A stretch of 64,000 nucleotides of DNA from Agromyces ramosus. Lineage in GTDB: Bacteria > Actinomycetota > Actinomycetes > Actinomycetales > Microbacteriaceae. The first letter of the stretch is position 1, and the number at the start of each line of letters is the position of its first letter. The stretch lies in NCBI RefSeq assembly GCF_030817175.1, contig NZ_JAUSYY010000001.1:1860001-1924000 (forward strand), read 5' to 3'. This document shows positions 1-64,000 of this stretch, piece by piece. The position numbers and the translations under genes were made by a program. Under the pieces are notes generated by a model. That model had not been told where the DNA came from, made no database searches, and was given only the letters and a program-made list of their open reading frames with translations.

Positions 1-1291
1 CCGGCAACGAGCCGGCCGCCTGCACGACGACATCGCGGGGGGCGCTCGCCGCCTGCACGGCCCCGATGATCTCCGACTGCGCGGGGCGGTCGCGCCCAGA
101 CGGCAGGAACGCGGCATCGACGACGGCGTTCCACGACCGTCGCTCCGACGCGACCCGGTCGACGTGCTCCCGTGAAACGCGGTGTCCGGCGAGCTCGGCC
201 TCGAGTGCCTCCAATGCGGTGCGCGCGTCGGCCACCACCGGCACGGGCGTCCCGTGCTTGTGCGCATCGATGGCGGCGACGTTGATGTTCACGAATGCGA
301 CATCGGGATGCTGGAACGCACTGCGGCTCGCGGTCGTGAAGTCGCTGTAGCGCGTACCGATGCCGATCACGACGTCGGCCTCCGCCGCGAGCCGATTCGC
401 GGCGGTGGAGCCAGTGGCACCGACCCCGCCGAGCGAGGCTGGATGGTCCCAGGGGATCGATCCGCCGCCCGCCTGCGTCGTGGCGACCGGGATGCCGGTG
501 GCGTCGGCGAAACGGCGCAGCGCCTCCTCGGCCCCCGAATAGATCACGCCGCCGCCGGCGATGATGACCGGCGCCCGTGCACCGCGAATGGCGGCCACAG
601 CGCGGGCGAGCGGGCCGGGTTCGGGGAGCGGGCGGCGCACGTGCCACTCGCGATCGGCGAGGAATGCGAGCGGCACGTCGAGTGCCTCGGCCTGCACGTC
701 TTCGGGGAGGGCGATGGTCACCGCCCCCGTCTCGACCGGATCCGTGAGCACGCGCATGGCGGACAAGGCGATGGAGAAGAACTGCTCCGGCCGCTCGACG
801 CGTGCGAAGAACCGGGACAACGGGCGGAACGCGTCGGTGACCTGCAAGCTCGGGTCGTGCGGCAGCTCGAGTTGCTGCAGCACCGGGTCGGCGACGCGGG
901 TCGCGAAGGTGTCGCTCGGCAGGAGCAGGGCCGGCAGTCGGTTGCTCGTCGCGAGCGCGGCTCCCGTGAGCATGTTCGCCGCCCCCGGACCGACCGACGC
1001 GGCGCTCGCGAAGGTCGCGCGGCGCCGGCGCATGCGGGCGAAGCCGACCGACTGGTGCACCATCGCCTGCTCATTGCGAGCCTGGTAGTAGGGCATGCGC
1101 TCAGGGTCGTCCGCGTTCGATTCCATGAGCGCCTGCCCGAGTCCCGCGACATTGCCGTGGCCGAAGATGCCGAACACCCCGGGGATCGTGCGCTCCCGGA
1201 CCTCACCGTCGACGGTCCATTGGCAGGCGAGGAACTCGACGAGGGCCTGGCCGACGGTCATGCGCTTCGTTGCTTCGGTGCTCGAGGTCAC
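1..1291 (-). CDS. iolD: IolD, 3D-(3,5/4)-trihydroxycyclohexane-1,2-dione hydrolase (3' end off window)
   Basis: ThDP-dependent ring-opening enzyme of myo-inositol catabolism, making 5-deoxy-glucuronate from trihydroxycyclohexanedione in the cytoplasm. The 430 visible residues cover the N-terminal ThDP-binding domain, with the conserved Glu in RNEQAMVHQSVGFARM near residue 74 and VGPGAANMLTGAA, and most of the central domain. The C-terminal domain lies beyond position 1. The GTG start at 1291 overlaps the iolB stop by four bases (GTGA) and has AAAGGA eight bases upstream, so the gene is translationally coupled to iolB. It is the last visible gene of the operon; iolE, iolG or iolA would be expected to the left (inference). 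Confidence 0.93.
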   Translation of the reverse strand, partial: MTSSTEATKRMTVGQALVEFLACQWTVDGEVRERTIPGVFGIFGHGNVAGLGQALMESNADDPERMPYYQARNEQAMVHQSVGFARMRRRRATFASAASVGPGAANMLTGAALATSNRLPALLLPSDTFATRVADPVLQQLELPHDPSLQVTDAFRPLSRFFARVERPEQFFSIALSAMRVLTDPVETGAVTIALPEDVQAEALDVPLAFLADREWHVRRPLPEPGPLARAVAAIRGARAPVIIAGGGVIYSGAEEALRRFADATGIPVATTQAGGGSIPWDHPASLGGVGATGSTAANRLAAEADVVIGIGTRYSDFTTASRSAFQHPDVAFVNINVAAIDAHKHGTPVPVVADARTALEALEAELAGHRVSREHVDRVASERRSWNAVVDAAFLPSGRDRPAQSEIIGAVQAASAPRDVVVQAAGSLP

Positions 1292-2241
1292 GGTCGAGGT
1301 CCTTTCGTGTCGCCGGTGTACGGGAGGCGGGGGTCGACTGGTTCGGTCTCCCACGACGATCGCACCCAGGCGTGCCCCGGCTCGTCGGTGATGTGCCACA
1401 CGCGTTCGCCCGGGCCCGCCATCACGTTGAGGTAGTACAGGTCGTTGCCCGGCGGCGCGACCGCGGGTCCGTGGTAGCCGCCCGGGATGAGCGCGACGTC
1501 GCCGCTCTGCACTCGTTCATCGAGGTCGATCTCGCTGACGGCCGACGATGAGGCGCTGAAGAGAGCGTAGGGCGACGACGCACTCGCCTCCCCCTCCGCC
1601 TCTGCGGCTGTGGGTTCCGCCACCTCGAAGTAGTAGATCTCCTCGAGCCGTGACTCCTCGCCCGCGCGCTCCTCGTCGTGCTTGTGCGGCGGATACGACG
1701 ACCAGTTGCCCGCGGGGGTGATCACCTCGCACACGATCAAGCGCTCGGCGTCGAGCACCGCGGGGGTGCCGAGGTCGTGCACCTGCCGGCTCGCACGCCC
1801 ACGCCCGCGAAGCTCGACAGGCGCCTCGTCTCGTCGGATGCGCCGAAGTGGATGCCGCGTGGTCGCCGGCGCCTCGGCCACGGCGATGCGCCCCGTGCCG
1901 GTGAGGGTCGCGCTCGTTCCCGGCGGGAGGAAGAGCGTGTCGGTGGGGCCGTCGAACACGGAGGCCCGCCCCTCGAGCTCGAGCACCTGCGGCGTGCCGC
2001 CTTCCTCGCGCACGTGCACGAGGCATCCACCGGTCAACGGCACGATGAGCCGTTCGACCGCGCCCGCCGGCAGCCGGAGCTCGCGCCCACCGAGTTCGGC
2101 GACGCGGAGGCCCGTGTACCGCCAGCCCCGGATCGAGGCGTCGACCACGACGTTCCAGCCGTCGCGGGAGAGGCTCGCCCGGGGGTGGAACCAGGGATCG
2201 GCGCCCGGATCGTTCCGGCTCGTGGTCGGGCGTTCGGTCAC
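1288..2241 (-). CDS. iolB: IolB, 5-deoxy-glucuronate isomerase
   Basis: Converts 5-deoxy-glucuronate to 2-deoxy-5-keto-gluconate, the substrate of IolC. The 317-residue product has the bicupin signature of the family: NWSSYPPHKHDE, then LEEIYYFEV, then a C-terminal GGYHGPAVAPPGNDLYYLNVMAG, carrying the metal-binding His and Glu residues. I chose the GTG at 2241 because AAGGGA lies seven bases before it. An ATG at 2283 is possible but has no ribosome-binding site. A Ser/Ala/Glu-rich stretch in the middle (TAAEAEGEASASSPY) is longer than in most relatives. The gene sits 31 bases after the aldolase gene and overlaps iolD. Confidence 0.93.
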   Translation of the reverse strand: MTERPTTSRNDPGADPWFHPRASLSRDGWNVVVDASIRGWRYTGLRVAELGGRELRLPAGAVERLIVPLTGGCLVHVREEGGTPQVLELEGRASVFDGPTDTLFLPPGTSATLTGTGRIAVAEAPATTRHPLRRIRRDEAPVELRGRGRASRQVHDLGTPAVLDAERLIVCEVITPAGNWSSYPPHKHDEERAGEESRLEEIYYFEVAEPTAAEAEGEASASSPYALFSASSSAVSEIDLDERVQSGDVALIPGGYHGPAVAPPGNDLYYLNVMAGPGERVWHITDEPGHAWVRSSWETEPVDPRLPYTGDTKGPRP

Positions 2242-2272
2242 GGATGTCCCTTCGACTCGTCGCTGCCGCGAA

Positions 2273-3181
2273 TCACTGCTCATGAACGAGGGCGGAGGCG
2301 GTGTCGACGGCGCGCTGCACGTTGCCGTCAGGAGGATAGATGAGCGCGCGCCCGACGACGAGACCGCGTACGCCGGGGAGCGTGAGCGCATGCTGCCAAC
2401 TGGCGTACATCGCGTCGGAGTCGTCGGACCGTTCGCCGCCGAGGAGCAGCGTCGGCAGGGTCGTCGCCTCCATGACGCGTTCCATTCCGTCGACGACCGG
2501 CAGCTTCATCCAGGTGTACGCCGAGGTCGTGCCCAGACCGGAGGCGATCGCGACCGCGGTGATGACGGCATCGGCGGTGAGGTCATTGACGATGGCGCCG
2601 CCCCGATGCGAGCTCATGAACGGCTCGATCATGATCGGCACTCCGGCGGCGGCGGCGGCACTGACGGCGGCGGCGCAGGCCTCGATGGTCGCCGCCGATC
2701 TCGGGTCCTGCAGATTGATGCGCAACAGGGCCTTCGCGAAGTCGAGGCGGTCGCGCACGATGCCGTCGATGTCGTAACTCGTGAAGCGGTCGTCCATCTC
2801 GAAACTGGATCCCCGCAGCCCGCCGCGGTTCATCGAGCCGACGACGACCTTGTCGTCGAGCGCGCCGAGGAGCGCGAGATCGTCGATGATGTCGGGTGTC
2901 GCGAGCACGCCGTCGACGCCCGGGCGGCTGAGGGCGAGGGCGAGCCGATCGAGCAGTTCGTATCGGTGGGCCATCGCCATGGGCTCGTCGCCCACGCCGA
3001 GCGCGCCTCGCGCCGGATGGTCGGCGGCGATGATGAACAGCCGGCCGTTCTCGCCCAGCAGCGGCCGTCTCGTGCGGGCGGCGAGCGCGCCGGCGATGGC
3101 GCCGGGGTCATGGGCGCGCCGATCGCGTATGGCGGCGAAGCCATCGGCGTCGATGAATCGTCCGTTCGTCTCAGGATGCAC
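2273..3181 (-). CDS. Cgl0159-family (beta/alpha)8 aldolase of inositol catabolism
   Basis: A class I aldolase-like TIM-barrel protein of 302 residues, of the family I know as Cgl0159, which follows iolC in Corynebacterium glutamicum. It probably cleaves 2-deoxy-5-keto-gluconate 6-phosphate, the job of IolJ elsewhere; this is inferred from position and fold. Visible segments are LFIIAADHPARGALG, the strand-loop MIEPFMSSHRGG and the C-terminal phosphate-binding-like GVRGLVVGRALIYP. The start is GTG 3181: GAAGGAG ends six bases before it, and it overlaps the iolC stop by 11 bases. An upstream GTG at 3199 has no comparable ribosome-binding site. Confidence 0.85.
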   Translation of the reverse strand: MHPETNGRFIDADGFAAIRDRRAHDPGAIAGALAARTRRPLLGENGRLFIIAADHPARGALGVGDEPMAMAHRYELLDRLALALSRPGVDGVLATPDIIDDLALLGALDDKVVVGSMNRGGLRGSSFEMDDRFTSYDIDGIVRDRLDFAKALLRINLQDPRSAATIEACAAAVSAAAAAGVPIMIEPFMSSHRGGAIVNDLTADAVITAVAIASGLGTTSAYTWMKLPVVDGMERVMEATTLPTLLLGGERSDDSDAMYASWQHALTLPGVRGLVVGRALIYPPDGNVQRAVDTASALVHEQ

Positions 3182-4190
3182 CGGCGGCTCCTTCGTCACG
3201 CGCGCGCTCCGCTTCGGCGGCGAGCTCGGGTTCCGCGCTGCCGCGGCCGAGCTGCTCGACCTCTGCGGTCGTCGGCATCGCGGTCGAGCATTCCCGACGC
3301 GAGGCCACGATCGCGCCGGCGACGTTCGCGAAGGCGATCGTGCGCTCGAGGGTCCATCCGGCGAGCAGGCCGTGACAGAGGGCACCGCCGAATCCGTCGC
3401 CGGCACCGAGGCCGTTGACCACCTGTACGGGGAAGCTGGGCGATTCGATCGTCTCGTCGCGCGTCTTCGCAAGCACGCCGTGCGGCCCGCGCTTGACGAC
3501 CGCGAGCTCGAGCCCACGGTCGAGCAGCGCGTCGGCTGCGCGATGCGGATCGCGCTCGCCGACGGCGACCTCGCACTCGTCGATGTTGCCGACGGCTATG
3601 GTCACCCCCTCGAGCGCCGTGGCGATCTCGTCGCGCGCCGCAGCGGCGGAGTCCCAGAACATCGGACGGTAGTCGAGGTCGAGCACTGTATGGCCCCGTC
3701 GGCCGCGTGCCGCCCAGGCTGCGTGATGGGCGGCACGGCTCGGCTCCTCGCTGAGCCCGGTCGTCGTCGACCAGTAGATGGCTGCAGAACGGATGTCGTC
3801 GAGCGGCAGTTCCGCAGGGGAGATCTCGAGGTCCGGTGCCTTCGGCTCGCGGTAGAAGGTCAGCGGGAAGTCGTCGGGCGGGAAGATCTCGCAGAACGTC
3901 AGCGGCGTCAGCAACTCGGGCACCACTTCGACGAAGCGCGGGTCGACGCCGAATCCCATGAGCTGCCGCCGGATGTATCGCCCGAACGCATCGTCGCCGG
4001 TGCGGGTGATCACGGCGCTGCGTCGCCCGTGACGTGCCGCGGCGATCGCGACGTTCGTCGGGCTCCCGCCGACCGACTTGCCGAACAGCTCGGCCTCGTC
4101 GAGGTGGACGCCGTTGCGCGTCGGATAGAGGTCGATGCCGACGCGACCGATCGTGATGAGGTCGAAGGGCGGTGCTGTCGATGTGGTCAT
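3171..4190 (-). CDS. iolC: IolC, 5-dehydro-2-deoxygluconokinase
   Basis: PfkB/ribokinase-family kinase of 339 residues that phosphorylates 2-deoxy-5-keto-gluconate. The N-terminal substrate-binding signature GGSPTNVAIAAARHG is at residues 41-55. The anion-hole and catalytic-base motif GLGAGDGFGGA is at 260-270, with catalytic Asp265. It is the first gene of the operon: ATG 4190 follows 109 non-coding bases, and the order iolC-aldolase-iolB-iolD has overlapping or very short joints. The C-terminal tail is Glu/Ala-rich and probably disordered. No inositol regulator gene (IolR) lies in the window. Confidence 0.93.
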   Translation of the reverse strand: MTTSTAPPFDLITIGRVGIDLYPTRNGVHLDEAELFGKSVGGSPTNVAIAAARHGRRSAVITRTGDDAFGRYIRRQLMGFGVDPRFVEVVPELLTPLTFCEIFPPDDFPLTFYREPKAPDLEISPAELPLDDIRSAAIYWSTTTGLSEEPSRAAHHAAWAARGRRGHTVLDLDYRPMFWDSAAAARDEIATALEGVTIAVGNIDECEVAVGERDPHRAADALLDRGLELAVVKRGPHGVLAKTRDETIESPSFPVQVVNGLGAGDGFGGALCHGLLAGWTLERTIAFANVAGAIVASRRECSTAMPTTAEVEQLGRGSAEPELAAEAERARDEGAAGAS

Positions 4191-4299
4191 ACTGCGTCGT
4201 ACAACTTTCTGCCGGTGCCGCGAACGGTACAAGCAGTCTACACAGAATGTCCTTACAAAGTGCGCTGATCACATCGCCCGCGCCGGTAGCGTGGAGCGC
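4191..4299. promoter_or_regulatory. Divergent control region between iolC and the DUF1349 gene
   Basis: This 109-base spacer is less GC-rich than its surroundings. It holds three direct TACAA pentamers at 4200-4204, 4228-4232 and 4254-4258, spaced 28 and 26 bases. On the minus strand they read TTGTA, facing iolC. Regular spacing suggests a regulator binding on one face of the helix. I could not settle on a single -35/-10 pair. Confidence 0.4.
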
Positions 4300-4908
4300 A
4301 TGGAACGACAGCGCATCGACTGGGCAGCAGGGGTATGGACGCGGGAGCCCGCCACCACTCGTCTCGGCGACGACCTGGTGGCCGGGGCATCCGAGGGCAG
4401 TGACTTCTGGCGAACCACCCACTACGGGTTCATCCACGACGACGGCCATGCCCTGCTGGCCGAGTGGCCGACGGATGCCGCGGTCGAGGTGACCTTCGAC
4501 GCGTCGAGCCTCACCGCGCTCTACGACCAGGCCGGCATCATGCTCTGGGCCGGACCCGAGCGGTGGATCAAGACGGGGCTGGAGCTCTCCGACGGCGTGC
4601 TGCACCTCGGTGCGGTCGTCACGAACGGCGTCTCCGACTGGTCGCTCGCGCCGGTGCCGGAGTGGGCCGGACAGCTCGTCACCGTGCGCGCGAGCCGCGG
4701 CGGGGTGGCGGGCGACTCGGTCGTGCTGCGGGCCCGCACCGCGACGAGCGGATGGCGCACGCTTCGCGTCGCCCCGTTCACGGCCGGCGAGGCATCGGCG
4801 GGACCGTTGATCTGCGCACCCATGCGCGGCGACCTGGAAGTGCGGTTCACCCGCTGGGAGCTGACGCCCGCCGACGTCGACCTGCACGAGGACCCGCCGC
4901 TCGCCTGA
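4300..4908 (+). CDS. DUF1349 domain protein (concanavalin-like fold)
   Basis: Cytoplasmic protein of 202 residues without signal peptide or membrane segment. It matches the DUF1349 pattern, a beta-sandwich related to regulation-of-enolase and lectin-like folds. Typical parts are DFWRTTHYGFIHDDGHAL, then AGIMLWAGPERWIKTGLELSDG, then LGAVVTNGVSDWS, then GPLICAPMRGDLEVRFTRWEL. A sugar-related or binding role is only a guess. ATG 4300 has a weak GGAG just upstream. The gene diverges from iolC and converges on the LuxR regulator, with 29 bases between their stops. Confidence 0.8.
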   Translation: MERQRIDWAAGVWTREPATTRLGDDLVAGASEGSDFWRTTHYGFIHDDGHALLAEWPTDAAVEVTFDASSLTALYDQAGIMLWAGPERWIKTGLELSDGVLHLGAVVTNGVSDWSLAPVPEWAGQLVTVRASRGGVAGDSVVLRARTATSGWRTLRVAPFTAGEASAGPLICAPMRGDLEVRFTRWELTPADVDLHEDPPLA

Positions 4909-4937
4909 GGCTCCGAGCAGCCTCGACCGCGAGCTGC

Positions 4938-7541
4938 TCAGCTCGCCGGCCCGGTCCCGTCGGTTTCCGGATCCGGCGGCAGCAGGTGACGCGCGGTCGC
5001 GATCGCGACCGCCTGCTCCCGGTTCGACGCGCCGAGCTTGCGGTACAGGCTCTTGAGCTGGGTCTTCACCGTGTTCGTCGACACCGACAGCTCCGCGGCG
5101 ATGGCAGAGGTGGAGGTCGAGCGCGCAAGCGCTCGTAGCACCACTTGCTCCCGCGGCGTGAGTGCCTGGGCGGCGGCACCATGCCGAATCACCGACACCA
5201 GTGGCCGCGGCGTGCACAATGCGGGGATCGCCTCGGTGAGTCGCTCGAGGTCCGCCGCTGGGATCAGTGTGAGCGGGAGCAACTGGCCCCGGTCGACGAG
5301 CAGCGCGGAGGCACGGTCGACCGCGGGCTTGGAATGGACCTCGCCGACGGTCCGGAGGAGCGCGACCGCCTCGAGTACCGCCGCTTCAGCGCTCACCTGC
5401 GACGACGGTGCCGATCGCCCCGCCTCCCGGGTCAACCGGAGTGCCTCAGCCGCTTGACCGGTGACGAGCGCGAGCCGTGCGCGGTCGACCATCGTGCGCG
5501 CGTCCGCGTCCGCGGCATCCCGGTGCAAGACGTCTCGCGCTGCCTCCACGTTGCCGAGCGCCAGATGGAGGAGCATGCGAACCGTGCTCAGCGCACGCCG
5601 CGCCCTCGGAGCGTGCCCGGAGCGACCGTGTTCGGCCACGGTCGAGTCCAGTCTCACGAGTCCGGTCGCCGCGGCTCCCGCCTGCAGCTCCACCATCGCC
5701 TCGACGCATGCCATGACGAGCCAATGCTCGCTCGTCGCCCGGTGCGGTGCGAAGACCTCCACATGACGCTGCGCCGCCTCCACATCGAGCTCCTCGAGGG
5801 CGATCACCGCCTCGGCGACGCGGTAGAAGGTGCCCTGGTACCCGTCGAGCAGCTCGTCTGGCCAACCGCCGGCGCGAACGAGTTCGACGAATCGACGGGC
5901 TTCGGGGATGTCGCCGTCCAGCGCATGGATGCCGGCGAGCATCGCAAGGCAGCTGAACCCCGCATCGCGCTGGCCGCTCTCCGCCAGCGCGAGCCCCATG
6001 CCCAGGACCTCGAGCGCGAGCGCGAGCTCACCGCCGTAGTAGAAGGTGATCCCGAGTTGCGCGTAGATGCGCGGCAATTGCTCGCGGTACTGCTCGGCCT
6101 CCTCGGTGGAGAGCCGGTCGACGGCCTCGAGCGCTCGCTGGGCCGGAGGGATGGCGCGCGTGTGGAATCCCAGCACGCGCAGGGCAGAACTCTCGGCGGC
6201 GCAGAGGAACACGCGGTCGCTCTGGGATATCTCGCCATTCGTCGACTTCGTGGCAGCGGCGGCGATCGCGAACAACTGCAGCCCGCGCACCCGTCGAACC
6301 CCCACTGCGTTGTAGCAGATCGCGAGCAACATGACGAGCAGTGGGTACGGGCGGAGCCGGCCGAGCGGCACCGAGCCGAGGATCTCGCGGACGCGCTCCC
6401 CGTGCTGCCTCAGCAGGGTGAACCAGCTGGACTTCACGACGTGGCTCGCGAGCATCAGGTCGCCGGTGACGACGGCGGATTCGAGCGCCGCGACCGGCAT
6501 GCCGTTCTGCAGGCGCCAGTCTGCGACCGCGCGGTTCAGGCGGGGCAGTTCCTCGGGAAAGCGGCGGTGGAGCTCTCGTCGCAGCAGCTCTCGCGCGAGG
6601 GGGATGAACGTGAACACGCGGCTGCCCTCTTCGGACCAGCTGCCGAAACCGTAGTGGGCGGCAGCATCGAGGATGCCCCGCGCTTCGGCGCCTGGTGCGA
6701 GGTCTCGAGCCAGCTCCACGGTCAGCTCATCGGCGAGGCTCATTCGTGCCAGTGCATCGATGCTGCGCGGGTCGTATTCGGCCGCCTCGATTCGCACGCG
6801 CATGAATGCCTCCATGGCATCCGTCGCGACGGCCAGGAGGTCCGAGCGCGCAATGCCGGTGTTCGCGCGCGCCAGGGCGTGAGCGACGAGGGGAAGTCCG
6901 CCGGACAGCCGATGCACCTCTCTCGCCGTCGCCGGGTCGACCTGCAGCGCCGCTCCGAGCTCCTCCTCAGTGAACATGAGATCGATCGATGAGACCGTGA
7001 CCCGGTCGACCAGGAATGCGAGGCCGGGCTCGTCGAGCCGGGTGGCCTCGTTCGCGGCGGCGATGACCCGAAGCGAGGGATGTCCGACCAGCACGTCGAC
7101 GATGCCCCTGAGCGTCGAGTCATCCGCTCCGGCTGCCTTGTCGACGATGATCACGAGGGATTCGTCGATGGTCGAGAGCACGCCGGTCAATGTCTGCCAC
7201 GGCTCACCGCCCGGCTGCGCCCCGTCGATCGCCGCCCGCGCCCGGTCGTCCGAGAGAAGCCCGCTCCGGGCGAGCCGCTGGAGCACCACCACGGTGAATC
7301 CCTCGGGCGACGACGCCTGCCGATCGATGTCGACCCAGATCACGTGCCGATCCGCATGATCGGCCCATTGTCTGAGCAACACGGTCTTCCCCGAACCGCC
7401 GATGCCGCGAACGACGGTCAGCGGTGCACCCGAATCGAGCAGGGAATACAGCCGGGGCCGTTCGAGCAACCCCGACGGAATGCGCGGAGCACCCGCGATC
7501 GTCGTCGACGATTCAGCGTCCCCCTGGCGCGTACTGCGCAT
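4938..7541 (-). CDS. MalT-like LuxR-family ATPase transcriptional regulator
   Basis: STAND-type regulator of 867 residues. The P-loop GIGGSGKT is at 46-53. A Walker-B-like strand (SLVIIVDKAAG) carries only one acidic residue where two are usual. Then follow a winged-helix/helical middle, tetratricopeptide-like helical repeats (about 330-750), and a C-terminal LuxR helix-turn-helix (ALTPREQVVLRALA, then SVSTNTVKTQLKSLYRKLGA). Such proteins sense an inducer with the repeat region and ATP, then activate transcription. No maltose gene is nearby, so target and inducer are unknown. A 16/17-bp direct repeat lies over and just upstream of the start. Confidence 0.9.
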   Translation of the reverse strand: MRSTRQGDAESSTTIAGAPRIPSGLLERPRLYSLLDSGAPLTVVRGIGGSGKTVLLRQWADHADRHVIWVDIDRQASSPEGFTVVVLQRLARSGLLSDDRARAAIDGAQPGGEPWQTLTGVLSTIDESLVIIVDKAAGADDSTLRGIVDVLVGHPSLRVIAAANEATRLDEPGLAFLVDRVTVSSIDLMFTEEELGAALQVDPATAREVHRLSGGLPLVAHALARANTGIARSDLLAVATDAMEAFMRVRIEAAEYDPRSIDALARMSLADELTVELARDLAPGAEARGILDAAAHYGFGSWSEEGSRVFTFIPLARELLRRELHRRFPEELPRLNRAVADWRLQNGMPVAALESAVVTGDLMLASHVVKSSWFTLLRQHGERVREILGSVPLGRLRPYPLLVMLLAICYNAVGVRRVRGLQLFAIAAAATKSTNGEISQSDRVFLCAAESSALRVLGFHTRAIPPAQRALEAVDRLSTEEAEQYREQLPRIYAQLGITFYYGGELALALEVLGMGLALAESGQRDAGFSCLAMLAGIHALDGDIPEARRFVELVRAGGWPDELLDGYQGTFYRVAEAVIALEELDVEAAQRHVEVFAPHRATSEHWLVMACVEAMVELQAGAAATGLVRLDSTVAEHGRSGHAPRARRALSTVRMLLHLALGNVEAARDVLHRDAADADARTMVDRARLALVTGQAAEALRLTREAGRSAPSSQVSAEAAVLEAVALLRTVGEVHSKPAVDRASALLVDRGQLLPLTLIPAADLERLTEAIPALCTPRPLVSVIRHGAAAQALTPREQVVLRALARSTSTSAIAAELSVSTNTVKTQLKSLYRKLGASNREQAVAIATARHLLPPDPETDGTGPAS

Positions 7542-7542
7542 G

Positions 7543-7595
7543 AGTCCCCAAACACCTCAGTACACGGTGCGGGTTGCGCAGTCCCCGACACCTCA
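7543..7595. repeat. Direct repeat upstream of the LuxR regulator start
   Basis: AGTCCCCAAACACCTCA at 7543-7559 recurs as AGTCCCCGACACCTCA at 7580-7595, both next to TGCGCA. The period is about 37 bases. The copy nearest the gene also contains the likely ribosome-binding site (GGGGAC on the minus strand), so the pair may be an autoregulatory site or a small local duplication. Confidence 0.5.
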
Positions 7596-7699
7596 CCGGC
7601 CCAGCATGGCCTCGGTCCCACCCGATTGGGGCCACGCTACCCGAGAACTCCGGCCGAAGCCGTGGTTGTCGCCCGGTTCGACCGAAATGGGGTTCGCGT

Positions 7700-8290
7700 T
7701 CAGTCGACGCGCCGACGCCGCGGGTGCCCCTGAATCCCCGATGTCGTGAGTCGGTGTGCGAGCAGACCGGCGACGAGCACCGCGCCGATCTCACTCACGA
7801 CCCGGGCGAGCAGTGTCAGGGCGACCATCGTGACAGTGAGATGCTCTGGCGAGAACACCGGCAGTGACACAGCGAAGAGGCCGACGCCGGCGAGTGCGGC
7901 AGCCGCGATGCGCGCGACGCGGGGTCGCCACCTTCCGAGCGCCCAGAGACCGGTGTCGAACACCAGTCCGCCGACCGTCAAGGGCACGATGACGAGAAAC
8001 CCGACGACGCTGAACGATCCGGCGATGACCCCGGCGAAGAACCCGGTGAGGCTCGCGGTGCCGAAGGAGCCGAGCATCAGTCGAGCTGTGAAGGGCATGA
8101 TGCTGTGGAACCCTGCAATGAGGGCATAGACGGGGGGTGCGAGCGCTGCGATGCCGGGCGTGATCGGCGACAACGAGATCACCATGAGCGCCTGCACCGC
8201 GCCGAACGCCGCGCAGATGAGCAGTGTGCGAGTGCTCAGCGTTTGCCGGCGGCTGGGCGGCATCGGCTCGGTCGGGACGGTCGGGGGCAC
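7700..8290 (-). CDS. ECF transporter S component (YkoE-like)
   Basis: Integral membrane protein of 196 residues with about five or six hydrophobic helices. The pattern AAFGAVQALMVISLSP, then APPVYALIAGFHSIMPFTARL, then GSFGTASLTGFFAGVIAG, then VGFLVIVPLTVGGLVFD resembles YkoE-type substrate-specificity subunits of energy-coupling-factor vitamin importers, where hydroxymethylpyrimidine or thiamine is the usual ligand. The ligand here is not shown by the sequence. No EcfA or EcfT gene is nearby, so it would have to share an energising module encoded elsewhere. The start is uncertain: GTG 8290 or ATG 8263, neither with a good ribosome-binding site. Confidence 0.75.
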   Translation of the reverse strand: MPPTVPTEPMPPSRRQTLSTRTLLICAAFGAVQALMVISLSPITPGIAALAPPVYALIAGFHSIMPFTARLMLGSFGTASLTGFFAGVIAGSFSVVGFLVIVPLTVGGLVFDTGLWALGRWRPRVARIAAAALAGVGLFAVSLPVFSPEHLTVTMVALTLLARVVSEIGAVLVAGLLAHRLTTSGIQGHPRRRRVD

Positions 8291-8331
8291 GTCGGCAGCC
8301 TAGGCGGTCGAAGCGGCGCGGCCGTGTACGA

Positions 8332-8378
8332 CATCGCCGGGCCCGTGATCCTCCGGGTCTGGAACGGGCCCGGCGATG
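8332..8378 (-). terminator. Terminator hairpin after the giant surface protein
   Basis: A perfect 15-bp stem (8332-8346 with 8364-8378, arm CATCGCCGGGCCCGT) and a 17-base loop begin four bases past the stop codon at 8382. There is no clear T-run, as is common in high-GC actinobacteria. Confidence 0.75.
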
Positions 8379-8381
8379 GCT

Positions 8382-11300
8382 TTATCGCGCGCTGCCGGGT
8401 CGGCTGCGGCGGCGAGCGGCGAGCAGCAGCAGGCCGAGCAGCATGGCCAGCGCCGTGATCGCGAGCAGCGGCATGATGCCGTCGACGCCGGTCGTCGCCA
8501 GCGACAGCACGGATACCGCCGCGCACGAGGCATCCGAACCGTCGGTGCACGCGTGCTGCGCCTCGACCGCACGCCACGGACCGCCCGGGTTCGTGACGGT
8601 GGCCGTGTTGACGTACTCGCCGGTGGCCGCGTAGCGCACCGTGATCGTGAACGCAGCCGTGCCGCCGACCGGCAGCTCCGCGAGCAGCCACTCGGCGCGG
8701 GCGCCGTCGACCTTCGCGGCGGGGCCTGCACGCACGAAGCTCGCACCGGCCGGCAGGGTGTCGGTGACCGTGAGGTCTCTCGCATCGATCTGTCCCGTGT
8801 TGCGCACGGTCACCGTGTACGTCACGTCGTCGCCGATCGTCACCGTGCCGCGGTCGACGGTCTTGTCGAGGCTCAACTGACCGACATCGAAGCGGTTCGT
8901 GATCACCACGGTTGCCGGCTCCTGCTCGAGGACGGGATCGAGGATCGTCACGATGCCGCCGTCGGGATCGAGCGTCGTGTGCGTGGCGAGCCCGGCATCC
9001 GTCTCGGTGACCGTGCACTCTGCGCCGACGATGATGCCGGCGATGGCCGCACGGTAGTCGGAATCCTCGGAGAGGGCGACGAATCCGCCATCGGCGAGCG
9101 GAACCGTGAGGGTCTCGCCGTCTTTCTGCCAGGTGCAGACGACCTGCGCCTCGAACGGTCCGGTGCCGAATTCCTCCACGCCGTCGCCGATGCGCTCCTT
9201 GATGAGCTCGAGTCCGCCGACGCGGAAGTCGTTCGCCACGAGCGCGGTCACCGCGCCCACGGATTCGTCACCCTCGGGCCCGGCGATCACGATCGCCGGC
9301 GGGTTCTCGTGCTCGGTGGCGCCGCCCGTGAGTACCTCGTTCACCTCGCACACCGTGCCGACGGGGAAGACCTCGTCGACGAGTGTCGGCACATCAGGCA
9401 CGATCGCAAGGCCGTCGTGGCGGTACACGGGCTGGTCGCCGTAGGTGCACTGCACCGCGGCGGTGAAGGGTCCGTCGCCGTAGTCGGCCGCGCCCTCGCC
9501 GGTCACCGTCTTGAGGATCGAGAGCGTGCCCGCCTCGAAGCGGTTCGTCACGGTGACCGCCGTCGCCGGTGCCACCGTGGCGAATGCGCTGCCCTCGCCG
9601 GCATCCGTCACGCCGTCGCCGGCATACGTGGTCGAGTCGGCTCCATCAGCGTCGGTCTCGTCGACGGTGCACTCCGCTCCGACCGGCAGGGTTCCGGGCG
9701 TCACGGTGTGGGTGGCACCCTCGACGAGGGTGAAGGTGCGGTCGGATGCCGCGAGCGCGACCTCCTCGCCCAGCAGCGTGGTGCACTGCAGCGTGAACGC
9801 GAACGGGCCGAACTCGCCGACGGTCGCCGCGGTGTCGACCGCCTTGGTGACGCTGAGCGAACCGAAGTCGTACACGTTGGTGACGACCGCGGTCTGGGCG
9901 GCGGGCACGGTGCCGCCGGCAGTCGTCTGCCGGATCTCGATGGTCGCCGGCGAGCCGGTGCGGGAGGTCTCGCCGAACTCGCCGACGGGGCCCTGCTCGG
10001 TGATCGTGCAGTCCGCGCCGAGCGGGATGCCCTCGACCGACGCGGTCCAGTCGCCCGACTCGGTCAGCGTCAGCGTGGCGCTGTCGCCGAGATCGAGGGT
10101 CTCGCCCGCGACCACGCAGACGAGGTCGATGAGCACCTCGTCGGGCGCGTACGCGATGGCGTCACCGGTGATGGCCTTGCGCACCTCGAGCGGTCCGCCG
10201 ACGAGCGTGACGCCCGCCTTGACCGGCGCCCGCCGCAGTGTCGTGCGGTCGGTGAGCACGGCCTGGGTGCCGAACTGGTTCCACGCGAAGTTCCCCGTCA
10301 CGGGCACATCCACGGGCGCCAACCCCGGGTCGGCATCGCTGGCCGGCGTGTTCACCGTCTGGTACCGCACCGTGACGTTGCCGCCGGGGGCGAGGGCGCC
10401 GCCCGCGGTGGTGCTGAAGTCGACGAGCACGCGCAGGCCCGTGACGTCCGCCCAGTCGCCGGTGAACGCCGTGCTGTCGGACCAGCTGTTGCCGGTGCAG
10501 GTCGGGTCCGCCGACCAGGTGCTCGATCCACCGCCGGTGCAGACTGCGGCATCGGTCGATACCTGCCAGCGCACGGTGGCGCCGTCGGGTGCGGCGATGT
10601 CGAGCCCGGCCGACCCGTCGAGGATGGGTCGGTACGTCGAACCCCGCGAACCACCGGTCGCGAGCATGCGGTCGCCCGTGAAGGGCAACGGCTCGACGAG
10701 CGTCATGGAGGTGTAGGGCAACGTCCCGCTGTTGATGGCTTCGAGCTTCCACGCGTCCGTCGCGCCGATGACGGTGTTCGCGGCGCACGGCGAGCGGTAG
10801 TAGCCCTCGGTGTCGGTGATGCAGGGCCCGCCCGGAGTCACGACGTTCACCGCGCCGTCGACGAGGCTGCCGTCGATCTCGCCCTTCACGCCCTTGAACG
10901 TCGCCAGCGAGGCGCCGGGGATCGGCTCGACGAAGTTCGTGGTGCCGCACTGGCTGGCGCCGAGGCCGGCGAGCACGCCTTGGCCGTTGCCCGAGGTGTT
11001 GGTGCAGGCTGCGAGCTGCTGCACGGTGGTCACGACGAACTGGTTCGTCGCCCGCTGGCCCTGCGAGAGGCCCGGCTTCAGCACGATTCCGAGGGTGATC
11101 TCGAAGGTCTCGCCGGGCGCCATTCGTCGGCCGCCATCCGGCCATGTGAAGGCGACGGCCCGCGTTTGCGAGTCGTAGCTGAAGTCCACATCCGTCGCGA
11201 GCGTTCCGCCGTTCGAGGTGCGGTACGCGGGCTCGACCCCGAAGTCGGGTTCGAGGCTCGTCGGCAGCGTGTCGACGAGCCGGTCGATCGTGAGGTAGCC

Positions 11301-14300
11301 GCTTCCCGAGTTGGTGAAGCGGAGGGTCCACGGCACGGTGGTGGCCGCTTCGACCGTGTGCACGTTGTCGGCCGGTGCCTTGGCGACGTCGAGTGCGTAG
11401 GTGCCGGTGCGCAGTTCCAGGTCGTCGGATGCGTCGGCCGTCGCCGCGGCGTACAGCTCGGCGTCGTCGCGCGACGACGTGGTGTCGATCGCGTTGTCGA
11501 CGGAGCCGGGGAAGGGAACAGCGTCGCCGGTGCCACGCACGGCGTCGAGCAGCTGCACCGTGAACTCGGCAGTCGCCTGCCAGCCTGCGGGCGGCGCAGT
11601 GGTCGAGAAGACCGCTCCGTCGGCCCGGGCGAACACGAAGCGCAGGCCCGTGATCTCGGCGACATCGACGGCCGGCAGCGCGGCCGCCGGCGCCGGGGTG
11701 CCCTCGATCCACTCGTCTGCACCGCCGAGCTGCACGTCGACCCGCACGCGATCCGACCCGGCAGGCAGGTCCACCTGGCCGAGCGTGGTCAGCCGGAAAC
11801 GGCTCCAGAACCCCGGGTCGGCGTCTTCGACGGTGACCTGCTGGGCCGCGACCGTCGCCTCGCCGTCGGTCGCCTCGAGGCGCACGGCGACGGGAGTCAG
11901 GCGGTCCTTCTCGAGGAGCGAGCCCGGAGTGATGGTCTTCTTCGCGGTCACGTCGAGCACGCCGTCGACGAGTTCGAGGTCCGCGTCGGCGTCGTCGTAC
12001 GGCGCGTTCCCGGGGAACAGCACAGGATCGTACGACTGGGCGAAGGCGCCGTTCGCAACCACGACCGGCTCGATCACCGTCTGGGCGGAGCTGCGTTCGG
12101 TCACCCGCAGCTGCGCGCGCAGCGTCATGGCGAGCTTAGCACCGGTGCGGATCGTGCCACCGGTCGACGCCGGGTCGGCGCCCTGGTAGCGCACGCTCAC
12201 GCCGACGACGTCGGCCAGCTGGGCCGCGGTGAATCCGTCGACCGCAGCGAGGCTCGCGACATCCGTCGTCATGGTGCCGTCAGACGCGAGACGCCAGAGC
12301 GTGACGAGGGATGCGTCGCGGTCGACGCCGGCGTTGGCGGGGATGCCGAACGTCACGTCGGTGAGGTTCATCCGTTCGAACGGGTTGGTGTCGGGATCGT
12401 ACGTCGCTTCGGCGAACGGATCGGCGCCCCAGCCCGAGGGTGCGCTCGCGCACTCGGCGATGGTCGCGTCGGAGCACGGCATCGGATCGGTGACCCGCAG
12501 GTAGGAGGCGCGCGACGCGGAGTCGTTCACGGCCGTGACCCGGTAGTCGACCGACGGGTAGCCGTCGGCGGGGACCTCGCCCGCCACGGGGATCGGGACG
12601 ACGGTGCGACTCACCTGCTTCTGCACCTTCACCGCAGGCTGCTGGTCGACGAGCGTGAGATCGTCGCGGTCGGTCGCGGGGCCCACGGGCGTGCCGCGAA
12701 GCACGCCGGAGACGCCGACCGTGTTCCAGATGGTCGCGGGGTCCGCGTCGTTGTAGCCGTGGGTCGCGGTGGCCCAGCGGCCGGCGGCGTCGGGAACCCG
12801 CACCGTGTTGCGCAGCTGCCAGACGAGATCGACCGTGCGCAGCTGACCGGCGGCGCTCGGGGCGACGCCGGATCCGGGCTGGGGGCGCAGCGGGTCCGAG
12901 CTCGCAGCGCGAGCCGCGTCGTTCGGCACGACGGTGATGCGCACGCCCGTCGTTGCGGCCGACTGCGCCGGGTTGAGCGTGTAGCCGGCGAAGCGGTCGC
13001 CGGTCATCCAGCTCCCGCCGGGCGCGGCGAGCTGCTGCCAGGTGCCGGCGGCGTACAGCTCGATGGAGGTGACGGTGTCCCATTTCCACTTGGCGTCGCT
13101 CGAGGCGGAGATGCGCTGCAGGTCGAACGCCTGGAAGACGGTCTCCTCGGGTGCCGACTCGCCGCCGTTCGGGTCGGCGATCGTCACGGAGTCATAGCCG
13201 CTGGTCATGACACCCCAGCCGAGGGTGCTCGTCGCGGTGGTGCCCGACTGCGAGCTCAGCACCGACGGGTTCCACGTCTTGCCGGCCACGAGGGAGCCGT
13301 CGCCCGCGTACGCGATGACGCGGGCGTCGGCGACATCCTGCACGTCATCGCTCGTGACGGGCGTGCCGCCGGCGACGACGCCGGTGGCACCGGCGACCGC
13401 GAGGTTCTCGTAGTCGCGTGCCGCGGCGTCGGCAACCGCCGTCGGGCCGCTGCCGTCACGCAGTTCGCTGCGGGCCTGGAAGACGGTGTTCGGGCTGACG
13501 GTCGTGCCGGCTGCGAAGCCGGTGGGGTGCTCGAAGGTGTAGCGGAGGCCGGTGATCGACGTGCCGTCGACGCCCGGAGCGAGATCGGCGAGATCGCCGG
13601 AGAACACCTCGGTCGGGCCGGCCGGCGCGAAGTGAGCGATCTGCTCCCAGTCGCCGTCGACGAGTGCTTCGACGGTCAGCGTCGAACCCGACAGCACCTG
13701 CGTGGGCGCGATCGCGACCGGGTTGAACGCGTTCCAGAAGTCGCCGGGCTCGTCGTCGCGCCAGGTGTCCTCGATCACGATGCGGTTCGGGGAGACGTAG
13801 GCCGAATCGGTTCCGGTGGTCGTCGGCAACTGCGCCACGACGGTACCGCCGGCGGTCACGGGCTGCGCCGGCGAGAGCTTCTTGTCGATGGCGAGCGAGA
13901 TGTCGGGGATGAACACGTCGAGGGGTGCGGATGCCTCGGCGGACGCCGCTCCTGCCGGGTTCGTGCCCGTGACGTCGACGGTGTTCGTGGTGCGCTCGGG
14001 GCTGCCACTCTCGGACTCGACCAGGTCGGGGGCCGTGTCGATGGCGAACGACAGGTTCACGATCGCGCCCGGGGCGATGCTTCCGCCGTACTCGACCGCG
14101 AAGCCGGTGAGGTGGGCGCCGTCGGGCGCTGTCGGTGCGCCAGGTGTCTCGCCGGCGGCGACGGGCGCCTCGAGGCGTGTTCCGTCGCTGAACGTCCAGG
14201 TGAGGCTGGCATCGGTGGCGCCCTCGGGGAAGCTCAGCGGCGCGGTGAACCCGCCGAAGCGCAGGTCCTCGGTGAAGTAGTCGTCGTCGGCGACGACGAG

Positions 14301-15626
14301 TGAGGAGAGCGGGCCGTTCGAGGTGTTCTTCGCACCGACGGTCGCGGTCGCGGTCGTGCCCGCCGGGATGCGCGCGGGTGTGATCGACTTCGTCGCCTGG
14401 ACCTGGACGTCGAGGCCGGTGATCGCATACGGGGCGGTGGCGGACTTCGTCACGGGGTCGGCACCGGAGACGTGCACGGTCGCATCGACCTCGTTGAGCG
14501 CCTGAGCCCCGAGCACGAGCGGTGCGTCGCTCACCCGATCGGTGGCGCGTTGCACGACTTCGAACGGCACGAGACCGGCGGTGCCGTCGGCCGTGATGGC
14601 GTCACCATCGGTGCTCGTGAAGGTCAGGCGCAGGCCGCCGACGTTCGCAGTATCAACGCCGTCGGGCAGCGCGATCTCGCCGGCGGGCGAGGGCGCACCG
14701 GAGATCCAGGTCCACGAACCCGCGTTGTAGACGTAGGCGTCGACGGTGACCGTGTCGGAGCCTGCGGGGGCGGTCACGTCGCCGAAGCCGGTGAAGTCGA
14801 CGATGCGGAACGGGTTCGAGGCCTCGAGTTCGGTGGCGCCCTCGATGGCGGTGGCAGGGTCCTGGAGCACGAGCGACGCGGCGTGGACGTTGCTCGCGTT
14901 CCGCACGGCGAGTTCCACAGTCGACGGTACGCCCGGCTGGAACTGCTGGGCAGCGGGCGTCCAGGTCTTGCTGATCTCGACGTCGACCTGCCTCGCGATG
15001 TCGATCGTCACCTCGGCCGCGTCGGTGACCGTGTCGGCGGTGGTGGCCGTGGCCGTCGCCGTGTTCGGCACGGGTTGTCCATTGAATGCCCACGTCGGGG
15101 CCAGGTCCTGCGGCACCTTCAGGGTGAGCGTCAGCTGGTACGTGTCACCCGCGCGGATGCCGACGCCGCCGGCGTCGAGCGGCTGCTCGAACGTTGCACG
15201 GAGGGTGCAGTCGGCGCTCGCGACACCGTCGCAGCCATCGAGCTCGACCGTTGCGGGCTGGGAGCTCGGCCGCACCGAGGTGCCGAGGATCTCGAATCCC
15301 TCGAACGCGGCCGGCACCTCGTCGACGAGCTCGGCGTCGACGCAGTCGGTGTCGTCGCAGCCCACCGTGATCGTGTAGGTGAACTCGTCGCCGGGCACGT
15401 GGGTTGCAGTCTCGGCGCCGTCGACGACCTTCTGCACCGTGAGCGCGGCCTCCGCGGCGACGGCCGGAGTGGCGGTCATGAGACCGGCGAGGAGCGCGAG
15501 CACGATCGCGACGGCGACCGCACCGAGCCGCTGGTACCACGGCGCGCTGCGAGTGGTGCCCGAGCGAGCGGAAGCGAGATGCCGGGCACGGTGGGCGCGC
15601 GAATGACGTCGAGCAGATGTGAACAC
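8382..15626 (-). CDS. Giant sortase-anchored surface protein with DUF5979/DUF11-like repeats
   Basis: About 2,414 residues, the largest gene here. A long Arg/His-rich leader precedes a signal helix (LGAVAVAIVLALLAGLM) and an AVAAEAA cleavage site. The body is a chain of beta-sandwich domains of the isopeptide/DUF11 kind with recurring TVTNT, ITGL and TNRF-type motifs. Near the C-terminus three or four DUF5979-like modules start with similar joints (VTNRFEAGTLSILKTV; ITNRFDVGQLSLDKTV), then comes one DUF11 domain. The end is LATTG near residue 2376, a hydrophobic helix and RRRSR, a sortase sorting signal of the LAxTG class. GTG 15626 has GGGGGG six bases upstream; GTG 15647 is the alternative. 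Probable adhesin or cell-wall scaffold; no sortase gene is in the window. Confidence 0.88.
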   Translation of the reverse strand: MFTSARRHSRAHRARHLASARSGTTRSAPWYQRLGAVAVAIVLALLAGLMTATPAVAAEAALTVQKVVDGAETATHVPGDEFTYTITVGCDDTDCVDAELVDEVPAAFEGFEILGTSVRPSSQPATVELDGCDGVASADCTLRATFEQPLDAGGVGIRAGDTYQLTLTLKVPQDLAPTWAFNGQPVPNTATATATTADTVTDAAEVTIDIARQVDVEISKTWTPAAQQFQPGVPSTVELAVRNASNVHAASLVLQDPATAIEGATELEASNPFRIVDFTGFGDVTAPAGSDTVTVDAYVYNAGSWTWISGAPSPAGEIALPDGVDTANVGGLRLTFTSTDGDAITADGTAGLVPFEVVQRATDRVSDAPLVLGAQALNEVDATVHVSGADPVTKSATAPYAITGLDVQVQATKSITPARIPAGTTATATVGAKNTSNGPLSSLVVADDDYFTEDLRFGGFTAPLSFPEGATDASLTWTFSDGTRLEAPVAAGETPGAPTAPDGAHLTGFAVEYGGSIAPGAIVNLSFAIDTAPDLVESESGSPERTTNTVDVTGTNPAGAASAEASAPLDVFIPDISLAIDKKLSPAQPVTAGGTVVAQLPTTTGTDSAYVSPNRIVIEDTWRDDEPGDFWNAFNPVAIAPTQVLSGSTLTVEALVDGDWEQIAHFAPAGPTEVFSGDLADLAPGVDGTSITGLRYTFEHPTGFAAGTTVSPNTVFQARSELRDGSGPTAVADAAARDYENLAVAGATGVVAGGTPVTSDDVQDVADARVIAYAGDGSLVAGKTWNPSVLSSQSGTTATSTLGWGVMTSGYDSVTIADPNGGESAPEETVFQAFDLQRISASSDAKWKWDTVTSIELYAAGTWQQLAAPGGSWMTGDRFAGYTLNPAQSAATTGVRITVVPNDAARAASSDPLRPQPGSGVAPSAAGQLRTVDLVWQLRNTVRVPDAAGRWATATHGYNDADPATIWNTVGVSGVLRGTPVGPATDRDDLTLVDQQPAVKVQKQVSRTVVPIPVAGEVPADGYPSVDYRVTAVNDSASRASYLRVTDPMPCSDATIAECASAPSGWGADPFAEATYDPDTNPFERMNLTDVTFGIPANAGVDRDASLVTLWRLASDGTMTTDVASLAAVDGFTAAQLADVVGVSVRYQGADPASTGGTIRTGAKLAMTLRAQLRVTERSSAQTVIEPVVVANGAFAQSYDPVLFPGNAPYDDADADLELVDGVLDVTAKKTITPGSLLEKDRLTPVAVRLEATDGEATVAAQQVTVEDADPGFWSRFRLTTLGQVDLPAGSDRVRVDVQLGGADEWIEGTPAPAAALPAVDVAEITGLRFVFARADGAVFSTTAPPAGWQATAEFTVQLLDAVRGTGDAVPFPGSVDNAIDTTSSRDDAELYAAATADASDDLELRTGTYALDVAKAPADNVHTVEAATTVPWTLRFTNSGSGYLTIDRLVDTLPTSLEPDFGVEPAYRTSNGGTLATDVDFSYDSQTRAVAFTWPDGGRRMAPGETFEITLGIVLKPGLSQGQRATNQFVVTTVQQLAACTNTSGNGQGVLAGLGASQCGTTNFVEPIPGASLATFKGVKGEIDGSLVDGAVNVVTPGGPCITDTEGYYRSPCAANTVIGATDAWKLEAINSGTLPYTSMTLVEPLPFTGDRMLATGGSRGSTYRPILDGSAGLDIAAPDGATVRWQVSTDAAVCTGGGSSTWSADPTCTGNSWSDSTAFTGDWADVTGLRVLVDFSTTAGGALAPGGNVTVRYQTVNTPASDADPGLAPVDVPVTGNFAWNQFGTQAVLTDRTTLRRAPVKAGVTLVGGPLEVRKAITGDAIAYAPDEVLIDLVCVVAGETLDLGDSATLTLTESGDWTASVEGIPLGADCTITEQGPVGEFGETSRTGSPATIEIRQTTAGGTVPAAQTAVVTNVYDFGSLSVTKAVDTAATVGEFGPFAFTLQCTTLLGEEVALAASDRTFTLVEGATHTVTPGTLPVGAECTVDETDADGADSTTYAGDGVTDAGEGSAFATVAPATAVTVTNRFEAGTLSILKTVTGEGAADYGDGPFTAAVQCTYGDQPVYRHDGLAIVPDVPTLVDEVFPVGTVCEVNEVLTGGATEHENPPAIVIAGPEGDESVGAVTALVANDFRVGGLELIKERIGDGVEEFGTGPFEAQVVCTWQKDGETLTVPLADGGFVALSEDSDYRAAIAGIIVGAECTVTETDAGLATHTTLDPDGGIVTILDPVLEQEPATVVITNRFDVGQLSLDKTVDRGTVTIGDDVTYTVTVRNTGQIDARDLTVTDTLPAGASFVRAGPAAKVDGARAEWLLAELPVGGTAAFTITVRYAATGEYVNTATVTNPGGPWRAVEAQHACTDGSDASCAAVSVLSLATTGVDGIMPLLAITALAMLLGLLLLAARRRSRPGSAR

Positions 15627-15889
15627 GGTGTAGCCCCCCGGATACACGAGCGCGGCCGCCGGCCTCGGATTCGGGCTCGGCAGCGCTTCGCGTGAGAAAT
15701 TGACATGGATCGGCCGCGGTTCCGCCGAATGGGCGGCGCACAGCGCGACTCTTCGAACCTATGCGAGCTCGGTCGGCATTTTGGGGGACCGGGGCGTTAA
15801 TTCACCCTCGAATTCACCCTCCGGCGTGCCGGACATTCAGCCGCAAATCGGAATCGTCTCAGCGCGAAACTCTCGAGGACCAGACAGCT
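15627..15889. other. Upstream region of the giant surface-protein gene
   Basis: About 260 non-coding bases with clearly lower GC than the flanks. It contains a tandem 12-mer, AATTCACCCTCG (15799-15810) followed by AATTCACCCTCC (15811-15822). On the minus strand, towards the surface-protein gene, this reads as two GAGGGTGAATT units. It probably holds that gene's promoter and a protein-binding site, but I cannot place -35 and -10 boxes with confidence. I see no ORF or RNA gene in it. Confidence 0.45.
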
Positions 15890-15921
15890 GAGCGGATGCC
15901 CCACCGCCGGGGCATCCGCTC
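15890..15921 (-). terminator. Terminator after the FAD-linked oxidoreductase
   Basis: A perfect 13-bp stem (15890-15902 with 15909-15921, arm GAGCGGATGCCCC) and a six-base loop lie nine bases beyond the stop at 15930. The stem is built from the GGATGCC/GGCATCC oligomer that recurs throughout the window. Confidence 0.8.
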
Positions 15922-15929
15922 ACCGTTGC

Positions 15930-17252
15930 TCAGTCGGTCGCCGGCGTGATGTTGTGGTTCTGCCGGAACACGTTGCCCGGGTCGAGCTGCGCCTTCACCC
16001 GGCGAAGCCGCTCGAGCGTGGCCGGCGGATACATCGCGGCGATGACCTCGTCGCCGCGTTCCATCGAGAAGTTGCCGTAGACGCCGCTCGTGAACGCGAG
16101 GGCCGCGTCGCTCGTGGCCTTGGCGGCTGCCAGCTGCTCGGGAGTCGAATCGGCCGGCAGCACGCCGTTGACGATCAGGAACGCCTCGGCATCGCGGTGG
16201 GCGATCGCCGTCGCGTCGGGTGCGATGCGCGAGAACTCGCCGCCGAGCCCGCGCAGCATGATCATCGTGGGGACCTCACGGGCGTAGGCCGCCGCGGCGG
16301 CATCGAGCGCCTCGTCGGAGAGTTCGGGCACGAAGCCGTTGCCGCCGACGAACAGGAATGGCGGCCGGCCGGGCGGCGCGTCTTCGAGCAGGTCGCCGTA
16401 CTCGACCGGAGCGAGCGACACCTCGGTCACCGACGCGAGCGAGAGCAGCGGCTCGAGCAGTTCGCGCAGCTGCTGCTCGGTGCCCTGCAGCGCGACGCCG
16501 AGCTGGAGGCCGGCCGGCATCTCGGGTCCGAATGCCGGCATGGCCATGAGGGTCGAGTTGAGCTCGTCGGGGCCGGCGCGCATCACGTCGCGCCAGGCGC
16601 GCATGACGGCGGGCACGTCGGAGATGTCGAAACGCACGTGTCCGCCGACGAGGCCATCGGCAGGCGCCGCCTGGAAGACGAACCGAGTCACGACGCCGAA
16701 GTTGCCGTTGCCGCCGCGGAGCGCCCAGAACACCTCGGGGTGCTGCTCGGCGTTGACCGTGAGCACGTCGCCAGACGCGGTGACGAGCTCGGCCTCGCGG
16801 AGCCGGTCGATGGCGAGGCCCTGCCCGCGCACGAGCCAGCCGATGCCGCCGCCGAGCGCGAGGCCGCCGACCCCGACGTCGCGCGTGTCGCCGGAGCTGA
16901 CGCCGAGAGCGTGCGGCGCGAGCGCGGCGGCGACGTCGCGCCAGCGTGCGCCGCCGCCGACGGCGACGAGGCCGTCGTCGCCGACCTCGACGGCGTTGAA
17001 CTCCGCGAGGTCGATCACGAGGCCGTCTTCGACGGGGATGAGTCCGTGCCCGCCGCTGCGGACGGCGATCGGCAGGCCGGCCGCGGCCGCGAGGCGGACG
17101 GCGACCGCGACCTCGCCGATGGTGTGCGGGCGCACGACCGCTTCGGGGTCGCCGACCCCCGCGAAGACCGTGCGGCCGGCGTCGTATTCGGATGCACCGG
17201 GACCATGCGCCCGGCCTGGAACGAGTTCAGTCAGCTCGGAGAGGATCGACAT
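15930..17252 (-). CDS. FAD-binding (BBE-like) oxidoreductase
   Basis: Berberine-bridge-enzyme-type flavoprotein of 440 residues. The N-terminal FAD domain has VRPHTIGEVAVAVRLA and RSGGHG, whose His would attach FAD through the 8-alpha carbon. In the place of the second covalent link (usually Gly-x-Cys before VGVGG) it reads SSGDTRDVGVGGLALGGGIG, so it is probably monocovalent. The C-terminal BBE motif YGNFS and a QNHNI end near the flavin are present. It is likely secreted or cytoplasmic with no signal peptide seen; substrate unknown (sugar, alcohol or alkaloid-like). It stands alone between two minus-strand genes, with its own terminator. Confidence 0.87.
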   Translation of the reverse strand: MSILSELTELVPGRAHGPGASEYDAGRTVFAGVGDPEAVVRPHTIGEVAVAVRLAAAAGLPIAVRSGGHGLIPVEDGLVIDLAEFNAVEVGDDGLVAVGGGARWRDVAAALAPHALGVSSGDTRDVGVGGLALGGGIGWLVRGQGLAIDRLREAELVTASGDVLTVNAEQHPEVFWALRGGNGNFGVVTRFVFQAAPADGLVGGHVRFDISDVPAVMRAWRDVMRAGPDELNSTLMAMPAFGPEMPAGLQLGVALQGTEQQLRELLEPLLSLASVTEVSLAPVEYGDLLEDAPPGRPPFLFVGGNGFVPELSDEALDAAAAAYAREVPTMIMLRGLGGEFSRIAPDATAIAHRDAEAFLIVNGVLPADSTPEQLAAAKATSDAALAFTSGVYGNFSMERGDEVIAAMYPPATLERLRRVKAQLDPGNVFRQNHNITPATD

Positions 17253-17338
17253 TTCGCCAGTCTGGCAGCGGCTGCCGACATGCGGGACGTTGCTCGCTCA
17301 GCGCTGAATCGCTGCGTTTGCATACGTCTCGGCCGGAT

Positions 17339-19498
17339 TCACTCGCCGCTCGGATGCGCTCCCGCCGCGTCGATCACCCATGCGTACGCGAACGCCCGCT
17401 CGCGCCACGCCGAGTATCGCCCCGAGACGCCGCCGTGCCCGGCCGCCATCTCGATCTTCAGCAGCGGGTCGGCGCCGACCTCGCGCAGGCGGGCCACCCA
17501 CTTCGCCGGCTCCACGTAGAGCACCCGGGTGTCGTTGAGCGAGGTCACCGCCAAGATGCGCGGGTAGTGGTTCACGTGCACGTTCTCGAGGGGCGAGTAC
17601 GACTTGATGTAGGAGTACACCTCCTCGTCGTCGAGCGGGTTGCCCCACTCGTCCCACTCGATGACCGTGAGCGGCAGCGACGGGTCGAGGATCGACGTGA
17701 GCGGGTCGACGAACGGCACTTCGGCGAGGAACCCCGAGAAGTACCTCGGCGCGAGGTTCGCGACGGCCCCGACGAGCAGGCCCCCGGCGCTCCCGCCCTG
17801 CGCGACGAGCCGGTCGGGGGAGGTGATGTCGTTGTCGATGAGATGGCGGGCCACCGCGATGAAGTCGGTGAAGGTGTTGCGCTTCTCGAGCTTCTTGCCA
17901 TGCTCGTACCAGAGCCGGCCCATCTCGCCGCCTCCTCGCACGTGCGCCACCGCGAAGATCATCCCGCGGTCGAGGAGCGACAGCCGGGGGATGCCGAAGC
18001 CCGGGTCGATCGAGTGCTCGTACGACCCGTAGCCGTAGAGCACGGTCGGCGCCGGCTCGCCGAGGTTCACGAGGTCGTGCCGGTACACGAGCGAGACGGG
18101 AACCCGGGTGCCGTCGTCGGCCACCGCCCATTCGCGTCGCTGCGCATAGCGGGTGGCGTCGTAGTCGCCGAGTACCGGCTGGCGCTTGCGCAGCCGCCGC
18201 TCGCCCGTGGCGACCACGACGTCGTACACCGTCGAGGGCGTCACGAAGCTCGTGTACCCGATTCGCAGGGTCGGCTGCTGCCAGTCGGGATTGCTGCCCA
18301 CGCCCACCGAGAAGAGTGCCTCATCGAACGCGAGCTCGTGCAGGGTGTCGTCGGGCGTCGCATCGGCGGGGATGCCCGCCGGCGGCACCTTCGCGATCGC
18401 GACCCGCGGCAGCCCCTCGCGTCGGTACTCGACGGCGACGAAGTCGCGGAACGCGTCGACGCCCTCGAGGCGCACATCGGGATTGTGGGGGAGGAGCATC
18501 CGTCGCGGGCCTTGCGGGTCGGATGCCGCGACGCTCACGAGCTCGAAGTTCACGGCGCCGTCGTTGTGCACGATCAGCAGCCGGTCCTTGCCGCCCGCGA
18601 TCACGTGATCGACGTCGTACTCGACCCCGTCCTTGCGCGGCCACACGACGCGGAACTCGCCGGTCGGCTCGGCGGTGTCGAGCAGCCAGGTCTCGCTCGT
18701 GACGTTCGAGCCGGCCTCGACGAGCAGGAACCTGCGGCTGCGGGTGAGGCCCACGCCGAGCCAGAACCGCTCGTCGGGCTCGTGAAAGACCGAGACGTCG
18801 TCGGATGCCGCGGTGCCGACCTCGTGCCGCCAGATCGTGTCGGGCCGCCACGCCTCGTCGACCGTCGCATAGAAGAGGTATCGTCCGCTCGGGTCGAACA
18901 CGGCGCCCGCCGCGGTGCCCACGATGACGTCGTCGTACTCGCGGCCCGAGCCGTCGATCGAGCGCAGGCGCAGGGTGTAGCGCTCGTCGCCCTCGACATC
19001 GGTGGCATAGAGCAGGGTGGAGCCGTCGGCGGTGACGTCGAAGCTGCCGAGCGAATAGAAGTCATGCCCCTCGGCCTCGGCGTTGTCGTCGAGCAGCACC
19101 TGCTCGCCGGGCAGTGTCTCGTGGGAGGCATCCGTCAGCTCGTCGCCCGTGGTCTCGGGCAGCACCGGCGGCTCCCAGTCGTCGGGGTCGGCCGGCACTC
19201 GGCAGTGGATGCCGTACTGCTTGCCCTCGACGGTGCGGGTGAAGTACCACCAGTCGCCCTCGCGGGTCGGCACACTGAGGTCGGTCTCCTTCGTGCGTGC
19301 CTTGATCTCCTCGAAGAGCTGCTCCTGCAGGATCGTGAGGTGCTCGGTCTTCGCCCTCGTGTACGCGTTCTCCTCATGGAGGTGGGCGATGACGGCCGGA
19401 TCGTCCTTCTCGCGGAGCCACTCGTAGTCGTCGATCACCACGTCGCCGTGGTGCACGCGTTCGGTCGGTCGCTTCTCGGTCTTCGGAGGAGTCAGCAC
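17339..19498 (-). CDS. ptrB: Oligopeptidase B (S9A serine peptidase)
   Basis: Cytoplasmic prolyl-oligopeptidase-family enzyme of 719 residues that cuts short peptides after basic residues. An N-terminal seven-bladed propeller occupies about 1-430 (starting PPKTEKRPTERVHHGD and DDYEWLREKDDP). The alpha/beta-hydrolase domain carries the triad Ser570 in QGGSAGG, Asp656 in LNDTRV and His688 in AAGHGG. Glu residues typical of P1 Arg/Lys binding appear around RGGGEMGRLWYEHGK. Length agrees with the family. The GTG start at 19498 has a poor ribosome-binding site. The gene is followed by the FAD oxidoreductase after 86 bases. Confidence 0.94.
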   Translation of the reverse strand: MLTPPKTEKRPTERVHHGDVVIDDYEWLREKDDPAVIAHLHEENAYTRAKTEHLTILQEQLFEEIKARTKETDLSVPTREGDWWYFTRTVEGKQYGIHCRVPADPDDWEPPVLPETTGDELTDASHETLPGEQVLLDDNAEAEGHDFYSLGSFDVTADGSTLLYATDVEGDERYTLRLRSIDGSGREYDDVIVGTAAGAVFDPSGRYLFYATVDEAWRPDTIWRHEVGTAASDDVSVFHEPDERFWLGVGLTRSRRFLLVEAGSNVTSETWLLDTAEPTGEFRVVWPRKDGVEYDVDHVIAGGKDRLLIVHNDGAVNFELVSVAASDPQGPRRMLLPHNPDVRLEGVDAFRDFVAVEYRREGLPRVAIAKVPPAGIPADATPDDTLHELAFDEALFSVGVGSNPDWQQPTLRIGYTSFVTPSTVYDVVVATGERRLRKRQPVLGDYDATRYAQRREWAVADDGTRVPVSLVYRHDLVNLGEPAPTVLYGYGSYEHSIDPGFGIPRLSLLDRGMIFAVAHVRGGGEMGRLWYEHGKKLEKRNTFTDFIAVARHLIDNDITSPDRLVAQGGSAGGLLVGAVANLAPRYFSGFLAEVPFVDPLTSILDPSLPLTVIEWDEWGNPLDDEEVYSYIKSYSPLENVHVNHYPRILAVTSLNDTRVLYVEPAKWVARLREVGADPLLKIEMAAGHGGVSGRYSAWRERAFAYAWVIDAAGAHPSGE

Positions 19499-19513
19499 GT
19501 GTCCACGCTACGC

Positions 19514-19912
19514 CTACCGTTGGATCTCGCGGATCTCCCATTCGTCGCCGCCGAGGTGCCGCAACACGCCGCGCACCCGCTCGCCGTCGCGCACCGCCGT
19601 GAAGCTCAGCGGCTGCAGCTCACCGCCGGAGATCCCCAGGCTGCCCTCGAAGGTCGGCGACTCGTAGCCGAGCTCGGCGAACACCGCGGCGCGCTGCTGC
19701 GTGTCCCAGATGCCCGAGAGCGTCCAGGTCATGGCGAGGCCCGTCAGCGCGGCGAACACGAACGCGACGTACCCGGCTTCACGCACGCGATCGGCGCCGC
19801 GCTGGCCGCCGTCGATGAGCAGCACGATGCCGACCGTGAGGACCATCGCGGGGAACGCGAGCGGCCACGGGTTCCATGCCGGGATCGTGACGATCGCCGT
19901 CGCGGGATCCAT
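19514..19912 (-). CDS. Small membrane protein of unknown function
   Basis: A 132-residue protein with two predicted membrane helices (about 14-34, PLAFPAMVLTVGIVLLIDG; and about 45-65, GYVAFVFAALTGLAMTWTL). A soluble C-terminal half follows, rich in Glu and Arg and ending DEWEIREIQR. The C-terminal part looks like a small beta domain on the outside or inside of the membrane. I do not recognise a family. It begins three bases after the LysM lipoprotein stop, so the two are probably co-transcribed and may work together at the envelope. Confidence 0.75.
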   Translation of the reverse strand: MDPATAIVTIPAWNPWPLAFPAMVLTVGIVLLIDGGQRGADRVREAGYVAFVFAALTGLAMTWTLSGIWDTQQRAAVFAELGYESPTFEGSLGISGGELQPLSFTAVRDGERVRGVLRHLGGDEWEIREIQR

Positions 19913-19915
19913 GGG

Positions 19916-20374
19916 TCAGCCCGTCTTGGTCCAGTCGAGGTTGATGACGTCTCCGATGTAGACCGTCTCGCCGAAGTCGTGGATCTGCGGATTCATTCGC
20001 AGCAACTGCTGCTGCGGCAGCTCGAAGCGCTGCGCGATGTCGAAGAAGTGGTCGCCCTCGACCACCGTGTAGCTCGACGGCACGCCGGCGCCGTCGAGCA
20101 CGGGCGTGCCGGTCGCGCCCTCGCGCGGACCGGTGTCGTACGCGGGGCCCCACTCGACGACGGGTGCGGGCGCGTTCGGCACGGCTGGCGGCGGCGCGGG
20201 CTCGGCGGCGGGCGGCGCCGGCGGCGTCGACACCGGCGCGGGGGTCGGCGTTGCCGTGACCGTGGCGGTGATGGTCACGGGCGGCGGCGGGGGTGCGGCC
20301 TCGGGCACGCACCCGCTGAGCAGCAACGCTGCAAGTCCGACGGATGCCGCTGCCGCACCGCTGCTTCGCCTCAC
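19916..20374 (-). CDS. LysM-domain lipoprotein
   Basis: A 152-residue exported lipoprotein. The signal peptide ends in the lipobox LLLSGC with Cys22. A Pro/Ala/Thr-rich linker (about 23-75) precedes a C-terminal LysM module: SSYTVVEGDHFFDIAQRFELPQ, then LRMNPQI, then VYIGDVINL. It should be tethered to the membrane and bind peptidoglycan. GTG 20374 has a strong GAGGAGG seven bases upstream. It forms a pair with the small membrane-protein gene downstream and perhaps with the oligopeptidase. Confidence 0.87.
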   Translation of the reverse strand: MRRSSGAAAASVGLAALLLSGCVPEAAPPPPPVTITATVTATPTPAPVSTPPAPPAAEPAPPPAVPNAPAPVVEWGPAYDTGPREGATGTPVLDGAGVPSSYTVVEGDHFFDIAQRFELPQQQLLRMNPQIHDFGETVYIGDVINLDWTKTG

Positions 20375-20427
20375 CGGGCCTCCTCACCGCCGAACGGCGC
20401 TCCGCTTCGGGCGCCGATCGGATCACC

Positions 20428-21915
20428 CTATCCGGTGAGCGTGGCCGGATCGAGGATCGCGGTACGGATGCGCGCGAGTCCCTCGGCCAACAGGGTGTCG
20501 CTCGTGCCGGCGTAGCCGAGCACGATGCCCGGCTCCTCCTCGCCGGGCACCGCCGAGTAGTCGGCGAGCGGTGCGACCGCGATGCCGTCAGCGGCGAGCC
20601 GGTCGACGAGCGCAGCGGATGCCTCGTGGCTCGGCAGCCGCACCACGGCGTGCAGCCCGCCGTCGAGTCCCGAGAGCGGCGCGCTCGGTATGCCGTCGAG
20701 GGCGTCGACCACGAGCCGTCGGCGGTGGGCGTAGTCGCGCCGGGTGACGGCGATGTGCCGGCGCACGGCGCCGCTCGCGAGCAGGGCGGCCGCGGCATCC
20801 TGTGCGACGCCCGGAACCGGGCAGCGCTCATCGGTGCGGATGAGCGCCATCGCCTCGCGCAGCCGCGGATTCGCGGGCAGCACGAGGTAGCCGAGCCGTA
20901 GCCACGGCGTGAGCACCTTCGAGAAGCTGCCGACGAGCACGACCCGTCCGTGGCCCGACGCGGGGTCGTCGAGTGAGGCGAATGCCGGCAGGGGCGGCCC
21001 GAGGTGACGGTACTCGCTGTCGTAGTCGTCTTCGAGCACGATCGCGTCGGCCGTGCGCGCCCAGTCGAGCAGCTCGAGGCGGGCCGCGACGGGCAGCCGT
21101 CCCCCGAGCGGGTACTGGTGGCTCGGCGTGACCATGACGGCGTCGGGCGGCCGGGGCATCCGTCGCAGTGCCTCGACGATGAGTCCATCGGCGTCGACCG
21201 GGGTCGGCACCGTGCGCACGCCGCGACGCTCGAGGGTGCGCCTCGCCGCGGGATAGCCCGGGTGCTCCACCGCGACGACCGCCTCGCGGCCGGTGAGCAG
21301 GGCGAGGGCGGATGCCGCGAGTGCGAGCGCCTCGCTCGTGCCCGCGGTGACCACCACGTCGTCGGCGGTGCAGGCGATGCCGCGGGCCTGGCGCAGGTGG
21401 TCGGCGATCTCGGAGCGCAGGCGCTCGACGCCGAACAGCGGCGGCGACTCCGACGGGATCTCGAGGGACGCTGCGTGGCGCCAGGCCGCGCGCCACGCGC
21501 GGGTGTCGATGCGCGCCGTCGAGGGTCGCCCCGGCAGCAGGTCGATGCGCGGTGGCGTCTGCTCTTCAGCCGCTCCGTCGAGTGGGCGATGTTGGCGGTC
21601 ACCGCCGGCGCCGTCGCGCCAATTTCGCCCATTCGACGTGTATTGTCCAGTCGCGCCGCGTGGCTCGTTGAGCTCGGCGACACGGGTGGGCGCGCCCTGG
21701 CGCATCTCGAGGTAGCCCTCGCCCGCGAGTTGCTCGTAGGCCGCGACGACCGCGCTGCGTGAGACGCCGAGCTCCGACGCGAGCGCGCGAGTCGACGGCA
21801 CCGTGTCGCCCGCCCGCAGCCTGCCGCCGAGGATGCCGCCACGCAGCCCTTCGACGAGCTGCACGCCCACGGGACCGCCGGCGTCGCGGTCGATGACGAG
21901 GATCGGGCCGTCCAT
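20428..21915 (-). CDS. MocR-type GntR/aminotransferase regulator (PdxR-like)
   Basis: Regulator of 495 residues. An N-terminal GntR winged helix (about 15-85: GGRLRAGDTVPSTRALASELGVSRSAVVAAYEQL) is joined by a linker of about 50 residues to a fold-type I aminotransferase domain. PLP-binding features are VTPSHQYPLG, LEDDYDSEY and the Schiff-base Lys in VGSFSKVLTPWLRLGY. Such proteins sense PLP or an amino compound and control a divergent neighbour. Here the neighbour is a pyridoxamine-phosphate-oxidase-like gene, which suggests a role in vitamin B6 balance. ATG 21915 has GGAGG five bases upstream. Confidence 0.92.
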   Translation of the reverse strand: MDGPILVIDRDAGGPVGVQLVEGLRGGILGGRLRAGDTVPSTRALASELGVSRSAVVAAYEQLAGEGYLEMRQGAPTRVAELNEPRGATGQYTSNGRNWRDGAGGDRQHRPLDGAAEEQTPPRIDLLPGRPSTARIDTRAWRAAWRHAASLEIPSESPPLFGVERLRSEIADHLRQARGIACTADDVVVTAGTSEALALAASALALLTGREAVVAVEHPGYPAARRTLERRGVRTVPTPVDADGLIVEALRRMPRPPDAVMVTPSHQYPLGGRLPVAARLELLDWARTADAIVLEDDYDSEYRHLGPPLPAFASLDDPASGHGRVVLVGSFSKVLTPWLRLGYLVLPANPRLREAMALIRTDERCPVPGVAQDAAAALLASGAVRRHIAVTRRDYAHRRRLVVDALDGIPSAPLSGLDGGLHAVVRLPSHEASAALVDRLAADGIAVAPLADYSAVPGEEEPGIVLGYAGTSDTLLAEGLARIRTAILDPATLTG

Positions 21916-21934
21916 GCGCACCTCCGCCGTGCTC

Positions 21935-21968
21935 AACTGGATTGCCGAGAATAGCAGGAACTGGACTG
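21935..21968. promoter_or_regulatory. Direct-repeat operator between the MocR gene and its target
   Basis: AACTGGATTG (21935-21944) and AACTGGACTG (21959-21968) are direct repeats 24 bases apart in the 87-base divergent spacer. A nearby CCAGT (21978-21982) gives a third, inverted half-site. Two direct repeats plus one further site is the arrangement known for PdxR/GabR-type regulators. Confidence 0.65.
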
Positions 21969-22002
21969 CGCGGCGAACCAGTGTTGTCGCGAGACTCTGA
22001 GT

Positions 22003-22683
22003 GTGACCCTGACGAACGCCACTTCCACCCGCCGGATCCGTCGCCTCGCCGAACGGCAGACGACCGATCGCGACGCCCTCTTCGAGCTCCTCGACGGCGA
22101 GCTCGTCGGCCACCTCGCCGCCGTCGTCGACGGCGCGCCCGTCGTCGTGCCCATGGGGTACGCGCGAGACGGCGAGCACGTGCTCGTGCACGGCTCGACC
22201 GGCGGCGGGTTCGCCCTGCGGGCGGCATCCGACCGCTCGACCGTGGCCTTCGCCGTCACGGCGCTCGACGGCCTCGTGTACGCACGCTCGCTCTTCGACA
22301 GTTCGATGAACTACCGCAGCGCGGTCGTCTACGGCGTGCTCGAGCCGGTGGAGGCGGAGGCGACGGATGCCGCGCTGCTCGCCCTCTCCGAGCGGCTCAT
22401 GCCAGGCCGCGCCGCCGAGGTGCGACCGACGACGCGCAAGGAGGCCTCCGCGACCCGCGTGCTCCGGCTCGCACTCGACGACGTCGTGATGAAGCAGCGT
22501 GCGGCCGGGGCATCCGAAGCGCCCGATGACGGCGAGGACCACTCCACGTGGGCCGGCGTCGTGCCCCTCACCCGCACGTGGGGCACGCCGCAGGCGTCGC
22601 CCCTCACCCCAGCGCAGGCACCGGTGCCCGAATCGGTGGTCGCCCTGACGACACGCCCCGCGCCGAACCGCAGACTTCATTGA
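22003..22683 (+). CDS. Pyridoxamine 5'-phosphate oxidase-like flavin-binding protein
   Basis: A 226-residue split-barrel flavoprotein of the PNPOx-like/nitroreductase-like group. Core features are FELLDGELVGHLAAVVDGAPVVVPMGYARDGEHVLVHGSTGGGF, RSTVAFAVTALDGLVYARS and SMNYRSAVVYGVLE. The C-terminal 60 residues (EDHSTWAGVVPL onward) match the longer members of the group. It probably binds FMN or a related flavin; whether it acts on a B6 vitamer is not shown. The start is GTG 22003. It diverges from the MocR gene across the direct-repeat operator and is its obvious target. Confidence 0.85.
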   Translation: MTLTNATSTRRIRRLAERQTTDRDALFELLDGELVGHLAAVVDGAPVVVPMGYARDGEHVLVHGSTGGGFALRAASDRSTVAFAVTALDGLVYARSLFDSSMNYRSAVVYGVLEPVEAEATDAALLALSERLMPGRAAEVRPTTRKEASATRVLRLALDDVVMKQRAAGASEAPDDGEDHSTWAGVVPLTRTWGTPQASPLTPAQAPVPESVVALTTRPAPNRRLH

Positions 22684-22699
22684 GGAAAGGGGGTGCCCC

Positions 22700-22807
22700 A
22701 TGTTCGCAATGCTCGTTCTCGGCCTGCTGGCCGCATCGGCCGTCGCCGCTGCCGCCGTGCAGTTCACGCGCGACGGCTACCGCCGCACGCCGACGCTCCG
22801 GTTCTGA
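22700..22807 (+). CDS. 35-residue single-span membrane microprotein
   Basis: A short ORF with a strong ribosome-binding site (GGAAAGGGGG), 17 bases after the oxidase-like gene. The product starts MFAMLVLGLLAASAVAAAAV, one hydrophobic helix, and ends with a basic tail (RDGYRRTPTLRF). It lies below the length most gene finders keep. It is likely co-transcribed with the upstream gene. Function unknown. Confidence 0.6.
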   Translation: MFAMLVLGLLAASAVAAAAVQFTRDGYRRTPTLRF

Positions 22808-22840
22808 ATTCTCGCCGACGTGACCGTCCCACGCTCGCGT

Positions 22841-22925
22841 CTGAGGTGCCCGGTGCCCGCGTCTGAGGTGCCCGGCTCGCGGACCCCGCCGAAATACGGC
22901 GATCGCCCGATGAGCCTGAGGTGCC
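22841..22925. repeat. Three copies of CTGAGGTGCC before the 61-residue ORF
   Basis: CTGAGGTGCC occurs at 22841-22850, 22863-22872 and 22916-22925. The first two are part of a longer near-repeat with a 22-base period (CGCGTCTGAGGTGCCCGG). The third is followed by a stem-loop (about 22923-22944, TAGCG pairing with CGCTA). This is probably the leader or operator region of the small ORF at 22984. Confidence 0.45.
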
Positions 22926-22983
22926 TTAGCGAGCACGCTAGAGGCATCCGGTCGGAAGGGTCGGACGAATCCCAGGAGGAATC

Positions 22984-23169
22984 ATGCAGTTCTCGGCAGA
23001 CTTCGTGGCGATGCACTCGCACGAGGCGGACGTGCTCCGCGCCGAGCGGGAACTCGGCCTGCGGGCCGAGTCGAGGGAGCGTGGTTCGGGCGGCGAGGGA
23101 CCGTCGCCCGAACCCGTCACCCGCCGGCATCACCGGGGCCACCGCGCCCTGCGCCTCGCGCTGCGGTGA
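22984..23169 (+). CDS. 61-residue basic/acidic small protein
   Basis: ATG 22984 is preceded by a near-ideal AGGAGG seven bases upstream, which is the main support for this gene. The product is charged: acidic/hydrophobic at first (FVAMHSHEADVLRAERELGL) and His/Arg-rich at the end (TRRHHRGHRALRLALR). No known domain. Its TGA overlaps, as GTGA, an in-frame GTG of the following LuxR gene, so the two may be translationally coupled. Confidence 0.6.
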   Translation: MQFSADFVAMHSHEADVLRAERELGLRAESRERGSGGEGPSPEPVTRRHHRGHRALRLALR

Positions 23170-23282
23170 TCGCGGCGCTGTCCGCGTCGGCGGCGCACGC
23201 CAGGGCGATTCCGCCCGTGGCGATCACGGATGCCTCGACCGGCGCCGCTGTCGGTGGGGCGTGGCACGATGAGATCGTGACC

Positions 23283-26200
23283 ATGTCAGCGCCGGCCATG
23301 ATCGGCCGCGACGCAGACCTCGCGCGGCTCACTGAGCGACTCGACGAGGTGCGCGCCGGCGCGCCCTTCACCGTCATCGTCGGCGGCGAGGCGGGCATCG
23401 GCAAGACCCGTCTCATCCGCGAGTTCCAGCGTGGGCTGCCGAGCGATGTGCGACTCCTCGCGGGGCAGTGCGTCGACCTCGGCAGTGTTGCGGCCCCGTA
23501 CGCGCCCGTGAAGGCAGCCCTGCGCACGCTCGTGGCAGACGTCGGGGCCGAACGCGTGCTCGAGGCCGCCGGCCCCGGGCGATCGGCGCTCGCCGCGCTG
23601 CTGCCCGAGCTCGCGGCATCCGATCACGACACCCCCACGGCCGCGCCCGCGGGCGTCGGCGCGGCCACCGGGCAGTTGCACGAGGGCATCGCGGTGCTCC
23701 TCGAGACCTTCTCGCGTGAGCGGCCCATCGTCTTCGTCATCGAAGACCTGCACTGGGTCGACGCGGCGACCCTCGCGCTGCTCCGCTTCCTCATGCGCGC
23801 GCTCGGGTCGAGCCGCGTGCTGACGGTGCTCACCTATCGCAGCGAAGACGTCACACGGGGGCATCCGCTTCGGGCGTTCCTCTCCGAGGCCGAGCGCGAC
23901 CGGTGGGTCGAGCGCCGCGACCTCTCACGACTCTCGCGGGCGCAGGTGCGCAAGCTCACCAAGCTGCTCACGGGCGAGCCGCCCACCGACCAGGTCATCG
24001 AGACCGTCTTCCGTCGCAGCGACGGTGTGCCGTTCTTCGTCGAAGAGCTCGTCGGGCTCGACGGATGCCGCGACGAGAGCGACCTGCCCGACACGCTCCG
24101 CGAACTGCTGCTCGCCCGCTACGAGCGGCTCTCCGAAGGCGCCCAAGAGCTGCTTCGCGTCGTGTCGGTCGGCGGCGTGCGCATCTCGCACGGGCTGCTC
24201 GAGGCGGTGTTCGCCGGCACGCCCGACGAGCTCGACCTCGCGGCGCGCGAGAGCGTGCTCGCCGGAGTGCTGAACATCGACGGCGACGACTACGCCTTCC
24301 GGCACGCCCTCGTGCGCGAGGCGATCCTCGCCGACCTGCTGCCCGGCGAGCGGGCGCGGTTCCACGCGCGGTACGCCGAGGCGTACGAGGCGGCCGCCGA
24401 ATCGGGCACCCGTCGGCTGGCCGCCGAGATCTCCTACCACTGGCTCGGCGCGCACGACGCGAGTCGCGCGTTCCCCGCGACGATCCAGGCAATGCGCGAG
24501 GCGCGCGCCGCCGCGGCCTACGCCACGGCCGCACAGCTGGGCGAACGCGCGCTCGGGCTCTGGGACGTCGTGCCCGACCCCGCCGGCGCGGCCGGCATGG
24601 GCAAGCTCGAGCTCATGGGCCGCACCGCCTCGCACCTGCGCAACGCCGGCGAGGGCGAGCGCGGGCTGGCCCTCGTCAAGGCCGCGCTCGCCGAGTGCCC
24701 TCGAGATGATCCGCAGTACCCGCGATTCCTCCGCGACAAGGCGATGTACCTCGCGAACGTCGGCCGGCCCGGGTCGATCCCCGTGCTCGAAGAGGCGCTC
24801 GAGGTGCTCGGTGACGACGGGTCGAGCGAGCTGCGCATGACCACGCTCACCGGGCTCGCCGGGCGGCTCATGATCGAGGGCCGGCTCGACGAGTCGGTCG
24901 AACGCGCACAGGCCGCGCTCGCCGTGGCGCTCGAGATCGACTCGCCGCGATACGCCTCGATCGCCACCAACATCGAGGCCGTCAGCCGTGCCAGCCGTGG
25001 CGAGGTCGAGCACGGGCTCGCCGGGCTGGAGCGTGCCCGCGAACTGTCCGAGGGCGACGGCGCCGCGATGCTGCGCTACTGGGTCAACGCGTCCGACCTC
25101 TACTACCTCGTGGGCGACCACCGTGAAGCCGTGCGCCTCGCCGAAGAGGGCCTCGAGCAGTCGCGCGCCCAGGGAGTCGAGCGCAGTTCCGGCGTCATCC
25201 TCGCATCGAATGCGGTCGACCCGCTCTTCGCGCTCGGCGAGTGGGATCGCGCGGCTGCGCTCATCGAGCGCGCCCTCGCCCTCGATCCGCCTGCCCCCTT
25301 CGCCGTCTACCTGCAGCGTGCACGCATCTGGGCCATCCTCTGGCTCGGCGAGCCGGCCCGTGCGGCAGAGGCCTTGCGCGGTGTCCGCTCGGCGATGGCC
25401 GACATCATGGAGGTCGAGACCCAGACACGACTCGGGGTGAGCCGAGTGACGGCAGAGGTGGCGCTCGCCAACGGAGACATCGGCGAAGCCTGGCGCGACG
25501 TACGCCGCGCCCTCGATGAGTCGACGGTGCCGCTGCCCGGCTACACGCTGCCGCTGCTCTGGGTGGCGGCGCGGGTCATCGCGGCGGCCCGGGCGACGCC
25601 GAATGAGCTCGGCGACGAGCTCGCCGCCGAGATCAGCGGTGCCGAGCCCGCGTTCCGAGCCCTGATCGGCCGCATGACAATGTGGCCGACCTTCCCGCTG
25701 TGGTCGTCGTTCTTCGAGGCCGAGCTCGCCGAAGGCCCCGATTCGGCTGCGGGTGCCGCCGGTTCGGATGTCGCGGCCTGGCGTGCTGCGGCGAAGGCTG
25801 CTGCGGCGCCGGTGGCACCCGGCTACCTCGCCGCCTACGCGCTGCTCCGCCAGGGTGAGGCCGAACTCGGCGCGGGCGATCGCGCGGCTGCCAGGGTCAC
25901 GCTGCAGAGCGCGCTCGATCTCGCGCTCACGGGCGGCGTCGGGGCGGTGCGTGACCGGGTGATGCAGGTGGCCACGGCGGCAGGGCTCACCCTCGACAGC
26001 GCCATGGGCGCCGGTGTCAGTCGCAGCCGTTCAGCGAGTGGCACCGACACTCCCGGCATTGCGGGGGGCGCGGCATCCGGTGCCGAAGCCGATGCCGCGG
26101 CCACCGCCGAGCTCACGGCCCGCGAACGTCAGGTGCTCGAGCTCATCGCCGAAGGCCTCAGCAACCGGCAGATCGGCGAGCGGCTCTTCATCAGCGGCAA

Positions 26201-26291
26201 GACCGCGAGCGTGCACGTCTCGGCGATCCTCCGCAAGCTCGGCGCCGCGACCCGCACCGAGGCGGCCTACCGGGCGGGCGCACTGCGGTAG
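23283..26291 (+). CDS. Large LuxR-family AAA-ATPase regulator
   Basis: About 1,002 residues. An AAA_16 ATPase domain comes first (MIGRDADLARLTERL, P-loop GGEAGIGKT, Walker B VFVIEDLHWVD). Then come helical repeats (about 330-900) and a C-terminal LuxR helix-turn-helix (LTARERQVLELIAEGLSNRQIGERLFISGKTASVHVSAILRKLG). A low-complexity Ala/Gly/Ser linker precedes the DNA-binding domain. I place the start at ATG 23283, close to the conserved IGRD. GTG 23277 and a GTG at 23166, overlapping the previous ORF, are in-frame alternatives. It ends a gene group that reads away from MocR. Target genes unknown. Confidence 0.9.
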   Translation: MSAPAMIGRDADLARLTERLDEVRAGAPFTVIVGGEAGIGKTRLIREFQRGLPSDVRLLAGQCVDLGSVAAPYAPVKAALRTLVADVGAERVLEAAGPGRSALAALLPELAASDHDTPTAAPAGVGAATGQLHEGIAVLLETFSRERPIVFVIEDLHWVDAATLALLRFLMRALGSSRVLTVLTYRSEDVTRGHPLRAFLSEAERDRWVERRDLSRLSRAQVRKLTKLLTGEPPTDQVIETVFRRSDGVPFFVEELVGLDGCRDESDLPDTLRELLLARYERLSEGAQELLRVVSVGGVRISHGLLEAVFAGTPDELDLAARESVLAGVLNIDGDDYAFRHALVREAILADLLPGERARFHARYAEAYEAAAESGTRRLAAEISYHWLGAHDASRAFPATIQAMREARAAAAYATAAQLGERALGLWDVVPDPAGAAGMGKLELMGRTASHLRNAGEGERGLALVKAALAECPRDDPQYPRFLRDKAMYLANVGRPGSIPVLEEALEVLGDDGSSELRMTTLTGLAGRLMIEGRLDESVERAQAALAVALEIDSPRYASIATNIEAVSRASRGEVEHGLAGLERARELSEGDGAAMLRYWVNASDLYYLVGDHREAVRLAEEGLEQSRAQGVERSSGVILASNAVDPLFALGEWDRAAALIERALALDPPAPFAVYLQRARIWAILWLGEPARAAEALRGVRSAMADIMEVETQTRLGVSRVTAEVALANGDIGEAWRDVRRALDESTVPLPGYTLPLLWVAARVIAAARATPNELGDELAAEISGAEPAFRALIGRMTMWPTFPLWSSFFEAELAEGPDSAAGAAGSDVAAWRAAAKAAAAPVAPGYLAAYALLRQGEAELGAGDRAAARVTLQSALDLALTGGVGAVRDRVMQVATAAGLTLDSAMGAGVSRSRSASGTDTPGIAGGAASGAEADAAATAELTARERQVLELIAEGLSNRQIGERLFISGKTASVHVSAILRKLGAATRTEAAYRAGALR

Positions 26292-26496
26292 CTCTCGTGG
26301 TGGCGGGCCTGCCCCGGCCCATCCACACGGCGGAGCGACCACGCTCGCGTGGAGGCACTGAATTCGGTCACGCCGCCGCAACGTTGCTGCTCCACGGCGG
26401 AACTGGGTCGGCGGCGCGCCGTGGCCGAGCTGCAGGCCACGTGTTCGTCACCACGGCGCCGTTCGAGGCGATCGCGGCGGCATAGGCTCGACTCTC
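26292..26496. promoter_or_regulatory. Upstream region of LacI regulator 1 with a CAACGTTG palindrome
   Basis: 205 non-coding bases. GCAACGTTGC at 26378-26387 is a perfect 10-bp palindrome whose CAACGTTG core is also the centre of the levansucrase operator. It may be a LacI-family site for autoregulation. I see no clear terminator for the preceding LuxR gene and no small RNA. Confidence 0.3.
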
Positions 26497-27570
26497 ATGG
26501 GGTCACAGCGAGCAGCGGATGACGCCGGCCGACGGCCGAGCATCGCCGCCGTCGCGGCCCTCGCCGGCGTCTCGCCCACGACGGTGTCGCACGCGTTGAG
26601 CGGAACGAGGGCGGTGCGCGCCGAGACGCGCGAGCGTGTCATCCGTGCCGCCGCCCAGCTCGGCTACACCCCGAATCGCCTCGCGAGCGGTCTCCGCCTG
26701 CAGCGCACCGGCGTGATCGGGCTCGCGAGCGATCGCATCGCGACGACGGCGTTCGCGGGCCGGATCGTGCAGGGTGCGCAAGAGGCGGCGCGCGAGCGCG
26801 ACGCCGTGCTGATGATCGTCGACTCCGAGGGCGACGCCGAACTCGAGGCGCGGCAGCTGCGCTCGCTCCTCGACCACCGCGTCGACGGCATCCTCCTCGC
26901 CCGCATGTTCCACCAGCAGGTTGCGCGGCCTGAAGCCCTCGGCAGCACGCCTGTCGTGCTCGTCGACGCGACGCCCGCCGACGGATGGCGCGTGCCCGCC
27001 ATCGCGCCCGACGAGCACGCCATCGCCGTGACCGCCGTGGCGCACCTCCTCGCTGCGGGTCACCGGCGCATCGCGTTCGCGACGACGACGGATGACGCAC
27101 CGGCGAGCGGTGGGCGGGAGGCGGGCTTCCGCACGGCGCTCAAGGACGCCGGACTCGACGGATCCCGGGCACTCGTCGAGCGCGGGTCATCCGACTCGCA
27201 CGGAGGACGCACCGCCGGGCGCCGCCTCCTCGACCGGCCCGAGGCAGAGCGGCCGACCGCCGTGTTCTGCTTCAACGACCAGATGGCCATGGGCGTGTAC
27301 CAGGCGGCGGCGGGGCTGGGCCTCGACGTGCCGCGCGACTGCTCGGTGGTCGGCGTCGACGATCTCGACCTCGTCGCCGGGGCGCTCGATCCGGCCCTCA
27401 CGACGATCGCGCTGCCGCATCGTGAGATGGGCCGCTGGGGCATGACCACGCTCCTCGACCTGATCGACGCCTCGGGTCACGGGCGGTCACGGGCGACGGA
27501 TGTCTCAGCGCCGGTGCATCTCCGCTGCAAGCTCGTCGAACGGGGCTCGGTGATGCCGCCTCGACCCTGA
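26497..27570 (+). CDS. LacI-family regulator 1 (fructan island)
   Basis: A 357-residue repressor. The N-terminal helix-turn-helix reads PSIAAVAALAGVSPTTVSHALSGTRAV, with hinge helix LGYTPNRLASGLRLQ, followed by a periplasmic-binding-like sugar domain (VIGLASDRIATTAFAGRIVQG, then FCFNDQMAMGVYQAA, then VGVDDLDL). It ends 10 bases before the stop of the convergent membrane-anchored GH32 gene and is its likely regulator. The palindrome CAAATCGATTTG in that GH32 promoter is a candidate operator. ATG 26497 has no strong ribosome-binding site. Confidence 0.9.
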   Translation: MGSQRAADDAGRRPSIAAVAALAGVSPTTVSHALSGTRAVRAETRERVIRAAAQLGYTPNRLASGLRLQRTGVIGLASDRIATTAFAGRIVQGAQEAARERDAVLMIVDSEGDAELEARQLRSLLDHRVDGILLARMFHQQVARPEALGSTPVVLVDATPADGWRVPAIAPDEHAIAVTAVAHLLAAGHRRIAFATTTDDAPASGGREAGFRTALKDAGLDGSRALVERGSSDSHGGRTAGRRLLDRPEAERPTAVFCFNDQMAMGVYQAAAGLGLDVPRDCSVVGVDDLDLVAGALDPALTTIALPHREMGRWGMTTLLDLIDASGHGRSRATDVSAPVHLRCKLVERGSVMPPRP

Positions 27571-27579
27571 GCACGCTGG

Positions 27580-29319
27580 TCAGCGTTCGGCGGGAGCCCG
27601 CCCGGGCGCGCGCTCGACGGGCGCGACAGCGAGGGGTGCGAGCCGAACCGAGCGGAGCTCGGTGGAACCGCCGACCGACTCCACCGAGAGGCCGTTCGCA
27701 CCGGGCGCGCCGAATGCGAGGTTCGAGAGCACCGACTCGCCGCCGTTGACGAAGACCTCGATCGAGCCGGCGTCGACGATGAGGTCGAGGGTGACGATGC
27801 CGTCGCGCGGTGGCGCCGGTGCCGTGCGCACCTCGCGGTAGACCGGCGGCATCGTGGCGGCGACGGCATCGTGGTCGCGAGCGACGAATGCGACGCCCGC
27901 CGCGAAGTCGACGCCGACGGTGGCGAACGCGCCGTCGCCCTCCTTGACGCGGAAGCGCACCTCCGCTGCGGGGTCGTCCGGGTCGGGCGCGACCTCGACG
28001 CGCAGCCGGTAGGCGTCGGAGTGCGGTTGGGGGAGCGGGGTGCTCGCGGCATCCGTCACCCGCAGGTCCTCGGACGTCTGGGCTTCGCCCTCGAGCGCAG
28101 CGAGCGCGTCGACCGGCGCCGACACGAGCGTCGGCCTGCCATCGACGGTGCGAAGCCTGAGCTCGCGCACAGCCGAGTCGGCACCGCCGTGCCAGTCGGT
28201 GGTCGGCAGCTCGCCCGCGTAGGCCCAATTGTTCAGCCACCCGATCGCATACCGCGAGGCGAGCCGGTCGGCGGGGGACTCGCGAGGGTCGTCCCAGGTG
28301 ACCGCGGCGTAGAAGTCGGCGCCGCGGTCGAGCCAGGCCACGACGGGGTCGGTGGCGGTGAAGGTCTCGCCGCTCCAGTCGCCGGTCCAGTAGGCGGTGC
28401 CGGTGGTCATGCCCTGCGAGGCACCGTTGACCCCGGCCGCGAGCACCCAGGTGGTCTTCGACGGATCGCCGTCGAGGGACATCCGGAACAGGTCCGGGCA
28501 CTCGAGGATGCCGAGGTCGCCGGGCTCGAAGCTCGAGCGATACGTCCACGCCTTCAGGTCGGGGGAGGTGTAGAAGCCGAGCCTGTGCCCCTCGGCGAGC
28601 ACCATGAGCCACTCGCCGTGCGCGTCGTCCCAGATGATCTTGGGGTCGCGCCAGTGCGCCTCACCCGGGTTGTCCATGACGGGGTTGCCGTCGTACGCCT
28701 CGAACCGGTACCCGCCGTCAGTCGAGACGAAGAGCGACTGCCGCTGCACCCCCTCGTGCTGCTGGGTCATGATCGCGATGACCGCGCCGGCGCCGAAGCC
28801 GGCCGTGTTCTCGGTGTCGACCACTGCGCTGCCGGTCTCGATGTCGCCCAGGCCGTTCGCGTACTTCTCGATGGCGACGCCCTCGTCGCGCCAGTGCACG
28901 AGGTCGGTCGACGTCGCGTGGTACCACTCGGTGCCGTTCCCCTCGGGGTAGTCGGCGTTGTAGAGGTAGTAGTAGTGCCAGCGGCCGTCGTTCCAGAACG
29001 GGCGCTGCGGGTCGTTCATCCAGCGCTCGGCCGGGGTCAGGTGCACGGCGGGGCGGTAGGGCGACCAGTCGGGGGGTCGCATGTAGTCGGGCGCGGCGGC
29101 CGGCGAGGTCGGCGCGGGCGCCGCCGTGGCGTTCGGATGCTCCGGAGCCCGGCTGCCCGGCGCGAGCACGAGCGCGGCGACGACGGTCACGGCAACGGCC
29201 ACCGCGGTCGCGACGATGATGATGACCGCGCGCGGGGCGACGCCCGGGCGTCGCCATGGGCCCGAGCGCGCACGCGTCACCGTGCCGTCCGGCACGTCAG
29301 GTGGGTGTGTTCGGTTCAT
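27580..29319 (-). CDS. Membrane-anchored GH32 fructan hydrolase
   Basis: A 579-residue enzyme held at the outer face of the membrane by an N-terminal helix (31-53, AVIIIVATAVAVAVTVVAALVL) and a Pro/Ala linker. The GH32 propeller has the nucleophile Asp103 in WMNDP, Asp225 in HWRDPK and the acid/base Glu273 in ILECPDLF. A C-terminal beta-sandwich ends around 565. After WMNDP the usual Asn-Gly is replaced by Gln-Arg (WMNDPQRP), so substrate preference may differ from standard invertases or levanases. ATG 29319 has GGAGG four bases upstream. Confidence 0.9.
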   Translation of the reverse strand: MNRTHPPDVPDGTVTRARSGPWRRPGVAPRAVIIIVATAVAVAVTVVAALVLAPGSRAPEHPNATAAPAPTSPAAAPDYMRPPDWSPYRPAVHLTPAERWMNDPQRPFWNDGRWHYYYLYNADYPEGNGTEWYHATSTDLVHWRDEGVAIEKYANGLGDIETGSAVVDTENTAGFGAGAVIAIMTQQHEGVQRQSLFVSTDGGYRFEAYDGNPVMDNPGEAHWRDPKIIWDDAHGEWLMVLAEGHRLGFYTSPDLKAWTYRSSFEPGDLGILECPDLFRMSLDGDPSKTTWVLAAGVNGASQGMTTGTAYWTGDWSGETFTATDPVVAWLDRGADFYAAVTWDDPRESPADRLASRYAIGWLNNWAYAGELPTTDWHGGADSAVRELRLRTVDGRPTLVSAPVDALAALEGEAQTSEDLRVTDAASTPLPQPHSDAYRLRVEVAPDPDDPAAEVRFRVKEGDGAFATVGVDFAAGVAFVARDHDAVAATMPPVYREVRTAPAPPRDGIVTLDLIVDAGSIEVFVNGGESVLSNLAFGAPGANGLSVESVGGSTELRSVRLAPLAVAPVERAPGRAPAER

Positions 29320-29450
29320 GATCCTCCGTGGTGGTTCGCACACCGCCGTGCCGTCAGACCCGCCTTGCGCGGTGGTCGTCGGAACCGGCGATGCACCTTC
29401 GCAGCTGTCTGTGGGGAGGAGCGCAAGCGCCACTCGAGGAATCGTCGGCC

Positions 29451-29479
29451 ACGCTAACGGCTACCAAATCGATTTGCAA
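29451..29479 (-). promoter_or_regulatory. Promoter of the membrane GH32 with LacI-type operator CAAATCGATTTG
   Basis: On the minus strand TTGCAA (29474-29479), a 17-base spacer and TAGCGT (29451-29456) form a sigma70-like promoter. The perfect 12-bp palindrome CAAATCGATTTG (29465-29476) overlaps the -35 box and spacer, so binding there should block RNA polymerase. The leader would be about 125 bases. The 29320-29681 spacer holds this promoter and that of levansucrase, and no gene. Confidence 0.6.
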
Positions 29480-29585
29480 ACTTCACCAATACGATCGCCA
29501 CCGTGGAAGCGCGACCATCGTCGGTACACCGCTGATCTGGGAATTTGCATGCGAACGCACGCATCGCATCAACTGGCCGGCCCAC

Positions 29586-29615
29586 TTGACAACGTTGTCA
29601 GTCTCGGCATAGGTT
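29586..29615 (+). promoter_or_regulatory. Levansucrase promoter and fructan operator
   Basis: TTGACA (29586-29591), 18 bases, TAGGTT (29610-29615). The perfect palindrome TGACAACGTTGTCA (29587-29600) lies over the -35 box. The same operator, with one or two changes, stands at four other places in the island. Repression by the LacI protein at 37216-38277 is the natural reading. Confidence 0.75.
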
Positions 29616-29681
29616 CCTGTGTCGGGGGAGCACAAGCGTCGCGGTTTCGAGGAAGTACCTCATCCACGAAAGGCGACGAAC

Positions 29682-31271
29682 ATGTCAACATCCATCGGGC
29701 GCATCAGGCGCCCACTCATCGGCGGGATGGTCGCGGCCGGCGCGCTGGTCGCGACCCTCTTCACCGGCACGGCGGGAGCCGTCGCCGCGCCCGAGGACCT
29801 GCAGCCGGGCCCTGAGCCGACCCTGCACACGCAGGAGGCCTACGCGCCAGAGGACGACTTCACCGCGAAGTGGACCCGCGCCGACGCACGCCAGCTGAAG
29901 CGCCTGTCGGACCCGGCCGCGCCGTCGCGCGAGAACTCGATGCCGGCCGCGCTCACCATGCCGACGGTGCCGCAGGACTTCCCCGACATGTCGAACGGCG
30001 AGGTCTGGGTCTGGGACACCTGGCCGCTGACCGATGAGGCCGGCAACCAGTACAGCGTCAACGGCCAGGAGATCATCTTCTCGCTCGTGGCGGACCGCAG
30101 CCTCGGCTTTGACGACCGGCACGTCTTCGCGAAGATCGGGTACTTCTTCCGCCCGGCCGGCGTCCCCGCCGACGAGCGGCCGGAGAACGGCGGCTGGACG
30201 TACGGCGGCCTCGTCTTCGACGAGGGCGTGACCGGCCAGATCTTCGAGGACCAGTCGTACAGCCACCAGACCCAGTGGTCGGGCTCGGCACGCATCATGA
30301 AGGGCGGCGAGATCAAGCTCTTCTTCACGGATGTCGCGTTCTACCGTGACGCCGCGGGCAACAACATCAAGCCCTACGACCCGCGCATCGCGCTGAGCGT
30401 CGGACACGTCCACGCCAACAAGAACGGCGTGAAGTTCACCGGCTTCGACAAGGTCACGAGCCTGCTCGAGGCCGACGGCACGTACTACCAGACCGGCGAG
30501 CAGAACGAGTTCTTCAACTTCCGCGACCCCTTCACCTTCGAGGACCCGAACCACCCGGGCGAGACGTACATGGTGTTCGAGGGCAACTCGGCCATGCCGC
30601 GCGAGTCTGCCCAGTGCACCGAGGAGGACCTCGGCTACCGCGAGGGCGACCCCTATGCCGAGTCGGTCGACGCGGTCAACGCCTCGGGCGCGACTTACCA
30701 GATCGGCAACATCGGACTCGCGAAGGCGAAGAACGACGACCTCACCGAGTGGGAGTTCCTGCCGCCGATCCTCTCGGCGAACTGCGTCACCGACCAGACC
30801 GAGCGGCCGCAGTTCGTGTTCCAGGACGGCAAGGCGTACCTCTTCACGATCAGCCACCGCGGCACCTTCGCGAACGGCATCGACGGCCCCGAGGGCGTCT
30901 ACGGCTTCGTCGGCGACGGCATCCGCAGCGACTTCCAGCCGCTGAACGGCGGATCGGGCCTCGCGCTCGGCAACCCGACGAACCTGAACTTCGCCGGCGG
31001 CCAGCCGTTCGCGCCCGACTACAACCAGCACCCGGGTCACTTCCAGGCGTACTCGCACTACGTGATGCCCGGCGGACTGGTGCAGTCGTTCATCGACACC
31101 ATCGGCACCCACGATGACTTCGTGCGCGGCGGCACGCTCGCCCCGACCGTGAAGATCGACCTCGATGGCGCCGACAGCGCCGTCGACTACACCTACGGCA
31201 ACGGCGGGCTGGGCGGCTGGGCCGACATCCCGGCGAACCTCGACGTCAATTCCGGCGGCAAGGTGCAGTAA
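29682..31271 (+). CDS. Secreted levansucrase-type fructosyltransferase (GH68)
   Basis: A 529-residue exported enzyme that transfers fructose from sucrose to a growing levan or inulin chain, or to water. The signal peptide ends near AGAVAA-PED. The GH68 propeller has nucleophile Asp112 in VWDTW, transition-state stabiliser Asp282 in FRDPF and acid/base Glu374 in TERPQF. The usual GH68 segment HVHANKNGVKFTGFD is present. Levan rather than inulin is an inference. ATG 29682 follows AAAGG at the right distance. No cell-wall anchor is seen, so it is released. Control is by the operator at 29587. Confidence 0.92.
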   Translation: MSTSIGRIRRPLIGGMVAAGALVATLFTGTAGAVAAPEDLQPGPEPTLHTQEAYAPEDDFTAKWTRADARQLKRLSDPAAPSRENSMPAALTMPTVPQDFPDMSNGEVWVWDTWPLTDEAGNQYSVNGQEIIFSLVADRSLGFDDRHVFAKIGYFFRPAGVPADERPENGGWTYGGLVFDEGVTGQIFEDQSYSHQTQWSGSARIMKGGEIKLFFTDVAFYRDAAGNNIKPYDPRIALSVGHVHANKNGVKFTGFDKVTSLLEADGTYYQTGEQNEFFNFRDPFTFEDPNHPGETYMVFEGNSAMPRESAQCTEEDLGYREGDPYAESVDAVNASGATYQIGNIGLAKAKNDDLTEWEFLPPILSANCVTDQTERPQFVFQDGKAYLFTISHRGTFANGIDGPEGVYGFVGDGIRSDFQPLNGGSGLALGNPTNLNFAGGQPFAPDYNQHPGHFQAYSHYVMPGGLVQSFIDTIGTHDDFVRGGTLAPTVKIDLDGADSAVDYTYGNGGLGGWADIPANLDVNSGGKVQ

Positions 31272-31284
31272 GCGGTTCGAACGA

Positions 31285-31319
31285 CGGATGCCCCGGGGAT
31301 GCGATCCCCGGGGCATCCG
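31285..31319. terminator. Bidirectional terminator between levansucrase and the small ORF
   Basis: A perfect 16-bp stem (31285-31300 with 31304-31319, arm CGGATGCCCCGGGGAT) with a three-base loop lies between two convergent genes and can serve both strands. Confidence 0.85.
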
Positions 31320-31363
31320 CTCGTGTACCGCGCCGCGATACGGCGGCGGGAGGCGAGCGCGGT

Positions 31364-31480
31364 CTACAGCGCGTGGGCGGGGATGGCTCCCATCAGGCCC
31401 ACGGCGAGCACCGCGAGCACCGCGAGCGCGCTCATTGCGGCCGCTGCACCGGCGGTGCGCCAGTGTGATTTCGTCGTCAT
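31364..31480 (-). CDS. 38-residue signal-peptide-only ORF with a fructan-type promoter
   Basis: The product begins MTTKS, like the 983-residue GH32 downstream. It continues as a hydrophobic helix and ends two residues after an Ala-x-Ala-like site (IPAHAL), so it is essentially a signal peptide. ATG 31480 follows GAAGGG at seven bases. Its upstream 90 bases repeat those of the GH32: -35, -10, operator, and the ATGAAGGGC before the start. It is either the remnant of a duplicated exported enzyme gene or a small secreted/membrane peptide. Retention of promoter, operator and ribosome-binding site speaks for some function; the abrupt stop speaks for a remnant. Confidence 0.55.
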   Translation of the reverse strand: MTTKSHWRTAGAAAAMSALAVLAVLAVGLMGAIPAHAL

Positions 31481-31515
31481 GGTCGGTCTTGCCCTTCATG
31501 GGTCACGATGTCAGG

Positions 31516-31569
31516 TGACATCGTTGTCAGTCAGGCGGCGATGTTACACACCATGCCGAGTGGCCGCAA
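31516..31569 (-). promoter_or_regulatory. Promoter and fructan operator of the 38-residue ORF
   Basis: Minus strand: TTGCGG (31564-31569), 17 bases, TAACAT (31541-31546), then the operator TGACATCGTTGTCA (31516-31529, plus-strand reading) just after the expected transcript start. Layout and sequence match the promoter of the secreted GH32 at 34659-34715. Confidence 0.65.
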
Positions 31570-31618
31570 GAGGACATCGGACGTTTGCCAGCGCGGCCCG
31601 TGCTCGGCATCGTCCACA

Positions 31619-31660
31619 GCGGGTGGGATGCGACGGTCAGCAACGCCGCATCCCACCCGC
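31619..31660 (-). terminator. Terminator after the secreted GH32
   Basis: A perfect 14-bp stem (31619-31632 with 31647-31660, arm GCGGGTGGGATGCG) and a 14-base loop start five bases past the stop codon at 31666. Confidence 0.8.
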
Positions 31661-31665
31661 ACCGC

Positions 31666-34617
31666 TCAGCCGGCGACCCGCACGAGGAGCTCACCCGCGC
31701 GCGTGACGCCGGCCGAGTTCTCGAGCTCGACCGTGTAGCGGTGCTCGCCGGGTGCGGCATCCGTCACCGCGAAGGCGAGCGTGCGTTCCGAGGCCGCCGT
31801 CCGGAACATCCGATCGATGACGCGGCCGTCTTCGAGCAGTCGCACCACCGTGGTCACCCCGCCCTTGCCGACCTTGACCTTGATCCCGAAGTCACCGTCG
31901 GCATCGGGCCCCTTCCGCGGTCCGGTGAGCGCCGTGACCTCGGCAGCCGGGGGAGCGGCCGTTGCGTCGTCGACGCCCGCCTCCTTGTACATCGCGCCGT
32001 GCATCGGCGTCACCGTGAGCGACTCGAGCGTCGCGCCCTCGCCGTCGGCCCAGAGCCCGATCGCGTCGGCGCCCGCGTTCGGGAACACCTGGTCGGTGAT
32101 CGTCGTGCGCCCGTCGGCCGTGAACACCTCGACCGATGAGCGGTCGACGTACACCGTCAATGCCAGGCGCCCGTCGTCGAGGGCCACCGGGGCATCGTCG
32201 AGCGAGGCGAACGCCGGGTGGAACCCCGTGCTCCCCGAGTCGCGGCGGTCGACGAACAGGCGGCCGGATGCCGCGTCGTACCCGATGCGCGTCGCCGACT
32301 CGTCGTCGCCCAGCACGCTGAGCCCGACCGCATCGGCATCGCCGGGCGCGATCACCGCGTCGATGCGCACGACGTCACCCGAGACGGACAGCGTCTCGGA
32401 GCCCGCCGCGATCGGCCGCGCGGCATCCGTGTACGCCCGATCGCTCTGCTCGAGCTCGGCGAACTCGGGGACGACCTCCTGCACGAGTCGCGGCCCGCGC
32501 TCGGTCGTCACGAGTGACACGTCCCGCGGCAGCGCCATCGCGCTGCGCCACGAGCCCGTCGGGATGTCGTTGGCGTAGTCCCAGTTGTTCATCCAGCCGA
32601 GCATCACGCGGCGGCCGTCGGGCGCGTTGCTGAACGACACGGTCGCGTAGTAGTCGCGCCCCCAGTCGAGCCAGTCGTAGCCCTCGAGGCGCGGTGCGGC
32701 CGCGGCATCCGAGAACATCACCTGGTCGACGAGCACGTGACCCCAGCCGAACCGGTTGTTGTCGATGATGCGAACGGATGCCTCCTGCCCGGCGAACTCG
32801 GCCACGTTCCAGTTCACCCAGTCGAGGTTCTCGCTGTTGCGGCCCGTGGCCGAGCGAACGATCTCGCCGTCGACGACGAGGTTGACGCTCGTCTCCTCCG
32901 AGCGTGCCTGCGCCGGCTCCGCGCCCAGCACGAGGTGGTCGAGCGTGAGGTGGCCCCAGCCGCCCGTGGCGTCGTCGTGCACCTGGACGCGTGCGTCACG
33001 CCCGGCGAACTCCGAGACCTCCCACGACTGCCAGTTCAGCTGTCCTGCCTCGGGGCCGGTGGCGGTGCGCACGACCTCGCCGTCGACGAGGAGCCGCAGC
33101 TCGAGCGTGCCGTTGAATCGCTTGCCGCCGCCGAGGAGGAAGGAGAGATGGTGCTCGTCGGCGCCGATCGTGAACGCGGGCGAGGTGAGGTCGCCCCGGT
33201 TGGTGTCGCCGAACGGGCCGGCCTCGAAGGTGTTGATGCGCTTCTGACCGAGGTAGTAGTCGCCGCCCTGCGTCGACGGGCTGCGGCTCGGGTCGATCGC
33301 GAGGTCACCCGTCGCCTCCCAGCCGGTGTCGGCCAGCGTCGTGCCGTCGGGGAACTCGAAGCCCTCGAAGAGCAGCCGGCCGGGGGGTGGCTCGTTGCCG
33401 AGCTGCGTGCCGTCGACGTGCGGATGGTTGCCGCCGCCGACGAGGAGGTTCACGAACGGGCGATCGATGGTGAACGTCGACGACTCGAGCGTGCCGACGG
33501 GCCAGTCGCCGTCGTTGAAGCCGTTCACCAGGCCGCCACCGATGAAGCCCGACACGGCGTTCTGCCCGGGCAGCGTTCCCCCGGCCGGGGCGTCGCCCCA
33601 CGGTCCGTTCTTCCAGTTGCCGGGTTCGTTGCCGACGGCCCAGTCGCCGTACGTGCCGTCGTCGAACCCCTCGAAGAGGTCGCCGGCCGGCACCGCGGCA
33701 TCCGACACCGTGCTCTCGGAGGTGAAGGTGGTGCCGTCGAACTCGCCGACGAAGTACTGCCCGCCGGAACCGCCGGCGACAGAGCCGGGGTTGAGGTTCA
33801 CGACGAGCACCCACTTCGTGTTCGCCGGGTCGCCGTCGACCGGGAGCGGGAAGAGGTCGGGGCACTCCCAGATGCCGCCGGTCGCGTTCGCAGGCCCGAA
33901 GTCGCTGAGGTGCGTCCAGTTCTTGAGGTCGTCGCTGCGGTACAGCACCACCTTGTACTGCAGTGCCTCCACGGCGACCATGACCCAGTACGACTCGCCC
34001 GTCTCGGGGTCGGTGTACCGCACGACCTTCGGGTCGCGGAAGTTCGCGGAATCGCGGTCGAGCACGGGGTTGCCCTCGTACTTGGTCCACGTCTGCCCGT
34101 CGTCGAGGCTGTAGGCGAGCGACTGGGCCTGCTCGCCTGCGTGCGTCGGGTGCGACGGCGTGTACGCGCTCGTGTAGATCGCGACCATCGGCGGGTTCTC
34201 GGCGGTGCCCAGACCGCTCGCGTTCTCGTCGTCGACGACGACCGAGCCCGAGAAGATGTCCTCGATCGCGACACCCTGCTCGTCGAACGTCTGGGGGATC
34301 GCGACCGGCTGCTCCTCCCAGTGCACGAGGTCGGCGGAGGTCGCGTGGCCCCAGCTCATGTTGCCCCAGCGCGTGCCGTGCGGGTTGTGCTGGAAGAACA
34401 GGTGCCACGTGCCGTCGTGGTAGACGAGGCCGTTCGGGTCGTTCATCCAGTTGCGTTCGGGCGAGAAGTGCAGGTACGGCCGGTACTGCTCTGTCGCCGG
34501 GTCGGGACCGTCGTCGGCCATCGCTGGCACGGCGGGCACGGCGCCCAGCATGCCGAGCGCGAGTGCGGCGGCGGCGGCCGTCGCTGCGGCCCTGCGCCCT
34601 AATGATTTCGTCGTCAT
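31666..34617 (-). CDS. Secreted GH32 fructanase (levanase-type) with nested inserted domains
   Basis: A 983-residue exported enzyme. Signal peptide about 1-34; GH32 propeller with nucleophile Asp60 in WMNDPNG, Asp195 in FRDPK and acid/base Glu251 in WECPDLF. The propeller breaks off near residue 300 and resumes near 650 (DWGRDYYATVSFSN, GWMNNWDYAND). The inserted 340 residues hold two related units. One starts LFEGFDDGTYGDW and stops at LVGGGNHPH (about 400); the second (LFEGFEFPDG to DHLVLG, about 416-565) sits inside it; the first then resumes (SVNLVVDGEIVRSATG to FSD, 577-637). A C-terminal GH32 sandwich and a further beta domain follow. It probably releases fructose from levan. Confidence 0.92.
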   Translation of the reverse strand: MTTKSLGRRAAATAAAAALALGMLGAVPAVPAMADDGPDPATEQYRPYLHFSPERNWMNDPNGLVYHDGTWHLFFQHNPHGTRWGNMSWGHATSADLVHWEEQPVAIPQTFDEQGVAIEDIFSGSVVVDDENASGLGTAENPPMVAIYTSAYTPSHPTHAGEQAQSLAYSLDDGQTWTKYEGNPVLDRDSANFRDPKVVRYTDPETGESYWVMVAVEALQYKVVLYRSDDLKNWTHLSDFGPANATGGIWECPDLFPLPVDGDPANTKWVLVVNLNPGSVAGGSGGQYFVGEFDGTTFTSESTVSDAAVPAGDLFEGFDDGTYGDWAVGNEPGNWKNGPWGDAPAGGTLPGQNAVSGFIGGGLVNGFNDGDWPVGTLESSTFTIDRPFVNLLVGGGNHPHVDGTQLGNEPPPGRLLFEGFEFPDGTTLADTGWEATGDLAIDPSRSPSTQGGDYYLGQKRINTFEAGPFGDTNRGDLTSPAFTIGADEHHLSFLLGGGKRFNGTLELRLLVDGEVVRTATGPEAGQLNWQSWEVSEFAGRDARVQVHDDATGGWGHLTLDHLVLGAEPAQARSEETSVNLVVDGEIVRSATGRNSENLDWVNWNVAEFAGQEASVRIIDNNRFGWGHVLVDQVMFSDAAAAPRLEGYDWLDWGRDYYATVSFSNAPDGRRVMLGWMNNWDYANDIPTGSWRSAMALPRDVSLVTTERGPRLVQEVVPEFAELEQSDRAYTDAARPIAAGSETLSVSGDVVRIDAVIAPGDADAVGLSVLGDDESATRIGYDAASGRLFVDRRDSGSTGFHPAFASLDDAPVALDDGRLALTVYVDRSSVEVFTADGRTTITDQVFPNAGADAIGLWADGEGATLESLTVTPMHGAMYKEAGVDDATAAPPAAEVTALTGPRKGPDADGDFGIKVKVGKGGVTTVVRLLEDGRVIDRMFRTAASERTLAFAVTDAAPGEHRYTVELENSAGVTRAGELLVRVAG

Positions 34618-34658
34618 CGTTCCATTCGCCCTTCATCGCGCGAGTCTCGATGCCCTAG

Positions 34659-34715
34659 TGACATCGTTGTCAGTCAATGTCGGCGATGTTACGGAGTGTC
34701 CGGCGGACATTGCAA
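34659..34715 (-). promoter_or_regulatory. Promoter and fructan operator of the secreted GH32
   Basis: Minus strand: TTGCAA (34710-34715), 18 bases, TAACAT (34686-34691), then TGACATCGTTGTCA (34659-34672, plus-strand reading) starting about eight bases into the transcript. A repressor there would act as a roadblock or stop promoter clearance. Confidence 0.7.
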
Positions 34716-34763
34716 GGGGCTCGGCGGATGCACCTGCGCCCACCCGGCCCGTACCCTCGATGC

Positions 34764-35315
34764 ATGCACCACGCGCGCATCCGTCCCGCCGTGATCGCCG
34801 ACGCTCCCGGCATCGCCCGCGTGCACTGGGACAGCCACCAGACCACCTACGTCGAGCCCGGCCGTGTCGCCCGCGACCGGGTCGAGGCGTGGACCATGTC
34901 CGATCGGGTCGCGCGGTGGACCGCCAACCTCGCCATCGCGAACGACGTCTACCCGGCGCCCGAGGGCTTCCACCGCATGGCGATCTGGGTGGCCGTGGTG
35001 GACGGCGGCGGGGGCGGCGACCGCGATGGCGGCGACGGCCAGGTCGTCGGCTGGGCGAACACGAGCGCCGGCCGCGACCCCGACGGCCCGCGCGACCTCG
35101 AGCTCGAGGGGCTCTACGTGCTCGACGCGAACCACGGCACCGGCGTCGGCCAAGCGCTGCTCGACGTGGCGATCGGCGACCGCCCCGCCTACCTCTGGGC
35201 ACTCGCCGACAACCCCCGCGCCCACGCGTTCTACCGGCGCAACGGCTTCGTCGCCGACGGCACCGAGAAGGTCGACCCGTTCTGGGAGATCACCGAGGTG
35301 CGCTTCGTGCGCTGA
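34764..35315 (+). CDS. GNAT-family N-acetyltransferase
   Basis: A 183-residue cytoplasmic acyl-CoA transferase. It opens with the usual first strand (ARIRPAVIADAPGIARVHWDSHQTTY). The acetyl-CoA site lies at LEGLYVLDANHGTGVGQALLDVAIG, followed by LWALADNPRAHAFYRRNGFVADG. A Gly/Asp-rich loop (about 82-91) is unusual. It diverges from the secreted GH32 and has no visible link to fructan use. Substrate unknown. Confidence 0.88.
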   Translation: MHHARIRPAVIADAPGIARVHWDSHQTTYVEPGRVARDRVEAWTMSDRVARWTANLAIANDVYPAPEGFHRMAIWVAVVDGGGGGDRDGGDGQVVGWANTSAGRDPDGPRDLELEGLYVLDANHGTGVGQALLDVAIGDRPAYLWALADNPRAHAFYRRNGFVADGTEKVDPFWEITEVRFVR

Positions 35316-35359
35316 GCGGAGCGCCCCCGGGCTGTGCGCCTCACGCCGCCGTGACGACC

Positions 35360-36151
35360 TCACACGAGCGACAGCACGAACGACAGGACGAATCCGGCAG
35401 CCGTGCTGATCGCCACGGCCGGCCCGCCGTGCTCGTAGGCCTCGGGCATGAGCGTGTCGGCGAGGGAGGCGATCACCGCGCCGGCGGCGAATGCCAACGG
35501 CAGCGAGACGGTCTCCGGATCGGTGTTCGCGAGCGGGCCTGCGCCCACGACCACGGCGACGACGAGGAGTACCGCGCAGATGGACCACATCACGATCACG
35601 CTGGCGACCGATCGCCCTTGGCTCCGCATCGAGGATGCCCCGACGAGCGCCTCCGGCAGGTTGGACACGAAGATGGCCGCGAGGAGCGCGAGCCCTCCGG
35701 TGCCCTCACCGAGCGACACACCCAGGGCGATGTTCTCGGGAACGCCGTCGAGGGTCACGGCGGCGAGGAGGGCCGTGCCCGCAGCGCCGCGGGTCGAGGC
35801 GGCGGTGGGCGACCGCTCCGAGGCCGCGGCATCGGTGTCGAGCTTCGCGCTGCCCCGGTACTCGTCGGCCGGCTTCTCGGACGATGAGGGCTGGGCCCAG
35901 CGATCGAGCAGCGCGCTCAGCACGGTGAACGCGACCGCACCGATGAGCAGGCCGATGGCGGCACGCCAGATGCCGCCGCGCTCGTAGGCGTCCTCGAACA
36001 GCTCGAAGGTGAGCGCCGTGATCAGCGCACCGGCGGCGAACGAGAGGAGGATCGCGAGCGCGCGTTTCGGGAGCTGGAAGCGGACACCGATGAATGCGCC
36101 GACCAGCAATGCGCTGGACGCCACGACTCCGAACAGCACCGCCGTGCCCAC
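35360..36151 (-). CDS. ZIP-family divalent metal transporter
   Basis: A 263-residue membrane protein with about eight helices. The metal site in helix 4 reads LDGVPENIALGVSLG and helix 5 has SNLPEALVGASS, the ZIP signatures. A cytoplasmic loop of about 45 residues between helices 3 and 4 is Ser/Ala/Asp-rich, without the usual His cluster. It imports zinc or another divalent metal (family knowledge). The start is GTG 36151. It is a single gene between GNAT and the kinase; a 109-base spacer on its upstream side shows nothing notable. Confidence 0.87.
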   Translation of the reverse strand: MGTAVLFGVVASSALLVGAFIGVRFQLPKRALAILLSFAAGALITALTFELFEDAYERGGIWRAAIGLLIGAVAFTVLSALLDRWAQPSSSEKPADEYRGSAKLDTDAAASERSPTAASTRGAAGTALLAAVTLDGVPENIALGVSLGEGTGGLALLAAIFVSNLPEALVGASSMRSQGRSVASVIVMWSICAVLLVVAVVVGAGPLANTDPETVSLPLAFAAGAVIASLADTLMPEAYEHGGPAVAISTAAGFVLSFVLSLV

Positions 36152-36260
36152 GCCGTCAGTATCGAACGCAGTGCGGTGTGTCGGAAGCGGCTTGCGAAAC
36201 GGCTCTGGTGTGCGTCAGCGCGGGCGGTGCCTCAGCGCGGCGTGCCGCTCTCGGCGTGCC

Positions 36261-37211
36261 TCAGCTCGGGAGCGCGGCCTCGGTGGCGGCCTCGGCGTGC
36301 GGCATCCGCAGCAGTGCTCCCTCGTGGCGCACCGTGGCCGCCGCGATCACCATCGCCTCGTGGAGGGCATGCGCCCACGCCTTGCCGGTCGTCGGCAGCC
36401 CGTCGGCGGCGATGCGCCGCACGATCGCGGCGAGGGTCGCGTCGCCGGCGCCCATGGTGTCGACGACCGGGCCGGGGAGGGGCACGATGCGGGCCTCGAC
36501 CGTGCGGTCGCCGAAGTGCAGGGTGGCGCCGTTGCGTCCGGCTGTCGCGAGCACCGCCCCTGCCCCGGCACTACGAAGGCGCTCGACGAACGCGTCGAGC
36601 GAGTCGCCGAGGAGCAGCGCGGCGTCTTCGTCGCCGACCTTCGCGAGCAGCGCCCGCGAGGCGAAGTCCTCGAAGTTGGCCAAGAACACCGCCGTGTCGG
36701 CGAGCATGCCCGCACGCGGGTTGCCGTCGACGATGACTCGCAGCCCAGGTCGGTCGATCGCGGCGACGAGCCCGGCGTACTGCCCGGCGTCGTCGAACGG
36801 GAAGCAGCTCACGACCACGAGATCGGCCTCGTCGATCGCGGCGCGAGTCGCCTCGTCGAACCGGATGCCACGCCGCCGCGCGGCCTCGTTGAACTCGTAG
36901 CGCGGCTCGCCGTCGCGGCGGTCGGAGACGGCACGCGCTGTGCCGAGGGGCGACGGACTCTCGACGAGCCGAACGCCGTAGTCGCGCAGGTAGGAGCGGA
37001 TGCGCCCGGCGGGCTCGTCGTCGCCGAGCATGGCGACGAGCGTCACCTGCTCGCCGAGGCGGGCGAGCCCGACCGCCACGTTCAGCGCGGCGCCGCCGAC
37101 GAACTCGCGCGAGCCGTCGGGGTCGCGGAGCTCGTCGATGAGCGCGTCGCCGATGACGGTGATACGGCGCGACGGCGGTGCGTGCTGCGGGAGCAGCTGA
37201 TGCTGCGGCAT
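36261..37211 (-). CDS. PfkB-family sugar kinase, probable fructokinase
   Basis: A 316-residue ribokinase-fold enzyme: ITVIGDALIDELRD, the PfkB signature GGAALNVAVGLARLGEQV, and the ATP/catalytic motif DTMGAGDATLAAIV near the C-terminus. It lies four bases after the stop of LacI regulator 2 and so is in its operon. It faces the FrcBCA transporter across the shared control region, which makes fructose the likely substrate, giving fructose 6-phosphate. ATG 37211 is preferred; GTG 37229 would overlap the regulator gene by 14 bases. Confidence 0.85.
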   Translation of the reverse strand: MPQHQLLPQHAPPSRRITVIGDALIDELRDPDGSREFVGGAALNVAVGLARLGEQVTLVAMLGDDEPAGRIRSYLRDYGVRLVESPSPLGTARAVSDRRDGEPRYEFNEAARRRGIRFDEATRAAIDEADLVVVSCFPFDDAGQYAGLVAAIDRPGLRVIVDGNPRAGMLADTAVFLANFEDFASRALLAKVGDEDAALLLGDSLDAFVERLRSAGAGAVLATAGRNGATLHFGDRTVEARIVPLPGPVVDTMGAGDATLAAIVRRIAADGLPTTGKAWAHALHEAMVIAAATVRHEGALLRMPHAEAATEAALPS

Positions 37212-37215
37212 CCGC

Positions 37216-38277
37216 TCAGCCCTGCCCACGCGGTGCGATCTCGCCGCTGCCGCGTTCGATCAGCCGCGTCGGCACGACCGTGCGGGCAGCGGGGGAGACG
37301 TCGCCGTCGAGGCGCGCGAACACGCGTTCGGCGGCGGTGCGCCCGATCTGCTGCGGGTCCTGCGCGACGACGGTGATGCCCGGTTCGAGGAGGTCGGCGA
37401 GGGGGAGGTCGTCGAAGCCCACGAGCGCGATGTCGCGGTGGCGACCGAGCTCGCGCAACGCGTGGACGACGCCGAGGGTGACGAGGTTCTGGCTCGAGAA
37501 GATCGCGGTCGGCGGATTCGGGGTCTCGAAGAGCGCGAGGGTCGCGGCGCGTGCGGACTCCGCGTCGTGCAGGTCCTCGATGATCGGCACGTCGCGCGTC
37601 GCGACCCCGGCACGGCCGAGCTCTTCGAGAAAGCCGCGGCGGCGTTCGCGGGCGGTCTGGATCAGGGGTCGGTCGCCGAGGTAGGCCACCCGCCGGTGCC
37701 CGCGTTCGAGCAGGTGTCGCGTGGCGAGGGCGGCGCCGTCGGCGTTGTCGCTGACGACGGAGTCGGAGGTGATGCCGGCAGGCTCGCGGTCGACGAAGAC
37801 GACGGGAGTGCCCCGGCGAAGCTCGGGGGCGAGGTAGGCCTGGCTCTCGGTGACCGTCGTCAGGATGAGCCCGTCGACACGGCGACGGAGGAAGGCCGAC
37901 ACCGCTTCCTGCTCGCGGGCCGGGTCGTCGTCGAGGCTCGAGGCGAAGACGGCGACGCCGCGGGCGAGCGCGGCATCTTCGACGGCTCGGTGCACGGCGC
38001 CCGCGAACGGGTTGTCGACGCTGCCGACGAGGAGCCCGAGGGTGCGGGTGCGCCCGTCGGCTCGGCGCAGGTTTCCGGCGTGCAGGTCGGGCTGGTAGTC
38101 GAGGGTGCGCGCCGCGGCGTTCACCTTGGCGATCGTCGCGGCCGAGACGTTCGGCTCGCCGTTGATGACGCGGGAGACGGTCTTCACGCCGACCCCGGCG
38201 AGGGCGGCGACATGCCGCATCGTGGGGCGGGAGCGTGCGCCCTCCGGTGCGGAACTTGTGTCTGACAACGGTGTCAC
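37216..38277 (-). CDS. LacI-family regulator 2, probable fructan/fructose repressor
   Basis: A 353-residue repressor. The helix-turn-helix is PTMRHVAALAGVGVKTVSRVINGEPNV with hinge helix LDYQPDLHAGNLRR, then a sugar-binding domain (LGLLVGSVDNPFAGAVHRAVED, AIFSSQNLVTLGVVHAL, VGFDDLPLADLL). GTG 38277 is preferred because GGAGAG lies six bases upstream. The operator-like TGACAACGGTGTCA (38263-38276) lies within its first five codons, consistent with autoregulation. It is co-transcribed with the kinase and divergent from the frcBCA-type operon. Confidence 0.9.
   Translation of the reverse strand: MTPLSDTSSAPEGARSRPTMRHVAALAGVGVKTVSRVINGEPNVSAATIAKVNAAARTLDYQPDLHAGNLRRADGRTRTLGLLVGSVDNPFAGAVHRAVEDAALARGVAVFASSLDDDPAREQEAVSAFLRRRVDGLILTTVTESQAYLAPELRRGTPVVFVDREPAGITSDSVVSDNADGAALATRHLLERGHRRVAYLGDRPLIQTARERRRGFLEELGRAGVATRDVPIIEDLHDAESARAATLALFETPNPPTAIFSSQNLVTLGVVHALRELGRHRDIALVGFDDLPLADLLEPGITVVAQDPQQIGRTAAERVFARLDGDVSPAARTVVPTRLIERGSGEIAPRGQG
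38263..38276. promoter_or_regulatory. Operator inside the first codons of LacI regulator 2
   Basis: TGACAACGGTGTCA is a 14-bp palindrome with one mismatch of the island-wide TGACAnCGnTGTCA type. It covers codons 1-5 of the regulator gene and could block its transcription, or act with the site at 38342. Confidence 0.6.
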
Positions 38278-38305
38278 GATTTGCTCTCCAATGTGCAAGT
38301 TGGAC

Positions 38306-38355
38306 TTGACTATACACACCGACATGGTCTAGACCTAACGTTGACATCGTTGTCA
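38306..38355 (+). promoter_or_regulatory. Promoter and operator of the fructose ABC transporter operon
   Basis: TTGACT (38306-38311), 18 bases, TAGACC (38330-38335), then TGACATCGTTGTCA (38342-38355) at or just after the start of transcription. A second palindrome, GGTCTAGACC, occupies 38326-38335 over the -10 region. TATAGT on the minus strand (38309-38314) may be the -10 box of the regulator gene. Confidence 0.65.
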
Positions 38356-38393
38356 GGGAGACAACGGTCCCCCACACCAGAGGAGATTCATCG

Positions 38394-39494
38394 ATGAATC
38401 GCACGGCACCGGCGACACTCCGTCGCCGCATCATCATGGCCGGGTCGCTCACCGCGGCTGCGGCCCTCGCCTTCACCGGCTGCGCTTCGGGCGCCTCCGG
38501 CTCCGGCGACGACTCGAACGGCGGCGAGACGATCGGCGTCTCGCTCATCGTCAAGACGACCACCAACCCCTTCTTCGTCGCCATGCAGGACGGCGCCGAG
38601 GCGGCCGCCGATGAGCTCGGCGTCGACCTCACCCTGGCGGCAGGCAAGGAGGACGGCGACGAGGACACCCAGATCCAGGCCGTGGAGAACGCCATCTCGA
38701 AGGGCGACGCGGGCATCCTGATCACCCCCAACGGCCCGGGCGTCGAAGACGCGCTCATCAAGGCGCGTGACGCCGGCCTGTTCGTCATCGCGCTCGACAC
38801 GCCGCCCGCCGACCCCGAGGCCGTCGACATCACCTTCGCGACCGACAACTTCCTCGCCGGCCAGGAGATCGGCAAGTGGACCGCCGCGAAGCTCGCGGGC
38901 GAGAAGGCGACGATCGCACTCGTCGACCTCTTCGACGACAAGATCGTGTCGGTCGACTACAACCGCGACCAGGGCTTCCTCGACGGCATGGGCATCGACA
39001 CCGCCGACGCGGCGGTGAACGGCGACGAAGAGGCCACCGGCACGTACAGCGGCGGCGACTACGAGATCGTCGGCAATGAGGCATCCGGCGGCGCTGAAGA
39101 CGGCGGACGCACGGCGGCCGAGACCCTGCTCTCGAAGAACCCCGACATCAACGTGGTCTACACGATCAACGAGCCCGCCGCCTACGGCGCATACGAGGCG
39201 TTCAAGGCTGCCGGTAAGACCGAGGGCCTCATCGTCGTGTCGATCGACGGCGGCTGCGCCGGAGTCGACCAGGTGAAGGAGGGCATCATCGGCGCAACGA
39301 GCCAGCAGTACCCGGTCAAGATGGCCGAGCTCGGCGTGAAGGCGATCCATGACCTCGTGAAGACCGGCGACAAGCCAGAGAACACCGAGGGCCTCGACTT
39401 CTACAACACCGGCGTCGCCCTCGTGACGGATGACCCGCAAGACGGCGTCGAGTCGATCGACACCGCCGAAGCTGCCGAGATCTGCTGGGGCTGA
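38394..39494 (+). CDS. frcB: FrcB-like sugar-binding lipoprotein
   Basis: Substrate-binding protein of a CUT2-type ABC importer, 366 residues. The lipobox is LAFTGC with Cys30. The mature part starts IGVSLIVKTTTNPFFVAMQDGAEAAADEL, the pattern of the fructose-binding FrcB and ribose-binding families. Later segments are ILITPNGPGVEDALIKARDAG and VVYTINEPAAYGAYEAFKAAG. Fructose as ligand is inferred from family resemblance and the surrounding GH32/GH68/kinase genes. It is first in the operon, with an intercistronic hairpin after it that would favour higher levels of the binding protein. Confidence 0.88.
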   Translation: MNRTAPATLRRRIIMAGSLTAAAALAFTGCASGASGSGDDSNGGETIGVSLIVKTTTNPFFVAMQDGAEAAADELGVDLTLAAGKEDGDEDTQIQAVENAISKGDAGILITPNGPGVEDALIKARDAGLFVIALDTPPADPEAVDITFATDNFLAGQEIGKWTAAKLAGEKATIALVDLFDDKIVSVDYNRDQGFLDGMGIDTADAAVNGDEEATGTYSGGDYEIVGNEASGGAEDGGRTAAETLLSKNPDINVVYTINEPAAYGAYEAFKAAGKTEGLIVVSIDGGCAGVDQVKEGIIGATSQQYPVKMAELGVKAIHDLVKTGDKPENTEGLDFYNTGVALVTDDPQDGVESIDTAEAAEICWG

Positions 39495-39503
39495 GCCCCG
39501 GCA

Positions 39504-39523
39504 CCGCACCGTGAGGGGTGCGG
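39504..39523 (+). other. Intercistronic hairpin after frcB
   Basis: A seven-bp stem (CCGCACC, 39504-39510, with GGTGCGG, 39517-39523) and six-base loop in the 115-base gap to the permease gene. It probably stabilises the frcB message or partly stops transcription, as is usual after binding-protein genes. A weaker GGATGCC/GGCATCC pair follows at 39533-39562. Confidence 0.5.
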
Positions 39524-39609
39524 GTCGGTGACGGATGCCGCACGCACGTGCTCGTGGCATCCCACGCATCCCGGCCCGCACCACCTCACCCACACATCGG
39601 AGTACCAAC

Positions 39610-40653
39610 GTGAGTCAGCAGACCACCACCGAGCCGCCGACCTCGGCGCTCGACCTGGCCGAGGAGTTCCTCGACCGCACCACCCCGCTCAGCCGCATCC
39701 GCAATACCCTGCACCGCTACCCGGCCATCAGCCCGGCGATCGTGCTCGTGCTCGCCGTCATCGTGTTCGGCCTGCTCAACGATCGATTCCTCAACCCGGC
39801 GAACCTCTCGCTCATCACGCAGCAGGTGGCCGTCGTCGGCACCCTCGCGATCGCACAGACGCTCATCATCCTGACCGCCGGCATCGACCTCTCGGTCGGC
39901 GCCGTCATGGTGCTGAGCTCGATGGTGATCGCCCAGTCCACCGTGCAGCTCGGCCTGCCGGCCGTGCTCGGCCTGTTCCTCGGCCTCGTCGTCGGCCTCG
40001 GCGCCGGGGCGCTCAACGGATTCCTCGTCACGCGCCTGAAGCTGCCGCCGTTCATCGTGACGCTCGGCACGCTCAACATCTTCGTCGCGCTCACGCTGCT
40101 GTACTCGGGCGGCGCCACGATCCGCGGCGCCGAGATGCCCGACCTGCTCACCTGGACGGGCACGACCTTCAGCCTCGGCGGCGTGAACATCACGGTCGGC
40201 GTGCTCATGATGCTCCTGCTGTATGTGGCGATCGCGTTCATCCTGCAGAAGACCGCGTGGGGCCGGCACGTGTACGCGGTCGGCGACGACCCCGAGTCGG
40301 CACGCCTCGCGGGCATCCGGGTGAACCGCGTGCTCATGAGCGTCTACCTCGCGGCCGGGGCGATCCTCGCCGTCGGCGCGTGGATCCAGATCGGTCGCAC
40401 CAACGCCGCCTCGCCGAACGCGGGCGTCGACCTCAACCTCGACTCGATCACCGCCGTCGTCATCGGCGGCACGAGCCTCTTCGGCGGCCGCGGCACCGTG
40501 TGGGGCACCCTCCTCGGCGCCCTCATCGTGGGCGTGTTCCGCAACGGGCTCTCACTCGCCGGGCTCGACGTGCTCTGGCAGACCTTCGCCGTCGGCGTGC
40601 TCATCGTCGTCGCCGTCTCGGTCGACCAGTGGATCCGAAAGGTACGCAAATGA
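39610..40653 (+). CDS. frcC: FrcC-like ABC transporter permease
   Basis: A 347-residue CUT2-family permease with about eight to ten membrane helices. The conserved CUT2 stretch LTAGIDLSVGAVMVLSSMV is followed by a second, NLDSITAVVIGGTSLFGGRGTVWGTLLGALI, that contacts the ATPase. GTG 39610 has GGAG eight bases upstream. Its stop overlaps the ATPase start as ATGA, so the two are translationally coupled. Confidence 0.9.
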   Translation: MSQQTTTEPPTSALDLAEEFLDRTTPLSRIRNTLHRYPAISPAIVLVLAVIVFGLLNDRFLNPANLSLITQQVAVVGTLAIAQTLIILTAGIDLSVGAVMVLSSMVIAQSTVQLGLPAVLGLFLGLVVGLGAGALNGFLVTRLKLPPFIVTLGTLNIFVALTLLYSGGATIRGAEMPDLLTWTGTTFSLGGVNITVGVLMMLLLYVAIAFILQKTAWGRHVYAVGDDPESARLAGIRVNRVLMSVYLAAGAILAVGAWIQIGRTNAASPNAGVDLNLDSITAVVIGGTSLFGGRGTVWGTLLGALIVGVFRNGLSLAGLDVLWQTFAVGVLIVVAVSVDQWIRKVRK

Positions 40654-41453
40654 CCATCGCAACGGATGCCGCGGGCGCCACGCCCGCGGTCGAGACTCGC
40701 AGCCCGATCCTCAGCGCGCGACGCCTCGTGAAGACGTTCGGCCGCGTCGTCGGCCTCGACGGGGTGAGCCTCGAGCTCTACCCGGGAGAGGTGCTCGCCA
40801 TCATCGGCGACAACGGCGCCGGCAAGTCCACGCTCATCAAGTGCCTCACGGGCGCCGAGATCCCCGACGAGGGCGAGATCTTCCTCGACGGCAAGCCGGT
40901 GCACTTCAAGCGCCCGCAGGACGCCCGGGCGGCCGGCATCGAGACCGTGTACCAGAACCTCGCCGTCTCGCCGGCCCTCGACGTGGCCGCGAACCTCTTC
41001 CTCGGCCGCGAGGAGCGTAAGCCGGGCATCCTCGGCTCGGTCTTCCGCATCGTCGACCAGAAGGGCATGCGCGACAAGGCCCGCGCCGAGCTGAAGTCGC
41101 TCGGCATCTCGACGCTGCAGGACGTCACGGTGCCGGTCGAGAACCTGTCGGGCGGGCAGCGCCAGGCGGTCGCGGTCGCGCGCGCCGCGGCGTTCGGGTC
41201 GAAGGTCGTCGTGCTCGACGAGCCGACCGCCGCACTCGGCGTGCGCGAGTCGAACCAAGTGCTCGAGCTCATCCGCAACCTGCGCGAGCGCGGCATCCCC
41301 GTGATCCTCATCTCGCACAACATGCCGCACGTGTTCGACGTCGCCGACCGCATCCACATCCAGCGGCTCGGCAAGCGCGCCGCGACGATCACGCCCGAGT
41401 CGCACACGATGACCGACGCCGTCGCGATCATGACGGGCGCGCTGCGCCCGTGA
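40650..41453 (+). CDS. frcA: FrcA-like ABC transporter ATPase
   Basis: A 267-residue single nucleotide-binding domain: Walker A GDNGAGKST at 53-61, Q-loop YQNLAV, signature LSGGQRQAVAVARA, Walker B VVVLDEPTAALG and switch His in LISHNM. Most CUT2 importers use a double-domain ATPase of about 500 residues (RbsA type). The single-domain form is typical of the fructose system FrcA and supports that assignment. It overlaps the permease gene and, by GTGA, the following monooxygenase-like gene. Confidence 0.9.
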   Translation: MTIATDAAGATPAVETRSPILSARRLVKTFGRVVGLDGVSLELYPGEVLAIIGDNGAGKSTLIKCLTGAEIPDEGEIFLDGKPVHFKRPQDARAAGIETVYQNLAVSPALDVAANLFLGREERKPGILGSVFRIVDQKGMRDKARAELKSLGISTLQDVTVPVENLSGGQRQAVAVARAAAFGSKVVVLDEPTAALGVRESNQVLELIRNLRERGIPVILISHNMPHVFDVADRIHIQRLGKRAATITPESHTMTDAVAIMTGALRP

Positions 41454-41803
41454 GCCGGGCGAGCGCCGACGAACGCGTCGAGCTCGTCGCCGAGTTCACG
41501 GCGGTCGCGGGCCGCGAGGAGGAGGTCGAGCGCCTCCTCCTCGCGCTGGCCGCCGAAGTGCGCCGCGAGCCCGGATGCCTCGACTTCTCGCCGCACCGCG
41601 TCGCCGCTCCGCCGGCGGGGTCGGCGGCGACGGCCGGGCCGGCCCCGATCGGCACCCGCTTCGTCGTGACCGAGGCCTACCGCGACGCGTCCGCGTTCGC
41701 CGCGCATCTCGCCGCGCCCTACGGTGCCCCCTTCAACGCGGCGCTCGTCCCGCTCATCGTGGAGGACGGCTCGGTGCTCACGTTCCTGCGCCCGCTCGCC
41801 TGA
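41450..41803 (+). CDS. Antibiotic-biosynthesis-monooxygenase-domain (ABM) protein
   Basis: A 117-residue ferredoxin-like dimeric alpha/beta-barrel protein: VELVAEFTAVAGREEEVERLLLALAAEVRREPGCLDFS, then FVVTEAYRDASAFAAHLAAPY. Relatives such as YgiN act on quinols; others bind heme or have no known substrate. Its GTG overlaps the frcA stop (GTGA), so it is the last gene of the transporter operon, an unusual partner for a sugar importer. A 14-residue Ala/Gly/Pro loop in the middle is longer than usual. Confidence 0.8.
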   Translation: MSRASADERVELVAEFTAVAGREEEVERLLLALAAEVRREPGCLDFSPHRVAAPPAGSAATAGPAPIGTRFVVTEAYRDASAFAAHLAAPYGAPFNAALVPLIVEDGSVLTFLRPLA

Positions 41804-41912
41804 CGGGAACCGCGGCCGCACCCGCGCCCACTCGAGCTGAGGCGGGCGGGTATGGCCGGGCACGGGGGAGGGAACGGGATCGGCTACCGTGGGGAGGACC
41901 CCGAGGAGCTCC

Positions 41913-42551
41913 ATGAAACCCGGACCCAGGCGCAGCATCAGCCAGGCCGACATCGTCGACGCCGCGTTCGAGATCCTCGAGCAGAAAGGCTTCGCCGCCG
42001 TCTCGGTGCGCGGTGTCGCCGCCGCCCTGAGCCTGACGCCGACGGCGATGTACACGTACTTCCCGTCGAAGAACGCGCTGCTGCGGGCCATGGTCGAGCA
42101 GGTGCTGTCGACGCTCGACCTCGACGCGGCATCCGACCCCGCCGTCCCGTGGCGCGATCGCGTGCAGGCGCTCGCCGCCGGGCTGCGCGCCCGGCTCGCC
42201 GAGCATACGGGTGCCATGGTGCTCGTCACGAGCGGACCGCTCGACGGTCCACACGCGCTCGCGCTCGACGAGGTGCTCATCGCCGGCTTCCGGAGCGAGC
42301 GGATGCCGCTCGCCGACGCCGCTCACGCCGCCCGCGCCGTGCGCGCCCAGGTGCTCGGGGCCGCGGCCCTCGACGCCGCCGAACGCGCGGGCGGGGCATC
42401 CGCCGATGCCGACCGCGCCGCCCTCTGGAGCGACGCCACCGCATACCCGCTCACCGAGGCCGCTGCCGCACTCGAGCTCGACGACGACGCCGGCTTCACG
42501 TGGGCGCTCGACCGGCTCCTCGACGGGTTCGCGTCGGTCTCGACGCGCTGA
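41913..42551 (+). CDS. TetR-family transcriptional regulator
   Basis: A 212-residue repressor. The N-terminal helix-turn-helix is ISQADIVDAAFEILEQKGFAAVSVRGVAAALSLTPTAMYTYFPSKNALLRAMVEQV, followed by an all-helical ligand domain (TetR_C type). ATG 41913 is preceded by GAGGAG. It stands alone and converges on the M6 protease gene; target unknown. Weak candidates are the upstream ABM gene or itself. Confidence 0.88.
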   Translation: MKPGPRRSISQADIVDAAFEILEQKGFAAVSVRGVAAALSLTPTAMYTYFPSKNALLRAMVEQVLSTLDLDAASDPAVPWRDRVQALAAGLRARLAEHTGAMVLVTSGPLDGPHALALDEVLIAGFRSERMPLADAAHAARAVRAQVLGAAALDAAERAGGASADADRAALWSDATAYPLTEAAAALELDDDAGFTWALDRLLDGFASVSTR

Positions 42552-42568
42552 GCGCACCCACGACGCGG

Positions 42569-42602
42569 CGAGGCGCCGACCCCCGAAGGAGCCGACGCCT
42601 CG
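42569..42602 (-). terminator. Terminator of the M6 protease gene with a UUCG loop
   Basis: A 15-bp stem (42569-42583 with 42588-42602) that pairs completely, using three G-U pairs, only when read on the minus strand, closed by a UUCG tetraloop. It starts 18 bases past the protease stop. Confidence 0.75.
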
Positions 42603-42620
42603 TCGGTGCGTTGCCGTCGA

Positions 42621-45440
42621 TCAGCCCGCTGCGGGCGGGGTGATCTCGATCAGCGCGGCTTCGTTGCCCTTGAAGGCCTTCTTCACCGAGATGACGGTGC
42701 CGTAGCCCACTCCGGAGTCGGCCGGGTTGCCCGAGCCGAACGGCCCGAGTCCGACGTCGAGACCGTCATACGCCGGGAGGCGGTTGCCCTCGAGGTCGTA
42801 CAGCGGCGTCGTGTAGAGCGAGTTGCCCACCGACGGGACGACCACGGAGGCATCCCGGTCACGGTAGAACAGCGCGCCGTCGGACTCGCGGAGGGCGAAT
42901 CCAGGCACCCAGCCCTGGTCGTCGGTGAAGGTGCTCACCGCAGGCAGAGCCGGCACATCGGTGCAGTACTCGGTCGTCAGCTCAGCACCCGTGAAGCACT
43001 CCGTGAAGGGGTACGTCGACGTGAGGCCGAATGCGGCGTTCGAGGACTGGGCACGCGACGGCATCACGTTCAGCGTCGACGGGTCGGCAGCTGCCGCGTC
43101 GCCGGTGCGCTGCAGCGGGTTGAAGTGGCTGTCCACGATGAGCAGGCCGCCCTTCGCACCGTAGCTCGGCAGCGCGGTCTCGTTGGCCGTGATCTGGTTC
43201 GAGTTGCCGTACGTCGTGTCGCGGTACCACACGAGCGCACCGGGCGCGTTGTACGCGAGCTTCTCGACCTTCCACGCACCGTCTTGGTACACGCTGTTGT
43301 AGCCGTACTTCAGGCCCTCGTCGAAGCCGTCGAAGTTGCGCCACTCGACCAGGTAGTACTGCGCCTTGACCGAGGTGCCGGTGTCGTGACGCCAGCCGGG
43401 GCCGGTCGTCGTCGTGAAGGAGGCAACCTCAGGCGTCCAGCCGGCGTCGCCGTTCTCGACATCGTCGCTCCAGACCGTCGTCGCTCCGCTCGTGAGGGCG
43501 AAGTCGTCGGCGAACCAGCCGCGCTCCTGGAACGCGGCATCGGTTGCGAGACGCAGGCGAAGCTTCACCGTCTGGCCCGCGTACGACGTGAGGTCGACGT
43601 AGTCGTGGCGCCAGCCGTGCGAGTCGCCCGTGAGGCCGTACTTCTTGTCGACGCCGCCGCCGAAGTCGGCCATGCGGCCGTTCGGGTCGGAGTAGCCGTC
43701 GGGCGTGGAGACCTCGGTGCCGCCTTCGGCGAACACCTTCTGCTCCGACCACGTCGTGCCGCCGTCGGTCGAGACCTCGACGAAGCCGTAGTCCCAGTCG
43801 GCCTCGATCACGAAGTTGTTCCACATCCAGAACTTCGCGTCGGCGGGCACCTCGATGGTGCGGCCGAGCCGGAGGTCGGCCCAGTCCTGGTCAGCGCCCG
43901 TGTACCACATCTCCTCGCCGCTGTGCGGCTCGGCGAGCGTGATCGTCTTGTCGGGCAGGTTGACCTTGACGCCGTCCTGCGTGCCCTTCTTGGGCCGCGA
44001 GGTCTGGCCGACCTTCAGGGTCTGCACGTCGGAGCCGGCTTCCACGACGACGGGGTCGACCCAGCCGAGCACCCACTTGTCCCAGATGCCCATGTGCGTC
44101 GGCATCGACTGGAAGATCGGCCCGGAGTGCGAACCCGAGGACATGAGGTCCCAGAAGTCGACGTCGGAGCTGGCGACATTCGAGGTGTCGTAGAGGTCGG
44201 GCAGGCCGAGGTCGTGGCCGTACTCGTGCGCGAACACGCCGACACCCGAGTCTTCGGGCTGCACGATGTAGTTCGAGAGCATGAGGTCGGTGCCGGGGAT
44301 CGCCGCACCGCCGGCCACAGCCGACGAGTGCGCCCAGAGGGCGTAGGTGCCCTGCTCGCCGCCGCCGCCGGACTTGTCCTCACCGGCGTGCACGAGCACG
44401 ACGTGGTCGATGACGCCGTCGGGCTCGAGCACGTTGCCGTCGCCGTCACGGTCGCCTTGGTCTTCGATGTCGTAGTCGGCCCACGGGAAGTCGGGCTGCG
44501 CGTCGGCGAGAGCCGCGACCGCGTCGATGGGCAGCTGGCCCGGGCCGAGCGGGTTGTCGGGGTGACCCTGCATGTCCTGCATGGGGCCGGCCTCGTAGAC
44601 GCCGTCAGCGTTGAGGTGGCAGACCGTGGCGCCGTAGTACGCCTCGGAGTGCGGAACCGTGATCCACGGCGTCGCCGAACCGGTGACGGTGTAGGCGCCG
44701 CGCGACATCTCCTCGTACATCGCCTTCATGGTGTAGCCGGAGATGTCGAAGCCGGGCTGGCCGTCGGGGCCGGTGAGGTCGGTGCGCACGCGCTCCGTGA
44801 TGCCTTCATCGGTGAAGAGCATCCTGTTGAAGTGCTCCGACGAGAAGTCGGGCACCCACATCGAGTTGTTGTCTTCGAGCTCGTAGTCGGCCGGGTTCGG
44901 GATGTTGTTGTGGAGGGGTCCGCTCTGCACATCGCCGGGCTTGCAGGTGGTCGCGCCGAACTCGGTCGGGACCTGGAGGTCGGAGAAGTCGTCGGCGGCG
45001 TTCTCGTCGAACTCGACGAGGATCGTGAGGAGCTTGGCCTCTTGCGTGCTCTTGGCACCCTTGAGGTTCTTGGGGCTCTTGCCGGTCTTGATCGACTTGT
45101 CCTCGAACTTCGCGAGACCGCGCGCGGCCTGCGGGTTGCCCTTGGCGTACTTCGTGTCGACCGACTTCGCGAGCTCGATCGCTGCCGAGGCGTCGAGCGA
45201 CCCGGTCTTCTTGCCGTGGACGTCGACGACTGCTTCGTCGTCGGTGCCGAAGGCGCTCTCCGCGCGGGGTGCGACGTAGTTCATGTAATACTCGTCGTCG
45301 CCGATCACTGGCGATGCGACGTGCGATGGCGCAGCTGATGCCGTCGTCGCTCCCATGGTCGCCAAACCGGCGGCCGCGAGTGCGAGTACGGGAATCGTCG
45401 CCACCACGCGCCTGCGAGCGCGAGTGGTGTTTCCGAACAT
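42621..45440 (-). CDS. Secreted M6 metalloprotease (immune inhibitor A type)
   Basis: A 939-residue exported zinc protease. Signal peptide about 1-37 (VVATIPVLALAAAGLA, then ASAAP); propeptide to about 130; catalytic domain with HEYGHDLGLPDLYDT, zinc ligands His405 and His409 and catalytic Glu406. The segment VDFWDLMSSGSHSGP carries the Met-turn. Next come the InhA middle domain and a MAM-like beta-sandwich (GTTWSEQKVFAEGG, WRHDYVDLTSYAGQTVKLRLR), and a long C-terminal domain. It degrades extracellular proteins. ATG 45440 follows GGAGGGAGAAG. No sorting signal is present, so it is released. Confidence 0.9.
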   Translation of the reverse strand: MFGNTTRARRRVVATIPVLALAAAGLATMGATTASAAPSHVASPVIGDDEYYMNYVAPRAESAFGTDDEAVVDVHGKKTGSLDASAAIELAKSVDTKYAKGNPQAARGLAKFEDKSIKTGKSPKNLKGAKSTQEAKLLTILVEFDENAADDFSDLQVPTEFGATTCKPGDVQSGPLHNNIPNPADYELEDNNSMWVPDFSSEHFNRMLFTDEGITERVRTDLTGPDGQPGFDISGYTMKAMYEEMSRGAYTVTGSATPWITVPHSEAYYGATVCHLNADGVYEAGPMQDMQGHPDNPLGPGQLPIDAVAALADAQPDFPWADYDIEDQGDRDGDGNVLEPDGVIDHVVLVHAGEDKSGGGGEQGTYALWAHSSAVAGGAAIPGTDLMLSNYIVQPEDSGVGVFAHEYGHDLGLPDLYDTSNVASSDVDFWDLMSSGSHSGPIFQSMPTHMGIWDKWVLGWVDPVVVEAGSDVQTLKVGQTSRPKKGTQDGVKVNLPDKTITLAEPHSGEEMWYTGADQDWADLRLGRTIEVPADAKFWMWNNFVIEADWDYGFVEVSTDGGTTWSEQKVFAEGGTEVSTPDGYSDPNGRMADFGGGVDKKYGLTGDSHGWRHDYVDLTSYAGQTVKLRLRLATDAAFQERGWFADDFALTSGATTVWSDDVENGDAGWTPEVASFTTTTGPGWRHDTGTSVKAQYYLVEWRNFDGFDEGLKYGYNSVYQDGAWKVEKLAYNAPGALVWYRDTTYGNSNQITANETALPSYGAKGGLLIVDSHFNPLQRTGDAAAADPSTLNVMPSRAQSSNAAFGLTSTYPFTECFTGAELTTEYCTDVPALPAVSTFTDDQGWVPGFALRESDGALFYRDRDASVVVPSVGNSLYTTPLYDLEGNRLPAYDGLDVGLGPFGSGNPADSGVGYGTVISVKKAFKGNEAALIEITPPAAG

Positions 45441-45645
45441 GCTTCTCCCTCCGAATGCGACGGGATGGTTACCCGTCACATGAAACAACGTCCGTCGGTG
45501 GGCGGACGTAAACGGCATCCTGCCCCGAAGGAGGGTCGTTGGGGAAGACCCACAACGCAAAATCCGCGTCGCATCCGGCGAAGACGCCGGTTCCCGTCGC
45601 GCGCGCGGCGGCGCACGCCCGGAATCGGCGCGGAGCGAGAAGGCG

Positions 45646-45709
45646 GCGTCAGCGGACGAGCAGGTTGCGGAGGGAGAGGTCCGCGTCAGCCGACGAGCAG
45701 GTTGCGGAG
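45646..45709. repeat. Duplicated 3' end of the HAD gene
   Basis: A 27-bp element at 45646-45672 recurs at 45683-45709 with one mismatch (GCGTCAGCGGACGAGCAGGT against GCGTCAGCCGACGAGCAGGT at the start of each). The second copy is the real gene end, encoding LRNLLVG and stop; the first is an untranslated copy just beyond it. The rest of 45441-45645 shows a short stem (459-464 with 472-477 of the 45 kb block) in the protease leader and no gene. Confidence 0.7.
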
Positions 45710-46372
45710 CTGGTCGGCGGAGTGCACGATCGCCATCGCGTCGGCGGCCTCAGCGGGGGAGCCGTAGCCCCACTCGACCAGGATGGTCGGCACGCCGTTG
45801 GCGGCCGCGCCGAGGGTGTCGTAGCCGCGGTCTCCGACCATCACGGAGTGTGTCGTGTCGATGCCCTGGGCCTGCAGGCGGCGCAGCGCCTCGGCGACGA
45901 CGTCGGCCTTGGTGCTGCGCTCCTCATCGTCGCTCGCGCCGGCGATCTCGGTGAAGTACCTCGTGAGCCCGGCGTGCTCGAGCACGCGGCGGGCCATCGA
46001 CTCGGGCTTGGAAGTTGCGAGGGCGATCGGGATGCCTGCGGCGTGCACACGCTCGAGCACGCCGGCGACGCCCGGGAAGACCGGCGAGTTCAGCACGTGG
46101 TCGACGTAGTGGTCGCGGTAGACGTTGAGCGCCGCCCACGCCTCGGCGTCGTCGAAGCCGGCCGTGAGGCGCAGGCTGTCGAGCAGCGGCGGACCGACGT
46201 ACGAGCGGAGCACCTCGTCGGAGGGGACGTCGAGCCCGAGTTCCGTGAACATGTGGGCGAGCGACGCCGTGATGTCGGCGGCCGAGTCGACGATGGTGCC
46301 GTCGAGGTCGAACAGCACTGCCGACCACGTGCGCGCGGGCGCGATGGTCTGAATGGGCGTCGGGGAAGTCAC
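45686..46372 (-). CDS. HAD-family phosphatase (phosphoglycolate-phosphatase-like)
   Basis: A 228-residue HAD hydrolase of subfamily IA. Motif I is VLFDLDGTIVDS with both catalytic Asp residues; a four-helix cap follows (about 35-95); motif II is ALATSKP; motif III Lys is in STKADVVAEAL; motif IV is MVGDRGYDTLGAAANGV. Closest style is Gph/PpaX, acting on phosphoglycolate or another small phosphate ester. The start is GTG 46372 with AGGA eight bases before it. Its 3' end is duplicated just downstream. Confidence 0.87.
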   Translation of the reverse strand: MTSPTPIQTIAPARTWSAVLFDLDGTIVDSAADITASLAHMFTELGLDVPSDEVLRSYVGPPLLDSLRLTAGFDDAEAWAALNVYRDHYVDHVLNSPVFPGVAGVLERVHAAGIPIALATSKPESMARRVLEHAGLTRYFTEIAGASDDEERSTKADVVAEALRRLQAQGIDTTHSVMVGDRGYDTLGAAANGVPTILVEWGYGSPAEAADAMAIVHSADQLRNLLVG

Positions 46373-46442
46373 CGTGACATCCTACGGGTACCAAGCCTGA
46401 GTGATTCTCAGGAATGCGCTGGGAATTGGGCCGACGAATGCC

Positions 46443-47138
46443 TCAGAAGAGGCGCGACCCGCTGTCGTCGAGCCCGCGCATCGCGTCGTAGTCGAGCACC
46501 ACGCACCGGATGCCGCGGTCCTCGGCGAGCGTGCGCGCCTGCGGCTTGATCTCCTGCGCGGCGAACACGCCCCGCACCGGGGCGAGGTGCGGATCGCGGT
46601 TCATGAGCTCGAGGTAGCGGGTGAGCTGCTCGACACCGTCGATGTCGCCGCGGCGCTTGAGCTCGACGGCCACGGATGCGCCCGAGGCATCGGTCGCCAG
46701 GATGTCGACCGGGCCGATCGCCGTCATGTACTCACGGCGCACGAGCCGGTGACCCTCCCCCAGGAGCTCGATCTGCTCGGCGAGGAGCTTCTGCAGGTGC
46801 GCCTCGACCCCGTCTTTCTGGAGGCCGGGGTCGGCGCCGAGCTCGTGCGCCGAGTCGTGCAGCACCTCGTGGATCGACACGATGAGCTGGTCGGCGGTCT
46901 TCTGGTGGGTGACCTTCCACAGCTCGACGATGCCCGCGGCCTGCTGCTCGGCGTCGGGCTCGAGCGTCGAGAGCGTGCACGGCGGGCTCATCCAGTTGAG
47001 CGGCTTGTAGCTGCCGCCGTCGGAGTGCACGAGGAGGCTGCCGTCGCCCTTCACCATCAGCAGTCGCGTGGCGAGTGGCAGGTGGGCTGAGAGCCGGCCC
47101 GCGTAGTCGACGGAGCAGCGGGCGATGACGAGACGCAC
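46443..47138 (-). CDS. nucS: NucS (EndoMS) mismatch-specific endonuclease
   Basis: A 231-residue nuclease that cuts both strands at mismatches and serves as the actinobacterial and archaeal replacement for MutS/MutL. The N-terminal DNA-binding domain starts [20 protein letters not shown] and contains [11 protein letters not shown]. The C-terminal RecB-like nuclease has [23 protein letters not shown], with the catalytic Asp, Glu and Lys. The C-terminal tail of typical family members binds the sliding clamp; here it ends [11 protein letters not shown] 47138 gives the standard N-terminus. Confidence 0.93.
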
Positions 47139-47176
47139 CTGTCGAGTGTACGGCGACCGGATGACGCCGGCGCGCG

Positions 47177-48418
47177 TCAGCCGTGCCGGCCCGACCGTTC
47201 GCGGGCCGCCGGCGCGGCCAGCGCCGAGAGCACCAGCAGCCCGAGGATCACGAGCAGCGCGTTCAGGATGCTGAAGTGCTGGCCGATGAAGCCGAGCACC
47301 GGCGGCCCGACGAGGAACGCGCAGTAGCCGATCATGGCCACGGCGCTCACCCGTGCTGCCGCGTGCTGCGTGTCGTCGGCGGCCGCCGACATGCCGACGG
47401 GGAAGCCGAGCGAGCAGCCGATGCCCCAGAGCACGGTGCCGAGGATGAGCATCCACGGTTCGGTTCCCCAGATGAAGAGGGAGAGCCCGATGATGCCGAG
47501 CACCGAGAGTGTGCGCAGCACCGGCACCCGTCCGTAGCGGTCGAGCACGGGGCCGCCGAGCACTCGGGCCGCGGTGATCGCGACCGTGAACACGCCGAAC
47601 ATGACGGCGCCCGTTGTCTCGTCGAAACCGTGCCCGTCGACGACGGCGAGCGCGAGCCAGTCGTTCGCCGATCCCTCGGCGAACGACATGCCGAGCATGA
47701 TGACGCCGATGAGTAGGAGGCGGACGTCGGCCCAGACCGCGAGGTTGGTGCGGAGCCGTTCGCGCCACGGCGGCCGCGGGGCATCCGTGTGCAGGTCGTC
47801 GCCCACCTCGGCGCGCAGCGGCACGTAGCGCACCGCCACCAGGACGGCGACGGCGATGAGCACGGCGATGATGCCGAGGTGCACCGAGACCGAGAGGGAG
47901 ATGGCGGATGCCGCGGCCGCGAGCCCCGCGCCGGCGACCGTGCCGAAGCTGAAGAAGGCGTGCATGAGGGGCATCACCGTCTTGCCGATCTCGCGCTCGG
48001 CCTCGGCTCCCTCGACATTCATCATCACGTCGACCGCGCCGTTGCCGAAGCCGAAGAGGGCGAGGCCGATGACGACGAGGGGAACGGAGGGCAGCACCGA
48101 GCCGCCGAGGCCGACCAGCACGAGCCCGAGCGACACGGTGATGAGCGAGCCGATCATGCCGTTGCGGGCGCCGAACCGCGCCATGAGCCACGGCGCGACG
48201 ACGAGGCCGAGCACGGAGGCGATCGAGCCGCTCAGGATGACGAGCCCGACGCCCTGCGTGTTGAGCCCGGTGTCGTCGCGGATGGCGGGAATGCGAGCCA
48301 CCCAGCTCGCGAGGCTCAGCCCGCTGAGGAAGAAGATGGCGAAGATCGCATTGCGCCACGCCGTGAGCTCGTGCGTCGGGCGGCCGGTCTGCGCCGTCTG
48401 GCGGGGCGTATCAGTCAT
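47177..48418 (-). CDS. MFS transporter (YbjJ-like)
   Basis: A 413-residue membrane protein with 12 helices. The first pair reads [30 protein letters not shown] and [23 protein letters not shown], the pattern of sugar/multidrug-like YbjJ family members. Near helix 5 it has [20 protein letters not shown], characteristic of this group. Substrate unknown; a sugar or sugar derivative is plausible because a LacI-type operator stands before it. It is transcribed from the promoter at 48485-48513. Confidence 0.87.
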
Positions 48419-48451
48419 CGTCTCTGCTTCTTCGTCTTCCGTTCGGCTTGG

Positions 48452-48513
48452 GGGTCGAATCGATTCGACCCACCCGATCTGTGAACCATATCGATCACTC
48501 GGAGTGAGCGCAA
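48452..48513 (-). promoter_or_regulatory. Promoter and 20-bp palindromic operator of the MFS gene
   Basis: Minus strand: TTGCGC (48508-48513), 17 bases, TATGGT (48485-48490). Just after the expected transcript start lies the perfect 20-bp palindrome GGGTCGAATCGATTCGACCC (48452-48471). Its core recurs at 56632-56644 before LacI regulator 4. Confidence 0.75.
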
Positions 48514-48554
48514 CCGGGGCGTCGACGCGTGTGCCGAGTCCCGAGACGGGGGTC

Positions 48555-48612
48555 TTGCGCGAGGCCAGGTGCTCGGGCTATCTTCACCTGCTAAACGATT
48601 AACACGTCGTTT
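48555..48612 (+). promoter_or_regulatory. Promoter and operator of the CUT1 sugar ABC operon
   Basis: TTGCGC (48555-48560), 18 bases, TATCTT (48579-48584). It is followed from 48593 by an inverted repeat AAACGA (48593-48598) and TCGTTT (48607-48612) with eight bases between. Position just past the transcript start is the same as for the other LacI-type sites here; LacI regulator 3 in this operon is the likely ligand. Confidence 0.6.
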
Positions 48613-48647
48613 CACCCGTACCTCGAACTCCCGCCAGAAGGAGAACC

Positions 48648-49919
48648 ATGCTGCACAGCACCCGAACCGGCCGCACCGTCGCGGCCCTCGCCGCGTCGGC
48701 CGCGGCCTTGGTCGTACTCAGCTCCTGCGCCTCGGGCGCCGACGCCGGGGCATCCGATGAGGTGACCATCACGTACGGCATCTGGGATGCGAACCAGGAG
48801 CCCGCGATGGAGGAGATCGCCGCCGCGTTCACCGAGGCGCACCCGAACGTCACCGTCGACATCCAACTCACGCCGTACAAGGAGTACTTCACGAAGCTGC
48901 AGACGTCGGTCTCGGGCGGCGCAGCCCCCGACGTCTTCTGGATGAACGGCCCGAACTTCCAGCTCTACGCCTCGAACGGCGTGCTCGCGCCCCTCGACGA
49001 CGAGGGCATCGAGGCATCCGACTACCCGCAGGGCCTCATCGACCTGTACACCTTCGACGGCAGCCTCTACGGCGCACCGAAGGACTTCGACACGGTGGCC
49101 CTCTGGTACAACACCGAGCTCTTCGACGCGGCGGGCGTCGAGTACCCGAACGCCGACTGGACCTGGGACGACTTCAGCGCCGCCGCCGCCGCGCTCACCG
49201 ACCCTGCCGCGGGCATCTACGGCATCACCGCGAGCCAGTACGGCCAGGAGAACTTCTACAACTCCATCGCCCAGGCGGGCGGCGAGGTCATCGACGCCGA
49301 GGGCACCGAGAGCGGCTACGGCAGCCCCGAGGCCCTCGAGGGCGTGACGCTCTGGACCGACCTGATCGCCGCCGGCTCCTCGCCGACCGCGCAGCAGATG
49401 ACGGACACGAACCCCGAGGACTTCTTCCTCTCGGGCAAGTCGGCGATGTTCCAGAACGGGTCATGGGCCGCCGTCGCCTACGCGGGCAACCCCGACATCG
49501 CCGAGAAGGTGAACGTCGCGCCGTTGCCCGCGGGCGCCGAGGGCAACCAGAGCGTGATCCACGGCATCGGCAACGTCGCGAACGCGAAGAGCGAGCACCT
49601 CGACGTCGCGAAGCAGTTCGCCGCCTTCGCGAGCGGCGAGGACGCGGCGAGGATCCAGGCCGCGACCGGCACCGTGATCCCCGCCTTCAACGGCACGCAG
49701 GACGCCTGGGTCGACGCCCTCCCGCAGTACGACCTGCAGGTCTACATCGATGCCCTCGCCACCGCCGTGCCGTACCCCGTGTCGAAGAACACCGCGGCGT
49801 GGACCGCGATCGAGAGCGAGGTGCTCTCGCAGGTCTGGGCCGGCACGCTGACGCCCGAGGACGGCCTGCAGCAACTCGCCGACGAGATGCAGGCCGCACT
49901 CGACGCGGAGTCGGAGTAA
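48648..49919 (+). CDS. CUT1 sugar ABC transporter substrate-binding lipoprotein
   Basis: A 423-residue binding protein. The lipobox is VVLSSC with Cys27. The mature part is of the maltose-binding type: VTITYGIWDANQEPAMEEIAAAFTEAHPNV, then SGGAAPDVFWMNGPNFQLYASNGVLAPLD, then GSLYGAPKDFDTVALWYNTELFDAAGV, then FFLSGKSAMFQNGSW. Such proteins bind oligosaccharides or glycosides; the ligand is not readable. It is first in the operon, with AAGGAG at the right distance from ATG 48648. Confidence 0.9.
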   Translation: MLHSTRTGRTVAALAASAAALVVLSSCASGADAGASDEVTITYGIWDANQEPAMEEIAAAFTEAHPNVTVDIQLTPYKEYFTKLQTSVSGGAAPDVFWMNGPNFQLYASNGVLAPLDDEGIEASDYPQGLIDLYTFDGSLYGAPKDFDTVALWYNTELFDAAGVEYPNADWTWDDFSAAAAALTDPAAGIYGITASQYGQENFYNSIAQAGGEVIDAEGTESGYGSPEALEGVTLWTDLIAAGSSPTAQQMTDTNPEDFFLSGKSAMFQNGSWAAVAYAGNPDIAEKVNVAPLPAGAEGNQSVIHGIGNVANAKSEHLDVAKQFAAFASGEDAARIQAATGTVIPAFNGTQDAWVDALPQYDLQVYIDALATAVPYPVSKNTAAWTAIESEVLSQVWAGTLTPEDGLQQLADEMQAALDAESE

Positions 49920-49923
49920 CCGC

Positions 49924-50907
49924 ATGACCGACCTGATCGCGCAGCGCACCGCGGCGCCGATCGCCGAGCTCGACGGGGGGCGGCCGGCCGCGGCCGCCCC
50001 CGCGCCCCGGCCTGCGCCACGCCGCCGTCGCGGCCCGGGGCAGTCGGGGTGGTGGGCCCTCCTCTTCATCGGGCCCACCGCCGCCGGCCTCCTCGCGTTC
50101 TATCTCTGGCCGACCGTCCGCACGCTGATCCTCTCGTTCACGAAGTCGGGCCCGTTCGGCGGCTCCGAGTTCGTGGGCTTCGACAACTACGCCGCCCTCG
50201 TCGAAGACCCCGAGCTCATCGGCGCGCTCCGGAACACCGCGGTGTACACCGTCATCGTGCTCATCGGCATCCCGCTCGCCGTCGGCATCGCCGCGCTCCT
50301 GAACACCGCGAACCTTCGCGGCCGCGGCATCTACCGCACCCTCTACTTCATCCCGGTGGTCACGATGCCCGCGGCCATCGCGCTCGTCTGGCGCATGATC
50401 TACAACGGCGACTACGGCGTGCTCAATGAGACGCTCGGCGTGTTCGGCATTCAGGGCAGGAGCTGGCTGACCGACCCGGGCACCGCACTCGTCGCCATTG
50501 CGGTGGTCGGCATCTGGGCCGGACTGGGCACGAACATCGTGATCTTCCTCGCGGGCCTGCAGGGCATCCCCGACACGATCATGGAGGCCGCCGACCTCGA
50601 CGGCGCCGGCCCGGTGCGCAAGTTCTTCTCGGTGACGATTCCGCTGCTCTCGCCCAGCATCTTCTTCGTGAGCGTGATCAGCGTCATCGGCGCACTGCAG
50701 GTCTTCGACCTCGTGTACATGATGCTCGGACGCAACAACCCCGCCATGCCGAACACCCGCACGATCGTCTACCTCTTCTACCAGGCGGGGTTCCTCGACA
50801 ACGAGCGGGGGTACGCAGCGGCGATCGCGTTCCTGCTGCTGCTGATCATCCTCGTGCTGACCGTCGTGCAGTTCCGGCTGCAGAAGAAGTGGGTGCACTA
50901 TGAGTGA
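49924..50907 (+). CDS. Sugar ABC transporter permease (MalF-like)
   Basis: A 327-residue CUT1 permease with six helices after a Pro/Ala/Arg-rich cytoplasmic N-terminus (about 20-42). The ATPase-contact EAA loop is TIMEAADLDGAGPVRKFFSVTIPLLSPS. It starts four bases after the binding-protein stop, and its end overlaps the second permease gene by eight bases. Confidence 0.9.
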   Translation: MTDLIAQRTAAPIAELDGGRPAAAAPAPRPAPRRRRGPGQSGWWALLFIGPTAAGLLAFYLWPTVRTLILSFTKSGPFGGSEFVGFDNYAALVEDPELIGALRNTAVYTVIVLIGIPLAVGIAALLNTANLRGRGIYRTLYFIPVVTMPAAIALVWRMIYNGDYGVLNETLGVFGIQGRSWLTDPGTALVAIAVVGIWAGLGTNIVIFLAGLQGIPDTIMEAADLDGAGPVRKFFSVTIPLLSPSIFFVSVISVIGALQVFDLVYMMLGRNNPAMPNTRTIVYLFYQAGFLDNERGYAAAIAFLLLLIILVLTVVQFRLQKKWVHYE

Positions 50908-51739
50908 CCTGAGCGTGCGACGCCGCCACCGCGGGCACTGGCTCGTGCACCTGCTGCTCGCCGCGGGCGCCGTGATCATGGTGTTCCCGTTCGTCTGGCA
51001 GACGCTCACCGCGTTCAAGACCTTCCAGGACTCCGTGGAGGTGCCGCCCGTGATCATCCCCGATCCCTGGGTGTTCACGAACTTCGCCGAGGTGTTCGAC
51101 TCGATGCCGTTCGGGCAGATGTTCCTGAACTCGGTGGTGCTCACGATCGGCCGCACGGTCGGCCAGGTCGTGCTCTGCACGATGGCGGGCTACGCCTTCG
51201 CGCGCATCCCGTTCAGGGGCCGGAACGTCGTGTTCGTGGTGTTCCTCTCGGTGCTCATGGTGCCCTCGCAGCTGTACCTGCTGCCGCAGTACGAGATCAT
51301 CCAGTCGCTCGGCTGGCTGAACACCTTGCAGGCGCTCATCGTGCCCGGCATCTTCAGCGCCTTCGGCACGTTCCTCATGCGGCAGTTCTTCATGTCGATG
51401 CCGTCGGAGCTCGAGGAGGCCGCCCGCATCGACGGCGCGAACCCGTGGCAGACGTTCTGGCGCATCATGGTCCCGCTCGCGAGGCCCGGCATCATCGCGC
51501 TCGTCGTGTTCACGGTGCTGTGGTCGTGGAACGACCTGCTCTGGCCGCTGGTCGTGACGACCGACCCCGAGAAGATGCCGCTCTCGGTCGGCTTGTCGCA
51601 GCTCGTGGGCCTGCACGGCACTGATTACCCTGTGCTCATGGCCGGCGCCCTGCTCGCGACGCTGCCGATGCTGATCACGTTCATGATCCTGCAGAAGCAG
51701 TTCATCCAGGGCATCGCGTTCTCGGGAACGAAGGGATGA
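50900..51739 (+). CDS. Sugar ABC transporter permease (MalG-like)
   Basis: A 279-residue partner permease with six helices. Its EAA loop is LEEAARIDGANPWQTFWRIMVPLARPG. It completes the membrane channel with the upstream gene. No ATPase gene follows; the next gene, four bases on, is a LacI regulator. The importer must therefore borrow an ATPase, as many actinobacterial CUT1 systems do with MsiK (family knowledge). Confidence 0.9.
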   Translation: MSDLSVRRRHRGHWLVHLLLAAGAVIMVFPFVWQTLTAFKTFQDSVEVPPVIIPDPWVFTNFAEVFDSMPFGQMFLNSVVLTIGRTVGQVVLCTMAGYAFARIPFRGRNVVFVVFLSVLMVPSQLYLLPQYEIIQSLGWLNTLQALIVPGIFSAFGTFLMRQFFMSMPSELEEAARIDGANPWQTFWRIMVPLARPGIIALVVFTVLWSWNDLLWPLVVTTDPEKMPLSVGLSQLVGLHGTDYPVLMAGALLATLPMLITFMILQKQFIQGIAFSGTKG

Positions 51740-51743
51740 CGCG

Positions 51744-52823
51744 ATGACGCACGTGCAGGAACCTGATGAGCGGGCGGCCGCGCGCCGCCGCCGGCCGACG
51801 CTGCGGATGGTCGCCGAGCTCGCCGGAGTCTCGACGGCGACGGTGTCGTACGTGTTCTCGGGTCGGAACGGCGGCGACTCGGGGGTCGCCGAGCCCACCG
51901 CCAAGCGGGTGCTCGAGGCGGCCGAGCAGCTGAACTACCGGCCGAACCGCGCCGCCCGCACCATGCGCACGGGGCGCAGCGACACCGTGCAGCTCTCGTT
52001 GCACATGCTGAGCGACCCCTGGTCGCTCGCCGTCGCCGCGGCCGTGAACGAGGAGGCGAACCGGCACGGCCTCACGACGCTGATCCTCGCCGACGGCGAC
52101 TGGTATGCCGCGCTCGACCGGGTCGAAAGCGACGTCGCCTACCTCGATGGGGTCGGCACGACGGATGACGCGAGGCGGAAGCTCCGAGAGCTCGCCCGTC
52201 GTGGCCAGCGCCTCGTCGTCTTCTCGGAGACGCTCGAGCCCGACGGCTACGACGTCATCCGCTCCGACGCGCTCCCCGGCTGCTACCTCGCGATGGATCA
52301 CCTGCTCGAACGGCATACGGCGGTCGGATGCCTCGTGGCCGAGGGCGCCGTGCGCTCGCCCGAGCCCTCGCGGTACACGCCGTACCTCGAGCGCATGCGC
52401 GAGCGCGGGTTGCCCATCGACCCGGCGCACACCGCGACCTACGCCGAGACGCAGGCGAGCGCCTTCACCGCGGCGGTCGAGCTGCTGTCGCAGGAGCACC
52501 GGCCGACCGCGGTCTATGCGACCACCGACTTCGCCGCCATCGCCGCGATCAACGCGGCGCACATGCTCGGGCTCCGCGTGCCGCACGACGTCGCCGTCAT
52601 CGGCGTCGGCAACACGCCAGACGCACAAGCCGTGGCACCGACGCTCACGACGGTCGGCCCGACCGACTTCTACGAGCGCCAGGCCGAGATCATCGTCGGC
52701 CGCGCCCTCGAACCCGAGGCCGACGAGCCACGGCTCCACGACTTCGCGTGGTCGCTGTTCCCCGGCGGTTCGACCGACCTCGACTCGCCGGCGCGCGCCG
52801 CTCGCGCGCCCGAGCTTCCGTAA
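51744..52823 (+). CDS. LacI-family regulator 3 (sugar ABC operon)
   Basis: A 359-residue repressor: helix-turn-helix PTLRMVAELAGVSTATVSYVFSGRN, hinge LNYRPNRAARTMRTG and a ligand domain (VQLSLHMLSDPWSLAVAAAVNEEA, ATTDFAAIAAINAAHMLG, VIGVGNTPDAQAVAPTLTTV). It lies inside the transporter operon, four bases after the permease gene, and probably controls it through the inverted repeat at 48593-48612. Confidence 0.9.
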   Translation: MTHVQEPDERAAARRRRPTLRMVAELAGVSTATVSYVFSGRNGGDSGVAEPTAKRVLEAAEQLNYRPNRAARTMRTGRSDTVQLSLHMLSDPWSLAVAAAVNEEANRHGLTTLILADGDWYAALDRVESDVAYLDGVGTTDDARRKLRELARRGQRLVVFSETLEPDGYDVIRSDALPGCYLAMDHLLERHTAVGCLVAEGAVRSPEPSRYTPYLERMRERGLPIDPAHTATYAETQASAFTAAVELLSQEHRPTAVYATTDFAAIAAINAAHMLGLRVPHDVAVIGVGNTPDAQAVAPTLTTVGPTDFYERQAEIIVGRALEPEADEPRLHDFAWSLFPGGSTDLDSPARAARAPELP

Positions 52824-52845
52824 CCCCCTGAAGGAGAATCACCCC

Positions 52846-54096
52846 TTGGACCTCAACATCGGCATCGTCGGCTTCGGCGCGCGCTCCTCGCTCTGGAAGG
52901 AGACGCACCGGCCCGGGCGGGGCTCCCGCGTCGTCGCGGTGTGCGACGTCTCGGAGCGATCGCGGGCCGAGGCGCGAGCGGCGCTGCCCGAGGCATCCGT
53001 CACCGGCTCCCTCGACGAGCTGCTCGCGGCCGGCATCGACGCGGTCATGGTGCTGACGCCCGACCACCAGCACGCGCCAGTCGCGATCGCCGCACTCGAC
53101 GCCGGTGTGCCGGTCTTCTGCGAGAAGCCGCTCGCGGTGACCATCGACGACGCCGATGCCATCCTCGAGACAGCGCGCCGCACCGGCACACGCCTCTACG
53201 TCGGCCACAACATGCGGCACATGCCCATGGTCGTGCTCATGCGCCGGCTCATCCTCGAGGGACGCATCGGTGAGGTGAAGGCAGTGTGGTGCCGGCACTT
53301 CGTCGGCAACGGCGGCGACTACTACTTCAAGGACTGGCACGCCGAACGCGCGAAGACCACCGGGCTGCTCCTGCAGAAGGGCGCCCACGACCTCGACGTG
53401 ATCCACTGGCTCGCGGGCGCGTACAGCACCGAGGTGCAGGCGATGGGCTCCCTGAGCGTCTACGGCGACATCGACGACCGGCGCGACCGCTCCCACGAGC
53501 GCATGCGCGACTGGTTCAGCCTCGACAACTGGCCGCCCACCGCGCAGACCGGCCTCAACCCGATCGTCGACGTCGAGGACATCTCGATGGTGAACCTGCG
53601 GCTCGGCAACGGCGTGCTCGCGAGCTACCAGCAGTGCCACTTCACGCCCGATTACTGGCGCAACTACACCGTCATCGGCACCGAGGGGCGCATCGAGAAC
53701 TTCGGCGACGTCGCGGGCTCCGAGGTGCGGCTGTGGAACCGGCGGCACCACGGCGCCGCGCCCGCCGACGAGACATTCATGGTGCCCGAGACCGACGAGG
53801 AGGCCGGGCACGACGGCGCCGACGCGCTGCTCGTCGCCGAGTTCCTGCGCTTCGTGCGCGACGGGGGCACGACCGACACGTCGCCCGTCGCCGCGCGAGA
53901 GGCAGTGGCCACCGGCATCCGGGCGACCGAGTCCCTGCGCGGCGGCGGCGGCACGCTCGCCGTGCCGCAGCTCGACGACGGGCTCGTCGCGTACTTCGAG
54001 GCAGGGCAGGACGCGGCATCCGTCTCATCGACCTCACCACTCCTCGCCCCAACCGACGCCGAGAGTGCGCTTCGCGTCGGGATGGCCGCGGAATAG
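52846..54096 (+). CDS. Gfo/Idh/MocA-family oxidoreductase
   Basis: A 416-residue NAD(P)-dependent sugar oxidoreductase. The Rossmann fold starts LNIGIVGFGARSS, and the family signature CEKPLAVTIDDADAILE follows. Substrate-domain features are KGAHDLDVIHWLAG and NGVLASYQQCHFTPDYWRNYTVIGTEGRIENFG. It probably oxidises or epimerises the sugar brought in by the adjoining importer. The start is TTG 52846, preceded by AAGGAG at nine bases; no better start lies in frame. Confidence 0.87.
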   Translation: MDLNIGIVGFGARSSLWKETHRPGRGSRVVAVCDVSERSRAEARAALPEASVTGSLDELLAAGIDAVMVLTPDHQHAPVAIAALDAGVPVFCEKPLAVTIDDADAILETARRTGTRLYVGHNMRHMPMVVLMRRLILEGRIGEVKAVWCRHFVGNGGDYYFKDWHAERAKTTGLLLQKGAHDLDVIHWLAGAYSTEVQAMGSLSVYGDIDDRRDRSHERMRDWFSLDNWPPTAQTGLNPIVDVEDISMVNLRLGNGVLASYQQCHFTPDYWRNYTVIGTEGRIENFGDVAGSEVRLWNRRHHGAAPADETFMVPETDEEAGHDGADALLVAEFLRFVRDGGTTDTSPVAAREAVATGIRATESLRGGGGTLAVPQLDDGLVAYFEAGQDAASVSSTSPLLAPTDAESALRVGMAAE

Positions 54097-54148
54097 CGAC
54101 ACGACCCGCACTCTCGACGCGTGGACCGGGGGGCGAGGCCTCACGGTG

Positions 54149-54168
54149 ACGGATGCCGCGGCATCCGT
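54149..54168. other. Perfect 20-bp GGATGCC palindrome, possible terminator
   Basis: ACGGATGCCGCGGCATCCGT lies 53 bases past the oxidoreductase stop and 108 bases before the threonine dehydrogenase gene. It can form a hairpin and probably separates the two transcription units. The rest of 54097-54275 holds no gene. Confidence 0.55.
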
Positions 54169-54275
54169 GGCTACCATGAACTGACTGGCGCTCGAGGCAT
54201 CCGGACACGACCCGGCAGCCCCGACCCAGAGCCGCACACCCCCGGCTCGAGTACCAGAGAACAATGAGGTTATCG

Positions 54276-55319
54276 ATGAAGGCCCTCTACAAACCTGCCC
54301 CCGGCGCCGGCCTGGAGTACGTCGACCGGCCTGAGCCGGTCATCGGCCCGGGCGACGTGAAGATCCGGGTGCTGCGCACGGGCATCTGCGGCACCGACCT
54401 GCACATCGAGAAGTGGGACGACTGGGCCGCGTCGACGATCGCCGCGCCGCTCATCCCGGGCCACGAGTTCTACGGCGAGGTCGTCGAGGTCGGGCCGCTC
54501 GTGCACGACGTCGCGATCGGCGACCGGGTCTCGGGCGAGGGCCACATCGTGTGCGGCATGTGCCGCAACTGCCGGGCGGGGCGCCGCCAGATGTGCATCC
54601 GCACGAAGGGCGTGGGCCTGCACCGCGACGGCGCGTTCGCCGAGTTCATCGTGATGCCCGGCGAGAACGTCTGGGTGCACCACGCCGACATCGAGCCAGA
54701 GGTCGGCGCGATCTTCGACCCCTTCGGCAATGCGGTGCACACCGCGCTCGCGTTCTCGGTCGTCGGCGAGGACGTACTCGTCACGGGCTGCGGCCCCATC
54801 GGCCTGATGTCGATCGCGGTGGCGCGCCACGTCGGCGCGCGGTTCGTGGTGGCGACGGATGTCTCGCCCGCACGCCTTGCGCTCGCGCTCGAGATGGGGG
54901 CGGATGCCGCGGTCGACGTGCGCACCGAGAACCTGCACGACGTGCAGCGCCGCCTCGGCATGCGCGAGGGCTTCGACGTCGGGTTCGAGATGAGCGGAGC
55001 GCCGAGCGCGCTGCCCCAGATGATCGAGAACATGAACCACGGCGGCCGGATGGCGCTCCTCGGCCTGCCGGCCGAGCCGTTCGCCGTCGACTGGGGCAAG
55101 GTCGTCACCCACATGCTGACCATGAAGGGCATCTACGGGCGCGAGATGTTCGAGACGTGGAACTCGATGAGCGCCATGCTGCAGACGAGCGCCGAGCTGC
55201 GCTCACGGGTGGCGTCGATCATCTCCGATCGCTACCCGGCACGCGAGTGGCGCACGGCGTTCGACGCGGCCGCCTCGGGCGGCGTCGGCAAGGTCATCCT
55301 CGATTGGACGGAACTCTGA
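54276..55319 (+). CDS. tdh: L-threonine 3-dehydrogenase (zinc-dependent)
   Basis: A 347-residue medium-chain dehydrogenase that oxidises threonine to 2-amino-3-ketobutyrate with NAD. The catalytic zinc site uses [13 protein letters not shown] and [12 protein letters not shown]. The structural zinc site is [15 protein letters not shown], and the nucleotide fold has [19 protein letters not shown]-like spacing and length fit Tdh. The start is ATG 54276; an ATG at 54264 is possible. Its stop overlaps the start of the next gene (ATGA), and that partner completes the Tdh pathway. Confidence 0.92.
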
Positions 55320-56506
55320 TGTACGGAACGATTCGCGAACAACTCCGCACCGAACTCGACGAGATCGAGTCGGCCGGGCTCACCAAGCGCGAGCGCGGCA
55401 TCCACGGCCCGCAGTCCTCCGAGATCGAGGTCGCGGGGCGCGAGGTGCTGAACTTCTGCGCCAACAACTACCTCGGGCTCGCGAACGACCCACGCATCGT
55501 CGAGGCGGCGCACCGCGGCCTCGACGAGTGGGGCTACGGGCTCGCGAGCGTGCGGTTCATCTGCGGCACGCAAGAGCTGCACCTCGAGCTCGAGCGCCGG
55601 GTGTCGTCGTTCCTCGGCTACGACGACACGATCCTCTTCTCCTCGTGCTTCGACGCGAACGGCGGCGTCTTCGAGGTGCTCTTCGGGCCGGATGACGCGA
55701 TCATCTCCGATGAGCTCAACCACGCGTCGATCATCGACGGCATCCGCCTGTCGAAGGCGAGCCGCTACCGCTACAAGAACCGCGACATGGCCGACCTCGA
55801 GGCGCAGCTCGTCGCGGCATCCGATGCCCGTCGCCGCGTGATCGTGACCGACGGCGTCTTCTCGATGGACGGCTACATCGCGCCGCTGCAGGAGATCTGC
55901 GACCTCGCCGATCGGTACGACGCGCTCGTGTTCGTCGACGACTCGCACGCGGTCGGGTTCGTCGGAGCTCATGGGCGCGGCACGCCCGAGTACTGCGGCG
56001 TCGAGGGCCGGGTCGACATCACGACCGGCACCTTCGGCAAGGCGCTCGGCGGGGCATCCGGCGGCTACGTCGCCGCCCGCCAGGAGATCGTCGACCTGCT
56101 GCGCCAGCGCGCACGCCCGTACCTCTTCTCGAACACGCTCGCGCCGGCGATCGTCGCCGGCACACTGCAGGCGCTCGAGCTGCTCGCATCGTCGGGCGAG
56201 CTGCGCGAGACGCTGAAGTCGAACGCGGCGCTGTTCCGATCGCTCATGACGGATGCCGGCTTCGAGCTGCTGCCCGGCGAGCACCCGATCGTGCCCGTGA
56301 TGTTCGGCGACGCCGCCCTCACCGGGCGCATCGCCGCCGCGCTCCAGGAGCGCGGGATGTTCGTCACGGCGTTCAGCTTCCCGGTGGTGCCGCGCGGCGC
56401 CGCGCGCATCCGCGTGCAGTTGTCGGCGGCGCACTCCGAGGAGGAGATCCGTCGCTGCGTGGCGGCGTTCGCTGCGGCCCGCGATGAGGTGCGCGCAGGG
56501 GGCTGA
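55319..56506 (+). CDS. kbl: Glycine C-acetyltransferase (2-amino-3-ketobutyrate CoA ligase)
   Basis: A 395-residue PLP enzyme that splits 2-amino-3-ketobutyrate with CoA into glycine and acetyl-CoA. Signatures are [46 protein letters not shown] and the Schiff-base Lys in [14 protein letters not shown]. It is coupled to tdh by a four-base overlap, and Tdh and Kbl are known to form a channelled pair. Together they turn threonine into glycine and acetyl-CoA. Confidence 0.94.
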
Positions 56507-56631
56507 GCGCGGCGCCGGGGCATTCGCTCGCCTCGTGGTTGCGCAGGATGAGCGGCGATACGGCCGGAGATCGTGGTCAGCGCGCGGCTCATCCTGCCGT
56601 GGTGCTCGCGTTGTGCACGTTACTGTCCGCC

Positions 56632-56653
56632 TCGAATCGATTCGGCTTAGAAT
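56632..56653 (+). promoter_or_regulatory. Operator and -10 box of LacI regulator 4
   Basis: TCGAATCGATTCG (56632-56644), the same core as the MFS operator, is followed by a good -10 box TAGAAT (56648-56653), so the operator lies where the -35/-10 spacer should be. This suggests autoregulation. I could not find a convincing -35 box. Confidence 0.6.
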
Positions 56654-56697
56654 CGGCGTGTCGGCGCACCGCCGACGACCCGCCGATCGAGGAGCCC

Positions 56698-57765
56698 ATG
56701 CAGCAGCCCGATCTCGCCTCGCGACCCACGCTCGCGGATGTCGCCGCGAAAGCCGGCGTCTCCGCGTCGACGGCGTCGCTCGCCTTCAGCGGTTCCGGAC
56801 CGGTTTCGGATGCCACGCGAGAGCGCGTGCGCGCCGCCGCCGTCGAGCTCGGCTACGCGGGCCCCGACCCTCGTGCCAGGTCGCTTCGCCGCGGCCGGTC
56901 GGGCATCGTCGGCGTGGTGCTCGAGGAGCGCATCCGCGCGGCGTTCCTCGACCCCGTGAAGATCCAGATGCTCGACGGCATCACCGAGGGCATCGCGCCG
57001 CTCGGCGCCGGACTGCTGCTGCTCACCGATACGGGCGAAGAGGGCGGCAACGCCGTCGGCATCGAGAGCGCGCCCGTCGACGCGGTCGTGCTCATCGGCT
57101 GCAGCCCGCGCCTCGGCGTCTCGATCGAGGCGCTCCGCCGTCGCGGCATCCCGGCGGTCGCCATCGAGGGCGTCACCGGCGAGGACATCCCCGAGATCTC
57201 GATCGACAACCTGCAGGCGACCCGGCGGGGCGCCGACTACCTGCGTCAGCTCGGCCACACCGAGGTCGCGATCGTCACGCTGCCCTTCGACGCCGAGCGC
57301 ACGCGCGGGCCGATCACGTCCGAGCTCCTCGACGCGAGCACCGCCGACACCGCGAGCCAGCGACTCGCCGGAGCCCGTGAGGTCTTCCCGAACGCGACCG
57401 GACGCGTCGCCGGCGCGAGCTCTATCGAAGAGGGCCTCGAGGCGGCGCGTGCGCTGCTCGCCGACCCCGCGACCCGGCCCACGGCGATCATCGCGCAGAG
57501 CGACCTCCTCGCCGCCGGCGTCATCCAGGCGGCTGAAGAGCTGGGCATCCGCGTGCCCGGCGAGCTCAGCGTGCTCGGGTTCGACGGCATCCGCGTCGAC
57601 GGACTGCAGCACGACCTCACGACCCTCGTGCAGCCGTCGGTCGCGAAGGGCCGCGCCGCGGGCGAGGCGATCGTGCGGATGCTCTCGGGCGAGCCGCCCG
57701 AGTCGCGGTGCTTCACGAGCACCCTGCACGTGGGCGACACGACGGCGCCGCCGCCCGAGCGGTGA
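56698..57765 (+). CDS. LacI-family regulator 4
   Basis: A 355-residue repressor: helix-turn-helix PTLADVAAKAGVSASTASLAFSGSGPV, hinge LGYAGPDPRARSLRRG (its usual Pro-Asn is Gly-Pro-Asp) and a ligand domain (GIVGVVLEERIRAAFLDPVKIQM, AIIAQSDLLAAGVIQAAEELG, VLGFDGIRVDGLQ). ATG 56698 has GAGGAG upstream. It probably binds its own promoter and, from the shared palindrome, the MFS transporter promoter 8 kb away. Whether it also affects tdh-kbl is open; no site lies before tdh. Confidence 0.9.
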   Translation: MQQPDLASRPTLADVAAKAGVSASTASLAFSGSGPVSDATRERVRAAAVELGYAGPDPRARSLRRGRSGIVGVVLEERIRAAFLDPVKIQMLDGITEGIAPLGAGLLLLTDTGEEGGNAVGIESAPVDAVVLIGCSPRLGVSIEALRRRGIPAVAIEGVTGEDIPEISIDNLQATRRGADYLRQLGHTEVAIVTLPFDAERTRGPITSELLDASTADTASQRLAGAREVFPNATGRVAGASSIEEGLEAARALLADPATRPTAIIAQSDLLAAGVIQAAEELGIRVPGELSVLGFDGIRVDGLQHDLTTLVQPSVAKGRAAGEAIVRMLSGEPPESRCFTSTLHVGDTTAPPPER

Positions 57766-57839
57766 GCCGAGGCGGGCGACCGGATGCCACGGCGAGCGCA
57801 TGCCGCGGGCGAGCGGATGCCCCGTCCTAGGCTGGCGGC

Positions 57840-59061
57840 ATGAGCCTCGACCTGCACGCGGTCTACCGCGACCTGCACGCCAATCCCGAGCTGTCGTTCC
57901 AGGAGCATCGCACCGCCGGAATCGTCACCGAGGCGCTCCGGGGCCTCGGCTTCGCCGTGACGACCGGCATCGGGGGCACCGGCGTCGTCGGCGTGCTCGA
58001 GAACGGCGAGGGCCCCACCGTGCTGCTCCGCGCCGACATGGACGGGCTCCCGGTGCTCGAGGCGACCGGCCTGGCATATGCCAGCACCGCCCGCGGAACC
58101 GATCCCGACGGCAACGACGTGCCGGTCATGCACGCGTGCGGGCACGACGTGCACGTGACATGCCTCCTGGGCGCGAGCGAACGGCTCGCCGCCGACCGCG
58201 ATTCGTGGGCGGGCACGCTCGTGGTGCTGTTCCAGCCGGCCGAGGAGTGGGGCGGCGGCGCCCAGGCGATGGTCGACGACGGACTGTTCGACCGCGTGCC
58301 CACGCCCGACATCGTGCTGGGCCAGCATGTCGCACCGTTCCCCGCCGGCATCGCGGGGGTTCATGCCGGCGTGGCGATGGCGGCCGCCGACTCGCTCACC
58401 GTGCGCCTGCACGGCACCGGCGGCCACGGGTCCCGCCCCGAGACGACGGTCGACCCGGTGTACCTCGCCGCCTCCACGACGGTGCGGCTTCAGGGCCATC
58501 GTCGCGCGGGAGGTGGCAGCGACGGATGCCGCAGTGGTCACGGTCGGGCAGATCCACGCCGGCACGAAGCACAACATCATCCCATCCGAGGCGATGCTCG
58601 GCCTCAGTGTGCGGAGCTTCGACGAGCAGGTGCGCGCGAAGGTGCTCGCCTCGATCGAGCGGGTCGTCACAGCGGAGGCGGCGGCATCCGGTGCGCCTCG
58701 CGAGCCCGACGTCATCTCCGACGAGCGCTTCCCGCTCACCGTGAACGACGAGGCTGCCACGGAGCGCACCGCCGCCGCCCTTCGCCGTGCGATCGGCGAC
58801 GACCGGGTCATCGACCCCGGGCCCGTCTCGGGCAGCGAAGACGTGGGCGTGCTGGCGACGGCGGCCGGCGTGCCGCTCGTCTACTGGTTCCTCGGCGGCA
58901 GCGATCCGTCGCTCTTCGGCGACGGGCTGGCGACGGGTCGCATGCCCGAGGACGTGCCGTCGAATCACTCTCCGCACTTCGCGCCGCTCATCGAGCCGAC
59001 GCTCGGCGCCGGCGTGGCCGCACTGGTGGCGGCGGCCCGGGAATGGCTCGCGGCGCCCTGA
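57840..59061 (+). pseudogene. M20-family amidohydrolase with a one-base frameshift
   Basis: Metal-dependent amidohydrolase of the IAA-amino-acid-hydrolase/carboxypeptidase type, about 406 residues if intact. The first part, in frame from ATG 57840, has LHANPELSFQEHRTAGIV, HACGHDVH, QPAEEWGGGAQAM and GTGGHGSRPETTVDPVYLAA. After CGGCTTCAG at about 58485-58493 the frame is lost, and the rest (AIVAREVAATDAAVVTVGQIHAGTKHNIIP to SPHFAPLIEP, ending at 59061) continues one base over. Removing one G from GGG at 58493-58495 restores a full-length protein. The break removes part of the dimer domain and the second metal-binding half. It could be a real recent mutation or a sequencing error. Confidence 0.85.
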
Positions 59062-59083
59062 CGCGGATGCTGGGCGTGGCGAC

Positions 59084-60424
59084 TCAGCGCCCGGCGCCCA
59101 CGACCATCCACGCCGAACCGCGGGCCCGCAGTGCAAGGGTGACCGCCCGCGCCGCGAGGTACCCGATGGCGAACGCCGCCATCAGCCATGCGGGCCCGGC
59201 GGCGCCGGCGGGGGCGACCGCGACCACGCCGAGCGCGAGCGGCACGAACGCTGCGAGGTTCACGAGTCCGGTCCAGGCGAGGTAGCGCGCGTCGCCGGCG
59301 CCGATGAGCACGCCGTCGAGCACGAACACGAGTCCGCCGAGCGGAGCCGAGAGGCCGAGCACGACGAGTGTCGGCGGCAGCAGCGCCGCCACCTCGGCCG
59401 AGCTCGTGAAGAGCCCGGGCAGCACCCACGCCGAGGCGATGAGCACTGCGCCCACGACCGCGCCGCTGCCGACGCCCCACTGCAGGCACCGCCGCAGAAC
59501 CGCTCGCACGGCGGCGAGATCGCCCGCGCCGAGGCCGCGCCCGACGAGCGCCTGGGCGGCGATCGCGAGGGCGTCGAGGGCGAACCCGATCGTGAAGTAG
59601 ATGGTCATCGCGACCTGGAACGCGGCGAGCTCATCGGAGCCGAGCGAGGTCGCCGCCCACGTCGCGAGCAGCAGGGCGAGTCGCAGACTCACGGTGCGCA
59701 GGAACAGCCAGCCGCCCGACGTCGCCCCGCGCAGCACGCCGGCGTGGTGCGGCCACGGGCTCGCGCCGACCCGCGCAGCATGCCGCGCGATCACCACGAG
59801 GTACACGAGGACCATGCCCCACTGCGCGATCACGGTGCCGACGGCCGAGCCCGCGATGCCCCAGCCGGCGACATAGATGAACACGTAGTTCAGCGCGATG
59901 TTCACGGCGAAGCCGATGCCCGCGACCCAGAGCGGGGTACGCGTGTCCTGCAGGCCGCGCAGGAGGCCGGTCGCCGCGAACACGACGAGCATGGCCGGCA
60001 GCCCCGCCATCGAGATCGACAGGTACACGGATGCCTCGGCCGTCACTGCGGCGCTCGCCCCGAACGCGCCCACCAGCATGGGCGCGGCCCACCACCCGGC
60101 CACCGCGAGCACGGTGCCGAGCCCGAGCGCGAGCCAGAGGCCGTCGATGCCCGACGCCACGGCCCCGCGTTCGTCGCCGAGGCCGACGCGCCGCGCCACC
60201 GCGGGCGTGGTCGCGTAGGCGAGGAACACCATGAGCCCGATGATCGTCTGCAGCACCGCGCTCGCGAGCCCGAGGCCGGCGAGCGGCGTGGCTCCAAGGT
60301 GCCCGACCATCGCCGTGTCGGCGAGCAGGAACAGCGGTTCGGCGATGAGCGCGCCGAGCGCAGGCACGGCGAGGCGCAGGATGTCGCGGTCGACGGATCG
60401 TGGGGTCGTGATGTCAGCGCTCAT
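59084..60424 (-). CDS. MATE-family efflux transporter
   Basis: A 446-residue exporter with 12 helices, of the DinF-like MATE branch: RDILRLAVPALGALIAEPLFLLADTAMVGHLGATPLAGLGLA in the first half, with a matching second half (LAAFQVAMTIYFTIGFALDALAIAAQALVGRGLGAGD). It pumps cationic or other drugs out against Na+ or H+ (family knowledge). ATG 60424 is preferred over the GTG upstream. It converges on the broken amidohydrolase, with 22 bases between. Confidence 0.9.
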   Translation of the reverse strand: MSADITTPRSVDRDILRLAVPALGALIAEPLFLLADTAMVGHLGATPLAGLGLASAVLQTIIGLMVFLAYATTPAVARRVGLGDERGAVASGIDGLWLALGLGTVLAVAGWWAAPMLVGAFGASAAVTAEASVYLSISMAGLPAMLVVFAATGLLRGLQDTRTPLWVAGIGFAVNIALNYVFIYVAGWGIAGSAVGTVIAQWGMVLVYLVVIARHAARVGASPWPHHAGVLRGATSGGWLFLRTVSLRLALLLATWAATSLGSDELAAFQVAMTIYFTIGFALDALAIAAQALVGRGLGAGDLAAVRAVLRRCLQWGVGSGAVVGAVLIASAWVLPGLFTSSAEVAALLPPTLVVLGLSAPLGGLVFVLDGVLIGAGDARYLAWTGLVNLAAFVPLALGVVAVAPAGAAGPAWLMAAFAIGYLAARAVTLALRARGSAWMVVGAGR

Positions 60425-60531
60425 GAACCCGTCGAGCCTATGCCGCGCTGCCGACACGGTGCACGGGGCATCCGCTCACCGGAGCCGGCGAGCACGATGT
60501 GGTCTCGCTCCCCGCCGCTTAGGCTGGGGGA

Positions 60532-62496
60532 ATGACCGACGTCACACTGCCCTCCGGAATCGCGCAGGACGAGCTCGATGCGGGCATCAGGCCGCAAGAC
60601 GACCTCTTCCGCCACGTCAACGGCAAGTGGATCGAGCGCACCGACATCCCGTCCGACAAGGCGCGCTACGGCTCCTTCCTCGTGCTGCACGAAGAGGCCG
60701 AGCAGGCCGTGCGCGAGATCATCGAAGAGGCGCAGACCGCCGAGCCCGGCACCGAGGCCCGCAAGGTCGGCGACCTCTACGCGAGCTTCATGAACGAGCA
60801 GCACGCGAACCTGCTCGGCGCGACGCCCATCGCGGGCCAGCTCGTCGAGGTCTCGCTCATCGCCTCGATCGACACCCTGCTCGAGACCCTGGGGCGCCTC
60901 GAGCGTCAGGGCGTCTCGGGCTTCGCGCAGCTCTACGTCGACAACGACCCGGGCGACCCCGAGCGCTACCTCGTCTTCGTCGAGCAGGGCGGCATCGGCC
61001 TGCCCGACGAGAGCTACTTCCGCGAAGAGCGCTTCGCGAGCGTGCGCACCGCCTACAACGCACATCTCGAGCGCATGTTCACCCTCGCCCAGCTCGACGA
61101 CCCGGCCGACCGCGCCGTGCGCGTCTTCGACCTCGAGACCGACATCGCCAAGGCGCACTGGAACAATGTCCAGACGCGCGACAGCGAGAAGACGTACAAC
61201 CTGTTCGAGTGGGCGGATGCCGCCGCCGCGGCATCCGTCGACCTGCAGGTGTGGCGCGACGCCATGGGCGTGCCCGCGGGTGCATTCGACGAGCTCGTGC
61301 TTCGCGAGCCGAGCTTCATCGAGGGGCTCGGCGCCCTCCTCACCGAGGAGCGCCTGCCCGCCTGGAAGGACTGGCTCGCCTGGCAGGTCATCCGCTCGAG
61401 CGCCGCCTACCTCTCCGACGACTTCGTCGAGGCGAACTTCGACTTCTACGGCCGCACGCTCACCGGCACCCCGCAGCTGCGGGAGCGGTGGAAGCGCGGC
61501 GTCTCGCTCGTCGAGGGCGCCATGGGCGAGGCGGTGGGCCACATCTACGTCGAGCGGCACTTCCCGCCCACCGCGAAGGCCGCGATGGACGACCTCGTCG
61601 CGAACCTCGTCGAGGCGTACCGGCAGTCGATCACCGCACTCGACTGGATGGGCGACGCGACGCGCGCGAAGGCCCTCGACAAGCTCGCGAAGTTCACGCC
61701 GAAGATCGGCTTCCCCGTGAAGTGGCGCGACTACTCCGCCCTCGAGATCGGAGACGAGCTCGTCGCCAACGTGCGCGCGACCGCGGAGTTCGAGTTCAAC
61801 CGCGAGCTCGGCAAGATCGGCAAGCCGATCGACCGCGACGAATGGTTCATGACCCCGCAGACGATCAACGCGTACTACAACCCCGGCTTCAACGAGATCG
61901 TGTTCCCCGCGGCGATCCTGCAGTACCCCTTCTTCACCGCCGATCGGGACGCCGCAGCGAACTACGGCGCGATCGGCGCCGTCATCGGGCACGAGATCGG
62001 CCACGGGTTCGACGACCAGGGTTCGAAGTACGACGGCGACGGACGCCTCACCGACTGGTGGACCGAGGCCGACCGAGCCGCGTTCGAGGAGCGCACCAAG
62101 GCGCTCATCGACCAGTACGACGCGTTGAAGCCGGCGCAGCTCGACGGCGACGACCACCATGTGAACGGCGCCCTCACGATCGGTGAGAACATCGGCGACC
62201 TCGGCGGACTCGCCATCGCGTGGCGGGCCTACGTGCTGTCGCTCGACGGCGCCGAGCCGCCCGTCATCGATGGGCTCACGGGCGCGCAGCGCTTCTTCCT
62301 CTCGTGGGCGCAGGCGTGGCAGATGAAGGGTCGCGACGAGGAGGTCGTGCGCCTGCTCGCGATCGATCCGCACTCGCCGAACGAGTTCCGCTGCAACCAG
62401 ATCGTGCGGAACATCGACGAGTTCTACACTGGCTTCGGAGTGACCGCCGATGACGCCCTCTGGCTCGATCCCGCCGAGCGGGTGACGATCTGGTAG
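60532..62496 (+). CDS. M13-family metallopeptidase (PepO/neprilysin type)
   Basis: A 654-residue zinc endopeptidase. The N-terminal part starts RPQDDLFRHVNGKWIERTDIPSDKARYGSF, the usual M13 opening. The catalytic site is HEIGHGFDDQG with His487, Glu488 and His491, plus the third ligand Glu552 in ENIGDLGGLAIAW. NAYYNPGFNEIVFPAAILQ binds substrate backbone. No signal peptide or membrane anchor is present, so it is a cytoplasmic, oligopeptide-cutting form as in lactic acid bacteria. The C-terminal signature ends TIW. Confidence 0.94.
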   Translation: MTDVTLPSGIAQDELDAGIRPQDDLFRHVNGKWIERTDIPSDKARYGSFLVLHEEAEQAVREIIEEAQTAEPGTEARKVGDLYASFMNEQHANLLGATPIAGQLVEVSLIASIDTLLETLGRLERQGVSGFAQLYVDNDPGDPERYLVFVEQGGIGLPDESYFREERFASVRTAYNAHLERMFTLAQLDDPADRAVRVFDLETDIAKAHWNNVQTRDSEKTYNLFEWADAAAAASVDLQVWRDAMGVPAGAFDELVLREPSFIEGLGALLTEERLPAWKDWLAWQVIRSSAAYLSDDFVEANFDFYGRTLTGTPQLRERWKRGVSLVEGAMGEAVGHIYVERHFPPTAKAAMDDLVANLVEAYRQSITALDWMGDATRAKALDKLAKFTPKIGFPVKWRDYSALEIGDELVANVRATAEFEFNRELGKIGKPIDRDEWFMTPQTINAYYNPGFNEIVFPAAILQYPFFTADRDAAANYGAIGAVIGHEIGHGFDDQGSKYDGDGRLTDWWTEADRAAFEERTKALIDQYDALKPAQLDGDDHHVNGALTIGENIGDLGGLAIAWRAYVLSLDGAEPPVIDGLTGAQRFFLSWAQAWQMKGRDEEVVRLLAIDPHSPNEFRCNQIVRNIDEFYTGFGVTADDALWLDPAERVTIW

Positions 62497-62549
62497 TCGA
62501 CTTCTCGCAACCGTCCAGTCCACACATCTCGAGCGCGCCGCAGACCGCG

Positions 62550-63500
62550 GTGGGGGAGCGCCGACCGCCAGAGGAAGAGCGTGCAAGCACCGTGGTGACG
62601 TCGTCGCAGGGTTCCGAGCGACGAGCGCGGCATGCCAGTTTCCGGCGCGGCAAGCACCGCACCGAAGAGCCGCCCGAGAACTTCGCGAGGGGCTTCAACG
62701 CGCTCGGCGACCTCGCGCTCGCCGGGGTGCAGGTCTCGGCCAGGGCGACCGATCTCGCCACGGGCAAGGTGCTCTTCTCGGTCGACGACCACGTGGTGAT
62801 GCCCACGGCGTCGATCGGCAAGGTCCTGCTGCTCGTCGAGGTGGCCTCGCGCCTCGTCGGCTCGAGCGCCGAGGCGTTCACCGTGCTCGACCGCGCCCCG
62901 CGCGACTCGGTCGGCGACTCCGGCATCTGGCAGCACATGCAGTCGCCGTCGCTGCCGCTCGCCGACCTCGCGGCCCTCATCGGCGCCACGAGCGACAACC
63001 TCGCCACCAACGTGCTCATCCGCTACGTCGGCCTCGAAGCGGTGCGCGCCCGCACCGAGGCGCTCGGCCTCACGCGCACCGCGCTGCTCGACCTCGTGCG
63101 CGACCACCGCGGCCCCGACGACGCGCCGCAGCTCTCGATCGGCTCCGCGAAAGAGCTGACGTGGCTGTTCGCCTCGCTCGCCCGCGGCGAGGTCGTGAGC
63201 CCCGAGGTCTCGCAGCGCGTCGTGGGCTGGCTCTCGCTCAACGCCGACCTCTCCATGGTCGCGAGCGCGTTCGGGCTCGACCCGCTCGCGCACCGCATGC
63301 CCGACCACAGCGTGCTGCTCATGAACAAGACCGGCACCGACGGCGGTGTTCGCAGCGAGGTCGGCGTGCTCCGCGGCCCTCGCGCGAGCGTGTCCTACGC
63401 GGTGTCGATGTACTACGCCGACACGATGCTGTCGTCGCGCCTCGCAGTGCTCGACGGCATGCGCCAGGTCGGGCTCGACCTGCTGGAGTACGTGCACTGA
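62550..63500 (+). CDS. Class A beta-lactamase-like serine hydrolase
   Basis: Up to 316 residues of the penicillin-binding/beta-lactamase fold. The active-site motifs are SxxK in TASIGKVLLL, SDN in GATSDNLATN and KTG in LMNKTGTDGG. The Glu of the class A omega loop is not obvious (RDHRGPDDAPQLSIGS), so penicillin hydrolysis is doubtful; a peptidase or esterase role is possible. No signal peptide is seen with any start. The start is uncertain: GTG 62550, or GTG 62592 or 62595 with a GAGGAAG further upstream. It lies just after the M13 peptidase gene. Confidence 0.82.
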   Translation: MGERRPPEEERASTVVTSSQGSERRARHASFRRGKHRTEEPPENFARGFNALGDLALAGVQVSARATDLATGKVLFSVDDHVVMPTASIGKVLLLVEVASRLVGSSAEAFTVLDRAPRDSVGDSGIWQHMQSPSLPLADLAALIGATSDNLATNVLIRYVGLEAVRARTEALGLTRTALLDLVRDHRGPDDAPQLSIGSAKELTWLFASLARGEVVSPEVSQRVVGWLSLNADLSMVASAFGLDPLAHRMPDHSVLLMNKTGTDGGVRSEVGVLRGPRASVSYAVSMYYADTMLSSRLAVLDGMRQVGLDLLEYVH

Positions 63501-63529
63501 GACGGATGCCGCGGCTCGCGGCATCCGTC
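63501..63529 (+). terminator. Terminator after the serine hydrolase
   Basis: A perfect 13-bp stem (63501-63513 with 63517-63529, arm GACGGATGCCGCG) and three-base loop directly follow the stop codon. The GGATGCC oligomer again forms the stem. Confidence 0.8.
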
Positions 63530-63563
63530 ACCTCGGCGCCGTGCCCAGCGAGCGAGCGCGCGC

Positions 63564-63597
63564 CACGGCCCCGGACGTAAATCCGCCCGGGGCCGTG
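63564..63597 (-). terminator. Terminator of the CBM2 protein gene
   Basis: An 11-bp stem (63564-63574 with 63587-63597, arm CACGGCCCCGG) and a 12-base loop lie nine bases past the minus-strand stop at 63607. Confidence 0.7.
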
Positions 63598-63606
63598 AAC
63601 GTCTCG

Positions 63607-64000
63607 CTACTTCACCGTGCAGTCAGCACCGTTCACCGTGAAGGCGTCGGGCTCCGGGTTCCCGCCCCCGTTCACCCTGCCGTTGAACGAGAGCCCGACC
63701 GACTCGCCCGGTGCGATGGTGCCGTTCCACGGGAGGTTGTTCGCGGTGACCGTCGTGCCCTCCTGCTGCCACCACGCGTCGGCCCCGTGGTGCACCGTCT
63801 GGGAGCCCGGGAACTCGAACCCGAGCTCCCACGCCGTGTACCACGCGTCACCCGTGTTCGTGATCGTGAGGTCGGCCGAGAACGCCTTCTTCGACTTCCC
63901 GTTGATCACGTAGCTCACCTCGCAGCGCGGTTGCAGTTCCTCGGGCGGCAGCACCTCGAGGTCGACCTCGGCGGGCACCTTCGACGTCGCGCCCGTCGCC
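63607..64000 (-). CDS. Secreted protein with C-terminal CBM2 (5' part off window)
   Basis: The last 130 residues of a gene that begins beyond position 64000. The visible part is a family 2 carbohydrate-binding module: CEVSYVINGKSKKAFSADLTITNTGDAWYTAWELGFEFPGSQTV, then a Trp pair (DAWWQQEG), then NNLPWNGTIAPGESVGLSFNGRVNGGG, with the two end cysteines (CEVSY and ADCTVK) that form the usual disulfide. CBM2 modules bind cellulose, chitin or xylan. The catalytic part, if any, would be off the right edge. Confidence 0.88.
   Translation of the reverse strand, partial: ATGATSKVPAEVDLEVLPPEELQPRCEVSYVINGKSKKAFSADLTITNTGDAWYTAWELGFEFPGSQTVHHGADAWWQQEGTTVTANNLPWNGTIAPGESVGLSFNGRVNGGGNPEPDAFTVNGADCTVK

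Follow-up and report, generated by a model that had tools for sequence, protein, structure and literature searches.

Which regulator reads the five copies of a 14-bp palindrome that lie among fructan genes of the soil bacterium Agromyces ramosus, and do these copies tie levan synthesis, levan breakdown, sugar import, and phosphorylation into one unit? Here, we address both questions by comparing sequences within and around a 64,000-nucleotide stretch of the A. ramosus genome (the window; the features listed below are given in window positions).

Operator copies and the genes beside them

Using the pattern TGACAnCGnTGTCA, we found five exact matches in the whole 4,012,902-base genome (one contig), all inside 9 kb. 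Base composition predicts 0.078 chance matches in the whole genome and, for a stretch of 8.8 kb, 0.00017. The first-pass annotation had reported five 14-bp sites and had proposed a genome-wide scan as a check; all five proved exact at the positions below, and the scan returned them as the sole exact copies. Ten further places in the genome match with one mismatch, and the reversed pattern, used as a control, gave no exact match and one place with up to one mismatch. Judged by open frames rather than homology, five of the ten fall within a probable frame, and we included none of the ten in the regulon. One of them, at 1933264, belongs to a sugar ABC cluster that also encodes two LacI2 paralogues (locus L160). 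Judging from titles and the starts of abstracts, searches of the open-access literature turned up no work that deals with this regulon or its motif. The relevant features are as follows.

26497-27570, LacI regulator 1 (LacI1), LacI-family by Pfam, close to the levansucrase end of the cluster
27580..29433, minus strand, GH32b, a second secreted GH32 protein, divergent from the levansucrase (Pfam PF00251, PF08244)
29465..29476, CAAATCGATTTG, a differing palindrome upstream of GH32b, with the sole CAAANCGNTTTG in the window
29587..29600, operator 1, TGACAACGTTGTCA, overlapping the levansucrase -35 (TTGACA, N18, TAGGTT)
29682..31271, plus strand, GH68 levansucrase-type enzyme (Pfam PF02435, 472 bits, residues 59-507)
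31281..31324, GC-rich strong hairpin found by folding, located between the stop codons of the levansucrase and microprotein genes
31364..31480, minus strand, putative 38-residue microprotein, MTTKSHWRTAGAAAAMSALAVLAVLAVGLMGAIPAHAL, a conserved ORF and a paralogue of the GH32a signal peptide
31516..31529, operator 2, before the microprotein (TTGCGG, N17, TAACAT, then the operator 11 nt on)
31666..34617, minus strand, GH32a, a large secreted GH32 protein of 983 aa (Pfam PF00251, PF08244)
34659..34672, operator 3, 41 nt 5' of the GH32a start codon (TTGCAA, N18, TAACAT, operator 13 nt on)
36261..37229, minus strand, PfkB-family sugar kinase (Pfam PF00294), overlapping the end of lacI2
37216..38277, minus strand, LacI regulator 2 (LacI2; Pfam PF00356 58 bits, PF13377 122 bits)
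38263..38276, operator 4, within codons 1-5 of lacI2 (GTG start at 38277)
38306..38335, overlapping divergent promoters that include TTGACTATA, from an alignment of 58 loci
38342..38355, operator 5, 6 nt 3' of the transporter operon -10
38394..41453, plus strand, ribose/allose-type sugar ABC transporter (Pfam PF13407, PF02653, PF00005): binding protein 38394-39494, permease ending at 40653, single-domain ATPase ending at 41453

PF02435 spans the catalytic domain of the predicted levansucrase and assigns it to GH68, with levan as the putative product; likewise, GH32a and GH32b are assigned to GH32 as putative fructan hydrolases, and the true start of GH32b is probably 29319. The PfkB-family kinase, which probably forms one operon with lacI2, is a probable fructokinase: the nearest solved sequences are named PfkB fructokinases (E 9e-15). 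The NCBIfam fructokinase model gives 63 bits against a cut-off of 450. Both the HTH and the periplasmic-binding-protein-like ligand domain of LacI2 score above the Pfam gathering scores for the LacI family. None of the named NCBIfam LacI equivalogs and subfamilies searched (RbsR, PurR, D-fructose-responsive, and others) exceeded its cut-off, the best being lactose_RbsR (189 bits versus 382) and fruct_sucro_rep (160 versus 390). The transporter, whose ATPase has 265 residues and one domain, also stays below the cut-offs of the NCBIfam RbsABC equivalogs (RbsB 94/337, ribose permease 197/398, RbsA 173/745); from the gene context, we infer that the transported sugar is fructose.

Promoters were assigned by reading hexamers and by comparison between species. 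The first-pass annotation had placed four of the sites at promoters; an automatic promoter scanner reported none in 29400-38500. Between lacI2 and the transporter operon, TTGACTATA is the rightward -35 (TTGACT, N18, TAGACC), and its opposite strand contains the lacI2 -10, TATAGT. The operator itself follows the LacI family norm in being an even palindrome with a central CG that lies at promoters, including that of its own regulator gene, and from the operator positions we infer steric repression with autoregulation. The hairpin at 31281..31324 is possibly a shared terminator of the levansucrase and microprotein genes; a search of 26000-42600 against Rfam gave nothing at the gathering score.

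LacI2 and the operator across genomes

The first-pass annotation had named LacI2 as the probable repressor on the grounds that its gene touches two of the sites; co-occurrence provides independent support for this choice. In a sample of 60 genus genomes, including that of A. ramosus itself (G000), LacI2 matched in 34 at E 1e-60, of which 29 carry a LacI2 orthologue at 79-100% identity (that of G021 being partial and split across contigs) and five have only paralogues at 40-44%. All 29 genomes with the orthologue contain exact sites, in 3-8 copies each, compared with three of the 31 without it (G036, G040, and G055, one site each; Fisher p 4e-14). The reversed control pattern had no exact match in the 60 genomes. 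For a family sample of 299 genomes, which we take both searches to cover, we used the refined motif TGACAHCGDTGTCA and a LacI2 homologue threshold of E 1e-85; by our own counts, the motif is present in 39 of the 43 that have a LacI2 homologue (the exceptions being G099, G207, G249, and G305) versus 40 of 256 without one (p 3e-22), and the reversed control in 8 of 299. Altogether, comparing sequences could hardly make a stronger case for the predicted link between LacI2 and the operator. We conclude that LacI2 is very probably a LacI-family repressor whose operator is TGACAHCGDTGTCA and which would bind the five sites, repress from them, and respond to an inducer, with fructose as the likely imported sugar.

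The occurrence of the motif in those 40 family genomes lacking a LacI2 homologue suggests that other regulators share it outside the genus, and several LacI regulators of one cell might do so as well, in which case the sites would answer to more than one repressor. Consistent with this idea, A. ramosus has a one-mismatch site at L160 with LacI2 paralogues of 42% and 37% identity no more than about 3.5 kb away, the 37% one being the nearer, and paralogues adjoin TGACAGCG-type sites in G016, G036, G040, and G049; in G036 and G040, the single exact site is the one that adjoins a 41-43% paralogue. The paralogues beside TGACAGCG-type sites have the recognition helix LKT[VA]SR, so that K-T-[VA]-S-R is common to them and to LacI2 (VKTVSR), and the 42% paralogue of A. 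ramosus has AKTVSR. However, the inner bases differ, G following TGACA at the paralogue sites and on neither strand at the fructan-gene sites, and 28 of the 31 Agromyces genomes without a LacI2 orthologue have no exact site. We therefore regard shared control of the five sites as rather unlikely.

A second LacI-family protein, LacI1, is encoded towards the levansucrase end and could in principle bind the sites, leaving LacI2 a bystander. However, at E 1e-90, LacI1 is found in 12 of the 60 genus genomes, each of which also bears LacI2, while the sites occur in 29; its recognition helix is PTTVSH and not K-T-V-S-R; and a different palindrome, CAAANCGNTTTG, precedes GH32b not only in the window but also at each of ten further loci, which represent nine genomes (two of the loci being in G002) and were limited to matches with an aligned start and an identity of 57% or more. 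This makes a role for LacI1 at the five sites highly improbable. Arginine and histidine at this place of the helix would be expected to choose different half-sites. CAAANCGNTTTG resembles the half-site of PurR, a regulator with the same histidine as LacI1. CAAATCGATTTG is a candidate operator of another LacI protein, perhaps LacI1, and GH32b apparently is under this other palindrome rather than the LacI2 motif. Two distinct switches thus seem to lie in the region between the levansucrase and GH32b genes. In G002, G003, G021, and G048, the CAAANCGNTTTG palindrome is present and LacI1 is absent at E 1e-90.

Between lacI2-kinase and the transporter operon, two operators flank the divergent promoters. 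The 105 loci analysed, many of them duplicates, gave 58 distinct loci with both lacI2 and the binding-protein gene; allowing up to two mismatches per operator, the paired operators are separated by 77-80 bp in every one of the 58, even where LacI2 identity falls to 54% (79 bp in 24 loci, 78 in 22, 77 in 11, and 80 in one). Both operators are exact in 45 loci, and at least one is mismatched in 13. The TTGACTATA element is kept in most of the 58 rows, not in all (L140 is one exception), and a Herbiconiux locus (L114, LacI2 63%) has neither the site nor the transporter within its 10-kb flanks. We considered and rejected a DNA loop joining the paired operators: 77-80 bp corresponds to about 7.3-7.6 helical turns, which is unfavourable, and by our own reading LacI2 stops soon past its ligand domain and has no obvious tail for tetramerisation. 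The two overlapping promoters between the sites account better for the fixed spacing.

Reach of the regulon and the microprotein

Paired sites are also found in Leifsonia, Cryobacterium, and Glycomyces loci, and there the fetched flanks hold no GH68 or GH32a homologue, as would be expected if LacI2 were local to the transporter and kinase and the levansucrase and GH32 sites were incidental or weak. Against this, GH32a was found in 26 of the 60 genus genomes, all among the 29 with LacI2 and none among the 31 without it (E 1e-150), and in all 26 an exact site lies directly 5' of the gene at a conserved position. Exact sites also lie upstream of GH32a homologues of other genera (L110, L111, L113, L115, and L121), although not near the 62% homologue at L128. 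GH68 occurs in 16 of the 60 genomes, all LacI2-bearing, and has the exact site in 12. Based on these counts, we consider a purely local role improbable and favor LacI2 as the repressor of the enzyme genes also.

The 29 LacI2 genomes contain 122 exact sites, of which 102 by our own count are assigned to regulon genes: 58 to the lacI2/transporter pair, 26 to GH32a, 12 to GH68, five to the microprotein, and one to another GH32 gene (G008). The 20 elsewhere comprise four before another LacI gene, which was found in just four of the 60 genomes (E 1e-120; one site each in G002, G003, G044, and G048), may be either a target of LacI2 or itself a reader of the motif, and in G003 has the recognition helix ISTVSL; two before CUT1-type binding-protein genes; two beside LacI2 paralogues; five near genes for proteins of 1,239-1,257 residues, the one scanned (L167) having F5/8 type C domains; one at a contig end; and six without a gene assignment.

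Levan synthesis is the loosest member of the regulon. The levansucrase gene lacks the exact site in G003, G008, and G048, and in G011 its upstream region is cut off by a contig end; G003 and G048 have a two-mismatch copy 462-469 nt upstream, and the second GH68 copy of G002 has no exact site. The levansucrase site lies 81-100 nt 5' of the gene in G000, G050, and G057 and 324-469 nt in eight other genomes. A short GTG ORF in the long levansucrase leader was compared in 13 genomes: it has 37 codons and is similar in G002, G021, and G052, has 26 codons in G003 and G048, and is weak in G037, and the start pattern gave no match in the remainder. The proposal that the operator switches all these genes as one unit is supported in that the operator would tie the genes together; however, because GH32b has another palindrome and the levansucrase gene has no exact site in three of the 15 testable genomes, they do not form one strict unit.

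Operator 2 precedes the 38-residue ORF, which together with the operator aligns with the promoter and signal peptide of GH32a. Based on its sequence, it probably encodes a microprotein with one membrane-spanning segment; unlike the GH32a leaders, it lacks a subsequent mature part, and its hydrophobic stretch is longer than theirs. At E 0.001, the peptide alignment matches in 10 of the 60 genus genomes; the full ORF is present in five (G000, G002, G003, G044, and G048; E 6e-20 or better), each with its own operator, and the remaining matching places are GH32a leaders. In a 398-genome family sample that has few Agromyces, A. ramosus itself was the sole match at E 1e-5. Leaving out the near-identical G002-G003 pair, dN is 0.10-0.21 and dS 0.45-0.92, a ratio of 0.14-0.26, which is rough because the ORF has only 38-39 codons. 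A reading of the ORF as a relic was dropped: the copies in G002, G003, G044, and G048 share their endpoint and differ mostly at third positions, although G002 and G003 encode the same peptide, leaving about four independent sequences.

The microprotein is an odd, apparently young component of the regulon. We see about an even chance that the 38-39-residue ORF encodes a microprotein that is functional and inducible and spans the membrane once. In this scenario, GH32a would have had its operator, promoter, and signal peptide copied to a place downstream of the gene, where the hydrophobic core was lengthened and a stop codon was added, so that a signal peptide became a gene. It would then belong to the same repressor circuit and perhaps act on secretion or on the transporter.

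Proposed mechanism and relation to known systems

We propose that in the absence of inducer, LacI2, probably as a dimer, sits on the five sites and blocks transcription. At the levansucrase gene it would cover the -35; at the transporter operon, GH32a, and the microprotein, the start regions just 3' of the -10; and at lacI2, the start of the gene itself, which probably is co-transcribed with that for the PfkB-type kinase. According to this model, when fructan or sucrose is cut outside the cell, fructose or its phosphate would accumulate and release the repressor, and more fructanase and levansucrase, as well as more import and phosphorylation, would follow.

In kind, this is an ordinary LacI regulon; its membership, with levan synthesis and breakdown together, is uncommon. 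LacI-family sugar regulons, as outlined in the main text of PMC4052901, have upstream even palindromes with a central CG, frequent autoregulation, and uptake plus catabolic genes, and the window regulon shares the palindrome type, the upstream sites, the predicted autoregulation, and the combination of uptake with catabolism. In a table of that paper, the entries for fructose and fructooligosaccharides are FruR and BfrR, and its main-text portion contains neither "fructan" nor "TGACA". The Bifidobacterium FruR, BfrR, CscR, and ScrR regulons for fructose, fructooligosaccharides, and sucrose described in the text of PMC4746261 resemble that predicted for LacI2 in having actinobacterial regulators for fructose-related sugars; "TGACA" is likewise absent from that main-text portion. 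In gene make-up, the window resembles the frc locus of Sinorhizobium meliloti, which according to the relevant passages of PMC10433430 encodes a fructose solute-binding protein, a permease, and an ABC protein, with a divergent gene for the putative negative regulator FrcR, as well as FrcK, which has little in common with known sugar kinases and whose role is unclear. Unlike in the window, no fructanase or levansucrase is mentioned in those passages. Levan-making and levan-cutting genes lie side by side also in Bacillus subtilis (sacB, levB, yveB) and Cellulosimicrobium cellulans MP1 (sacC1-levB-sacC2-ls); however, these are shared operons in the account given in part of PMC11540611, while the window has separate transcription units joined by copies of one operator.

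For Agromyces and related actinobacteria, our findings provide a concrete predicted pair of regulator and operator in fructan metabolism, and dozens of sequenced species have regulon members predicted by the motif. Levan synthesis, levan breakdown, and sugar import would be tied together via one repressor instead of one operon. Moreover, in the microprotein we have a small example of how a promoter and a signal peptide apparently gave rise to a gene.

Operator spacing and domain layout at the fructan genes

In eight other Agromyces genomes (loci including L183, L182 and L185), the 14-bp operator is located 324-469 nt upstream of the levansucrase gene. A short ORF with a GTG start lies inside this levansucrase leader and is alike among three of the genomes compared (G002, G021 and G052). 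The long leader of the other Agromyces genomes is absent from the window.

In the 983-residue secreted GH32 protein encoded at 31666-34617 (minus strand), the match to the GH32 N-terminal domain is split into two stretches, with the top-scoring one spanning residues 50-304. The match to the C-terminal domain starts only at residue 722, so the two are separated by a large insert that contains similar-looking segments.

Related sites and LacI genes

An exact copy of the operator is present 64-69 nt upstream of another LacI gene in four genomes (loci L153, L157, L164 and L174), and in all four this gene is followed by one for a solute-binding lipoprotein. In A. ramosus itself, positions 1924001-1940000 hold two paralogues of LacI regulator 2 (42% and 37%) together with a sugar ABC cluster, within which lies a one-mismatch operator site, TGACAACGCTGACA. 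At 5470-9100 of locus L161, a paralogue of LacI regulator 2 is divergent from a gene for a GH92-type protein, with TGACAGCGTTGTCA in between.

A second palindrome

Upstream of the second secreted GH32 gene is a conserved palindrome distinct from the five-copy operator:

29465-29476, palindrome CAAATCGATTTG

This palindrome is a candidate operator for LacI regulator 1 (26497-27570) or another LacI protein.
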